A stretch of DNA of 64,000 bases from Pseudopyrenochaeta lycopersici (taxonomy: Eukaryota > Ascomycota > Dothideomycetes > Pleosporales > Pseudopyrenochaetaceae), in contig NHZP01000087.1 of NCBI GenBank assembly GCA_003313425.1, positions 55,950 to 119,949 of the forward strand, in the 5' to 3' direction. Under the pieces are notes generated by a model, which was not told the DNA's origin, made no database searches, and saw only the letters and a list, made by a program, of their open reading frames with translations. A program made the position numbers and the translations under genes. Below, in pieces: positions 1 to 64,000 of this stretch. How positions within the stretch are numbered: the stretch's first letter is position 1; each line of letters opens with the position of its first letter.

Positions 1-744
1 CCTCGCAGTGTATATTATAGGCGGGCAGCTAGCGCGCGGGCCTAAGCTACTGTCTATTTAGTGGCGTAATAGGGTACTCTAGGATTATAACCTCTACGTA
101 ATTAATAGGCAGGTAATACTAGTAACCTGCTACTATAAGACACAGGCGCAGTAGGATTAACCTAAGGTAGTACCGCGGTTCCTGCTAGAGGCGGTAGGGC
201 AGTTAATTACTGCGTGTTTACTCTACGTTTAGCTACTACAGGCTATACTACTCGCTAGTTAGGGTAAAGCTACGTCTGCCTCTATATGTAATTATCTCTA
301 GATAGACAAAAGTAAGCTCTAGGACACAGACAGGCTTACGCGTGCTCTAGCACTAGAGTTAACTAAGCTACTAGGCGCGCAGTTAACAGTTTAGGAGTAC
401 TAGCACGCAGCTGTAGGTATTAGACGTAAGGTAGTAGAAGAGCGGTTTACTGTAGGCTACTGCTAGGAGGAGAAGAAGCAGAAGCAGCGCAGTAGCTATT
501 AAGGTTCGCGCTAGGCAGATAGTAGCAGTAATAGCGAGGAGGATAAGGAGGATCCGCTTAAGCTGTAGAGTAGGCGTAGGACAAGAGCAGGTATAGTAGC
601 CTATGTAGTGCAGGCTAATATAGTACAGGGGCTAAGCGTACGCTCAATTAACGTGTTCTATACGTTAAGCTGTGCCTAGCAGGCCTTCCTTAGCTTCCCT
701 CCGCAGGGAGAGGCGAGTAGGAAGAGGAAGCGGGATTAGAGTGG

Positions 745-1058
745 CCTAACTAATAGTGTTAAGCTGCGAGAGAGGCAGCAGAGGCAGCAGGCGCAGGAGG
801 CATAGCAAAGACAGCAGTAGGAGCAGTGGCAGCAGATGCAGCAGATGCGGCAGATGCAGCAAAGGCAGCAGTGGGGGCGGATGCAACAGATGCAACAGAT
901 GCAGCAGGTGCAGCAGAGGTATCAGTGGGAGCAGTGGCAGCAATGGCAGCGGATACAGCAGACGCTGCAAAGTCAGCTTTATAACCTATCGTAGCAGGGG
1001 CAGCAGTAGTAGTAGCAAGAGCAGTAGCAGATTGGGTAGCAGAGAAAATAGTAATAGA

Positions 1059-1092
<34 letters not shown>

Positions 1093-1170
1093 AGAGGCAG
1101 AGGCAGAGGCAGAGGCAGAGGCAGAGACAGAGGCAGAGGCAGAGGCTGAGGCTGAGGAGCAGCAACCAAT
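745..1170. repeat. CAG/GCA-rich triplet and hexamer low-complexity tract
   Basis: Dense imperfect CAG/GCAGAT/GGCAGC repeats, then a (GCAGAG)n run to about 1150. In the frame of the flanking helicase-like gene this codes for Gln/Met/Arg-rich and Ala-Glu-rich sequence. CA dinucleotides survive here although the flanks are RIPed, so the tract may have expanded after mutation, or was not recognised. All other open frames here are repeat artefacts. Confidence 0.8.
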
Positions 1171-1526
1171 GAACGATAGCGAGGTGATAGACGCGTTTAT
1201 CAGCACAGTAGGCTGTCGAAGAGCAGTGATAAGTTAGTATATGGACGGCAGGCGATTATCTTGCAGACAGCTACAGGCAAGAGCAGATACAGGAGTAGAC
1301 GGCGCAGCAGACGGCGCAGCAGAAGGCGTAGAGATAGTGTTCTGCGATAACTGTAAGGAGCAGGAGTATGGAGGGCAGAAACAGTGGCAGGACGAGGAGC
1401 AGGTACAGGCGAGGCAGGAGCAGGTAGTACGGGCGAAGCTCGATGAGCTATCGCAGACGACGTGTCCATACTGCTGGGGTATGTTGCATGAAGTATTTAG
1501 GAGGGAAGAGGGCAAGGCGGCAGTAC

Positions 1527-1760
1527 AGCAGGAGGAGGAGGAGGAGGAGGAGGAGGAGGAGGAGGAGGAGGAGGAGGAGGAGGAGGAGTATGAGGCAGGG
1601 CAGCAAGAGGAGGAAGAGGCGGAGCAACAGACTGAGCAGCAGGGCGAGCAGCAAGCTGAGCAGCAGACTGAGCAGCAGACTGAGCAGCAGACTGAGCTGC
1701 AGACTGAGCTGCAGACTGAGCTGCAGACTGAGCAGCAGGCCGAGCTGCAGACTGAGCAGA
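1527..1760. repeat. GAG triplet run followed by 12-bp CAG/ACTGAG repeats
   Basis: A (GAG)n run of about 20 units (1530-1590) codes for poly-Glu. It is followed by about ten imperfect 12-bp units of the form GAGCAGCAGACT / GAGCTGCAGACT (1621-1755) coding for (EQQT)n and (ELQT)n. Both lie inside the C-terminal half of the helicase-like pseudogene, between the CPYC pair and HSLWQCP, so they enlarge a loop between cysteine pairs. Confidence 0.85.
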
Positions 1761-2289
1761 GAGAGCGCGAGGCGGCAGTACATAGTCTGTGGCAGTGTCC
1801 GCGGCTTAGGCAGGAGGGGTTGCAGGAGATAGAGGAGCTGCGGAAGAGGGTGCGATATAGCAGGGAGGTTCAAACGTGCTGAAAGTGCGGACTACCAGAG
1901 CGTCTCTGCGGTAGAGAGCAGGGTAGGAGGCAGGTAGATTGCGCATGGCCGAACGTAGCGATAGCAGTACTATATAGGCTACGAGCAGCAGCAGAGGCAA
2001 AAGTAAGGCTAGAGGTAGGTAGAGGAATTTAAGATAGTAGGCTTTAGGAGGTAGGATAACGAGAGCAGGTAGATAGTAAGAAGGAGCTAGGTAGATAGAT
2101 AGGAGAAGCATATTAAGATAGGTAGATTTTTAAGTATATTACTAGTAAAGGAGTAGCTACTATTATATATAGTATCTTAGAAGAGGAAAGAAAGAAATAG
2201 ATGTAATTTATATAGTATTTATAATAAAAGAAAATTTTATATAGTTAGTATTTTAGTATAAATAAAAGCTATTAAATAGTTTTATTATA

Positions 2290-3125
2290 TTTATAAAGAA
2301 GAAAGTAAAGTAATTTAATATAAAATATTAAAAAAAGAGTACGTAATAGCTAATTAGTTTAAAGAAAAAAAGAAAAAAAAGTAACGATAATTAATATAAG
2401 ATATTAGAAGAAAAGTAGAGAATAGGTAAGTAGTTTAAATAAGAGAAAAAAAGAAGTAAGTAAAGTAATTTAATATAAGATATTAGAAGAAGGTAAAGAA
2501 GTTAAAAAGAATAGAATAGTAGGAATAGTTTTAAAGTTTAAAAGAATAATTAAAGTATATAGTAAGTAGTTAAGGCGTAAGTAGAAGCTAGTTTTATAAA
2601 AAAAAAGAAAGTAAAGTAATAAAATATAGTATAGAGAGATAAGAAAGTTCTAGTAAGTAGTATTACGGAGTTAAGAAAGAAAAGAGTTAAGTAATAGGAT
2701 ATAGCATAGAGAGAGATAAATAATAGAGTTTAGTTTATAGTTTTATAGAGTTAAAAGAGAGTAAAATAAAATAATAGTATTTTAGTAAATAGATAGTAAA
2801 GTTCTAGTAAGTAGTATTAATTAGGGTTAAAAAAGAAGAGTAAAGTAGTAGTATAAAGTATTAAGCAAGATAGAAAGTAAGGTTTTAGTAAGTGATATTA
2901 TTTAGTTTTAAAAAAAGAGAGTAAAAGTAAAAGGATATAGTATTTTAGTAGATAAATAGTAAAGTTTAAGTATAAAGTATTATAATATTAAGAAAGAAGA
3001 GAGTAAAGTAATATAATATAGTATAAAGGGGGAAAGATAGTAAGGTTTTAGTAAGTAGTATTATAAAGTTAAGGGTTAGGAGAGTAAAGTAATATAATAT
3101 AGTATAGAGAGAGAAAGATAATAAG
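2290..3125. repeat. Diverged AT-rich tandem repeat, period about 75-85 bp
   Basis: A unit containing 'agtaaagtaatataata', then 'tatagagagaaagatag', then 'gttttagtaagtagtatta' recurs with substitutions near 2455, 2610, 2685, 2750, 2840, 2915, 3000 and 3080. CpA is almost absent. No coding sense was seen. It lies directly downstream of the RecQ-like remnant and ends where truncated retroelement copy A begins, so it may be a subtelomeric satellite. 2131-2290 is AT-rich and unassigned. Confidence 0.65.
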
Positions 3126-3134
3126 AATTTGCTA

Positions 3135-6100
3135 ACAGCTATTATTTAGTTAAGATTTGAAAGCTAAGCCTAAATTTGTTAGTTAGAATAAGAAAAAGAA
3201 GAACTAGAATAACAGCCTTACTGACACGGAGCTCTATTATTTACTAGGCCCGTATCTAAACCGTATTGCCACCACTATACTGCGTTAGGAGGTGCGTAGT
3301 ATAACTTTTAGGGACCTTATAAGCTAATATTAGCTTTAAAAACAAGTTAGAAATATATTAAAAGCGATTAATAAGCCTGCCGCGTCGTTATCTAGCTTAA
3401 ATGCCGCGGTATTAAGTATTAGGCTGGCCAGCTAATTAGCAATCGCCAGGTTAGCTAAGCAAGACCTACTAAAACCTAATTAGCTAAGACTGCAGTGCCT
3501 TACCCTACACAACCTCGCGTCTGCCTAAGTTATTAGGGATGTTTAGGGGCATTTTTCTATTAAAGAAAAGGTTAAGTTAAATTAAGAAGAGACTGTTAGT
3601 CTTAAAAAAGGACTAAATTTAGGGCTTAACTTAATATAATTTAGGACTTTTAATACCTAAACTAGGCATAAAGCCCTAAGAATATATAATACTTAGTATA
3701 AAGCTTTAGTTAATCCTACTAAATAAGAAGCTATAATAATTTAAAAGAAGATAGGCATAGCTTACGTGTAGTATAACCTTCTAACCTGCTAGGCCTTATT
3801 TAATAAGTATGTAGTAAAGTATCTTATTAACACTAGCGCATAGATAAACCTTTTAAGATATAGTGCAGCTAAGGTATTAAAGCTTATATTAAGATAGAGT
3901 AGTTACTACAAATAGAAGTACTAATCCTTTTATAGGAACTGCGTAAAGTGTCCTAGTTAAAGTAGGGGAGGTAACTATTATTAGTTACTTTAGGATCATT
4001 TAAAACCTAATAAGATTAGTAATTTTAGGTAGACTTTAGTGCGCTTTAGTAAGGTTATTAATTTAGTATAATATATATAGAAGAATTACGTGCAGGATTA
4101 TTTCTAAGAATAGAGATAGAAACGCTATTTTTATAGCCTCTAATCCTGCTCTACTATATCTAAGAGACTATATACTAACTCCTAAAGATAAGGAAAATAT
4201 ATAGTAAATACTCTTTCTAGAGAGGAGTATCTAAATTTAAGTAGAAGATACCTAAGATAATATTTTAGTTTAGAATCTTATTTATCTTATACTTAAGTTA
4301 AGTATATTTAAGAGGCTAAGTTTATAAAAGCTTCTATTAGATTTAGTAAATTTTTACCTATTTTTATAACTAATAATAAGTAGTAATTTAAAGAATAAGT
4401 AAAGTAAGTAATAAGCTATATAGTTAGAGCCTCTAAGGATCTTTTAGCTATGTAAGAATTAGAGTCTTTTTTAGTTATGTATAAACTTAACTATTAAGTA
4501 TAATAAGAAAAGAGAAAGAAGTGTATAGATAGTTAGGTTAATACCCTATATAAGAGGGTAGCTAATAAGGTGTAACTTATAGATATTCCTGTAGTATTAG
4601 ATATTAAGAAGTTTAGGCGTAAGGATTAGAAGCAGTATACTATTAAACTATAACTCTTAACAAAAAGTCTAAGACATCCTAATATTAGGCCTTTTAATTA
4701 CCTTTTTAAGTATAGATATATAGTATTCCTATAAAGTATAAGATTAATACTAGAAAAGCTAGCCTTATAAAAGTTTAAATCTAAGTTAATAAAATTAGAA
4801 GTTTAGCTATTTATTAAAATATTAATAAATAGAGGAACCGTAATTACTTTTACTTTCTTTAATATAGGATAAATTATTAAGGATATATATCTTCTATATA
4901 AGATATAGACTATTAAATATAAAGCTTAGTAAGAAAAATTATTCCTAATAGCGCGAGCTGTTAAGGAAGAAGTAGTTATAATATTTAATAACAGACTTAA
5001 TTAAGGGGTACTAAAAAGGTGCGCTAGTTAGTATTGAAACTTATAGTTTCTAGTTAAAAAGAAGAATAAGAGCTATTAGATAATACTTAGGTTAATTAAG
5101 ATAAACGCAGTATCTCTTAGGGATACTAATCTACCTCTAATAGTAGATAAATTCTCTAAGTATTTTAGTAGATATTAAATTCTTTCTCTTATAGATCTAT
5201 TCTTAGGATATAACTAGATTATACTTTATCTAGATAGTAGAGACATAACTACCTTTTATACGCTAGTTAGCTTACTTTAATACTATATAATAGTTTAAGG
5301 CGCGACTAACTTAGTTATAGTCTTTTAGTAAGTAGTTATAAAGATTATAAAGGATTATTAGCTATATACTATTCCTTTTATAGATAATATTACTACTAGC
5401 AGTCCTAAAACTAACTATAGAGGAGAAGAAGTATTTCCTAAAGTAAGAAGATATATATTAGAACATATTTAATAGCTAGATAAGGCTCTAGCTAACGTAG
5501 AAAAGCTAGAGCTATAATTTTAAGTAAGAAGTATTATTAGGGAGTCTTTAGATTAGGGGTAGTTAGATATAAGGTTACTGCGTAAGAGAGATATCTAGAT
5601 TAATAGAAAGTAGCTAAGATTCTAGATTAGCTAGAATACAGAAATATAAAAGAAGTAAGGGCGTTTATAAGTATCTGCGTCTACTATAAGATATAGGTGC
5701 CTAGTTTTACTATTTGCGCGAAGCCCCTATTCTAGTTAATAAGGACTAGTATTAAATAGATATAGTAAGAGGCTTAATAAGAGGCTATGCGTACGTTAAA
5801 GTAATATATTACTTTAGCTCTAGTATTAGTAAGTCCTAATTATAAGAATAGAGGCATAATCTTTATAGTAGTAGATGTAAGTAAGGAAGGCGCAGGCGCG
5901 TCTCTTAAACAGATTAGAGTAGATAGAAAGAGACACTTATATTAATTTAAAAGTATAATATAGTTAAAAGCTAAGAGTCTCTAGCACTTAATAAAGCTTA
6001 AGTATAAAGTAGTATTATAGGCGCTAAAGAAATTCAGAACCTAGGTATATAGATAGTATTTTACTATTAAAACAGACGCTTAGACGCTTATTTATTAACT

Positions 6101-7960
6101 TAATAGATTATTACTTAATGTCCTTAGATTAGTCTAAAATAGGTAGCTTATAGCTATCTTTACTTAAGACTTTAATATTAAGTATGTTCTTAGAAAGAAG
6201 AATATTATTACTAATACGTTATTACGTTACCTAAAGCTAGAAGGATAGGAACAGCTAGATAAGACTAAAGATAACCTTAAAGACTTTATTAAAAACGTAA
6301 TTACTAACCTTAAGTTTACCTTACTTACTAAGATAAGTAAGGTACTAGATAAGTAATACTTAGATAAGTCTAAAGTAATTACTTAGTTCTTAATAAGATT
6401 TAAGAAGCCTAAAGGCCTTATAAGGGTATAACTTTAAGTATAGAAAAAGAGGGTAATAAATTTCTTTATATAAGAAGAGTATCTCTTCTAAAAGTCTATA
6501 AAGAATATAGCTATTTATTAAGTTATAGATAATCCTAATCTTAAGACTATAGCTATATAGGAAATATATTAATAGATTAGTTATAGAGGAGTAAATAGCG
6601 TCTATTTAATACTTACTTAATAATACTAGGAAGAAAGGATGTATAAGGAGGTGTAACGCGCGATTATATTATGTAAATAGTACTAGCAAAAATTATTAAG
6701 TCGTGAGTAAGAGATACTAATAAATACTTACTATCACGCGTTATAGGAACGAGTTACTGTAGACGTTATTTATATACTATATTATTAAGGAAAGAAATTT
6801 AAGAATACCTTAGTAGATAGCTAGAGGTATAAGTAATAGCTAATAATAAGTTATCTACTATTACTAAGTTTTTATATAAGGAAATATTATGTTACTAGAG
6901 TATAATAAGGATACTTACTATAGACAGTAGACCTAATTTTAGAAAGGTAGTTAAAGCCCTTACTAAGATTTATTATATTAGGAGGATTTAGGTATTAGCA
7001 TATAACTCTTAGGCTATAGGAAAAATTAAGAGTAGTTATAAGCTAATATATAACGTACCAGCAAAGCTTCCTAGACCTTAGATTAATAATCTTCTAATAG
7101 TATTATAAGTAGACAGAATTTCTACTTAGAGTTAGACTAGATATTCTCCTTATTAGTTAGTTACTAGTTAGAATCTAGTACTTCTAATTAAGCTTACTCT
7201 TCTAACGTAGCAAATATTACTATTTAGATAAGTAATATTAAGAGGCTAGTTATTAGTAGTGCGAGCTATACAGCTAGATTTAAGAGATTAATTTCTTAAA
7301 GACGCAGTGTTAAGAACTAAGTACCTATAACGCGAAAAGAAGGAATATTAAGATAATTATAGGGAGATTTATTAAGAAAAAATTAAAGATAATAACTTTA
7401 TACTAATATAGAACTTAGCTAGAGATATTAATATATTAAGAGATAAGATACTTATAAGTAGATAGCTAGGACTATATAAAGTCTTTTATACTAACTAGGA
7501 TAAAGGTAACTATTAACTTATAAACCTTAATAGCACGTAATTTAGAAATACTACTCTAGAGTAGAGACCTAAACTATAGGTACCTTAAGATAAAAGTAAG
7601 GTTACTTAAGAGTATTAAGGTCGCGTAAAGCTATAGGGTTTATTATTATAGGATATTAAGGCTAACTTTTTACTACTACCTGTTTAATTTAATAAATCTT
7701 AAGATAATAAGTTTATAGTTATTAAGAATCTTAACTAAAATAAAATTTAGTTATAAGAGATAGAGAATAACTCTTCTATAAACTAAAATTTATCTAAAGA
7801 TATAATATAGCTAACTGTACGTAGCTATTTTATTATTATACTAAGATCTTTAATAAAGACTAAGAGATAATAATATATTTAAATGCCTAATTTAGAAATT
7901 AACCTTAACTTAGAAGATAAGCTTACTTAAGCTTAAAGGATAGGCTTTTATCTTAAAGTA
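3135..7960 (+). pseudogene. gag(C-term)-pol remnant of copy A
   Basis: Recognisable by alignment to B. The end of gag lies at 3150-3300. The protease region is near 3790-4060. RT is at about 4950-5400, with the block around QGATNLVIVF and FIDNITT (5290-5400). RNase H is at about 5740-6120 and the integrase at about 6540-7080. It ends in a purine-rich stretch around 7955-7975. Stops occur every few codons and all are of the TAG/TAA type expected from RIP of Gln and Trp codons. No function is possible. Confidence 0.7.
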
Positions 7961-8239
7961 GGGGAGGAGCTGTATTTCCTTTATTAAATCTTTATATATT
8001 TTTATATATTTAGTATTATATATATGCAGCGTAACCTTCTAGGTATATTGAAATAAGTTAAAATTAAAGAAAATATTATTTAGAGCTACTATGAGGTTAA
8101 TCTCCTTATTACGTGATTAAAAATAATAGAGAAACTAGGGTATTAAAGAATCTAGCTAATTAGTACTCACTAGGTAAGCTTAGTAAGACCTGCTAAACTC
8201 TAATTAGCTAGATAACTTAATATCGACGCTAATAGTAGT

Positions 8240-11200
8240 AATATAACTATAAGATTATAAAGTAATAATTTAAAGATATAAAATTAATTAAAGGAGGTAG
8301 AAGATAAGATAATTAATATTTTTAATTATAAAGGTAAGTTTATGGCTGCGTTTAGTAGCAAGATAAGATTTACTTAGGAAATATTCCTAAGTAGCCTACT
8401 CTTAAGAGGACTTACTATACTAGCTAATTAGGTAATAAAAAAGAGTTAAAATAATAGTAACTTTACTTTTTATTATATTAATAAGGCTTAGTAAGGCTTT
8501 TAAGTAAAGTTAAAGAGAGAAAAATACTCTCTACTACTTAAACCCCTTCTAAATCTTAAGCTTATAGTTAATCTTATAAGGCTTAAGTTTCTCTTTCTTG
8601 TTTCTTATTACTATCTATTAAAACTTTCTAAGGTAGATATATAAGTACTTATTAAGTATAAACTTTAAGTAATATTATAGCTACCTTAGACACCTAAATA
8701 CCCTAGGAAGTATCTACTCTTACTATTAAACCTAAATCTTTAACTAACTATAACTATAATTAAGCCTACACTAATAAAGATTATATAATTTACTAGTAAA
8801 GAAGCTATTAAAGACTATAGAACTAAGCTTAAGCGTTATAGTAATATTAAAGTCTCTTAGTACGTAGAGATTATAGTAGACGCTTAGGTTTAAAGCTTAC
8901 TAAAAGTCTTACCTACTAAATAGAAGAGTATAGTAGATAATGAGATAGTAGCTTTAGTAACTTACTTTAATAAGACTTTAACTCTTATTATTATAACTAA
9001 AGAATTTCTAAAAGGAAAACTAAGCTTAATATTATAATATAGAGGTATTACTACTTTTAAGTAGTAATATCTTATACTTGAGGATATAAAAACTTATAAA
9101 AAGAAGAAGAAAAAAGAGGTAGAGAGTGCGTTTACTTATATAGATAAATACTATTAGTATATACTAAAGTAGATTCTTATTCTATATTCTATTTAAGTAG
9201 TATACTTATACTCTAGTATAATAGTAGTCTAATAGTTATTATATAAAACTTTACTAGATAACTTTACTCTCTTTCTTAATATAGCTCTTTACTATTAATA
9301 ATAATCTATAAAGAGGAGATAAAATAGATTCATTAATATTACTAACTAAAAAGAAGTATATTAGTAAATAGCTAATATACTTACTTAGATAAAGAAGTAT
9401 TATAAAGATAGTAATACTAAGTTATATAGTATTATTAATAAGTATAAGATACCTACTTCTAAGATTATAGCTAATAATATAAATATATACTCTAGAGAAG
9501 AGTACCTTAACTAGATATTCTAAGTAGAGGTAATTAAATAGTATAAAAAGTAATTATATATAAGTTAAAGTATCCTCTAAATATAACTATTTTACCTAAG
9601 TAGCTATAGGAGAATTATTTTAGTATTATAAGTAGACTAAGTTACTTCTTCTTACTACTAGTAATAGTAAGAATAATACTATAACTAAGGCTAGCGTTTA
9701 AATAATAGCTTTAGTAGTAACTACTTCTAAACGTACTAGAAGCTAGAGCCTTACTACTTTATTAAATATTAGAGAGTATACGTAAGTTATTAAGCCTTCT
9801 AGTCTTAGTTACTAATATATAAGTAAAGAATTTAGAGGTAATACCTAGAATAAGCTAAAGAAGCTAAGTAAGCCTTAAATAGATAGGCTATCTATTATAG
9901 CTAAAAGTATTTAAGAAATCTCGCTAGAAGAATAATATTTAAGAAAAAATAAGTATACTTAATAATAAGTTAAGGTAGTAGAAGCCCTTTAAAAGAAATT
10001 CTATCTTAGGTAGTATTAGAGATTCCCCTCTATATAGCCTCTTACTCTAGATAAGATTTACGTAAAAGACTTAAAGTTAGTAAAGTAGTTACGTAAAGAG
10101 TTAGAAATACTACTAGTAATTCTTAATAATAGTATTAATATTTAAGACTTAATTAAAGAAGATATCTTACTTAAAATTAGTATTATAGTAAAATTATATA
10201 AAAGATACGCTTATATAAATAAATAGTCTACTCTAATTAAGATAACTATATTACTTATATTTAAAAAGTTAAATAATAGTAAGCGTATTTAGCTAATTAA
10301 TACGTAGTATTAAGAATATATAAATTTTAGTACTCTTAAGAATAAGTAGAGTAGTTATATATTTAATTAATATAAGGTATACTAGTAATATTACTATTAC
10401 GTAGCTAGTAAGATAAGCCTACTTACTTAAAGTCTTAGTATTTTAAATATAATCTAGCTACTTAAGATACTATACTATTACTAATATTAATAAAGTTAGC
10501 TTTAATTAGACATAGTAACTTAAGTTCTATTCTTAGCTCTATTTTAAAGAGACTATACGTATTAAGACCTAAAAAGCTATTATTATTACTTAGTAAAAGT
10601 TTAAGTTTAAATTAACTAAGATAAAGTTACTAAAGCTTTTAGTTAGAGAGTATATATTAAAGTATTTAAGGAGTATAGTAGTATTACTTATAATACTTTT
10701 AGCTAGATTTTTAAAGATCCTAAGCTAGTCTTAATCCTTAATTAGAGTTTTAATATATACCTTTACTATACGCAGTTAATTAATAGTAAGAGTAACCTAA
10801 GCTAGTAGTAAGTAAAATATTATTTATTAATATAGTAGTTTATACGTAGTAACGTTAAGTATTAGCTACTATACGTAGTCTTATAAAAAGAACCTAACCT
10901 AATTTCTTACCTTTACTATATAAAATATACTAAGCCTAAGGATAGAACTTACTTCTATTATATTAACTTAAATATCTCTAAAGCTATATACTTAAGTAAG
11001 AGTATAGATATTATCTAAGAAAGTATCTCTTTTAATAATAAGAATAAAGATAACTATATATAGATACTATATAGCTTTTATAATATTATCTATAAGTACT
11101 AGAACTAGTAAGAAAACTTAAGACTTAAGAACTCTACTAGTTATATTAAGGGATAGGATAATAAGAGGGACTAGCTAGAGAGTTATAGTGCGAAATTCTC

Positions 11201-12290
11201 TAACGTTAAATAGTTTAGCTAGCCTTATAAGGCTAGTTATATTTATATCTCTAATCCTAGGCTACCTTATAGATCTACTAGGCCTATAACTAAGTAATAA
11301 TAAACTATCTTACCTTAGTTTATTAAGGTAGAAGAGGATATAACTATAATAGAGATTCCTAAGATAGGCTCCTATTAAGAGCTTACTACTACCTTTTGAA
11401 GCTTAACTACTGCGCTAAAGTTACCTTTTAGACACTTAAATTACTATAGCAGCGTTAAGTAGGCCTTTCTTAGAAATATTATACTAGTATACTTATTAAA
11501 TATTACTAAGGCTATAAACTATTAGCTAGGATAGGACTCTTTACTAGTCTTAAAGGAACTAACTAACTTATTTATAGATTAGCCTAATCCTAGTTTAATC
11601 TATTAATTTATTAAAGATACTAAAAAGGCTATAGTAAAGATAATTAAAGAGTATTAGGTTATCTACTAATATTATAAGAAGCTTACTTTTAAGAAAGATA
11701 AAGACTTTAGCATACTTAATAAGTTATTCTTCTTAAATAAAAGTATAAATTTAGCTTAAGAAGCTAAGTAGTAGAAGTATAATAAGTAAGTTAAATAACG
11801 TACTACCCTAGATAAAGTTCTTAAGGAGCTTTCTAATAATCTTAATAGTAAAGCTGCTAAGATACTAGATAAAAAGGAGAAATTAAGGCGCCTATTAATT
11901 TAAAGCGTAACTAAGTCTCTATAAACTTTAACTTATACTAGTCTATAAAGGTTATTATTATAGTAATAAGTACTAAGTTAATATTTACTTAGTTAGTTAC
12001 TTATAGAACCTCCTCTTATATCTTCTTATCTTAAGTAAGCGTAACCTAATATAGGCGCGTTAAATCTATATATACTATTATAAACTCCTTATTATAGTGA
12101 GAGGATTTAAGAGATTAAGAAAAAGAAGTAAAGATAATTTAGCTATACTATTAAGAGCCTAACTAATTAGTAGTTACTAAGTAAAGCTTAATAGACTCTA
12201 ATTAGCTAAGTACTTCTAAGTTATTTAAAAGATACTAGAATAATAGTATACTTACTAATATCTTTAATAGTAAGGTTAAAGCGTGTTTTC
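8240..12290 (+). pseudogene. Third ORF (oxygenase-like) remnant of copy A
   Basis: Homologous over its length to the third ORF of B. It includes the block TYFYYINLNI, whose pair equivalent to HxD is at 10959-10967 (Tyr and Asn), then a 'LPYRST' block with Tyr at 11268-11270, 103 codons after the first site and in the same frame. B and C have this spacing exactly. CAC/CAT-to-TAC/TAT and GAC-to-AAC are RIP-type changes, so the ancestral residues were probably His, Asp and His. Heavily interrupted. Confidence 0.65.
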
Positions 12291-12575
12291 TTTTATTTTT
12301 CTTACTATCTTTAAGAGATTTAATAATAAAGTATAAGAGTTTATAAAGAAACCTATATAATTATAAGGACTACTTCTCTTATAAAAATATAGCTTATACT
12401 ACCTTCTCTTTATTTATAGAGTAATAATTTCTTTTATTTTTTTCTTTTATATCTTTTCTTAGCTCTCTTTTCCTTCTGCTAGTAGTCCTACTTATAAGAA
12501 GAAGAAATAATAAGTAAGATTTATAAGCTTAATAAGACTAAGCTTAATAAGACTAAGCTTAAAGTAAGAGTAGTT

Positions 12576-12932
12576 TATACTATTATATAAGGTACCTAAG
12601 TAATTAAGTAATAATAAGTTTCTTTTATTAGCAAAATTTAGTAATAAGAATTAGAGATGCGAAAGATCTTAATATTATGCACTATATACTATAATAATTT
12701 ACTTTAAAACTAAGATTTTATAAGGAAGCTAGTATATTAGCTATATTAATTTAATAAGATTTTAGACTATTTTACTTATTACTTTTAATTGGGCTCTATA
12801 CTTACCTTTGTTTCTAGCAGACTGTACAGGCAGGGCTACTTCTGTTATTCACGCATATTTAATTCTAGCGTCACCTCTTATTCACAACACCAGAACTGCG
12901 GGATTGTGCCGAACTACCTTGTTTACTCCATA
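12576..12932 (+). repeat. 3' LTR of copy A
   Basis: About 357 bp. Aligns with the reverse complement of the 372-bp LTRs of B from end to end. The last 140 bp are little mutated and keep the run 'cagactg.acaggcagggct' and 'cacaaca.cagaactgcggg'; the first 200 bp are strongly RIPed. There is no matching 5' LTR in the window. Confidence 0.8.
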
Positions 12933-12992
12933 CTATAAGTTACTTAAAGCCTTAAATTAGAGTTATAATTACACGAATAGTGCACGATAAGG

Positions 12993-13425
12993 TGTGAAGA
13001 ATCTTAAAAGCTATTAGTAAGGATAACTAATAAGATTGTAAGGTTAGTTCTCCGGGATAGAGTGAGGGACTAGATAGAAGGGGGTTTAATACTAAGATAG
13101 TAAGAGGGCGCTTCTGTAAAGAGTACTAAGGGTTAAGAATAATTAGTATTACTTATTACTATACTGTAGAGTATAATATTAAGTTAAACATAATAAGCTA
13201 TAAGGGTTTATTACTGTAATCTATATACACGAGGAGTCTTATAAGACTGTACTATTCTTAGCGAGTCTTATATAGAGACTGTATGTCAGCGTGTAAGATT
13301 CCTAAGACCGTGAGACTTGTAACAAGTTACGTGCTTCTTAGGTGCAGCCTTATGCTTTAGCGCACGTACCAGGCCGCGGGGCTTCTTAAGGCGGCTGTCC
13401 CTTAGTACATTCTTAGGTTATAATA
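12993..13425 (-). repeat. 3' LTR of element D
   Basis: 433 bp; the left edge reads TGTGAAGAATC. The right edge reads ATA where ACA is expected, and the other copy still has ACA. It aligns with the split LTR at 19622-21903. Confidence 0.85.
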
Positions 13426-13441
13426 CTATCCCCCTCCTCTG
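13426..13441 (-). other. Polypurine tract of element D
   Basis: Immediately inside the 3' LTR; on the minus strand it reads CAGAGGAGGGGGATAG. This is the normal position of the plus-strand primer of an LTR retrotransposon and fixes minus-strand orientation. Confidence 0.75.
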
Positions 13442-14104
13442 ATAACTTATATCCCTATAAGTTAATCTAATGTCCTCTTAGGCTACGTACTATTACTAAA
13501 AACGCAGAGATTAAATAAATAACGAAGGTTAGGACGTAATAGTGTCCTATAAACGATGTGTAGAAAATAACTTAGGTTATTAGATGTTCTCTTTGTCTAT
13601 GAAGTGTGGAAATTGTAAGGGAGTTAGGGGGTAGGTAGAATGCGTGCCTATTAACGTCCTGGTTCTAGACTTCTTAAGGATTAATAAGGAGCTAGCGGAC
13701 TTAGACTATTAAGACGAAGTAGTAGAAAAGGCTATTAATAAGGATAAGCGGTTAGTACAGGCAGCGTTTAACTGTATTACCGCAGCGCGTTTAAAATAGA
13801 AACGTTTGCGTAAGTAACAAAAGTTATTAAAGAAGAAGGAGGTAAGATTGTTTAACAAGGGTCTCGCGGACGTAGAGGACATCGAACGCCTTAAGGCGTT
13901 AGAGTCCTTAAACTCTGAGTTAGCCTCAGTTAACCCTAGGGCCCCCTTAGGTGCCGCCGTCGTGGACTAGTCTCTGTTCTAGGAATTAGGACTATTAGAG
14001 TCTTCTAGCTAGGTAACTTTAGAGTTATAATAAGTTTCCTAGGTTTGTTATTTCTTTTTCTTTCTTTCCTCCCTTTCCTAATATTCTCTAATCTTTTCTT
14101 AGTA

Positions 14105-17100
14105 GTTTCTTAGGTTTTCTAGTAGTTCCTACGTACTCTCTACGCTTAGGTACCCTTTCTATTTAACTAGGTAGCTGAAGCTTAGTTCTAGGTTGTTAAC
14201 TCTTCTATTTCGTTAGTATCCCTAGATTTCCTTAACTTTAAACTTATTTTCCTCTTCTAGTCTATACCAGAATATTTTCTGTAATAGTATTGCAGGGTTA
14301 GCTAGTTCTAACTTAGAGATATAGAAGCGGGGGTAGATCTTTGTATCTAGTAGTAGCTCGAGTGTATAATTTACGGGTCTGTTTCGTTCTTTAACTAAAA
14401 ATAGTCTGACCTTAACATAATTAAGTCCCTTACTTAGTTGCTTGTTACGTAGATTTTTTATAAGTAAGTATGCTTTATCCCTCTTCTTTAGCTAAGGTGC
14501 TATTTTTCTTTTCTTATTTTAGTAGGAAATACTATTACGTTATGCTTTCTTAAGATTCTCTTAGAGTTATTTATATATTTTCTTTATTTCTTTAGCTATT
14601 TTTATAGCTGCTTTAGCTTTTCTGCTAGGATATGATTTTATAAAGAGATTAGGGTATCTTCTGTAGTTAGCAAAGAATAGTGTCTTTCTAGTTAATTCTA
14701 ATAATATGTTATTATAGGCTAATTATACTATTAGTAATAGTGAAACCTAATTATTTTATTATTAATTACTGTAAATCCTTAGGTAGGTTTTTATTATTCT
14801 GTTTATCCTTTCTGTTTATCCGTCCGTTTGTGGGTGATAGGCTGTTAACAATTTTCTCTTTATCCCTATTGCAGCTATCAACGTGGACCAAAAGTTAGAT
14901 GTAAAGAGCTTGTCTCTGTCACTAATAATAGACTTAGGTATACCGTAATATCATATCAGTCTGTCTAAGAAAACGAATGCTAGTTGTTCTATGTTATAGT
15001 CGTTTTAAAACAGTATTATTTCTGCTGCTTTTATAAACCTGCAGACTATATTAAAGATAGCGTTATACTTAATTCCTGTCGCGGGATCTTTAGACAGTAG
15101 TAATCCTGTTATAAAGTCTATAGAAATGTCCGCCTAAGGTTCGTTAGGTAGCTCTATAGCTTATATTTCTCTGTATAGTACGTAAGTACTATGTTTATTC
15201 TTATAACAGTCCGCGTATTTTTTAATAAACTATTTAACTTTAGCCTTTATATTCTTAAAGCTGTAGTGTCGCTGTATAAGTTCTATTATTCTCTTTGTTC
15301 CAGGGTAACTATGTACTAGGTCCTCGTAGTATTGTCAGATAATTACTTCTTGCAATTCTTTAGGTACTTTAGACGTAATTATTATAGTATTATTTAATAA
15401 CTTATTAGGTCCTAGGCTTCTATCGTAGTTTACTTAAAGGATAGCATCGCTGATTATTGCTTTTATTCCTGCGATGTCTAGTCTGCAGCTAAGAGCATCA
15501 GCTCTACTATTATCCTTTCCTAGCGTGTATGTAATCTTAAACTTATATTATCCTAGCATTTTAGCCTATCGAACTTATCTTTAATTTAAGGTCCTAGTAG
15601 TAGTAAAATTAACTAAGTTTTTATAATCTATAAATATTATAAGATCTAAGCAGCTTTCTGCGTAGATTCGCTAGTAGTCAAGGGCGTTAACGACTGCTAT
15701 AAGCTCTTTATTATGCACGTTGTAGCGTTCCTTAGGGTCTATAAATTTTCTTAAGTAGTACGCGATTAGGTGCTATTTCCTATTGCGTTCTTATTTTACT
15801 GTTACACCTAGTGTAAGGTCTAAGGCATCTGTTTTAAACTATAAAGGTTCTCCTATTTAAAATACAATTAATACTAGGGGTGTAATGCAGGCTTCCTTAA
15901 GTATCTAGAATACCTTCCTTTATTTATTTCCCTATTCCTATTTTATTTCTTTCCTTATAAGTTTAGTAAGTAGAATAGATTTTTTAGAGAAGTCCTTAAT
16001 AAACTATTAGTTAAAGTTAATAAATCCTATAAATAACTATATATCTTTAACTATTTTAAGTTTAGGCTATTCTTTTACTACTCTTATTTTTTCTTCGCTT
16101 ATCTTTACTCTATATATACCTACTGTATATCCTAGGAATTTAACTTCTTCTTTATAAAACTTATATTCCTTAGGTTTAAGCAGTAAACTAAATCTTCCTA
16201 AACAGGCAAGAACTATTTTAACGTGCTTAATATATTCCTGTAGATTATTAGAGTATATAAGGATATTATCAAGGTATGCGATAATAAATATATCTAGGTA
16301 TTCTCTTAACACGTTATTAATAAGTGCCTAGTATATTACTAGTACATTAGTAAGACTAAAAAGTATTACTATATACTTATAGTAGCTGTAGCGTGTTCTA
16401 AACGCAGTCTTCTATTCTTCTCCTTTTTTTATATAAATAAGGTTGTACGCTCCTCTTAAGTCTAATACTGTAAAGACTTTTATAAAGGCTAGTTAATCCT
16501 ATAGTTCTGCTATATTTAGTAGAGGGTATTAATTCTTTATTATAATATTATTAAGCTTCTAGTAGTTAACGCATAATCTTAACTTCCTATTCTTTTTTAG
16601 TATAAGTAGTATAGGGTATCTTACTAGTAACTGTAATTCTCTAATAAATCCTTTCTTTAAGTTTATTTTAATATATTCGCGTAGGGTTTTAAGTTCTTTT
16701 TCTAATAGACTGTAAATTAGGCTAAAAGTTAGTTACTTTCCTTTCTATAGGATAATCTTATAATCCTAAAGTTAATACTTAGGTAGTACTTTTACACTTA
16801 TCTCTTCCTAAAAGAGTAACTTATATTCTTTATACTTATTAGGGATTACTAGAGTTGCGCTTTACTCCTTAACTCTAGCTTGTTAGTCTAAGGGCCTCCT
16901 ATTAGTACCTGCTAAGTTAGACCCTTATATCTTAAGGTCGTCCTTATTTAAAGTAAGGATCCTAATTATTATCTTCTTATCTACCTAGGCACTTGGCCGC
17001 AGCGTAGGCTTGCTCGTAGTTACATCCGTTCTACAGTATTTAAATAAGAACTTTTTCCTTTTCTAATCTATATCTAGACTATGTTCTCTTAACTATAGGA

Positions 17101-19600
17101 GTCCTAGTATTATATTATGTTGTAATAGTCTAAAGACGTCTAGGTTAATCGTTTCCCTATAGTTCTAGATAATAAGTTGCACGCTCTATACTTTGTATAT
17201 AATTACAGACTCTAATAGTATTAGTTGTCTATTAGCTACTATTAATAGATATAGTACTAATTTTAATAATAGGATAAGGCTAGCTTGTTCTATTACTCGC
17301 GTAGAAATATAGCTTTATTATACTCTAGAATCTACTAGTACCTTTATCTAGCTTCTATTAAGCTTAATATTTAGCTTAAGGAGTCCTTATGCGCCTGTTG
17401 CGCATAGAGTTTATAATTCTTACTTATTAGTAGGCGCGACTCTAAAAAAGATTCCTCTTAATACCTGTTTAGTGTCTTAATATCTTTATACTTAAGGTAA
17501 TCTAAGTTAAGGCACGTTTGCTATTATTACTAATTACATTCTTTATTAAAGACTAGCTGTATTACTATAGTAGCCGCAGGGTTATTATTTCCTAGAAAGT
17601 AGAAGACAGTCCTCTTATCCTATAGGTAGTTATTGTATTTAACTTTAGGACAGTTATACTATTAGTATTTATATTAGTAAAATAAGTAAGTAAAGTATCC
17701 CTGTTCTGTTTTATTTAAATAGTATATTATGTATAGGTCTGTAGTGTAGAAAGACTAGTAGACGATACTGTGTCGCTTATTACGTAGGTCTATTAAGTAG
17801 TCTAGTACTAGTTTCTATAGTCCTTTACGCATAGTATGTAGGGTTTAAGCCGCATCTGCGCGCTCGTAATAGTCTCTAGCTTCTTCTTTTGTAAGGAGCT
17901 AGTTAGGATTAACGTTCTCTTTATTATCCTCCTAATGCATTTATTATTTAAGCTAAGTATAAATATCTTATTTCTTACTATCTATAAGCATAATCTTACT
18001 ATAGGAGTTAACTTAAAGGTACCCTTATTATACTAAGTCCTAAGTATTAGGTACGTAGAAGGCGTCTTCCTGTGTTAGTAGTAGTATTATTTAGCGTTTT
18101 AGTGTGTATTTAGGGGTCTTAACTACTAGGGGTTCTAGTGCCTATATTTACCTAGCTTATTAAAGTTTCTGTAGTACGTCCCTAACGCTTGCAGGTTACT
18201 ATACTTCCTTAGCTTTTTCCGCCTATTTTTATGTTACCTTTATATAGTATTTAGGGTAATAATAGTGTTCCCGTAATATATCTTACATCGCTTATTTAGC
18301 TAGGGTAATTATACTTATTCTTTATTTTATAGCTGCTTTCTATTCTTCTAGGGTTAACGCGTTAATATGTTATACTTTGTATATATGTTGCGCGCGTAGT
18401 TAGTAGTTAAGTTCTATAATATCTTTTTCTGCCTCTATAGGCGTTAATAGCCTTAAAGTTCCTAGTTAATATTAGTTCTAGAAGTTTTCCTTTTTTAATT
18501 CTTAGGTAAAAGTACTATAGTATTATAAAGGTCTTTCTTAGTATCTTTATAGACTAGAGATAAGGAGCTGTTACTCTCTTCTTCCTTATTACTATACTAG
18601 GTTCCTAGGATCCCTTTTTTAGTAGGTTCTAGGAAAGGTAGCTATAATATCTCTGCGTCTAGAGCCTCTTCCTCTTAGGTTATAATAACCTCCTATATTT
18701 TATTATTACTATTTTCTTTATTTATAACTATTATATTAATCTAGGGAGTTACCTTATTCTTCTTCTTATAGTCTTTAGCTATATAGCCTTTCTTATTACA
18801 GTTAAAATAGGTTATTTCTTTCTTCTTCCCCCTCTTACCTAACTTTCCTCTGTTAAGGTTATCTACATATATTACCTTAGATTCTCCTAATATATAATGT
18901 CCTAGAACTCCTCGTAGCTAGTATTAGTAATGTAGGTAACTGCTGTTAGACTTGTTGCGATAGTCTTTTTGTAGTTTCTTGTCTTCCTTTGTCTGTCTAG
19001 GTTGTTATCCCGTAAGTCGCACGCGAAGCTCGTAGAGCTCTATATCTAGTTAGATAGTCTCGTTAATTAGGTCGTCTAGTATTGTAATCTTTGTGCCTGT
19101 GCGTATAAGCTTAGTCTAGACGTCTGCTTTCAGGCCTTACTTGTATATAGTTTTTAAGGTATTATTATTCTAGCTAGTTTATCTAGCGTAACCTAGAAAT
19201 TTGTTAGTAAAGTTAGCTGTAGATTAGGTTTATCGCATGTTTTAAACCTTACGTTCTGTAATAGTTGCCTTGTTTAGGAGCCTAAACGCTTAACGCATAC
19301 ATGCTTTAAATCTGCCTGTCTCTTTAAACATAGTAATTAGTTCTTAAGTTTTTTCTCCTTCACCTATGTACTTAACTAGGTGGGGTTTTACCTATTTAGT
19401 AGCTTCGCCTCTTATGTAGCTTATTATAAGTACTGCTTAATCGTTGTTGTCTATAGTGGTTATATTAAACTTAAAGAAGAGGTTAAACTAGAGTAACTAT
19501 TCTTTAAGCTTAAAGCAGTCCCTATAGAAGAGGTCTAGATTAGCGATAGCGTTGCCTAGCCTAGTAGTATAGTAGTTTATATTTTCTATCTTAGTGTTAC
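14105..19600 (-). pseudogene. gag-pol polyprotein of chromovirus D, inactivated
   Basis: In minus-strand order: a gag zinc knuckle at about 18765-18805, reading YFNCNKKGYIAKDY (a CCHC box with two Cys and the His changed to Tyr, as RIP would do); RT with AYLDNILIYSNN at about 16245-16290 (the YxDD site reads YLDN) followed by FLGYTVGIYRVKI; integrase with SIISDRDKLFTSNFW and YHPQTDG (about 14815-14960), keeping the second Asp of DDE; then a chromodomain with FSYLVK, KGYLSVEST (about 14120-14240). The only stretch open without stops is 16067-16312. The chromodomain places it among chromoviruses, which target heterochromatin. Not translatable as a whole. Confidence 0.8.
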
Positions 19601-19621
19601 TTATCTTAAGGGTGTTTAAAG

Positions 19622-19784
19622 TGTAAAGAATCTTAAAAGCTATTAGTAAGGATAACTAATAAGATTGTAAGGTTAGTTCTCTAGGATAGAGTAAAGGACT
19701 AGATAGAAGGGGGTTTAATACTAAGATAGTAAGAGGGCGCTTCTGTAAAGAGTACTAAGGGTTAAGAATAATTAGTATTACCTA
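19622..19784 (-). repeat. 5' LTR of element D, left part
   Basis: Matches 12993-13155. It is cut by P1 at a TA and continues at 21632. Confidence 0.85.
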
Positions 19785-21631
19785 ACGTGAGCGGCAAGCG
19801 AAACGCCTAGGTAAGCGGAACGCCCACCCTACCAAAGCTTTACAACTTTGCACGTTAATAACTTAATCCTACAAAAAGCTACTACAGCTTATAGTAGCTT
19901 AAATTAATCCTCTACTTCTACTATATCTTTTTTACACGTGCGCTTATTATGTCCTGCCTCTCTATAAGTTTTACAGCGTTAGATACCCCTTGTACTAGCA
20001 CCTGTTTAAGCCCTCTCTGCACGCCTCTCTACCTTAAGTTAGGCATTAACGTTCCTCTAAGTAATTAAGTCCTCTCCCTCTTCCTTTAATATGGTCTCTA
20101 CCTGCTAGATCCGCTTTTTCTTACGCTTTTTCTACTTAGAAGCAGCTCTATTTGCCTACTTAAGACTAGCTACTCTAGCTTCTAGTAACGTATGTAAGTG
20201 TACCTTTAATATTAACTTCTTTTTAACTTGTAACACTATCTTAATAATAGAATTAGGAGAGGAACTCTTATAGTTACGAATCCTCTTTATAATTAGTGTT
20301 GTTTAAGCCTCTATCTCTTAGGCGTTGCTAGGTGTTTTAGGGTGCTAGGGGGTGGGCCCTAGTAGAGGTAGTGTTGGCGTGCGAGGCTTTACCTTAAGCT
20401 TTAATAGCACTACCTCTAGGCTGTGTAGGACTAGGCTAGTTGCTTAGAAGCTAGATAGAATATTCTACTATAAGAACAAGGTCTTAAATACCTCCTTAAA
20501 GGGAGCTAGGAATGCTTTTTTATTAATGTAGGTAATGTAACTATCTGCTAAGACCCTAATCTCTTGCTAGTATGCCTGCTTTAATAGCGTAAAGCAGCCT
20601 ATATTAAGCGGCTGCAGGATATAGGATAAATAGGAAGGCATATAGAGGGTAATTATCTTATTCTCCTTATATAGATCCTAGAAAGTAAGTAAATTATAGC
20701 TCTTATAGCTATTAATTACTAGTAGCTAGTGACTGCCTACTGTCTAGGCTGCTGTATACTAGATAAAGTACTGTAGCTAGGCTAGACTAAGTTCGTTGTT
20801 AGTCCAGCTATTCTTACTAAGGCCTATACGCCAGCCCTTAGATAGATTAGGTAACTAGGACTTGTCGTAGTTCTTAGCTTTAAAGATAATAAAGGGTGGA
20901 ATTGTCCAGCCTATAGCGTTGATACTAGCAATTAATGTTACCTACTCGCGGTTGCTAGGTTATATCCCTAGTAGTTAAGTACGTCTCTTAGACGCAGTTA
21001 CTACCTTAACAGACCCTCCTACACCTATAGTAAAGCTAGTCTCGTTAAAGTTATAGGTATCTTTATCTAGGACGCCGTACTTAGCTTTAATGTTGCGTAC
21101 AAGGTTAAACTAGGGGCTAATAATAGCTGGATTGCTGCATAGGACTCTCTAGTAGTCGCGTGGCCTACTTAGCTGGGATTTAATCTTAGGCTTACAAGAG
21201 ATGAAGTTTCTAGCCTATTTTTCTCCTACCTAGCTACTACTACGAGCAGCTAGCAACTAATTTGCTATCTTACGGAGATAAGATAGTGTAGGGGCAAATC
21301 CTTGCGCGTCTAGCTTCCTTATATATTAGATAATCGCGTCTTCCTCGTGCCTGTTAAGCTTTAACGAGTTAGGTTGGCTGTCGCGTCGTAAAAGCTTTCT
21401 AGCGCGTTAGTCGCAAAGAGTCCTTCTAGGAACGTTGTAGACTGCTACAGCTCGTTAATTACTTAATATCGCGTCTTTTTTTATTGCTTAGATAGCTAAG
21501 ATAATTCTATCCTTACAAGGGAGTAATTTAATATTAAGTTGTTAAGACATTGTAGTTAAAGGTAGAAAGAGGTGTAGTCTTGGCAAGAGTGGGCGTTTCG
21601 CTTACCTGGGCGTTTCGCTTGCCGCTTACGT
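19785..21631 (-). mobile_element. pogo/Fot1-type DNA transposon P1, inserted in the LTR of D
   Basis: 1,847 bp flanked by TA. Terminal inverted repeats of about 41 bp: the left starts ACGTGAGCGGCAAGCGAAAC and the right is its reverse complement with two or three changes. Each end holds two 17-bp-spaced copies of an AAGCGAAACGCC-like motif. It interrupts the 5' LTR of D exactly at a TA that is intact in the other LTR, so it arrived after D. The transposase frame is on the minus strand. Confidence 0.9.
19900..21560 (-). pseudogene. Fot1/pogo DDE transposase of P1, RIP-inactivated
   Basis: The minus strand reads, with stops at former Gln/Trp codons: KYGVLDKDTYNFNETSFT (first catalytic Asp in the NxDE-type box read as Asn), PSNREQVTLIASINAIGW, PPFIIFKAKNY, GWRIGLSKNSWTNNELSL, LLVINSYKSY (second catalytic Asp read as Asn), YMPSYLSYILQPLNIGCFTL (about 20580-21080). 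The order and spacing match the DDE_1 domain of Fot1/pogo transposases. The Asp-to-Asn and His-to-Tyr changes fit RIP. C-terminal Lys-rich sequence lies near 19.9-20.2 kb. Confidence 0.82.
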
Positions 21632-21903
21632 TATTACTATACTATAGAGTATAATATTAAGTTAAATATAATAAGCTATAAGGGTTTATTACTGTAATCT
21701 ATATACATGAGGAGTCTTATAAGACTGTACTATTCTTAGCGAGTCTTATATAGAGACTGTATGTCAGCGTGTAAGATTCCTAAGACCGTGAGACTCGTGA
21801 CGAGTCACGTGCTTCTTAGGTGCAGCCTTATGCTTTGGCGCACGTACCAGGCCGCGGGGCTTCTTAAGGCGGCTGTCCCTCGGTACATTCTTGGGTCGTA
21901 ACA
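21632..21903 (-). repeat. 5' LTR of element D, right part
   Basis: Matches 13156-13425. It keeps CpA/TpG at several places where the 3' LTR has TA (for example GACTCGTGACGAGTC against GACTTGTAACAAGTT), so the two LTRs were mutated to different degrees. Confidence 0.85.
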
Positions 21904-22084
21904 TAAGGCTAGAAGTATTAAGTATTACTATTAACTAGTAAAGGGTAGACGCATAAGTATTAAGCGAAAGTATAATAGTAAGTACTATTAAGTATACATT
22001 AACCTAACTAAACGAAGAAATTATATTAAAATCTTCTCTAAAAGTAGAAGAGACTTAATAGAAGATTAGAAAGGCTTATATAAC
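21904..22084. other. Unassigned RIPed spacer
   Basis: About 180 bp of AT-rich sequence between D and the solo LTR. With 22480-22514 it is the pre-insertion flank of D, the solo LTR and E. No reading frame was recognised. Confidence 0.5.
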
Positions 22085-22474
22085 TGTTACGATCCTGCTG
22101 GAACCCTGTCCTAGTGGCCCCAACTGGACCTCACAAGCATTGGACTAACAACCGAGGTCACGTGATGTGCTTAGTTGATCAGTTTAATTAGTAACGCTGA
22201 GCACACCGAGTACACTAAGTAACATGCATAGCTTCTATGTATATAGACCACCATAATAAACCCTTATAGCTTATTATGTTTAACTTAAGATTATACTCTA
22301 TAGTATAGTAATAGTAATACTAATTATTCTTAACCCTTAGTACTCTTTACAGAAGCGCCCTCTTACTGTCTTAGTATTAAACCCCCCTTCTATCTAGTCC
22401 CTTACTCTATCCTAGAGAACTAACCTTATAATCTTATTAGTTATCCTTACTAATAGCTTTTAAGATTCTTCACA
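22085..22474 (+). repeat. Solo LTR related to D, opposite orientation, 5-bp target duplication
   Basis: 390 bp, starting TGTTACGATCC and ending GATTCTTCACA. ATAAC flanks it on both sides (22080-22084 and 22475-22479). The last 230 bp or so are the reverse complement of the first part of the D LTR (12993-13220). The first 150 bp or so (GCTGGAACCCTGTCC and on) have no match in the D LTR and are rich in CA/TG, that is, not RIPed. It is a solo LTR of a sister family left by LTR-LTR recombination. Confidence 0.82.
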
Positions 22475-22514
22475 ATAACGTGCTATAAGATTACCTAAGG
22501 CTTAACTTAGTAGA

Positions 22515-22743
22515 CTATATATGTTATAAGAGGCTACAAGTAGGGATTTTAACGCTTAACTAATAGCTTAATTATTATACTACGTACAATCTTAGGTGTA
22601 ATATAAGACGTTGCATAAAGAAGAGAAGAGAATAGAAACTTAGGTGTAGAAGAATACTCAGAGGCTAGGCCTATGCTTAAGCTCAGGCCTTAACAGGGCT
22701 AGCTAATTTAGGTGTTACGGGAACTATAGTAGTTGCTATAATA
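22515..22743 (-). repeat. 3' LTR of element E
   Basis: Aligns with 27823-28053. It is more mutated: the end reads GTAGTTGCTATAATA where the right copy has GTGGTTACCGTAACA. Confidence 0.75.
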
Positions 22744-22760
22744 GTACCCCCCTCTTACTC
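22744..22760 (-). other. Polypurine tract of element E
   Basis: The minus strand reads AAGAGTAAGAGGGGGGTAC up to the LTR edge; the usual plus-strand primer site. Confidence 0.7.
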
Positions 22761-22869
22761 TTAAGCTCCTGCGAAGAGTATTTATAGAGTAGTATTATTA
22801 CTAGTATTAGGTTTATGTCTTTACGTAGTAAGGACCTTACTCTTACTCTTATGCAGTTTTAGGTAGCTC

Positions 22870-25800
22870 TAAGATGTTAGGGTACCTCTTATAGAAATTA
22901 GTTATAGCTTAATTATTCTTTAGGTCTGTAGTAGGTTCCTAACTTATCTTATTATAGCCTATCTACTTTACTAGATATTTATATTAGTTATGTTATCTGT
23001 TAAGACGTAGGTCCTCTATACTTTTAATAAAGTACTCCTCTACCTTATCTACTATTACTAGTTTAGGTAGTATTACTTATTAACTAAGTAAGTAGTCTAA
23101 CTTAGCTGCAGCTAGTTAGAGTAGAGAGACGTAGAAAACTAGGTGTATCTTTATAGATTTAGGTAGTTTAAGTCTATATACGTAAGAGGAGATCTTCTTA
23201 GCTATACAGTAGGGGCTAAGATTCTTCTAGTCTAGCTTCTTTAAGGCTTATTAAGTATAGATATTTTAAGTATTAAGTAAGACTTTATTGCCTACTTTAT
23301 ACGCAGGTGCTAGGAGGCGTTTCTTATTTACGTGTTCCTGTTAATAGGCTTAGGCCTATATTATTTCTTTACAGATAAACTCTATTATATTACGCATCTT
23401 CTTAATTATCTAGTTAGCTTCTTAGGCCTGTAGAGCTTAGTACGGGGCTCTCCTTGTATTTAAGGGTAGTTTAAAACCTATTTATAGGTTCTAGCTAAAG
23501 CAGGCTATTATTAGAGATAACCTAGTTAATTCTAAGACTATATTATTAGCTTTAAATTAGGCGATAGGTAAGCAGCTAACCTAGTTAGTTTGCTGATAGT
23601 TCGTATACGCGCGTAGGACCTGCTCTATTACTGAATTTATAATCTTAGTCTAGCTATTAGTTTTAGGGTAGTAGCTAGTTAAATAGCGTTAGTTAATTTT
23701 TAATTATTTGCAGAGTTTATTAAAGAAAGCAGAGACAAACTATCTGCTATAGTTAGAGATAATCGTATTTAGAAGGCTGTAATATACCTACACGTAGCGA
23801 ATAAATAGCTGGGCGACGTCTAGAGCTTCTATCTTAGTATAGGGGATTAGGTAGCAGTATTTAGATAGCTAATTAACTACTACTATAATATTAGTACATC
23901 CTTTAGATTTAGGGAGGTTAGTTATAAAGTTAACTAATATATCTTACTATTATCTTTTAGGTACTAGTAGAGGCTTAAGCAGGCTGTAATACTTCTCGTA
24001 AGAGGCTTTTAATTATTAGTAGGTATAGTAGCAGGTAATATAATAGTAGATTATCTAGAATATATTTAGCTAGTAGTATTCTCTTTAGAGGATTTCTAAT
24101 ATCTTTTCTTATCCTAGGTAGCCGCTAGCGGGGGAGTCGTGTGCTGCGCGTAAGAGCTTAATAATAAGTTTATTATGTGTAGGGATTACTAGTTATCCCT
24201 AGTAGTACAGGCGCTAATTTTATTCTTTATATTCTAAGAGTAAGACTTTCTTAGATTACTAAGTATTAGTCTTTAATAGAGCTAAGATTTCCTGTATAAA
24301 TAGGTTAGAGTTATATTCTGCGTTAATAATCTCTTAGATAGAGCGTTTAGTTTCTAATAAGAAAGGATTATAAGCGCTAGAGAGTGCCTTAGATATTAGA
24401 TGTTTAAATAGATCTAGTTATAGTAGTGTCTGTTTACGAGTGTTATATACCTCTTCCTAGGCAGGCTGGTCTTAGGAGCGTTGTGTTAGTGCGTTAGGTT
24501 TTTCTCCTAGCTTACCTAGTTAATACGTAATTATAAAGTTAAAATAGGATAAGTACTCTAACTAGTAAGCTTATTAGTAGCTTAGTTATTTTATAGTCGC
24601 GAAATACTATAGGTTCTTATAATTACTAAATATATTAATTAGGAAGTAGGCTCTCTCTAGTTCTAGTCTCTAGTGTTTAAAGCAGCGTATAATTATAAGT
24701 AATTCCTTACTATATATCTTATAATTACTCTTAGCAGAGTTTATTCTCTTTAAGTAATACGCAATAGGCTAGAGGACTCCTCCCTCATCCTTCTAGGATA
24801 GGACTCCTGCTATTACGTAGTCTAAGGCGTCAGCCTTAATAACTATAGGCAGGTTAGGGTTAAAGTAACAGAGAATTAGAGCAGTTATAAAGGCTTATTT
24901 TAAATTATTAAATACTTCGCAGTAAGCGTTAGTAAAGGAGAACTTAGTATCCTTCTTTATTAGGTATACTAGAGGTGTAACTATATATAAGAAGTAATTA
25001 ATAAACTTCTAGTAGAAGTTAGCGAACCCTAAGAAAGCGCGTACGTCTTTTACGTTCCTTAAGTATTCCTAGTCTTAGATAGTTTAAACCTTTCTAGAGT
25101 CTATCTTTACTCTGCTTATAGTAATTACGTAGCCTAGGTATATAACCTTAGATTAGTAGAACTTACACTTATTAACGTTAAGTTATAATCTAGCTTCTTA
25201 TAAGGCTCTAAGGACAGATTAGACATATTCTTAGTACTCTTATAGGTTCTTACTATAGATTAAGATATTATTAAAGTAGGTAGTATAAGAAATATCTAGG
25301 TATAGACGTAGGACGTTATTTATAAAGTGTTAGAACGTGCTTAGCGTATTAGCTAAGCTAAAGGGTATAATAAGGTACTTAAACATACTGTATCTTGTAT
25401 AGAAGGCAGTTAGCTATTTGTCTCCTTCTATAATATAGAGGTAGTTAAAGGCAGTAATAATATTAAGCTTTATATAGTACTTAGCTTTACTAAGTTAGTT
25501 TAGGGTTTCCTAGATTAAGAGTATTAAGTATTAATTCTTAATAGTAATAGTATTAAGGCCTTAGTAGTCTATACAGAATTAAAGGCCTCCTCTTAGTTTC
25601 TTAATAAAGATAACAGGTAAAGTAATAGAGGATAAGCTAGCTTAGATAAAGCCTTTTAAGAGGTTATCTTTAAGGTATTTACGTAATATAAGTAGCTTAT
25701 TCTAGGACATACTATACAGTAGCCTAAAGTTAGGTTATTTACCTTCCTTAAGGTTAATCTTATAATTATATAGCTATCTTTTAGGTAGCTAATCTAACTC

Positions 25801-27820
25801 TTGTCGCGAAAAGACTATAAGCAGATTATAATATTTAGTAGGCACCTTAGTAGCTAGGTTATTATAAGTCTTAGGAGTAAGGGCTTTATTAATATTAGCG
25901 ATTAATACTGCGAATATTTTATAGTCTTACTTCTTAGCTAGGTAAATAAGTAGTTTAGCTCTAATACAGTATATGTCTAGGTTAGGTTAAGATAAGAAGT
26001 TAGGTTCTTCTTCTCTATTAGGTCTTAAAGCAGGAGTCTCTAGGGACTCTTCTACAGGTTCTTTTAGTTAGTAATTTATCTTAAGTAACTAGTAGTTATG
26101 TTAGTATTAGATAGTTAAGTTTAAGTAAGTAGGCCTAAAGTAACTAGTATAGACTAGTACACTAGCTAAGGCTTTAGTCTTTAGTAGGTTCGTATTATAG
26201 TTCTTGCGTAGGCAGCGTTTAGTGCACTATTAAGTGTTAAACTTTAGCTGTTTATACTTATAATCTACGCTAATCTTATACTTATATATCTAAGGTTAGC
26301 TAAGGATTATATTATAATAGCCTATGTTTATAACGTATAGGTACAGGTTCTCTATATAGTTTCTATAGCAGAGGGTTAGGTTAATAGTATAAGAGACTTC
26401 TCTACTATTAAGTATAGTTCTAGTAAATCTAGTTAGGTATATAACGTAAAGTAGTAGTATTAAATTTAGTTTTAGGTTACGCGCGAGATCTCTATAGATA
26501 TAACTAATACTAGTTACTCTAGTATTAATAAGGGCTTTTAAGTTACTCTTTACAGGGCTTTATTAGATTAAGCAGGGTATAGTTATACTATATTTCTATA
26601 AGTCTTAATAGGGCGTAGCCTAGAGTTTAGTAGAGATTTAGTAAGTATATAGTCCTAGAGAGTAACTTATTCTTAGGACGAGGCTTTTCCCTTATAAGAG
26701 TAGGAATAAGCTACTTTACATCTGTAAGATTATCTTAAGCTACTAGTTAAAGTTAAGGATCTGTAACTCTAAGGGCTTTTTAGTAACTACAGATAATAAC
26801 TATTTATATATAGTTAGGGTAAGAGAATAGAGTAGTAATAAGAGATATAATCTTTAGAGTTATATTTAAAACAGCGTCCTTCCTTAATCTATTTTTAATG
26901 CTCTACAGAACTAACAGGTATGTAGTTAGTAACGTTAATCTCTATTTCTATTAGATACTAGCGTTATTTAGGTTAAGACAGTAGGTAACGTAAATTATTA
27001 TTATATAACGTAATTAGGTTTATATAATTATTTAGGGACTAAAGGATTAGTACGCTAACTATAACTCTTCTTAAATTATTAGAGAGAGAGCAGTAGAGTT
27101 AGTTAATCTAGGCTCCTTTATTTAGGTTAGTATTAGCTACTAGCCTTCTAAAATCTGTAAAGTAGGATAGGAAGTTCTTCTTTCCCTATTTTAAGTTATC
27201 TAATTAGCTCTATATAGTAAGTTCTTAGTTTAGATCTCTATAAGTAGCGTTAAAGAATTTAATAAGTTAATCTATAGTTATAATATCTTTATCTATAAGA
27301 GGGTCTACTAGTATAGTAGAGTTACGCTTAAGATAAGAGTATACGTAGATTAGGCAGGCTTCTTTATTTACAAATTAATTAGCGTTTCCTTTTAACTTAT
27401 ATTACAGTTTTATTAGGAAGAGTAGGAGGTCTTTCTTCCTTCTACTAAATATAGGTAGGTTAGGGAGTTATTCTAATTTTAGCCTAATTATAGGGGGTTT
27501 AGAAAGGGAGGTTTAGGTTATAGGTAGAGTAAGAGTTATAGGAGAGGATCTATTACTAGATAATATCTCTTTATTACCTAGTTAGCTCTTAGCTTTAGTT
27601 ATTATAATAGCTAGAGTAGTAGCAGACTTTATCTTAATTACCTTAAGTTCTTAGCGTAGAGTTACTATCTCTTTATAATAGCAGGCTTTCTGCTTAGACA
27701 GAGAGGCCTATAAAGCTTTATTTCTAGCTTTTAATACTCTATTACTAACTCTTAGTTCCTACAGCTATTATAGGATAAGCTAAAATAGATCTATATTTTC
27801 TTAAGAGGCTATAGTAAATA
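22870..27820 (-). pseudogene. gag-pol of chromovirus E, RIP-inactivated
   Basis: Minus-strand blocks: RT with AFYTRYSMFKYLIIPFSLAN, then TTYFNNILIYSKN (about 25260-25290; the FxDD site reads FNN), then LGYVITISRVKIDSRKV and an FLGFANFY-type block. Integrase with VNFITNLPKSKGCTNIIVVV, LDVAQLFIRYV, TIISNYSR and SYYPKTNS (about 23600-23960; the second catalytic Asp reads Asn). Chromodomain with YKYLVK, IGYNKIS, EPTTDLKNN (about 22875-23010). All departures from the family consensus are of the CpA-to-TpA type. A nearly identical inverted copy starts at 60992. Confidence 0.8.
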
Positions 27821-27822
27821 AC

Positions 27823-28053
27823 GTAACATAATATTATAAGAGGCTATAAGTAAGGATTCTAACGCTTAACTAATAGCTTAATTATTATACTACGTATAAT
27901 CTTAGGTGTAATATAAGACGTTGCGTAAAGAAGAGAAGAGAACAGAAACTTAGGTGCAGAAGAATACTTAGGGGCTAGGCCTGTGCTCGAGCTCAGGCCT
28001 CGACAGGGCTAGCCAATTCAGGTGTTGCGGGAACCACAGTGGTTACCGTAACA
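27823..28053 (-). repeat. 5' LTR of element E
   Basis: The plus strand ends CAGTGGTTACCGTAACA. Its central part (27950-28050) keeps CA/TG and is close to 60992-61090 inverted. Confidence 0.78.
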
Positions 28054-31000
28054 GTTAGTAACTTACTTAAATATATCTAACTAGCCTTAATTAACGTAAA
28101 TTACGCGTATTCTTAATTATAGTATTAATTTCTAGAATTATAGATAATATATTGTACCTTAGAAGAGTAGGACTATATTTAAAGACTTCTATAAGGAACT
28201 AGTTAAGTAACTATTATATGTTTAGGAATATATAGTAACTAAGTAGATAATATCTTATAGCTTATATATTAATAAACTCCTTAACTTAGTTAGTGCGGCT
28301 GCTTAAGTATTTAAGAATAACGCAGCTCTTATAGCTAAATTTAGAGGTATATACTAGTTTAATACTTAGTTTCCTATAGTTAAAGATATTAAGGACTATT
28401 AAGCTAAGTAAAGTAATAAGTTATAATTAGCTATAAGCTACCTTAAGAGCTTACATAAGCCTCTTTTTAATTAGGTTATTAGTGTATATATAAATTTAGT
28501 TATATATAGCTATTTAGGCGTTACTAACCTTATAGTCCTTCTATAGTAAGTTAAGATTATAGATCTTACGCTATACCTTAATATAAAACTTATCTTATAA
28601 CTTAAAGATCTAAAAAGGTATTAAGATAAGTTTATAAACGTAACTAATATTAGTAATATAAAAGTAACTTTATAAATAATTCCTAGCTATATAACTTAAT
28701 CATAAGATAATAAGAACTTAAGAGCGTTAGCTACTAAGAATAAGGTTTAAAAAGGTAATATAGACGTTTATACTTATACGCGTAAGAATAATAATAAGTA
28801 CTTATTCTAGAAAAGAGTACTAAAATAGTTTAAGAAGCTTAACTACTTAAGTAAGACGCGCACTAATATAGTTATAAAGGATAACTAATAGCTTATTAAA
28901 TAAAGACTCTAGATATATATATATAGGCTTATTATCCTTTAGATTTATACTATTAAAGTTATAAGATTAAGTAAGTAATTAAGTTAGTTCTCTTATTAAA
29001 GTAGTCTAAGAGTATAGTTACCTATTAAGCTTTAGTAACTTTAAAGTAAGTTATAATTTATAAGAAGCTCTTAATATTTATAGTACGCGTCTATTAATAA
29101 GATTATCTAGTTCTTTTAACTTACTTCTTATCTAGAGGTAGAACTAATCTAATTTAATAATATTAAGGTAACTTTAAGAAAAGATATTATATATCTAGGT
29201 AACTAATTATAATTAATACTATTAGCCTTAGAACTAATTAGCTTAAAGTAAACTTACGCAGCTACTTAATTTAGAGACAGCTAAGTAAGGATACTTAAAG
29301 TACTTAACGTAAACTTAGATATCTTAAAAAGTATTAAAAGATAAGAAAATTCTATTATTCTAGCTTTCGCCTTATATACTTCATATAAGTATAAGAATAA
29401 GAAATCTATTATAGCTAAGATACTTTTATAAATAAAGCTATATAAGAAAGTTAAAATCTAGAAGTAGTTTAAGCTCTTAAAAGAATAGTACTATAAAACT
29501 ATTAACTATAGTTAACTATTAGATAAGTAAAGTAACTATATACTTAATCCTAATTATATCTATTACTTTTACTTTACTTATATTATATCTTATATAGGAG
29601 TATTTTATTATAGTATAAACTACTATTAGATCTAAGAAGTCTTACTTATCTTATACTTTTATAAAGATAAGATTAAAGAATATTAAGCTAACTTAGTTAT
29701 ATAAGTTCTTTTTATAAAGTTATACTAAGGTAGCTGTACTTATAAGAATCTCAAGAGCTACTAATATAAGCTTATTTAAACTATACTTAATATTAACTAA
29801 AAAGTATTTATAAAGATAATAAAGCTTTAACCTTTAATTAATAAATTTAAATAAATAAGGAGTATTATCTATAACGTCTTTAGCTAGATCTAGAAAGATA
29901 AGGAACTAGTTAAAATTATTAAGAAAAGCTTTAAGATATATAACTACTATACTTACTAGATTAGTAGTAAAGGTAACCTTAGTTAGGGACGTATAATATA
30001 TTACTTATTACTATAGTAGCTAGTCTATAGAGATCTTAAATATTACCTAATCTATATAGCTATTTAAAGGGAGCCTTACCTTATCTTATACCTATACTAC
30101 GCTAAATATATAAAACTAGGTAATAAGACTTACTTCTACTACGTTAATTTTAATATTACTTAAGTAGTTTACTCTAGACGCAGGGTAGATATAATTTAAG
30201 GTAGTATCTCTTTTAATAATAAGGATAAATATAACTATACTAAGATATTAGGAGGCTTCTATAATATTATTAATAGTTACTAAGAATAGTATAAGAACTT
30301 AGGTTAAGATAATAGTATAGGGCTAATTAAATTATAGAATAATACTGTATACTTCTTATAGGAACTAAAAGAGAAGTAGCCTAACGTATAATAGATAAAG
30401 CAGCTATATAAATAAGGTAAAGTAAAGATTTTAGATCTACCCCTGCTTTATAGCTTAACTAGACTATCTACTATTAAATAATAAACTATACTACCTTAGT
30501 ACGTAAAAGTTAATAATAATATAGAAACTATAGAGGTTCCTAAGATAAGTAGCTACTAATTAACTATAACTACTTATTAGTATCTTACCAAGGCTCTATA
30601 CACGCCCTCTAGTTACTTAAATAAATATAGAGGTATTAAATAGCCTTTCTTAGGAGCTACGTAACCTATTTATAGTTATCTTATCTTATAAGTAGTAGGT
30701 AGCCTTATTAGGTGGGATAACCCTGTTGTTTAAGACGCTATGTATAATATCTTTAACCTGGATATAAGTACCTACGAAGATATTATAGTAGAAATCTAAG
30801 CTAGCTAAAAAGAAACTAACGTGTCTCACAAGCGAGCGCCGCGCACAAGCGAGCGCCGCACCCTACCAAGTTTGAGCACCTCTACCAGCGTACAACTTAA
30901 CCATAAATTTAAGTAATCTATAGATATTAATATGCAAGCTTAAGTAGCACCTATAGTATCGTTTTTATACGTGCGCGAGTTATGCCTAGTCTCTCTGCAC

Positions 31001-31259
31001 CTTTTACAGCGCGATAGAGCCCGGCTGCTAAGGCCTGATTACTCCCTACTTTAACGCATTTCACGCCTTATCTGTTAATCAGCCTCTTGTTAAGTAGCTA
31101 TATTAACTCTAACTCCCTTTATTAAGACTCCTCCCTTCTAAGTCTACTTTCTTTTGCGCTGCTTTGCTAAGTTACTGCCTAATTAGCCTTCTTAAGGCTA
31201 TTAATCCAACCCTCTATTAGCTTAGCTCTATATGCCCCTACTATAGTCCCCTTTGTAAA

Positions 31260-31938
31260 CTAATTAAGCGCCTTAATAATTAAGGCTGGTGATGAGCTCT
31301 TATGCTGTCGAGCGCGATCGCTAATTAGAGTCGATTGAGCCTCAAACTCACGTGGGTTCCTTGGTGTTTGAGGCTCCCATAGAGCTCCTTGCTCAGCTCC
31401 TAGCTGAGCTCCTAGCTGAGCTCCTAGCTGAGCTCCTTCCTGAGCTCCTAACTGAGCTGCTGGTGATGGCGTACGGAGCTGGACATCTAGCCTTAACAAG
31501 ACAACGCCTGGCTGGAGAGGAACAAGGCCTGCTCCTCCAAATGCTGAGCGTATATTGACTCTGCCTATCGTACGCTCGGGTAAAACGCGTCGTCAGACTG
31601 TCTGTACGCTTAACAAAGTTAGATGGCCAATTTATCCTAACTAGACCTCCACCACGCGTTGATAGCAGCTTATTAGCTATATCACGTATAGCTGCGTACG
31701 TAGGCGGAAATCCACGTTGATCTAGATTAAGTATATAATTGACTATCACCTCCTCTTCTAGCCAGGTAAGCTTCCTTAAGTTAGGCTAGTAATCGCGTTG
31801 AGCAGTAGTCCCAGCGCGTCAGCGAGAGATTGTTCTTTCAGACACGTTAGAGATTGCTGCAGCAGGCTGGTTGCCACTAATTTAATGCGCATGAATAGCT
31901 GAGGTAGCAAGCTGGATACCTGCTTCGTTTGAAGGCAT
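31260..31938 (-). pseudogene. Transposase deletion derivative: CENP-B-type DNA-binding domain without DDE domain
   Basis: A start at 31938 (MPSNEAGIQLATSAIHAH) leads, across a few stops, into an open frame at 31749-31393 with VIVNYILNLDQRGFPPTY, IRDIANKLL and NWPSNFVKRTDSLTTRFTRA. This is the CENP-B/Tc5-type helix-turn-helix of Fot1-like transposases. The frame then enters a 12-bp repeat and a second frame (31499-31260) takes over with QLGAQ repeats and a tail resembling the transposase C-terminus. No catalytic Asp box, no YNFDE-like box and no LQPLD box are present, so roughly 300 codons of the catalytic region are missing. It might still bind the terminal repeats, by analogy only. Confidence 0.72.
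31390..31455. repeat. 12-bp tandem repeat, GAGCTCCTAGCT
   Basis: About five units, the middle three perfect. It lies at the junction between the N- and C-terminal parts of the deleted transposase of P4. Confidence 0.85.
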
Positions 31939-32115
31939 TTGAAGAGCGTGGTGTTGAGCTATTGTACGTTGAGATGAGAGAGGTGCTCAAACTTGGTGGG
32001 GTGCGGCGCTCGCTTGTGCGCGGCGCTCGCTTGTGGGACACGTTATAAGAATAGTAAAATATTACTAAGAGATTATTAAGATATAAAGAGGCTATATATT
32101 AATTAGATAGTAATA

Positions 32116-33130
32116 TTCCTTCTTAGTCCTACTTCTTTAATAAAGGAAAGTACTTAGCTTTGTTATGGGCGAAGAGGCCTAGCTAACGAGTGTGCATTTG
32201 TCCTATACTACAGAAGGAGAAAGATAGAGAAGAGGTTACAGGTATCCTTAGAGGATATATATATATGTTCGTACGAGTAAAGAGGAACGTGCTCCTCTGG
32301 CTGCTAACTTGTACGAGCTGATAAGAAAAGGGGGCAGAGGAGATTAAGGAGTTCTTTCCCTGTGCGATAGTAGCGAAGCCTCTCCTGCTTAAAGGGCGCA
32401 GCCTATTACAAGCTTAAATAAGTAAATAGTATATTTATAATAGAGAAGTTAATAAAAATATATCCTTATTATAACTCCTTAATAAATTAAGCTAAGAGGA
32501 ATAAGCTTAGCCTAGTACGCTTAACTAATAAATAGCGTCTTTAAGCGTTTATCGCCTTTATAGTAGAACCTTATTAGTAGGTTTACTATTAAGCTTATTA
32601 AGTTTACTAGTAAGTATATTACTACTAACTCTTTACCTTACTAGGCTTCTTATTACCTATAATAAGCTTTATAAGGACCTACTACTAATAACTAGGCCTA
32701 CTAGGAAGTTAACTTAGTAGCTAAGAAGAAGTAAAAGAAGTAAGGAGACTTAACGTAGCTAGCAGATTTAAAGCTAAAAAGTTAAGTAAATCTAAGAGAT
32801 AGAAAATAAAGAGTAAGAGATATACGGAGATAAGGTGTAGGTTAAAAGATAGTCTAAGATCTCTTTCTTTTATAGTTATTTATATTCTATCTTAGGTTAA
32901 GTTAACCTTTTTCCTTTATCATTATCTTTTATTTTACCTCTTATAATAGGATGCTAAGCTTTATAGGGTAAAGCTCTTAAGTAGAGGAGGTATATACTAA
33001 TATACTTAGTAACTACGTTACTAAGGGCATCTTAGCTAGGATTAGGTAGGCTTAGCTAGGAAATCTAGGTATAAAGGTAGATAGATAGGACCTCCTTAGG
33101 AGGCATTGAATTAACTAAGTATACGCTGTA
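32116..33130 (+). other. RIPed DNA, unrecognised coding-like stretch
   Basis: CpA-poor. In one + frame former-Gln stops leave long open runs (for example EERAPLAANLYELI near 32290, and KLIKIYPYYNSLI near 32440), which suggests a degraded gene. I recognise no family. It may be the tail of C or another element. Confidence 0.35.
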
Positions 33131-33312
33131 CTGTTAAGTCCTGCTTCACCGAAGTCTCGATCATTCAATTTATTGTTGCCTATCCACCTTTGTCTACCTC
33201 GTTACCCGTCCCCGCACCTCACCATCTCAACCAACACGAGATGCTCTGTTGCTTCCACTGCGCGCAAGGCTACCATCAAAAGAGAGAAGTTGGCTGAGGC
33301 CTCTGTTCCTGC
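33130..33312. other. Unmutated CA/TG-rich patch inside RIPed DNA
   Basis: About 180 bp with normal CA/TG content ('ccgcacctcaccatctcaac'), with sharp edges to RIPed sequence on both sides. No motif or reading frame was recognised. It could be a small late insertion or a single-copy remnant. Confidence 0.5.
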
Positions 33313-34975
33313 ACAATAGTTTTATTTAAGGTAATATAGATCCTTAGATAGCTAAAAGCCGCGCACGACTAAGTTGTAGCGACCCCTTACTAGCTAATTA
33401 CTAGATAGGTTAAGCTAATTATTAACGCAGTAAGGCTATCCCCGCCGCTTAATAGAGCGATACAGGGGTCCTTTTAGAGACGCTAATACTAACAGGTTTT
33501 AAGCCTGCCTGCTCTCCCTATAGAGAGCGTCCTTACACTGCTTACTACGCCTGTTATAACTATTTCCGCGATAAATATAGTATTTATGCTGTCTCTTTAT
33601 TCCTAGGCAGCAGTATTAACTACGATATATAAAGCAATGCTTAGTCTAGAGAGGGAGCTACTTCTTTCTAACTCCTTATAGCTAGAGTAGTTACTAGATT
33701 ACTATACTAAAATAGCTTCCTTTTTTAGTACCTCTTTATTAGACTCTTTTTTTTCTATAAAAATAATTCTATACGTTCTTTAAGCGCCTAAACCTAGGCT
33801 AAAATCTAAGGCTAAACTAATATCTATAACTAAGATAGCAGAGTATAACTATTTAAGAGTTAACTCCTCTAAAGATAATAGGGACTAGTTCTATATTAAT
33901 AATTTCCTAATACTAGATTTAAATAGATTTCGCTCTCTTAACCTAAGAGAACCTAGTCTACTTAGAGCTGTCGACGCTTCTAGTTCTCTAGACTATAGTA
34001 TTACCTACCTACTAATTATTATAAGCTAATAGAAGTTATAGAACTAAACTAATATAGGGGTGCAGACATAGTTAATAGCCTTAGTACTGCTACTCAATTA
34101 GAGAAGCTAGAGTATTACTAGTCTAGCTAGAAATTATTTAACAGAGGAGGGATAGACTACGTTACGAGTATAGTAAAGATAGACTTAACTCTAAATAATT
34201 TATTTGATAGAAGTAGTCTAGGTAAGTATATAAGTAGATTATAATACTAATTTACTAAATTTATAATAAAAAATCCTTTTATTTTAGAGAGTAACGCAGT
34301 AGAAGAGTACTATAGTATAACGTAGGTTAAGCCTAGCAGCGAAGCATCTAACTATTATAAGAAGGGCTACTACGCGACTACTAGCACTAAAGGAGACTAT
34401 ACTAGACAGGGTAGTAATTTTAACGTAGATAATATGCGTGCCCTCTCTATAGAGGGTGTAAAAGGTCTTTACTATAGTAAGTAGTGTTCTAGCACTAGTT
34501 AAGGAGACTATTTTAATATCCTTAGAAGCGCTATTACTAGCAGAGGGCGAACTACTTTTTAACTTTAATGTAATAAGCAGATTACTATTATTACGTAAAT
34601 AAACATAACTCTTATCTATTAGTATAATAATCTCTTTAGTAGAGGTGTTAGATATTATATTAGAACTAGAGCTAGAGGACCCTTATTTAGTAAAGTAGTA
34701 AAGGCTGTCTAAGTAATAAGTAAAGAGCCTTATACTTAATTATATGCCTATACCTAAGCTAACACCTCTACTAACCCTTAGCAGCTTAGATTCTTATTCT
34801 AGAGCTAGTAATAAGGCTAGCTCTAGCCCTCTTAATAATAATAGCCAAAGTTATAGCGCTAGAAGCCTAGTCCTATCTTTAAATAACCTTAATAAAGGTA
34901 AAGCTAGGAAGAGCTATATGGATAGACTTAGTTAGGTTAATAAGGTGTCTAGTAAATCTTTAGTAAAAGCTTCTT
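33313..34975 (+). pseudogene. Unrecognised RIPed coding-like sequence, Ser/Pro/Gln-rich character
   Basis: Long runs without TGA stops, with TAG/TAA at positions that fit former Gln. The one uninterrupted frame, 34744-34935, gives a Ser/Asn/Leu-rich peptide (MPIPKLTPLLTLSSLDSYSR and on) typical of a disordered region. It could be the N-terminal part of a protein or of a second element next to P2. No domain was recognised. Confidence 0.35.
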
Positions 34976-36522
34976 AATATAGTAGATATAAAAATTAGTT
35001 AGTCTAGAAGAGGGGGCGTAGTCTATTATAGACTACTCTTAGATAACTAGGCTAAGGTAAGCTTCCTATAAGAATATCGCGAAACGTAATATTAGCTTAA
35101 CCTTATTAACTATCTAAGTCTAGAATAGATAGCGCGAATTAGTCTTACTCCCTATAAATATTATCTCTAAGAATAGAAGTTAGAGGTAGAACTAACGTAA
35201 ACTATAGATAGGAAGATCTAGAGAAAATTAGCGCGTAGTTTAAGCTAGTTAAAGATACTAAAGCTAAGTACAGCGTTTATAATAATAATATATATAACTT
35301 TAATAAAACTAGCTTCTAGATAGGTATTATTAGCTCTATAAAAGTTATTATAGGCTTAGAAAGACGCGCTAGACCTAAGCTTATTTAGCTAGGCGATTAC
35401 GAGTAGGTTACAGTTATCTAGAGCATCTGCGCTACTAGGTACGCAACCTTACTATTCATCGTCTATAAAGGACGTGTCTATATCTCTATATAGTATAAGG
35501 AGGCAGATATACTATATAATTAGAAGCTCTTAGTCTCTAAGAATAGCTAAATAAATAACGCACTTAGTCTTAAGTAGTTAAAGCACTTTAACGCGTATAT
35601 AAAGGCGCGTTAAGTTAGGGGGTATAGGCTGCTTATCTTAGACAGCTATAAGAGCTATCTTAACTAGGATTTTAAAGACTACTACCTTAAGTATAAGATT
35701 CTTACTATCTGTATACTACCTTACTTATCGCACATCCTCTAGCTACTTAACGTAGTCTGCTTCTTACTATTAAAGCGTAAGTACTTCTAGCGCGTTTAAG
35801 ACTTAGCACGCTAGCGCGTCTTCTATATTAATAAAGAAGGCTTTCTCTCCGCCTTTAAAGACGCGTTTTTTAATATATTTATAGAGGAGAACTATTAAAA
35901 GGCCTTTAAGACATTAGGACTAGTCCCTATAAACGCGTAGGTAGTATTAGATTACCTTAAAGTATAGCTGCGTACTCTACTAAAACTTCTCCTCCTAGAG
36001 ATACTATAGTAGTTAAAAACTTTAAGTAATACTTAAAAGTTTAGATCTTAATCTAAGCTTATACGCGAGTCCTTTACTTAGTTACTTATTATAGCGTAGG
36101 TAGGCTTCTCTTAGCTTATAAAAGGCGCTAAACTTATATTATACTAAAACGCTCTACTTATTACTTATAATTATAAGCTTAAAGAGTAATTAGCAGTAAT
36201 AACTAAGCAGAAATCGCGTAAAAGGAAGTAGATTTAGTAAGGTAGTATATTAGAGTATAGTATAGCGTTAGCGCAGGTAGCTGCTAAAGCGTCTGCAGCG
36301 TCTTAGTAATCTAAGAAGGCTTATAGTAGTAGTAATTAAGAAACAGCTTAACTAGCTCTACAGCGCTGTAGAAATTATAGCAGGACTAGGCATAACGCTC
36401 GAACGTGTAAAAAGGATATAGAAGGATCTTCTAAATCTAATGTAAACACAACGTACGTAAGCTCTTGTTGCAAACAACGTGCTGTCCTGGGGTACGGTAG
36501 GCTCACGTGCGTGCTGACGTAG
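34976..36522 (+). pseudogene. Fot1/Pot2-type pogo transposase P2, RIP-inactivated, C-terminal zinc knuckle
   Basis: The + strand gives, with many TAG/TAA: IYNFNKTSF (YNFDETGF-type box, about 35295), AYIKAR, RLLILDSYKSY (the catalytic Asp is kept here, about 35625), ILPYLSHILQLLNVVCF (LQPLDVxCF box, about 35715), then a long C-terminal tail ending with CRNYSRTRHNARTCKKD (about 36365-36415), a CCHC knuckle with one Cys changed to Tyr. The tail enters an unmutated stretch and stops near 36520. Terminal inverted repeats were not found; the cluster of TCACGTGC motifs just downstream may be part of its end. Mutation is heavy up to about 36.35 kb and then ceases. Confidence 0.72.
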
Positions 36523-36660
36523 GAGCTTACCCTGGAGAGACACGTCTTTTGTGTGCATTCAAGGGCGCGCTCACGTGCGCGCTCACGTGCAAGCTGATGG
36601 GCAAGCTCACGCAGGAGACACCAGAAAGTAGACTCACGTGCGCGATCACGTGCGCGACGC
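36500..36660. promoter_or_regulatory. Cluster of five TCACGTGC (E-box-like) motifs
   Basis: CACGTG palindromes within TCACGTGC occur at about 36503, 36573, 36585, 36634 and 36646 in unmutated GC-rich DNA. CACGTG is the site of fungal bHLH factors. It could also be a subterminal repeat of the neighbouring pogo element P2, since related elements here carry duplicated terminal motifs. The downstream sequence has a TATA-like 'ctttatatagc' at 36734. Function is unproven. Confidence 0.45.
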
Positions 36661-37017
36661 GCTCGCGCACGCGTACCCGCTGCTCACGCTCCTACCGTAT
36701 AATGGCCCTTGTAATAGGCCGTGCTCAGCTCTCCTTTATATAGCTGGCTCTCCTAAAGCCTCCTAGATAAAACAGTAGTCTATCTCATAGATTACCTAGG
36801 TAACTGTTGCCAAGCTCTCCCTTTTTCCTCCACAGCTCTTTATTGAATAGTAATAAAATAGATAATTCGTAACATAAGTTGGTAGTGCTAAGAGATTTTG
36901 GCTTACTTAATGGTGTGGCGCACTCGATGATAGAATACGTTATAATATAATAGCTTAGATATTAGTTATATACCTAATTAATCATAAGCCTAATTAAAGC
37001 CGCACTTGCAATCTTAA
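36661..37017. other. Gene-free spacer
   Basis: Mixed unmutated and AT-rich DNA between the E-box cluster and the 14-bp repeat. It holds a TATA-like stretch near 36734 and no supported gene. Confidence 0.5.
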
Positions 37018-37120
37018 CCGTACTTTACTTTATTGTAAATACTTTATTGTAAATACTTTATTGTAAATACTTTATTGTAAATACTTTATTGTAAATACTT
37101 TATTGTATACTTTATTGTAA
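37018..37120. repeat. 14-bp tandem repeat, ACTTTATTGTAAAT
   Basis: Seven near-perfect units, the last shortened to ACTTTATTGTAT before a final partial unit. AT-rich microsatellite-like array in the spacer downstream of the monooxygenase gene (which is on the minus strand). Confidence 0.92.
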
Positions 37121-37539
37121 AGGATTAAAACTGCCTTCTGTGACTTCGTTTGACTTCGTTCCTCAAGGCTCTTCTTGCAAACCGCGCCTCGCGGGTTGCG
37201 TCTCCTATAATAAGTGCTGGTGCAGCAGCTTTCGCACAGTTGCCCGCGTCTTTAGATAGGGAGGTAACGCTATTTAGAAGAATTACAAGTTGTATTTTTA
37301 AAGGGCAAGTCTCTGTATAGACCCGAACTATCATGTTTTTGCTTTAAACTAGAGTTACGTCTCCCTTAAAAGAATGCTGTCACTAAGAACGGAATATCAG
37401 CAACTGTTCGTAGACTAGGGTAGATTGTTAAAGCAATTTTGTTGTTGCCTGTATCTAGAAGGTCCAGAGAATAGTCTCTTAAATATATAATAGGCGCTAG
37501 CATTTCGAGTTCCGAACCTGTTTCCTGCACTAATTAACT
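37121..37539. other. Spacer 3' of the monooxygenase gene
   Basis: About 420 bp without RIP signature. It would include the 3' untranslated region and terminator of the minus-strand monooxygenase. A short open frame at 37125-37334 has no recognisable feature. Confidence 0.45.
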
Positions 37540-38976
37540 TTATGCAGTAGTTTTCACCCACTCCCTCCTAACTTCTTCAACTACATTATACCCGTAACAC
37601 CAGTCTCTAATCCTGCGATCTGCGATCCCATACGCAGTGCCCTCGGTGCATAATTTCTTTTGACCCTGTGCTTGGCTTTCAGCAGCAGCGGATTCACCAC
37701 CATCTCTCAAATTCCTATCCCTCTGCTCCCTCTCCCTTCCAGGCGGCATCTGCAAAACATTGCCGGCGTGCAAGCTCGCATCTCGGACTAACTGCGCCCT
37801 GCTCTTCCTCACCTTCTCGAATAACTTCATTGCAAAGCCCAGGCCCGTCTCACCGTTCGTCTCCGCACTGTCACCTGGCAATCCTCGCTGCTCCAGCAAC
37901 TTAAGGCATTCAACCAACCCTGCCGCATCCTCCACTGCCATGCTCACGCCCATGGAAAGATAGAACGACATCGCGTGCGCGGCATCGCCAATGAGGACGA
38001 ACCTCCCTCTTTCACTCGTCCATTTCGGCAAAGTCTTGGCCTGATAGATAGGCCAATTCTGCACTCTGTTGTCTCGCGCATCTACCAACAGTTTCAATCT
38101 TGGATCCCAGTCGTCAAACATCTCCCCGATCTCGTCCTTGTACTGCGCCAAAGTCCAATAGCTTGTGTCAACATCATCTCGGTGTGACAGCACCATATTC
38201 AAGATCTTGCTGTTCTTAACCATATATGTCATGACTAACCCGTCGTGGCCCACCCAGCAGTTGCACTCGTGCTTCTCGACCAATCCCTTCAACTCGGGAT
38301 CCGCTTTGATCTTGTCGACCGGTGCCCAAGCGCGATATGCCGCCCAACCGGTCTTTTCCAGCCATTCTGCCGCTTCATTCCCACGGGGAGCATCGACGGC
38401 GGTTGTAACAGCGCCTCCACGTCCCGGATCCGGGCCCAGAAGCGCCCTCCTGGCAAACGACCCGATGCCGTCGCACGCAACCACCAAGTCCGCCCTCATC
38501 ACCTCTTCCTCACCCTGCCCTTCCCTCTTCTTCAGCATAACCCACCCCTCATCAAACCCATATTGCACAACTCGACATCCCAGCCTCAGCTTCACCCCCG
38601 CGCGAACAGCATGCTCGTGCAAAATCCGATGAACATCTGCACGGTGGATCACCACATAAGGGGCGCCATATTTCTCTGCAAACCCGCCAAAATCCACCCT
38701 ACCCAGCAGCTCGCCGGCGTCTCCGTCCTCATTCCCCTCAGCTCCCGTCCCCCTCCGTACATTAAATCCCCCGGGCACGGCCGCCGCCTGCAGAATGTCC
38801 GGCCCCAGTCCCCACCGCCAGAACCACCGCGTCGCGTTCGGCGTCATCTGCACGCCGGCGCCGACCTCGGCGAGTGCAGGCGCGGATTCGAGGACTGTGA
38901 CTGAGTGGCCAGCGAGAGCGAGCGCGACGGCTGCTGAGAGTCCGCCGATGCCGGCGCCGATGATGAGGATGTGCAT
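37540..38976 (-). CDS. FAD-dependent monooxygenase, salicylate hydroxylase-like
   Basis: 478 residues in one exon. Group A flavoprotein monooxygenase: it would use FAD and NAD(P)H to hydroxylate an aromatic or related small substrate; the substrate cannot be told from sequence. Visible motifs: the dinucleotide fold MHILIIGAGIGGLSAA at the very N-terminus (GxGxxG at residues 7-12, Glu30 at the end of the second strand), Arg112 in IHRADVHRIL, the DG motif VACDGIGS (167-173), and the GD motif LIGDAAHAMS (328-337) followed by MAVEDAAGLVE. No signal peptide is seen, so it is probably cytosolic. Length fits the family. Oddity: after GDAAHAMS the family usually has Pro and a Gln-Gly pair, while here it reads FYLSMGVS. 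There is a charged insert near 411-440. Codon use is GC-rich with no RIP stops, unlike everything around it. No partner genes are visible. Confidence 0.93.
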   Translation of the reverse strand: MHILIIGAGIGGLSAAVALALAGHSVTVLESAPALAEVGAGVQMTPNATRWFWRWGLGPDILQAAAVPGGFNVRRGTGAEGNEDGDAGELLGRVDFGGFAEKYGAPYVVIHRADVHRILHEHAVRAGVKLRLGCRVVQYGFDEGWVMLKKREGQGEEEVMRADLVVACDGIGSFARRALLGPDPGRGGAVTTAVDAPRGNEAAEWLEKTGWAAYRAWAPVDKIKADPELKGLVEKHECNCWVGHDGLVMTYMVKNSKILNMVLSHRDDVDTSYWTLAQYKDEIGEMFDDWDPRLKLLVDARDNRVQNWPIYQAKTLPKWTSERGRFVLIGDAAHAMSFYLSMGVSMAVEDAAGLVECLKLLEQRGLPGDSAETNGETGLGFAMKLFEKVRKSRAQLVRDASLHAGNVLQMPPGREREQRDRNLRDGGESAAAESQAQGQKKLCTEGTAYGIADRRIRDWCYGYNVVEEVRREWVKTTA

Positions 38977-39263
38977 TAGTAGTGGGTGGGAGTTAGTCGG
39001 AGAAATGGAATAATATATCGTAAGCTCGTGGGAGTGAGCTTGAGTAGTGTTCTATATCGCCGTATATGTATGGATAGTACACGTGCTCGAGCCGCCACTT
39101 ACCGAGCTTTGGCATGGCTATCCTTTGGTTCTCGCCGACTATGGGGCGCTTCCGCGGATGCACCATGCAGCAAGCCGCACCAGTGTTGGCATAATACGGA
39201 CTAGCTTGCATGCCTTCCAGGTACATTGCCTCTTACATACCGAGTTTCACCCCGTACCGTGTC
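38977..39263. other. Upstream region of the monooxygenase gene
   Basis: About 290 bp of unmutated DNA with balanced composition. The promoter of the minus-strand gene should lie here. A CACGTG is present at about 39079 and a TATA-like 'gtatatgtatgg' near 39062; neither is proven. No gene is supported. Confidence 0.4.
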
Positions 39264-39550
39264 TGTGCGCGCACGCGGTTGACAAAATTCCCCGCACTCC
39301 CAAAAGTCATCTTTTATCAGCTTAGATATCTACGCAACAACAAAAGATAATCCTGAAATTCTACTGTACATCATAGAGCATTACTTATGGTACCGTCCTA
39401 GCTTTACAGTTATTAACTAAAAGGTGTTGTTGTAGATTAATCATGCGTTGCGCAGACACCTGCATTGGTGTTCGCTCCAATCTTGGCGTGTTTTTGGTGA
39501 GATTGGACGTTTTGGCAGTGCGGCGATTTTTGTCAACCGCGTGGCGCGTA
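39264..39550. repeat. Inverted-repeat (MITE-like) element, about 290 bp
   Basis: The left arm 39264-39306 and the reverse complement of the right arm 39509-39550 match at about nine in ten positions over some 42 bp, sharing GCGGTTGACAAA and its complement TTTGTCAACCGC. The 200-bp centre has no coding sense. A short, non-coding inverted-repeat element is the simplest reading. Its right edge ends in TA at the left edge of transposon P3. Confidence 0.5.
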
Positions 39551-41600
39551 ATGCGCATGTTCGCGTGATGCGCACCCCAACCAGCTGCAACACCACGCAA
39601 GAATGAGGCTGTTGAGCCACACACACAATAGCTACTATCACGAGATAACTTGGTGGAGTACTATATAGGCCTACGCGACAAACTTTCCCACTCATACTTT
39701 TTGCGTGGAGCGATTTTGCGGCCACGGCTGTTGTATCTGGGTGGGGGTGACGGGGAGCGCTCATGAACAACGCGCCGACTACAGGCAGCTTGCACCACCA
39801 CGCTTCTGCTTCTTTCTGGGTGCTGCAACCTGTGAAGCCTTGCGCTTGTCTCTTTGGGGCAATTTCACAGCTTTTTTGGCGTCGCAAGTTTGCTTATCAC
39901 GCTCTCTTTGAGCCTTGCGTTCGGCGACATCTGCAGCCTTCACAGCCTTAAGCCGGTCTCTCTCTTCCTTCTCCCTCTCACGCCTCAGCCTATTGTCTTC
40001 CTTCTCCTTCTGCTTTAGTAGCTTTTGAGCATGCTGGAGCTCGCGTTGGGTAGCTTTTGCTGCTTCTATTTCCTCATAGCTTTGTTGTGCATCCATTCGT
40101 TCATCTGCCGCTTTGATGAAGGACTCCACCACTTTGCTCCACCATGCCACTCAATATTGTGAGCGTACAAAGGCAACACTCTCTGTTTGTCCTTCATCTT
40201 CTTCTTCTCAGTTAGAGCCTCCTGCGCGCCCTCAAGCTGTTGTTGGAGTATCTGATTCTGCACTGCAAGGTGGTGGATGTACTGCGCTAGAGCATCAGCA
40301 GCTATAGCGTCATCCCCCTTTGTTGCTGAGCGAAGTAGTGACTTAGCTTTAAGCCAGAATAGCTCTCTAGATAAAGAAGAGAGTGCTGTTTACTCTAGAG
40401 GTGTTGCAGCAGTCTCTAGTGTTGCCGTTCTAAACCTATTAAGGATAACGTTAGCGTTAGGTAGATGTATACCTGTAGCGGAGAAGGCCTTCAATACTAA
40501 CGTTTCTATAAAAGTATTCACCTATGCCTTCTAGAATAGAGAGAAGAAGTCGCTCTTCTTTATAGGAACCTATCCTTAGGTTCTCTAAGTGCGAAGGTTA
40601 AGCTCCTTAGTGTAGTTTTGTGCGAGAGGCTTAAAGCAGACTACGTCAAGCGGCTGCAGTGTGTAGGTAGCGTGTGGGGGGAAGATCATCAGGAGAATCT
40701 TGTTATTAACGCAGTATGTGATAAACTCCCTTGTTACATAGCTGCCATAGCCGTCAATAATAAGTAGTCGCCACTTTCTCCGAGCTGTAGGCTTAGTGTA
40801 GCGATCAAACACCTACTCAAGCCACGTCAATCCAAGATCGTTGTTCGTCCAGCCATTAGGCGATGTAGTGAAGTAGACTGAGTGCTTCTTTAGGTCTATT
40901 TCACCCACCCAGCTTGCCTGTACAGCTCTCCCCGTCGCCGCGTAGATGATGCCTAGGGGAAGAGCTGTACCGTCCGCGCAAATAGCTGCTAACAGGGTCA
41001 CCTACTCCCGATTGCTATCGTGGAGAGACTGCCTGAACTGCTTCCTGCTGTACAGCGGCTTATTAAAGATCCTTTTTAACCTACTAGTCACTCCAATTGC
41101 GAAGCCTTTCTCATCCATATTGTACGTGTGCGCAGGCTCTACGTCATACTAGGCCATCTTCTGGTGCAGAAGCTCGAAGTAGAGGTAGTACTTTTCACCA
41201 GAATCGGCCTTATGGCGTCCAGCTTCCATAGGTGTGGTCCAGGCAGTGATAAGGGTGTCTTTATTACGATTAAGGAAGCTTGTAACACAGCTATCGGCAG
41301 GCTCTCTTCCAACAATTGGGGTTGCAAAATTCTTGATCATCTGCCTTGTAGGCATAAGGTGTTGTTCTGTGAGCCCTTTAATGTATTATACAAGCTCTGC
41401 CTCATCGCGTAGGTGCATTAGTCGTTAATTCAGTGCCTTAACTTCATGCGACGCGGTTTCGCCTTTGTGTTGACGCGTCAAAGTTGAGCGCCAACAACTA
41501 TGTTTTTCAGCAAGCTTTTAGTATGTACTCAGCTGAGCTGGCAATACCTTCACGGGCGGCGGGATGTTGTGTAGCAGTCACCATCCTGTGAGTCCCTGAA
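39551..41600 (-). mobile_element. pogo/Fot1-type element P3 (left end probable, right end not found)
   Basis: Contains a transposase gene on the minus strand. To its left, after TA at 39549-39550, ATGCGCA occurs twice with a 17-bp period and is followed by CACCCC. That is the same architecture as the proven ends of P1, P4 and P5, so 39551 is probably the left terminus. No inverted partner was found up to 41797, so the right end is lost or lies in mutated DNA. Confidence 0.55.
39779..41590 (-). pseudogene. pogo/Fot1-like DDE transposase of P3, a few inactivating stops
   Basis: Roughly 600 codons. N-terminal segment with VKVLPAQLST and YNIKGLTEQHLMPTRQMIKN (CENP-B-type DNA-binding region, about 41340-41560). 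Catalytic region with TYNMDEKGFAIGV (first Asp), EWVTLLAAICADGTALPLG, GWTNNDLGLTWLE, WRLLIIDGYGSYV (second Asp) and FPPHATYTLQPLDVVCFKPL (about 40585-41120). The tail carries EWHGGAKWWSPSSKRQMNEW and a Lys/Glu/Arg coiled coil ending RKKQKRGGASCL at 39779. The catalytic Asp residues are intact. The few stops (for example between TWLE and VFDRYT, and near 40560) are TAG/TAA/TGA of likely RIP origin. The initiator is uncertain because a TGA precedes VKVLPAQL in frame. Confidence 0.82.
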
Positions 41601-41797
41601 AATAGATTGAACTTAATCTGCGCAGTTTTCTATTCAGGCTCCTTTGCTTTTCAGACTATTCTATTATTAGTAACGTTAGCTATATATAGCGCCGTCTTAG
41701 GATCCGAAAGAGGTTATCGCAATGTTAAAAGCTATTCTATAATGTTAGGAGGCTAGACTAAACGTGCTTTGCTAGACTATTTCTAGAGGATCTCCTA
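41601..41797. other. Unassigned spacer
   Basis: About 200 bp of moderately RIPed DNA up to the TA target of P5. No feature was recognised. Confidence 0.4.
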
Positions 41798-43924
41798 CCG
41801 AGGTGGACGGCGTAACGAGCCAGACGGCGTAACGAGCCACCCCTCCTCAACAACAACAAAACTTCAACAAGCGATACCTTCACCAATATAAGCTCAATCG
41901 AGGCTGCAATTGCAGCTATAGAATCGCTGAAGCCTAGAGAAAAATTTAGTTATCAAGAAATTGCAAAAAAGTATTGCTGTAACCGTACAACGCTCGCGCG
42001 GAGACACTAAGGAGTATCAGGCTCACGCAACACCAAGGCAGAAAATCAACAAGCTCTCCACCCCTATCAAGAGCAGAAGCTCCTACACTACATTAAACAC
42101 CTTACAGAGCAAGGCTTACCCCCTACTAGGCCTATAATACAACACTTTAGCTCACAGATTGCAAAAAAAGAGCTTAGCGTACACTGGGTTAATCGCTATA
42201 TCAAGAATCACACGGTTAAGCTCATCTTAAATTGGGTAACTAGGATCAATCAATCGCGCCACCAAGCTAATTCAGGGGCAAAGTACACCCTCTACTTTAA
42301 TCTCCTGCGTAATAAGATTAGCTAATATAACGTTAAGTCTCGCAATACATACAATATAGATAAGAAAGGCTTTATGCTAGGAGTAGTTACTAGGTCAAAG
42401 TGGGTGTTTAGTAGGAGGCTATATAAGGAGCGTAAGATTAAAGCTTACATCTAGGATAGTAGTTAAGAGTAGATAACGCTGCTAGCCTGCGTATGCGCTA
42501 ATAGATCTGCCCTTAAGCCTGCCCTTATATATCAATCAGCCTCAAGCTTAATTCAAGACTCGTGGTTGCAGGCCTGCGATCCTAAGTCTCATCAAGTCTT
42601 TTTCAGCTCCTCAACCTTAGGATAGACCAACAATAATATAGGCCTAGCATAGCTTAAACAGGTGTTTAATCGCAGGATAAAGGCAAAGGCGCACTCCTCC
42701 TATAGGCTCCTTATCCTTAATAGCCACAGATCTCACCTTACAATAGATTTTATTAAGTACTGCAATCAAAACAAGATCCTCCTTGCAGTGTATCCTCCTC
42801 ACTCAACTTACACGCTTCAACCACTAGATGTTATTATGTTTAAGCCTCTCTTAATAGCTTACTTAAATCAGATCTCAGCCTTTATAGAGAGGTACTAAGG
42901 GCTTACTTTAATAAGTAAAAGAGACTTTTTTCTACTGTTTATAGCAGCCTAGGAGGACTCCTTTAAGGAATTAACTATCCTTAAGGTGTTTAAAGCTACT
43001 AGCCTATCACCTTTTAATCCTCAGGTAATACTTAAGAGATTTAGCCTTATTAAGGCTCCTAAGGTAATTTTAAGTGATAGTAACTCCTCAGCTTTGAGCG
43101 CCTCAAACTAGAGGAAAACTAAGGGCCTACTACGCCAGGTTGTCAAGGATAGACAAGATCCACGAGCTCAAAAGCTGAGCCAGGCCTTCCACTCAATCTC
43201 AGTTCAGAAAACGCTGCTTAAACACGAGGCTTAAGGCCTTAGAGAGGCTCTTATTAATAAGAGGCGACGTAGGAAGCGAGGCAAGGTCCTACCATTAGAG
43301 CAGCCTGAGGAGTACCATAGTGGTGCTGTATTCTAGTCTCTAAGGAAGGTAAAGGAAGCACGTAACTGTCTACAGCAGCAGGAGCTTAAGGAGGAGCAAA
43401 AACGACTCTAAAAAATTAAAGCAACTAAGCTCCGTGAGGCAAGGAAGCAGTCTAAGGCTAAGGCAAAGGAGATTAGGCGTACTGCGAGGGTTGCAGCTAA
43501 GTTATTGAGAGAGAAGGAGAGAGCTTAAAAGGCTGAGGATCAAGCCTCTCGAGCAGCTGCTCGTAGGACTCAAAAACGACTTCAAAACGCTCTTAAAATT
43601 ACCCAAAAGGGGAACAAGATGAGGCTTAAGGCTGCTACTCAAGCAATCTCAAAAAATAGAGAGGTTGCGCAGCCTGGAGATAGTGGAGGGTCTGCACAAG
43701 GCGCAGAGGGCGCTCTACCTGCTCGCTCACGACGCAGCAGGGAAATCAACCCTCCAATTAGATTTGAGTAGCTATATATATTTGCACAGGCCCCTAGGCC
43801 CCAACACCAAAAAATATCGCGTTAATAGCTATTTTGTGAGGCTCAATAGCCTCAAGTTGTGGTGTTGATTTTGGTGGTTGGGTGGCTCGTTACGCCGTCT
43901 GGCTCGTTACGCCGTCCACCTCGG
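41798..43924 (+). mobile_element. pogo/Fot1-type DNA transposon P5, complete with terminal repeats
   Basis: 2,127 bp between TA dinucleotides (41796-41797 and 43925-43926). The terminal inverted repeats are about 46 bp, starting CCGAGGTGGACGGCGTAACG. GACGGCGTAACGAGCCA is repeated twice in tandem (17-bp period) at each end. It holds one transposase frame on the plus strand. Mutation is light apart from scattered RIP-type stops. Confidence 0.93.
41885..43770 (+). pseudogene. pogo/Fot1-like transposase of P5, RIP-inactivated
   Basis: About 630 codons. N-terminal helix-turn-helix ISSIEAAIAAIESLKPREKF...NRTTLARRH, then LTEQGLPPTRPIIQHF (CENP-B-type domain). Catalytic part: TYNIDKKGFMLGV (the Glu after the first Asp reads Lys), ITLLACVCANRSAL, FNRRIKAKAHSSYRLLILNS (second catalytic Asp reads Asn), YPPHSTYTLQPLDVIMFKPL (about 42780-42845). 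Tail: PEEYHSGAVF and SLRKVKEARN, then a long Lys/Arg/Glu coiled coil ending about 43770. Stops such as those before GVSGS and after NLLRNKIS are former Gln/Trp codons. Related to P3 but with different ends. Confidence 0.82.
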
Positions 43925-43926
43925 TA

Positions 43927-44330
43927 CGCTTCTCTCTAATACGTTAGTAGCTTAACTTTATTACTAGTAAGAAGATTGTTTAATATCCGCATAAGCTAGC
44001 TTACAACGGGTAGTAAAGGAGTCTTACTAGAGTATTTAGATCTGCCAGCAACTACGCATCTCTAGACACGAGCCTATTAAAGCGAGAGTCTCTAGACGTT
44101 AAGAGCGTTACAGTAAAATGTGAGCGAATAATAAGTGAGGAGTTTATTAGTGGGGAGGGTGCACTACTCGCAGAACGTGATTCGCATGCGGACTTAACGT
44201 TCTTTTTATTCTTTCCCTGTATAAGATAGTTACATAAGATAGTTACGCTTCAAGCTATTCCTTAATAAAGTGGTGCTGACGACAAAGTCTTGTTTGCTCG
44301 TCGCTACTCAGCATCGGCATCGGCACCACT
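43927..44330. other. Unassigned repeat-like DNA
   Basis: Moderately RIPed to about 44100, then less mutated. No gene was recognised. A TGTGAGCGAATAATAAG start at about 44118 and a TATA-like 'cctgtataagatag' at 44217 recall an LTR, but no partner copy is present. Confidence 0.35.
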
Positions 44331-44410
44331 TCGCACCGCTCAGCGCCACTCAGCACTACTCAACACTACTCACCACCACTCACTACTACTTACCACTACT
44401 CAGCATTATA
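44331..44410. repeat. CACTACT-type low-complexity tract
   Basis: Imperfect repeats of CACTCAGCACTACT/CACCACCACT. Open frames across it are artefacts. Confidence 0.7.
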
Positions 44411-45013
44411 TTCATCATACTAACGCCATTAAAGGTCGTCTTGTCTCAAGCAGTCTAATTCTTAGTAACTATGTCCTTCATTACTAAGGTAGTATCTCGC
44501 AGCATTAGGCCATGTGACTCGCGGTAACAAAGTACGTGTAGCGTATGTGAAACAACACTTAGAGAGTAATTAAGGGGCATACATTAGCGGTAGCTAATAT
44601 CTGTAGGGAGGTTGCAGTAGATATTGTAAGTTTCCTAACGTTACCTCTATTAATAATATTTTACGCGATATTTTTATTTAAGCTTATTTACTTAGTAGTA
44701 TATAAATAAAACTTATAGATCATAGTAAACAGTTGTAGAACATTAGCTAGAAATAATAGCGTTATAGATTTATAGGTAAAATTAGTTGTCTTATCACTTC
44801 TAAACGTTAACAGTGCTTAGATACTAACACCTGAACTAAGGTCGAAAAGTCCTAAGACTCTCTCTATCTGATTAAAAATAAGCAAGATAAATCTAGGATA
44901 TACTGCTTAACTAGCGCAAATACCTCTTCGCATAGACAGGATTAAGCTAACAAAATAGCTCTTCCTTCCTTCCCCTATCCTCCTAAGAGCTATTACCCCT
45001 CCTCCTTAGGTAA
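44411..45013. other. Unassigned DNA left of giant element B
   Basis: About 600 bp, AT-rich towards the right, with mild RIP signature. No gene was recognised. It ends in the GTAA that is duplicated on the other side of B. Confidence 0.4.
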
Positions 45014-45385
45014 TGTGGAGTTAACAAGGTGGTTCGGCACAATCCCGCAGTTCTGGTGTTGTGAATGAGAGGTAACGTTGGAATCCAAGCGTGCGTAAAT
45101 AACAGGAGCAGCCCTGCCTGTGCAGTCTGCTAGAAACGAAGGTAAGTATGGAGCCTGATTAAAAGTAATAAACAAAATGGTCTGAAATCTTATTGAATTG
45201 ACGTAACTAATGCACTAGCTACTTTGCAAAATCTCAGTTTTGAAGTGAATTCTCGTAGTGTGTGGTGCATGGTTTTTGGTGCATGACGTTGAGATCTCTC
45301 GCATCTCCAAGTCTTATCATCAAATCTCGCTGACAAAGGAAACCCATCATCACCTGATTGCCCAGGTACCCTGTGCAACGGCACA
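45014..45385 (-). repeat. 3' LTR of B
   Basis: 372 bp. It differs from the other LTR at about 45038 (C against T) and about 45078 (C against T). A short open frame in it (45190-45384) is also present in the other LTR and is not a gene. Confidence 0.95.
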
Positions 45386-45397
45386 AACCTCCCCTAC
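45386..45397 (-). other. Polypurine tract of B
   Basis: The minus strand reads GTAGGGGAGGTT directly before the LTR; it confirms orientation. Confidence 0.75.
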
Positions 45398-45490
45398 TTC
45401 GAGCTCAGTCCCATTGAGCTCACAACTCCTGCTTATTGTTCCTTCTCCTCGCAAGTAGAACTACTAGCAGGAGGAGAAGAGAACTGGGAA

Positions 45491-45525
45491 AAGGAAAGAA
45501 AGAAAGAAAGAAAGAAAGAAAGAAA
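45491..45525. repeat. (AAAG)n microsatellite
   Basis: About eight perfect tetranucleotide units in the 3' untranslated part of B; CTTT-rich remnants sit at the matching place in copy A (about 12420-12470). Confidence 0.9.
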
Positions 45526-45768
45526 TTGTTGCCCCACGAACAAAGGGAAGGCAGCATAAGCTGTATTTCTGCAGGAGGAGCAGTCCTCGTGATCGTGCAG
45601 GTTCCTTTATGAACTCTCGCACTTCATCGTTAAATCTCCTAAAGACAGTAGGAAAAACAAAAGAAAATACGCCTTAACCTTACTGTTGAAGACGCTAGTA
45701 AGTATGCTATCGTCCTAGTATCCCTTAAACGACCTGGAGGCACTCAGCCAATTAGAGTCTGTCAAGCC

Positions 45769-48700
45769 TTACTTCTTCTTCTTAATCTCCTTAATCCTCT
45801 TGCTGCGACGAGGAGTCTGCGATGGTGCATGCAGATTTGACGCGCTTATGTTAGGTTGCGCTTGCCTAGGACGAGAAGGCGCAGGAGGAGGTCCCATAGG
45901 TGACTGACCAGGCGAATATTGACCCAGCGCCTGTTGCTGCGATAACGACCTTCGTGAACTGGCATGAGTTGAAGTCTGTGGAGACTCAGTAGCGCTTCGG
46001 ATGGACAGGCGCCTCGGTTTCTCCTCCCTGTCCAGCATCCTAGCAGCCTTACCATCAGGATTATTAGAAAGCTCCTCAAGAACCTTGTCTAGGGCAGTGC
46101 GTTGTTCAACCTGCCTATCGTGCTTCTACTACTCAGCTTCCTGAGCTGGATTTATACCTTTATTTAAGAAGAACGACCTGTTAGGTACGCTAAGGTCTTT
46201 GTCTTCTCTAAAAGTAAGCTTCTTATAATGCTGGCAGACAACCTAATGCTCTTTAATTATCTTTACTGTAGCCTTCCTAGTATCCTTAATAAATTGACAG
46301 ATTAAACTAGGGTTAGGCTGATCCGTGAACAAGTTAGTTAGTTCCTCTAAAACTAGCGGAGAATCCTATCTTAGCTAACAGTTCACAGCCTTAGCAATAT
46401 TTGACGAGTACACTGGTATAATATCTCTAGGAAAGGCCTACTTGACGCCGCTATAGTGATTTGAGTGTCCAGACGGTGACTTTGGCGCGGCAGTTAAGCT
46501 TTGAAAGGCAGCAGCGAGCTCTTGATAGGAGCCTATCTCAGGAATCTCTATCGTAGTTATGTCCTCTTCCACCTTAACAAACTAAGGCAAGATAGTTTAT
46601 CGTTGCTTAGTTGCAGGCCTAGTAGATCCATGAGGCAGCCTAGGATTAGAGATGCGGACGTGACCAGCCTTGCAAGGCTGACTGAACCATTCAACGTTAG
46701 GGAATTTCGCACTGCAACTCTCTGGCTAGTCCCTCTTATCGTCCCATCCCTTAATGTAACTAGTGGAGTTCTTGAGTCCTGAGTTTTCTTGCCAGTTCTG
46801 GTACTTGTGGATGATATTATGAAAGCCACGTAGTATCTGCGTGTAGTTGTCTTTGTCTTTATCGTCAAAAGAGACGCTTCCTTAGATAATGTCTACGCCT
46901 CTGCCTAAGTATACAGCCTTAGAGATGTTTAAGTTAACGTAATAGAAGTAAGTCCTATTCCTAGGCTTAGTGTATTTTGTGTAGTAAGGGTAGGAAATTA
47001 GGTTAGGCTCTTTTCGTAAGACTGCGTACAGCAGCTAGTATTTAACGTTACCTCGCATAAGCTGCTGTATTAACGAATGATACATTACCTGACACTAGCT
47101 AAGGTTGCTTTTGCTATTAATTAGCCGCGTGTGGTAGAGGTATATGTTAAAACTTTGATTAAGGATTGAGACTAGCTTAGGATCCTTAAAAATCTAGCTG
47201 AAGGCGTTGTAGGTAATGCTGCTGTATTCCTTGAATGCTTTAACATATACTCCCTAATTAAGAGCCTTAGCAACTTCGTCCTAGTTAATTTGGACTTAAA
47301 CTTTTACTAGGCGATAACGATAGCTCTTTAGGTCTTGATGCGTATAGTCTCCTTGAAACAGGGCTGAGAACAGAACTTAAGTTACTGGGTCCGATTGAAG
47401 CTGACCCTACCTATCCTGACGATAGTATAGTATCTTAAGCAGCTGAACTGTGTTTAAAATACTAAGGCTTTGAGTAAGCAGGCCTATCTTGCTAGCTACG
47501 TAACGGTAATGTTGCTAGCACACCCTGCGATAGTTGAATACCTGACTACCCTGCCTATCCTTAAGAGTGCTGAAATTCACACACTCTCAATACCAGGTAT
47601 TAATCAGCTGGACGCGCTTACTACTATTCAACTTCCTAGACGTGAGCAACGCGGTTATCTTGACTAGAGCAGACTGTTTGTTTATATAGTTGCATCCCTT
47701 GCATAATTTTACTGCGATGCTAGTTTTAAGCGAGATGTCTTCTTTAATTGAGTTTTAAACGTTAATACTGTTGTTAAGTGTTGCTAACAGTATTTCTAAC
47801 TTATCGCGTAACTGCCTTACTAACTCTAAGTCTCTTACGCGAATCTTATCTGGAGCGAGAGGCTGCGTAGAGGGAAATCTCTAACGCTGCCTAAGACGGA
47901 ATTTCTCTTAAAGGGCCTCTACTGCCTTAACTTGTTGTTAAGTGCGCCTGTTTCCTCTTAAACGTCGTTCTTCTGGCTAGATTTCTTAAATGCTTTTAGC
48001 TGTAACAGACAGCCTGTCTGTTTAAGGCTCTTCTAGCTTCTCTAGCTTATTCTAGATATCGCTTCTAAATTCTTTGCTTGTGCGTTAATAACTAAGACTA
48101 GAAGGCTTAATAACTTACGTGCGCCCTCTAATATTTAATAAAGTGGCGGGGCTTTGGCTTCTAGCATGTTTAGAGGCAGTTATCGCTAAGGCTGTTGTCT
48201 AGACGCCAGCCTTAGTCGCAGAATTGTTTTTGCTATTGCTAGCAGCAGGAAGAAGTAACTTAGTCTGCTTATGATACCTGAAATAATTCTCCTGCAGCTA
48301 CTTAGGTAGAATAGGCATATTTAGAGGAAGCTTTGTCCCTGCATGTAATTACTTTCTATACTATTTGATTACCTTTATCTAGAATATCTAGTTAAGGTAC
48401 CCTTGTCTAGAGCGCGTGTCTATATTGTTAGCTGTGATCTTAGAGGCAGGTATCTTGTGCTTATTAATGATGCTACGCAATTTGGCGTTGCTGTCCTTAT
48501 AATACTTCTTTATCTAAGCAGGTATGTTAGCTATCTGCTAACGTACTTCTTCCTAGTTAGTGATGTTAATAAATCTATCCTGCCTCCTCCTCGCAGATTA
48601 TTGTTGATAGTAAAGAGCTGTATTAAGGAAGGGAGCGAGGTTGTCTAGCGAGATCCTGCGCAGTAACTATTGGACTGCTGTCACGCTAGAGTGCGAGTAC

Positions 48701-49698
48701 ACTACCTGAACGGAATATGGAATAAGAACCTGCCTTAGTACATGCTGATGGTGTTCGTCTAGATAGGCAAACGCGCTCTCTGTCTCCTTTTTCCTCTTCT
48801 TCTTGTAAGTGTCTATATCCTTAAGTATAGGATATTGCTGCTTAAAAGCAGCGATGCCTCTATACTGCGATATTAGGCTTAGTCTTCCTTTTAGAAATTC
48901 TCTAGTTGTGATAATAAGGGTTGAAGTCTTGTTAAAGTAAGTTGCTAAGGCCACTATCTAATTATCTACTATGCCCTTCTGTTTAATAGGCGAGACTTGC
49001 AGTAAGCTTTAAACCTAAGTGTCTACTGTGATCCCTGCGTGCTAAGGGACTTTAACGTTACTATAACGCTTAAGCTTAGTTCTATAGTCTTTAATAGCTT
49101 CTTTGCTAGTGAATTGTACGATCTCTGTTGGCGCAGGCTTAATTGTGGTCGTAGTTGGTTGAGGATTTGGGTTTGACGGTGGGAGTGGACGCTTCCTAGG
49201 CTGTTTGGGTGTCTGAGGCGGCTGTGACATCGCTTGAAGTTTGTACCTGATAGGCACTTGTGTGTCTACCTTAGAAAGTTTTAATAGATAGTAATAGGAA
49301 GTAAGAAAGAGAAACTTAGGCCCTGTAGGATTAACTACAGGCTTAAGATTTGGAGGGGGTTTGAGCGGCGGAGGGTATCTTTCCCTTCCTAACTTTACTT
49401 GAAAGCCCCGCTAAGGCTTAACGACGTAGTAAAAGGTGAAGTTGCTATTATTTTAACTCCTTCCTGTTGCCTGATTGGCTGGCATAGCGGGTCCTCTTAA
49501 GAGTTGGCTACTTAGGAACGTTTCCTGAGCGGGTCTTATCTTACTGCTAAACGCAGCTATAAACTTACCTTTACACTTAAAAATATTAATCATCTTATCT
49601 TCTACCTCCTTCAATTGATTCTGCATCTTCGAATTGTCGCTCCGTGATCTCGTGGTTGCGTTGCTGCTGTTGGCGCAGATATCAAGTTGTCCAGCCAA
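45769..49698 (-). pseudogene. Third ORF of B: large protein with 2OG-Fe(II) dioxygenase-like domain, RIP-damaged
   Basis: About 1,300 codons downstream of pol in the position of env. N-terminal part: basic/Pro-rich PPQTPKQPRKRPLPP, then LSLISQYRGIAAFKQQYPIL. C-terminal domain: VLFSALFQGDYTHQDLKSY (about 47340-47390), KPRNRTYFYYVNLNI, GRGVDII, GSVSFDDKDKDNY, GFHNIIHKY, KAGHVRISNPRLPHGSTRP, KQR then TILP (46570-46960). HGST with Arg ten residues later matches the distal His and 2OG-binding Arg of PHYH/clavaminate-type oxygenases. The upstream site reads Y-V-N at 46933-46941, where H-V-D would be expected; CAC-to-TAC and GAC-to-AAC are RIP changes. Spacing of 103 codons is conserved in copies A and C. 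Tail: Ser/Pro/Gln-rich, ending in a basic run (RRSKRIKEIKKKK). No signal peptide or membrane segment as in env was seen. The start is uncertain; in-frame ATGs lie near 49.2 and 49.63 kb. The family call is inference. Confidence 0.62.
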
Positions 49699-49750
49699 TC
49701 AGATTTCAGCAGGTCTCGCTAAGCTTACCTGGCGATTGCTGATTGGCTAG
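49691..49750. repeat. 60-bp hairpin motif, copy 2 (start of third ORF)
   Basis: Inverted ends AGCCAATCAG and CTGATTGGCT enclose a centre with CAGGTCTCGCT and ACCTGGCGATTG. It is the same unit as 54457-54517 with few changes. Copy A has both units too (about 3425-3486 and 8151-8212). Confidence 0.75.
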
Positions 49751-49999
49751 ATCCTTTAACACCCTGGTTTCTCCACTATTTTTGATCGCGCAACCAGGAG
49801 ATTGACCTCCCAGCGGCTCTAAATGATATTTCGTTTAGTTTTGACTTATTTTTATGTGTCTAGGAGGTTGCGCTGCGTGTGTGTGATACTGAATGTGTAA
49901 AAATATGCGAAAATTTGACAAAGGAAATACAGCCCCTCCCCTGCTTTAAGATGAAAGCCCGTCCCCTGGGCTTAAGCAAGCTTATCTTCTGAGTTAGAA

Positions 50000-52900
50000 C
50001 TAATTTCTGAATCAGGTATTTGAACGTATTGTTGTCTCTTAGTCTCTGTTAAAGATCTTGGTATGATGATAGGATGGCTGCGCGCAGTTGGCTGTATTAT
50101 ATCTTTAGATGAATCCAAGTCTGTAGGAGGATTATTCTCTTTCTCTTGTGACTGAATCGCGTCTTAGTTAGGATTTTTAATGACTGTGAACTTATTATCT
50201 TGAGAGTTGTTAGATTGAGCAGGCGGTGGTGAAAAGTCGGCTTCAGCATCCCACAACGAAGGATCCTATAGCTTTGCACGACCTTGATGCTCTTGAGCGA
50301 CCTCGCTTTTATCTTGAGGTACCTACAGCTTAAGTCTCTATCCTGGGGTAGTGTTTCTGAATCGCGTGCTGTTAAGGTCTATGAGTTGATAGTTGCCTTT
50401 ATTCTGGTTAGTATGAAAGACTTTGTATGGTCCTAGCCATCTGCTCGCAAGCTTCTTGTCTCTTGACATGTTAATGTCTCTAGCTGAGTCCTACATTAGT
50501 ACGAAGTCATTGTCTTTGATTTCTTCTTGACGAATCTCCCTGTGATTGTCCTAATATTCCTTCTTTTCGCGTTGTAGGCGCTTAGTTCTCGACACTGCGT
50601 CCTTAAGAAATTGATCTCTTAAATCTAGCTGCATAGCTCGTACTGCTAATAACTGGCCTCTTGATGTTACTTGTCTGAATGGCAATGTCTGCCATGTTGG
50701 AAGAGTAAGCTTAATCGGAAGTACTGGATTCTGACTAGTGACTAACTGATAAGGAGAATATCTAGTCTGACTCTGAGTAGAAATTCTGTCTGCCTATAAT
50801 ACTGTTAGAAGATTATTAACCTAAGGTCTAGGAAGCTTTGCTAGTGCGTTGCATATTAGCTTGTGACTACCCTTAATTTTTCTTATAGCCTGAGGGTTGT
50901 ATGCTGATGCCTGGATCCTCCTAATACGATAAATCTTAGTAAGGGCTTTAACTACCTTTCTGAAATTAGGTCCGCTGTCTATAGTAAGTGTCCTTATTAT
51001 GCTCTAGTAACATAAGATTTCCTTATATAAAAACTTAGCGACAGTAGATGACTTATTGTTAGCTATTGCTTGTGCCTCTAGCTATCTACTAAGGTATTCT
51101 CGTGCAATTACGATAAATTTCTTTCCTTAATAATGCGGCATGTAAATAACGTCTATAGTAACTTGTTCCTATAATGCGTGACAGTAGGTATTCGTCAGTA
51201 TCTCTTGCTTGCGACTTGATGATCTCCGCTGGCACTGTTCACATGATGCAATCGTGCGTTGCACCTCCTTATGCATCCTTTCCTACCAGTATTGTTGAGC
51301 AAGCATTGAATAGACGCTGTTTACTCCTCTGTGACTAATCTGTTAATGTACTTCCTATATAGCTATAGTCTTTAGATTAGGATTATCTACAACTTAATAA
51401 ATAGCTATATTCTTTGTAGACTTTTGGAACAGATAGCCTTCTCGCACAAAGAAATTTATCGCCCTCTTTTTCTACGCTTAAAGTTGTGCCCTCGTGAGGC
51501 CTTTAGGCTTCTTGAATCTTGTTAAGAACTAAGTAATTGCTTCTAACTCGTCTGAGTATTGCTTATTCAGTACCCTACTTATCTTAGTAGGCGAGGCAAA
51601 CTCGAGGTTAGCGACTAGGTTTTTAATGAAATCTTCGAGGTCGTCTTTAGTCTCGTCTGGCTGTTCCCATCCTTCTAGCTTCGGATATTGTAACAACGTA
51701 TTAGGAACGACATTCTTCTTTCTAGGAACATGCTTAATGTTAAAGTCCTAGGTAAGGATAGCTGCGAGCTACCTGTTTTGGACTGACCCAGGAACGTCAG
51801 GCGATGATCTGTTGAGTTAATGAATAAGTGTCTGAGCGTCCGTTTTAATGGTAAAATGTTGTCTATATAACCAGGTTCTGAATTTCTTTAGCGCCTATAA
51901 TACTGCCTTGCACTTAAGCTTTGTTAAGTGCCAGAGACTCTTAGCTTTTGACTATATTGTACTTTTAAATTAACACAGATGTCTTTTTCCGTCTGCTCTA
52001 ATCTGTTTAAGAGACGCGCCTGCGCCTTCCTTACTCGCGTCTACTGCTATAAAAAGCATACCTCTATTCTTATAATCAGGACTCGCTAACACTGGGGCTA
52101 AAGTAATGTATTGCTTTAAGGTACGTATAGCCTCTTATTAAGCCCCCTGCTATGTCCATTCAACGCTAGTCCTTATTAACTAGAACAGGGGCTTCGCGCG
52201 AATAGTAAAGCTAGGCACCCATATCCTGTAGTAGACACAGATACCTATAAACGCCCTTACTTCTTTCACGTTTCTGCATTCTGGCTAATCTAGAATCTTA
52301 GCTACTTTCTGTTAATCTAGATGTCTTCCTTGCGCAGTAACCTTATATCTAACTACCCCTAATCTAGAGACTCTCTAATAACACTTCTTGCCTGAAATTA
52401 TAGCTCTAGCTCTTTCTACGTTAGCTAGAGCCTTGTCTAGCTGCTGAATATGTTCTAATATATATCTTCTTACTCTAGGAAATACTTCTTCTCCTCTATA
52501 GTTAGTTTTAGGACCGCTAGTAGTAATATTATCTATAAAAGGAATAGTATATAGCTAATAATCCTTTATAATCTTTGTAACTACTCGCTGAAAGACTGTA
52601 ACTAAGTTAGTTGCGCCTTAAACTATTGTACAGTATCAAAGCAAACTAACTGGCGTATAAAAGGTAGTTATGTCTCTGCTGTCTAGATAAAGTGTGATCT
52701 AGTTATATCCTGAGAATAGATCTATAAGAGACAGAATACGACATCTACTAAAACGCTTAGAGAATTTATCTGCTGTCAGAGGCAGATTAGCATCCCTGAG
52801 AGACACTGCGTTTATCTTAATTAACCTAAGTATCATCTAATAACTCTTATCCTTCTTTTTAACTAGAAACTATAAGTTTCTGTACTGACTGGCGCATCTT

Positions 52901-55900
52901 TCTAGTACCCCTCTATTAAGTCTGTTATTAAACATTGTAACTACCTCTTCCTTAATAGCTCGCGCTATTAGGAACAATTTTTCTTGCTAAGCTTTATGTT
53001 TAATAGTCCGTATCTTATATAGAGGATATACATCCTTAATAATTTGTCCTGTCTTAGAGAAAGTGAAAGCGATCGCGCCTTCTCTGTTTATTAACATTTT
53101 AATAAATAGCTGAACTTCTAATTTTGTTAACTCAGATCTAAACTTTTGTGAGGCTAGCCTTTCTGGTGTTAATCTTATGCCCTGTAGGAATACTGCATGT
53201 CTGCATTTAAAAAGGTGATTAAAAGGCCCTATATTAGGAGGTCTCAGACTTTTTCTTAAGAGTTGTAGTTTAACAGCATGTCGCTTCCAATCCTTACGCC
53301 CAAACTCCTTAATATCTAATGCCGCAGGAATATCTACAGGTCGCACCTTGTTAGCTACCCTCTTATGCAGGGTATTGACCTAACTGCCTGTGTACTTCCT
53401 TCTCTTTTCCTATTGCGCCTGACGGTTAAGTTCATACATGACTAAAAAAGACTCTAATTCTCGCACAGCTGAAGGATCCTTAGAGGCTCTAACTCTATAG
53501 CTTATTACTTGCTTTACCCATTCTTTAAATTGCTGCTTATTATTAGTTGTAAAAATAGGTAAAAATTTGCTAAATCTAATAGAAGCTTTTATAAACTCAG
53601 CCTCCTGAATATACTTAACTTAAGTATAAGATGAATAAGATTCTGAACTGAAACATCGTCCTGGGTATTTTCTACTTAAATCTAGATACTCCTCCCTAGA
53701 AAGGGTGTCTGCTACATGTTTTCCTTATCTTTAGGAGTTAGCATATGGTCTCTTGGATGCAGCGGAGCAGGATTAGAGGCTATGAAGATGGCGTTTCTGT
53801 TTCTATTCTTAGAAATGATCCTGCACGTGATCCTTCCATATACGTTATACTGAATTGATAACCTTGCTGAAGCGCACCAAGGTCCACCTAAAATCGCTAA
53901 TCTCGTTAGGTTTTGAACGATCCTGAAGTGACTGACAACAGTCACCTCTCCTACTTTGACTGGGACACTCTACGCAGTTCCTACAAAAGGATTAGTGCTT
54001 CTATTCGCAGTAACCACTCTATCTTGATGTGAGCTACCTTGCTTATAGTCTTTATATGTAAGCTTTAATGCCTTGGCCGCACTATATCTCAAAAGGTTTA
54101 TCTGTGCGCTAGTGTCAATGAGACACTTTACTGCATGCCCATTGAATGAGGCCTAGCAGGTTGGAAGGTCACACTGCACGTAGGCTATGCCTATCTTCTT
54201 TCGAATTATCGTGGCTTCTTGTTTAGTAGGATTAACTAAAGCTTTATGCTAAGTGTTATATGTTCCTGGGGCTTCATGCCTGGTTTATGCATTAAAAGTC
54301 CTAAATTGTATTGAGTTAAGCTCTAAATTCGGTCCTTTTTTAAGACTAACCGTCTCTACTTGATTTGATTTAACCTTTTCTTTATCAGAAAAATGCCTCT
54401 GAACATCCCTAATGACATGGGCGGACGCGGGGTTGTGCGGGGTAAGGCACTGCAGTGTTAGCTAATTAGGTTCTAACAGGTCTCGCTTAGCTGACCTGGC
54501 GATTGCTGATTGGCTAGCTGGCCTAATACTTAATTCTACGGCGTTTACGCCGGCTAACGACGCGGCAGGCTTATTAATCGCTTTCAATATATTTCTAACT
54601 TGTTTTTGAAGCTGATGTTAGCTTATAAGGTTTCTAAAAGTCACACCACGCACCTTCTGATGCAGTATGGTGGTGGCGATACGGTTTGGATGCGGGCCTA
54701 GTAAATGACAGAGCTCTGTGTTAGTAAGGCTGTTATTCTGGTTCTTCTTTTTCTTGTTCTGACTAATAAATTTAGGCTTAGCTTTTAAATCCTGAAAGCT
54801 TCTATTGTTGTCTAGAGGCTGTATGAGAGAGAATGGCTTGTTATAGGCTTAGCTGGCGAATGGAATTGGCTCCACTTGTTTAAACTCCTTAATATCTATT
54901 AGTTTGAATGCAGTGTTGCCTCTTATAACAGGCATACGATGGTCCTTGACTATGACTTGCTTTGGTTGTTTAGAATGAGGAGGTTTGGCAGGAGCTTGCT
55001 TCTGAACTTTGCTCTGCCTGACTTTCTTAAGAACTGGATCTTTCCTGACATTCTGACGCGTTTAAGAGCGTGTTGCTGCATAAGTTGAGCTAGTATTTAC
55101 TGCTCCTTCCTTAAAAGCACTAAGAATAATGTCCTGAGATGTGACCTTATTGAGGGTAAAACACGCTTTAGTTGAGCCTCTTGGTAATATCCTAACGTTC
55201 TGAAAGTTTAGTAGGTCCTTGGCCGGGCTTATGGCTATCCTGCTATATCTATCTTCTGCAATTGTATTTGTATTAGGACTAACTACCTTCTGTTGCTGCA
55301 TAGCTGGTAGTCTAAGCTTTCAATATTAAGCAGGCCTTAAGTCTACTCTATTAAACTTCTCTAGATATACTGCTAATGCTGGCTGATCTAAGATATTGTT
55401 AGTGACTCTGTAATACTCCTGAATTTTCTGTTTTAACTAATAGAGCTGCAACGTTTGGGGTGCAGTTCCTTAGATTTGCCTTAACCTCTTGTGCGAAGGA
55501 CTAAAATAGTAAGTCTTATATCTAACTTCTCTATTCTACTTAAAGCTAATCTAGCTAAGATGTAAAAGTAGCTGATATAGCTTATATTCTCTAGTAATGT
55601 GACTAGGGAGGTTGCATATATTACAAGTGTTTTGATATTCACGTCCTTGGATAGTGATTGCGCCTTGCTGAGGATTCAAGTTGCGAGGAGCTGTTATTAT
55701 GTACGAGCCATTATTCCTTTCTGATAGTGGCTGCTTGGTATTATCTCTTAAGACGACTCGGCTAATGAAGTACGCGTACGTAGCTGGGTTCCTTAGAATC
55801 TGACTAAGCTTGGGATGAACTATTATCTTGTTGACCTCAGCTAGGCTAATCTTCTAATCGCTGAGGGCTGAAATAAGGTCTTAAACCTCTGGATCTACAC

Positions 55901-56786
55901 TAGGCGGAAGAGCAGGCCTAGCTTCCTCTTGAACTTTGCTTTTCTTATACTTATTAACTGCGTCTTTTAGCTGCTTAGCTGTTAATGTTTTCTTTTCTTA
56001 ATTAAGGATTTGGTGTGTAAGCTTAGCCTCTCTTTCTGCATAACTAGGGGATATCTGTTTTATCTCCTCTCTCTGGCGGTACACGCGCTTAAGATACGTG
56101 TAAATCTTCTTAATATTAAAACTCTCTAGCTTATCTAGAATCGGCCCTTTATGTATGTGGATAAAGATTATATCTTAGTCTTCTCTTAGAAGGCCTCTGG
56201 CGAAAAAGAAGCCAGCCTCTGTCCTATGTAGCTGGCCTATCTTAATACAAGTGTTACTGTACGCTGCGAAGTTGGTTGAATACTTAGATAGTCCTAGGAA
56301 TTTTCTTAACGTTTTAGAAACATAGGTCTCCAGGAACGCTTGCGTTCCTATGCGTTGAGCTACATCTTAATCGTGCTAATGCTCTTTTATTGCTTCTTAA
56401 AGCTTCTTCTAGTCTGGTACCCTGTATGGCCTTATTTTCTTAATAAAGCTTCTGCACATAGTGTTACAGAAGTCTAGAAGGATTCTTATCTTTTAATAGT
56501 TGTTATAGCCACTATTATCTGCCTGGCGATTGAAGTTATCTAGGAACTTAGTAACGTCTTTTCCTGTAAATAGAAAGTCTTTCCTTGCCGGCCTTATAGG
56601 CACAAGTACTTTGCTAGTATCTATAGTATGTTTCTTAATGACCTCAATAGCTGGCGTAAGATCTGATCTGAATGACAGCGAATCTGGTGTCGATTCAGCT
56701 ATGAGGATGGCTGAAGGCTGAATCCTGAATAGGCTGCTGCAGCCCTTCAGTATAACTGAATAAGGAGACTGCAACTACTAGGCAGT
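50000..56786 (-). pseudogene. gag-pol polyprotein of B, about 2,260 codons with RIP stops
   Basis: Minus strand, one frame as far as I could follow it. Retro-gag: RKDFLFTGKDVTKFLDNFNR and GTQAFLETYVSKTL (56.3-56.6 kb). CCHC knuckle CNICNLPSHITREY (about 55600-55640, last Cys now Tyr). Protease: AVKCLIDTSAQINLLRYSAA (about 54080-54140) and LAILGGPWCASA (about 53880). RT: EEVVTMFNNRL, then ILSLIDLFSGYN, VQGATNLVTVFQR and FIDNITT (52.5-52.95 kb; the FIDD site reads FIDN). RNase H: MLFIAVDASKEGAGASLKQI and HFTIKTDAQTL (51.83-52.09 kb). Integrase: SCEQCQR (zinc-binding), VTIDVIYMP, LTIDSGPNFR, then the GPYKVF-type C-terminal box (50.4-51.3 kb); the third acidic residue reads Lys. No chromodomain was seen, unlike D and E. 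Stops are TAG/TAA at former Gln/Trp codons. Confidence 0.85.
54457..54517. repeat. 60-bp hairpin motif, copy 1 (gag/protease junction)
   Basis: Same unit as 49691-49750: TCTCGCT, GACCTGGCGATTGCTGATTG, and left arm TAGCTAATTAG (RIPed) pairing with CTGATTGGCTA. It lies between the gag end and the protease of B. Confidence 0.75.
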
Positions 56787-57037
56787 TCCTTGCTAACGCT
56801 AATAATTGACTAAAATCTGATACTATACTACTTCTGAATTGTTTCCTGATCGTTCATAGTTGTTCTCGTTTTTTGTTTTCTGTTATCTTATTCTTGTTCG
56901 TCTTCTTGTCCTGCTACTACTAAGTTAGCTTCCGCTCATATTATAGGAAGTCTTAATTTGTCATAGCAAGATAACAAGGATACAGCCTCAACAGAGCTGG
57001 TCCCTGTCAACTCTTGGCTCCAAAAATGTAGAGGGGG

Positions 57038-57470
57038 TGGCCGCAACAGCGCCATCCCTCTCTAAGGTTCCGAAGGCTGGCCGCAACAGCGCCATCCCTC
57101 TCTAAGGTTCCGAAGGCTGGCCGCAACAGCGCCATCCCTCTCTAAGGTTCCGAAGGCTGGCCGCAACAGCGCCATCCCTCTCAAAGGTTCCGAAGGCTGG
57201 CCGCAACAGCGCCATCCCTCTCTAAGGTTCCGAAGGCTGGCCGCAACAGCGCCATCCCTCTCTAAGGTTCCGAAGGCTGGCCGCAACAGCGCCATCCCTC
57301 TCAAAGGTTCCGAAGGCTGGCCGCAACAGCGCCATCCCTCTCAAAGGTTCCGAAGGCTGGCCGCAACAGCGCCATCCCTCTCAAAGGTTCCGAAGGCTGG
57401 CCGCAACAGCGCCATCCCTCTCAAAGGTTCCGAAGGCTGGCCGCAACAGCGCCATCCCTCTCAAAGGTTT
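57038..57470. repeat. 40-bp tandem repeat in the 5' leader of B, about 11 copies
   Basis: Unit GGCCGCAACAGCGCCATCCC followed by TCTC(T/A)AAGGTTCCGAAGGCT. Copies are nearly perfect; the only common variant is T or A after CCCTCTC. GC-rich and not RIPed. It gives open frames in several phases that are artefacts of the repeat. Confidence 0.97.
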
Positions 57471-57652
57471 GTCAGGGTCAAACAGACACCCAGCTCTTTC
57501 TAGGTAATCCTATGATCTCTGTATCGCAATGTAGCGCTCTTATATTTATGTTTTCGACGTTGACAGTTCAATGCTATGTAGGCTTTTTCTGCTCTCATTA
57601 GCTGTAGCCTAACCAGAACAGACTGTTGTGCCCCTTAGGCTTCGCCATTATA
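57471..57652 (-). other. Leader of B with probable primer-binding site
   Basis: The minus strand just inside the 5' LTR reads TATAA then TGGCGAAGCCTAAGG (57633-57647). TGG is what pairs with the CCA end of a tRNA, so this is the likely primer-binding site. The tRNA was not identified. Confidence 0.5.
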
Positions 57653-58024
57653 TGTGGAGTTAACAAGGTGGTTTGGCACAATCCCGCAGTTCTGGTGTTG
57701 TGAATGAGAGGTAACGTTGGAATCTAAGCGTGCGTAAATAACAGGAGCAGCCCTGCCTGTGCAGTCTGCTAGAAACGAAGGTAAGTATGGAGCCTGATTA
57801 AAAGTAATAAACAAAATGGTCTGAAATCTTATTGAATTGACGTAACTAATGCACTAGCTACTTTGCAAAATCTCAGTTTTGAAGTGAATTCTCGTAGTGT
57901 GTGGTGCATGGTTTTTGGTGCATGACGTTGAGATCTCTCGCATCTCCAAGTCTTATCATCAAATCTCGCTGACAAAGGAAACCCATCATCACCTGATTGC
58001 CCAGGTACCCTGTGCAACGGCACA
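57653..58024 (-). repeat. 5' LTR of B
   Basis: 372 bp; see the 3' LTR. Followed on the plus strand by GTAA (58025-58028). Confidence 0.95.
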
Positions 58025-58089
58025 GTAATAATACTATAGTTATAAATTTAGTAATTATAAATACACTTAAGTTCTAGAAGCTTCTTATA

Positions 58090-59439
58090 CAGTGCCCTTC
58101 CAAAAGTTCTCGCCGCGCACGCACGAGCCACCCTCACCAGCACATGGGCACAAAACTTCAACACCATAGATCTCAGCCAATATATAATATAATTTAATTT
58201 TTTTTGAAGCAGTAGTTACGCACGGGTTCAATATTTCGTTTGCCACCCTCGCGTTTTCTTGCATGCATCAATTCGTCGTGGCATGCTCATGATGAGGCGC
58301 CGAATCAGGCTGGCTAGTATACGACGCCAGCAACTTTTCAATGCAGCGCAAAAGCCATCCCACTCCTCTATAGCTTAACTATAATTATTGTACTAAGGAT
58401 AGGATCTATACATGAGCTTTTTGAGATACCACCAGAGGTGCTCAATTAGGTTGAGATCAGGTGAGTAGGGTAGCCAGTCAACAGTACTGATGTGGTGCTC
58501 AGCCAGAAATCTCCTTGTGGCTGCAGCTGTATGTACGCGCGCGTTGTCCTGCATGAAAAGCTGTGAACGACGCCATGATCGTAAGAGGCCTTTCTTCAAA
58601 GCCTTGATGTAACTTTTGGCGGAGTATCCATAGTTTAGAGCATCAGGATCGCGCTCCATTATGACCAGAGGGCTCCTCTGCGCACACCCACGTTCATCCA
58701 GCCATATTGAACCCCACACCATCTGTGCCACCTTCTTACCACAGCTATAGGTTTAAAGCATTATTATCTTCCATTTCTCTTGTAAATTGCGAAATACCCA
58801 CTCTTGTGTTTGCCCTAAGCCCTTCTAAAAGGAGCACTCATCTGAGAAGCGCATAGTGCGTCGATGCCACAGGAAAGAAGAGTACTCTCTACAGAACTTA
58901 AGCCGCCGCAACGCACGCGATTTATTAAGCTTTAGACACTTTTTACAAGGAGATTTAGTGAGGCCTTGTCCTTTGAGATACCGCCGCAATGTGGAATGGC
59001 TAGGTGGCTTCAAAGTGGTGCTATCTGGATTCATGACTACTGCCTCTTCAGCTAGCTCTTTGTACGTAATTTTTGGCTGTGCGCGTGCTTTGCGATAGAT
59101 AATCTTCTTCTAATGAAGTGATAGTATAGGTGGTCTACCGCTGCGAGGTTTATCTGTTGTTTTGCCAGTTTGTTGATATCTTTTCCTAATGTCGCGTATA
59201 CCGCGTTCACTGCGGCCAAACGCGTCAGCAACTTCAGCGACTGTAGCACCACCATACAGCATGCCAATAATTTAATTCCGCTGCTAGACTGTTAAATTAG
59301 GACGTCTGCGCGTATTTTGGTCTATTTCTTGAAGAATTTGGCGTTGTGGTGGCATAATTATAATACTGCAAAGTTGAGGTAGTGTTGTTGTGATGGGGCG
59401 CGTCGCACTAGCGCGGCGAGAACTTTTGGAAGGGCACTG
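58090..59439 (-). mobile_element. Tc1/mariner-type DNA transposon P6
   Basis: 1,350 bp between TA dinucleotides (58088-58089, 59440-59441). The terminal inverted repeats begin CAGTGCCCTTCCAAAAGTTC and are perfect for about 29 bp. One transposase frame lies on the minus strand. It sits next to, or in, the DNA ligase-like pseudogene and is little mutated. Confidence 0.95.
58393..59354 (-). pseudogene. Tc1/mariner-family DDE transposase of P6, a few stops
   Basis: About 320 codons from MPPQRQILQEID (59354) to the LMYRSYP end (58393). N-terminal helix-turn-helix: TVAEVADAFGRSERGIRDIR, then the GRPP linker (KPRSGRPPIL). Middle: LRRYLKGQGLTKS, MRFSDECSF (first catalytic Asp in FSDE). C-terminal: LFMQDNARVHTAAATRRF (second Asp), DWLPYSPDLNLIEHLWWYLK (third acidic region). 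Catalytic boxes look intact. Stops near 59298, 59285 and 58828 and around 58750 break the frame. They look like CAG/CAA or TGG changes. Confidence 0.88.
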
Positions 59440-59441
59440 TA

Positions 59442-60991
59442 GAATACTATAGTAGTAAAATAAATCTTATTAACTATATATTCTTTATAAGTATAATAAG
59501 AATATTTTTTAGGCTAGTTTACGTATTAGCTACCTATTTATTATAAGTATAAGGAACTAACTATTTAGTACTCTATCTTACTTATTACTTTCTAGTAAGT
59601 AAATAGTATTACTATATACTCTTACTATTAGTTATAACTTCTTATAAACACTTCTACTGCAGGCTTAGTTATTAAAGAGTTAATAGATAGTGTAACTAAT
59701 AAGTCTTTATAGAAAGAAGAAAGGCTTATATATATTAACGTAGCATGGGACTACTATATACCCTTAGCGTTTATTAAAGTACTAAGTAATACCTTAGCTT
59801 ATTTAATAGTTAGTTAATAATCCTCTAAGAGGAGCTTTCGCTTTAATAGCTAAAAGAAACTATTATTTAAAGGTAGGTAATCCTCTTTTACCTTCTTATT
59901 ATCTTAGTCTTTACTCTCCTATTTCTCTAGGCTACTACTAGAGCGAATTATATAATTTATAGAATTTATTAAGTAGTTTAGATTAGAGTATATTAGTTTA
60001 AGCTTCTTAAGCTAGTTTCTATTTTTACTCTTAATCTCTTATAGTATTTCTATATTCTTCTTTACTAATTCTTATAGCTTACTAAAGCTAACTATATCTT
60101 TAAATATATAGTTCTAGTAAGTCTTCTATACCTAAGGAAATTATAGAATATAATACCTAGTATTAGCTAGTTTATTAAAGCTAGTACTTATTATATCTGC
60201 GATAAAGAGTTACTTAAATAAGTTAATTAGCTAAGGCAGTATCTCTTATTCTACCCTAACGTTAAGCTTAGAGCTAGAGAGAGAAAAAGGTATTTCTTAG
60301 AAGTATCTAAGTCTATTAAGAAAAATAATATCCTTTTTAGCTATACTATACTAGCCTACCTTATTAATAACGCGAAATATTAGCTTAATATTAAAATAGT
60401 ATATCTAATTCTTATTCTCTAGGCATCTACTATAGAATAATATCTACTATAACTTCTTTATCCTAAGTTCTTATTTATCTATTAGATAGTAGCGGCTACC
60501 TATAATAGTAAAATTAGTAGTATCTCTTAGCCCTTAGATATAGTCTTTCTTTAACTTAATAAATCTATTATTTATATAAAATAAGTAGTAAGGTTTATCT
60601 TCTCTCTTTAGCACTAGACCTTCCTATTACTATATAATAGCTTAAGAGAATACCTTGTAAAGCTCTTTAGGGGCATAGCGAGAGAAGAAATTAATATTCT
60701 TATAGCTACTACTAGCTGCTTAGCTAGGAGTATAGTAGACTAGTAAGTAAAGTTACTGCTAGCGTGTATTATAAGTATATATTATGTAAGAGGTGTTATT
60801 ATATATAAGTAGATTATAAAATATAACTATAAGATACTTATTAATTTTAGTAGGTAAATCTTCCTTAGTTCTAAGGAATTAGCTAGATTATAGCACATAC
60901 TTATAGATCTTATAGAAGGGTTTAATCTACTTACTATAATTATTCTAGACTAGTAGCTCTCTCTCTAGAATATATTACTTCTTAATTATAT
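59442..60991 (-). pseudogene. ATP-dependent DNA ligase-like pseudogene, RIP-degraded, N-terminus cut off
   Basis: The minus strand keeps one frame with TAG/TAA at former Gln codons. It includes DLPTKINKYLIVIFY (about 60820), INFFSRYAPKELYKVF, QEGLVLKREDKPYYLFYINN (about 60590-60640), RFIKLKKDYI, ITR-like TTNFTIIGSRYY, YFNIKLIFRVI, SIAKKDIIFLNRLRYF, FNKLANTRYYIL and FKDIVSFSKL. EGLVLK corresponds to ligase motif IV and FIKLKKDY to motif V of ATP-dependent ligases. The upstream KxDG active-site lysine motif would lie right of 60990, where element E-prime is inserted. Resembles the DNA-ligase-like proteins found in several ascomycete genomes. Cannot be functional. Confidence 0.68.
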
Positions 60992-61216
60992 TGTTACGGT
61001 AACTACCGTGGTTCCCGCAACACCTGAATTGGCTAGCCCTGTTGAGGCCTGAGCTCGAGCACAGGCCTAGCCCCTAAGTATTCTTCTGCACCTAAGTTTC
61101 TGTTCTCTTCTCTTCTTTACGCAACGTCTTATATTACACCTAAGATTATACGTAGTATAATAATTAAGCTATTAGTTAAGCGTTAGAATCCTTACTTATA
61201 GCCTCTTATAATATTA
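60992..61216 (+). repeat. 5' LTR of E-prime
   Basis: Starts TGTTACGGTAACTACCGTGG and ends near ATAATATTA (CA end mutated). The right half is RIPed, the left half keeps CA/TG. Confidence 0.8.
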
Positions 61217-61229
61217 TGTTACGTTATTT

Positions 61230-64000
61230 ACTATAGCCTCTTAAGAAAATATAGATCTATTTTAGCTTATCCTATAATAGCTGTAGGAACTAAGAGTTAG
61301 TAGTAAAGCGTTAAAAGCTAGAAATAAAGCCTTATAGGCCTCCTTATCTAAGCAGGAAGCCTACTATTATAAAGAGATAGTAACTCTACGCTAAGAACTT
61401 AAGGTAGTTAAGATAAAGTCTGCTACTACCCTAGCTATTATAATAACTAAAGCTAAGAGCTAACTAGGTAATAAAGAGATATTATCTAGTAATAGATCCT
61501 CTCCTATAACTCTTACTCTACTTATAACCTAAACCTCTCTTTCTAAACCTCTTATAATTAGGCTAAAATTAGAATAACTCTCTAACCTACCTACGTTTAG
61601 TAGAAGAAAGAAAGACCTCCTACTCTTCCTAATAAAACTATAATATAAGTTAAAAGGAAACGCTAATTAATTTATAAATAAAGAAGCCGCCTAATCTACG
61701 CACACTCTTGTTTTAAGCATAACCCTGCTATACTAGTAGACCCTCTTATAGATAAAGATATTATAACTATAGATTAACTTATTAGATTCTTTAACGCTAC
61801 CTATAGAGATCTAAACTAAGAACTTACTGCGTAGAGCTAATTAGATAACTTAAAATAAGGAAAGAAGAACTTCCTATCCTACTTCGCGGATTTTAGAAGG
61901 CTAGTAGCTAATACTAACCTAAATAAAAGAGCCTAGATTAACTAACTCTGCTACTCTCTCTCTAATAATTTAAGAAGAGTTATAGTTAGTATACTAATCC
62001 TTTAGTCCCTAAATAATTATATAAACCTAATTATATTATATAATAATAATTTACGTTACCTGCTATCTTAACCTAAATAACGCTAGTATCTAATAGAAAT
62101 AGAGATTAATATTACTAACTACGTACTTGTTAGTTCTGCAGAGCGTTAAAAATAGATTAAGGAAAGACGCTATTTTAAATGCGACTCTAAAGATTATATC
62201 TCCTGTTACTACTCTATTCTCTTACCCTAACTATATATAAATAGTTATTATCTATAGTTACTAAAAAGCCCTTAGAGTTATAGATCCTTAACCTTAACTA
62301 GTAGCTTAAGATAATCTCGCAGACGTAAAGCAGCTTGTTCCTACTCTCGCAAGAGAAAAGCCTTGTCCTAAAGATAAGTCGCTCCCTAGAACTACGTACT
62401 TACTAAATCTCTACTAAAATCTAAGCTACGCCCTATTAAGACTTATAGAAATATAGTATAACTATACCCTACTTAATCTAATAAGGCCTTATAAAGAGTA
62501 ACCTAAAAGCCCTTATTAATACTAGAGTAACTAGTATTAGTTATATCTATAGAGATCTCGCGCGTAACCTAAAACTAAATTTAATACTACTACTTTACGT
62601 TATATACCTAACTAGATTTACTAGAACTATACTTAATAGTAGAGAAGTCTCTTATACTATTAACCTAACCCTCTGCTATAGAAACTATATAGAGAACCTG
62701 TACCTATACGTTATAAACATAGGCTATTATAATATAATCCTTAGCTAACCTTAGATATATAAGTATAAGATTAGCGTAGATTATAAGTATAAACAGCTAA
62801 AGTTTAACACTTAATAGTGCACTAAACGCTACCTACGCAAGAACTATAATACGAACCTACTAAAGACTAAAGCCTTAGCTAGTGTACTAGTCTATACTAG
62901 TTACTTTAGGCCTACTTACTTAAACTTAACTATCTAATACTAACATAACTACTAGTTACTTAAGATAAATTACTAACTAAAAGAACCTGTAGAAGAGTCC
63001 CTAGAGACTCCTGCTTTAAGACCTAATAGAGAAGAAGAACCTAACTTCTTATCTTAACCTAACCTAGACATATACTGTATTAGAGCTAAACTACTTATTT
63101 ACCTAGCTAAGAAGTAAGACTATAAAATATTCGCAGTATTAATCGCTAATATTAATAAAGCCCTTACTCCTAAGACTTATAATAACCTAGCTACTAAGGT
63201 GCCTACTAAATATTATAATCTGCTTATAGTCTTTTCGCGACAAGAGTTAGATTAGCTACCTAAAAGATAGCTATATAATTATAAGATTAACCTTAAGGAA
63301 GGTAAATAACCTAACTTTAGGCTACTATATAGTATGTCCTAGAATAAGCTACTTATATTACGTAAATACCTTAAAGATAACCTCTTAAAAGGCTTTATCT
63401 AAGCTAGCTTATCCTCTATTACTTTACCTGTTATCTTTATTAAGAAACTAAGAGGAGGCCTTTAATTCTGTATAGACTACTAAGGCCTTAATACTATTAC
63501 TATTAAGAATTAATACTTAATACTCTTAATCTAGGAAACCCTAAACTAACTTAGTAAAGCTAAGTACTATATAAAGCTTAATATTATTACTGCCTTTAAC
63601 TACCTCTATATTATAGAAGGAGACAAATAGCTAACTGCCTTCTATACAAGATACAGTATGTTTAAGTACCTTATTATACCCTTTAGCTTAGCTAATACGC
63701 TAAGCACGTTCTAACACTTTATAAATAACGTCCTACGTCTATACCTAGATATTTCTTATACTACCTACTTTAATAATATCTTAATCTATAGTAAGAACCT
63801 ATAAGAGTACTAAGAATATGTCTAATCTGTCCTTAGAGCCTTATAAGAAGCTAGATTATAACTTAACGTTAATAAGTGTAAGTTCTACTAATCTAAGGTT
63901 ATATACCTAGGCTACGTAATTACTATAAGCAGAGTAAAGATAGACTCTAGAAAGGTTTAAACTATCTAAGACTAGGAATACTTAAGGAACGTAAAAAGAC
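61230..64000 (+). pseudogene. gag-pol of E-prime (partial), RIP-inactivated
   Basis: Protease-like region at about 62520-62800, with VTSISYIYRDLARNLKLNLI and GYYNIILS (the ILGxPW-type box). RT at about 63350-64000, with ITAFNYLYIIEGDK, MFKYLIIPFSLANTLSTF, TTYFNNILIYSKNL (about 63760-63800, catalytic FADD read FNN) and VIYLGYVITISRVKIDSRKV. TAG/TAA stops throughout. The product continues beyond the window. Confidence 0.8.

Follow-up and report, generated by a model that had tools for sequence, protein, structure and literature searches.

A third reading frame in a fungal Ty3/Gypsy lineage is predicted to encode a PhyH-type 2-oxoglutarate and Fe(II) dependent oxygenase

Ty3/Gypsy elements of Phalaenopsis orchids include an ORF for an AlkB-like m6A RNA demethylase with reported in vitro activity (PMC9289625), and TET/JBP dioxygenases occur in fungal DNA transposons, for which escape from methylation-based silencing has been proposed (Kojima 2025; PMC12730594). 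According to that fungal survey, no retrotransposon with TET/JBP was found (PMC12730594). The element described here (element B) lies within a 64,000-nucleotide stretch of Pseudopyrenochaeta lycopersici DNA, the whole of which was analysed and is called the window, and carries a third coding region, ORF3. It resembles the orchid elements in being Ty3/Gypsy with an additional ORF for a 2OG-Fe(II) oxygenase with H-x-D...H; the orchid elements are from a plant, 25 kb long, with an AlkB/ALKBH5-like enzyme active in vitro, whereas element B is fungal, 13 kb long, with an oxygenase of predicted PhyH-type fold (PMC9289625). The TET/JBP carriers are likewise fungal mobile elements with a captured 2OG-Fe(II) oxygenase but are DNA transposons, whereas the ORF3 family is Gypsy; their PE type has HxE, the ORF3 family HxD (PMC12730594). 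Boty-like elements of Botrytis are, like element B, fungal Gypsy elements with an extra gene; this gene, brtn, is antisense according to a cited title and has no oxygenase assignment in the part of the source available (PMC8365987). In a literature search on oxygenases or extra genes in fungal LTR elements, in which subscription papers were thinly covered, no such case was among the matches listed. The ORF3 element is a transposon-borne 2OG oxygenase of another oxygenase family, on another carrier, than the known cases. If a fungal Gypsy lineage exposed to heavy RIP has retained a further oxygenase family, this would suggest that mobile elements have recruited such chemistry more than once. 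To our knowledge, action on nucleic acid or chromatin lies beyond the known functions of the PhyH family, which a PhyH-type enzyme acting there would widen.

Element B is bounded by LTRs that are 99.5% identical over 373 columns, with termini read from the sequence as TG...CA, and is flanked by a possible target duplication that is short at 4 bases (GTAA at 45010-45013 and 58025-58028). The order of domains in pol, namely protease, reverse transcriptase (RT), RNase H and integrase, identifies it as Ty3/Gypsy, with the RT placed from copy L031; the search of element B itself against Pfam profiles gave no match for RT, RVT_1 being matched only in L031. The pol frame ends with a stop at 49974-49972 and is followed by a spacer of ~0.74 kb and then by ORF3, which runs from an ATG at 49230 to a TAA at 45771-45769 and contains 45 internal stops. 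The first-pass annotation had placed a region of about 1,300 codons between pol and the 3' LTR. Such a region is present on the minus strand, but the frame concerned (49698-45772; 1,309 codons, 47 stops) is too long in that it includes part of the spacer, and a Pfam search with it gave no match. Element B was also said to stand beside copies A and C. Element A matches it at 80.4% identity over 9,844 columns, ORF3 included, and reads Y, N, Y and stop at the four motif sites described below, whereas C proved to be a mere 0.42 kb fragment of ORF3.

Table 1. Positions in the window of element B, its predicted parts and the related copies
Feature	Position	Strand	Basis or remark
Ty3/Gypsy LTR element B	45014..58024	-	~13.0 kb; paired LTRs
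5' LTR of element B	57653..58024	-	LTR pair comparison
pol aspartyl protease	53886..54152	-	PF13975, E 6.3e-7
pol reverse transcriptase	52560..52770, approximate	-	Colinearity with copy L031 (RVT_1 match there)
pol RNase H	51808..52137	-	PF17919, E 9.3e-18; PF17917, E 8.2e-17
pol integrase zinc-binding domain	51217..51381	-	PF17921, E 3.4e-12
ORF3	45769..49230	-	Predicted PhyH-type 2OG-Fe(II) oxygenase protein; 1,153 codons plus stop
C-x-C...C-x-x-H set, ORF3	47509..47694	-	N-terminal to oxygenase domain; possible zinc site
Predicted oxygenase domain, ORF3	46354..47280, approximate	-	Boundaries carried over from residues 590-898 of the P0003 model
H-x-D site, ORF3	46933..46941	-	Y-V-N in element B, H-x-D in relatives
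Putative distal iron-binding His, ORF3	46630..46632	-	Kept in element B
Arg at His + 10, ORF3	46600..46602	-	2OG-binding by analogy; kept in element B
3' LTR of element B	45014..45385	-	LTR pair comparison
Element A	3154..12938	+	RIP-mutated copy of same family, ORF3 included
Fragment C of ORF3	29854..30270	+	Codons ~668-807; 68.7% identity

The layout that had drawn attention to ORF3, an H-x-D site followed by a distal His and an Arg about ten residues on, is real in position in element B, where the first site reads Y (at 46941) and N (at 46935). A protein search with the window frame, in which stops were written as X and scoring covered the 7,991 candidates sharing most words, listed nine stop-free proteins (E 8.9e-178 to 2.3e-32, 28-52% identity). 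Where element B has F-Y-Y-V-N, all nine align with F-(R/K)-H-(I/V/L)-D, and the distal His and the Arg ten residues on are kept in each. The set grew to 138 relatives after two further protein searches, and the pattern held: the motif columns contain H in 136, D in 136 (where PE-type TET/JBP would have the E of HxE), H in 135 and R in 133, with all four residues together in 130. One or more are absent from P0011, P0022, P0048, P0060, P0084, P0086, P0088 and P0098, and in P0086 and P0088 the missing residues are alignment gaps. Unmutated relatives that lacked His/Asp/His would have counted against an oxygenase; the unmutated relatives do have His, Asp, His and Arg. The C-x-C...C-x-x-H set is found with C in 122, C in 122, C in 132 and H in 124 of the 138. 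The close relatives mostly exceed 1,000 residues and have a helical N-terminal region, and in 13 of the 15 looked at the last 30 residues hold more K+R than D+E, giving a basic tail. Since stop-free relatives exist, the enzyme is directly testable.

The predicted model of one relative, P0003, contains a double-stranded beta-helix (mean pLDDT 64.3, pTM 0.44 for the model), and structure comparison matched it to oxygenases, in line with the fold anticipated from the motif. The nearest solved folds include proline hydroxylase, GriE, KanJ, SnoK and EctD; no convincing match came from profile searches against PDB sequences. A PhyH (PF05721) match in Pfam was obtained for eight of the nine close relatives, with a best E of 5e-5, although that of P0003, at 15.7 bits, falls below the curated cut-off of 22, and precomputed PF05721 annotation was present in 16 of the 81 rows of a wider search. 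Of the families that had been expected, PhyH fits; the Pfam matches of the nine relatives up to E 10 include neither TET/JBP nor AlkB, an absence compatible with either family, as is the structure comparison with TET/JBP. DUF1479/YbiU and PhyH-type structures (PDB 7twe, 4rgk, 6akz, GriE and proline hydroxylase H11), matched at 9-15% identity, are cellular proteins of ~240-450 residues, with no room for the N-terminal and C-x-C parts of ORF3. The ORF3 protein very probably has a PhyH-type 2OG fold, and is predicted to be a PhyH/DUF1479-type oxygenase dependent on Fe(II) and 2-oxoglutarate, its catalytic domain preceded by a long helical region and a C-x-C...C-x-x-H module. It is likely that intact copies encode an active oxygenase.

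The origin of Y-V-N is visible in sister copies. A search of the same genome (62.7 Mb, 188 contigs) with relative P0002 as query gave at least 41 rows, with 39 of 231 candidates scored, and the best 30 of the 41 rows were taken as loci, element B among them. In these 30 copies the first site is H in 10 and Y in 20, the second D in 2 and N in 28, the distal site H in 13 and Y in 17, and the last R in 19, Q in 6 and a stop in 5, and every codon difference at the four sites is C-to-T or G-to-A. Across the whole ORF, a comparison of one copy with the 29 others gave 11,361 differences, of which 10,616 are of these kinds, with 7,569 at CpA/TpG and 2,422 at CpG. This spectrum is the signature of RIP, so that the breakage of ORF3 bears the mark of host defence. 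The mapped part of ORF3 contains 22 to 88 stops in 29 of the 30 loci, and 2 in the remaining one. Together with the relatives that have H-x-D, the sister copies bear out the earlier proposal that Y-V-N arose from H-V-D by RIP-type change. The third Cys codon of ORF3 (window 47520) is the sole one of eight conserved sites that reads without change in all 30 copies.

Comparison with the LTR of element B itself revealed a family LTR ~0.5-1.1 kb downstream of the matched part of ORF3 at 30 of 30 loci, element B counted among them, at 85-100% identity, and a second LTR was found ~8.1 kb upstream in all four copies whose upstream side was fetched. At least 62 ORF3 places, from two merged searches of the genome, were compared with all 150 RNase H rows. 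A same-orientation RNase H lies upstream within 14 kb at 58 of the 62, and at a distance of 2.3-5.1 kb at 52, no RNase H being shared among the 52; the corresponding controls gave 0 of 62 on the opposite strand and 3 of 62 on the downstream side. The four places without an upstream RNase H are C10:115648, C165:8850, C29:10949 and C32:156579. With 58 of 62 places near a Gypsy RNase H, a stand-alone host gene is not evident in this genome. ORF3 belongs to a Ty3/Gypsy lineage as a resident gene.

A second subfamily, on contigs C74 and C23, has ~52-59% amino-acid identity to element B in the main pieces of pol; relative to the first subfamily its RNase H is 75% and its ORF3 42% identical. In its C74 copy the LTR stretches share at least 246 identical bases, and the motif residues are H, D, H and R; the C23 copy has Y, D, H and R. 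A third subfamily of the same layout is suggested by five ORF3 matches on contigs C60, C23, C5 and C48, each 4.07 kb downstream of an RNase H row of 56-59% identity; RIP also lowers these identities.

Both subfamilies' ORF3 fall with P0002-P0008, P0087 (Phaeosphaeriaceae sp.) and P0090 in one branch of 11, with support of 100/100, in a tree built from 89 of the 91 catalytic domains then at hand, with later-found relatives left out. The two subfamilies are not resolved as sisters there, grouping in 37% of bootstrap trees, and a single capture is therefore not shown by that tree. Protein matches place the wider family in Alternaria tenuissima, Bipolaris maydis (whose relative has Tyr in place of the distal His), Penicillium, Aspergillus granulosus, Geoglossum, Trichoglossum and Wilcoxina; several further source genera are lichen-forming.

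RIP hides the usual ratio of changing to silent substitutions and makes no transversions, and transversions were for this reason used to look for selection on ORF3. Against one reference copy, itself extant, the small sample of 46 unique transversions comprises 25 changing, 20 silent and 1 stop, where 82% changing is expected (p 3e-5); 28 of the 46 are singletons, which may be errors or neutral changes of recent date. By part, the counts (changing/silent) are 10/8 in the N-terminal region, 3/3 in the middle, 6/7 in the catalytic part and 6/2 in the tail, and shared transversions number 9 changing and 9 silent. The transversions of ORF3 alone point to non-RIP changes being biased against replacement of amino acids. 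Between the two subfamilies, ORF3 differs at 0.78 of its silent and 0.42 of its changing sites (a C-terminal estimate covering 34 codons was left out); within the second subfamily the corresponding values for its two copies are 0.12 and 0.03 and are confounded by RIP. The bias toward silent change and the divergence of the subfamilies argue that ORF3 was used while the family spread.

Two accounts would make ORF3 functionless. That the motif arose by chance, or as a RIP artefact in noncoding sequence, might be thought from the 47 stops in the window frame and its lack of a Pfam match; it is ruled out by the long stop-free homologues, the conserved sites and the fold match, and is almost certainly wrong. 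Nearly all genome copies are broken (2 to 88 stops among the 30 loci), as would suit a host gene captured once and carried as passive cargo. That breakage is of RIP type, however, the non-RIP changes lean toward silent ones, and the conserved motif sites survive in the second subfamily, four of four in one copy and three of four in the other, despite 42% amino-acid identity; passive carriage was rejected as very improbable. Whatever its target, ORF3 is likely an active, selected PhyH-type oxygenase.

Its target is harder to judge. In an intact protein, Fe(II) would be bound by the H, D and H and 2OG by the R, and with the iron-binding residues kept in intact relatives, the elements may act chemically on a molecule of the host or of their own, to their own benefit. 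The basic tail suggests that the protein would act in the nucleus, and its most likely role would be on DNA, RNA or a chromatin protein, relieving silencing or aiding replication of the element, as proposed for TET/JBP and AlkB carriers; by analogy with these, nucleic acid or chromatin is a plausible if tentative target, and a counter-silencing role is our guess. PhyH-type enzymes with a known substrate mostly have small-molecule targets, and the solved folds nearest the P0003 model could suggest one here, with the element gaining only indirectly, for instance by helping its host. The large size, helical N-terminal part, C-x-C...C-x-x-H set and usual basic tail are, however, unusual for a metabolic PhyH enzyme, and the proximity of Gypsy RNase H to nearly all ORF3 places also speaks against a small-molecule target, which we consider rather unlikely. 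About equally improbable is that the protein modifies a component of the element (Gag, integrase or genomic RNA), as a replication helper and not an antagonist of silencing, although the retention of ORF3 with pol in diverged subfamilies and the bias against amino-acid change would both be consistent with this and nothing specific speaks against it. Returning to nucleic acid or chromatin as the target, a bolder form, possible though doubtful, is that the PhyH-type oxygenase of an old fungal Ty3/Gypsy lineage, perhaps across Pezizomycotina, erases or alters a silencing mark carried by the element on DNA, RNA or histone. Mobile elements would then use three oxygenase families against host silencing, TET/JBP, AlkB and this one, which would be the first in any fungal retrotransposon. 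The ORF3-carrying copies are RIP-mutated, and thus any anti-RIP or anti-methylation action did not protect them.

Several further observations were made in the genome and the window. Another retroelement family accounts for 17 of the 150 RNase H rows (29-30% identity; contigs C28, C7, C3, C6, C11, C19, C23, C29, C56 and C1), with open frames of 843-1,228 codons and no stop, and seems to have escaped RIP, to which the element B family in this genome is heavily subject. The number of 40-base tandem units just inside the 5' LTR differs between copies, at 10.8 in element B (window 57038-57469) and 3.8 and 2.8 in two others (L031:2039-2190 and L033:7813-7922). An open 478-codon ORF on the minus strand (window 37540-38976) matches the FAD-binding domain PF01494 (E 1e-22), and the stretch that holds it is richer in G+C than the repeats to its left. 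Inverted repeat arms of 2,308 bases, 97% alike and 34 kb apart (25048-27355 and 61689-63996), belong to another repeat family.
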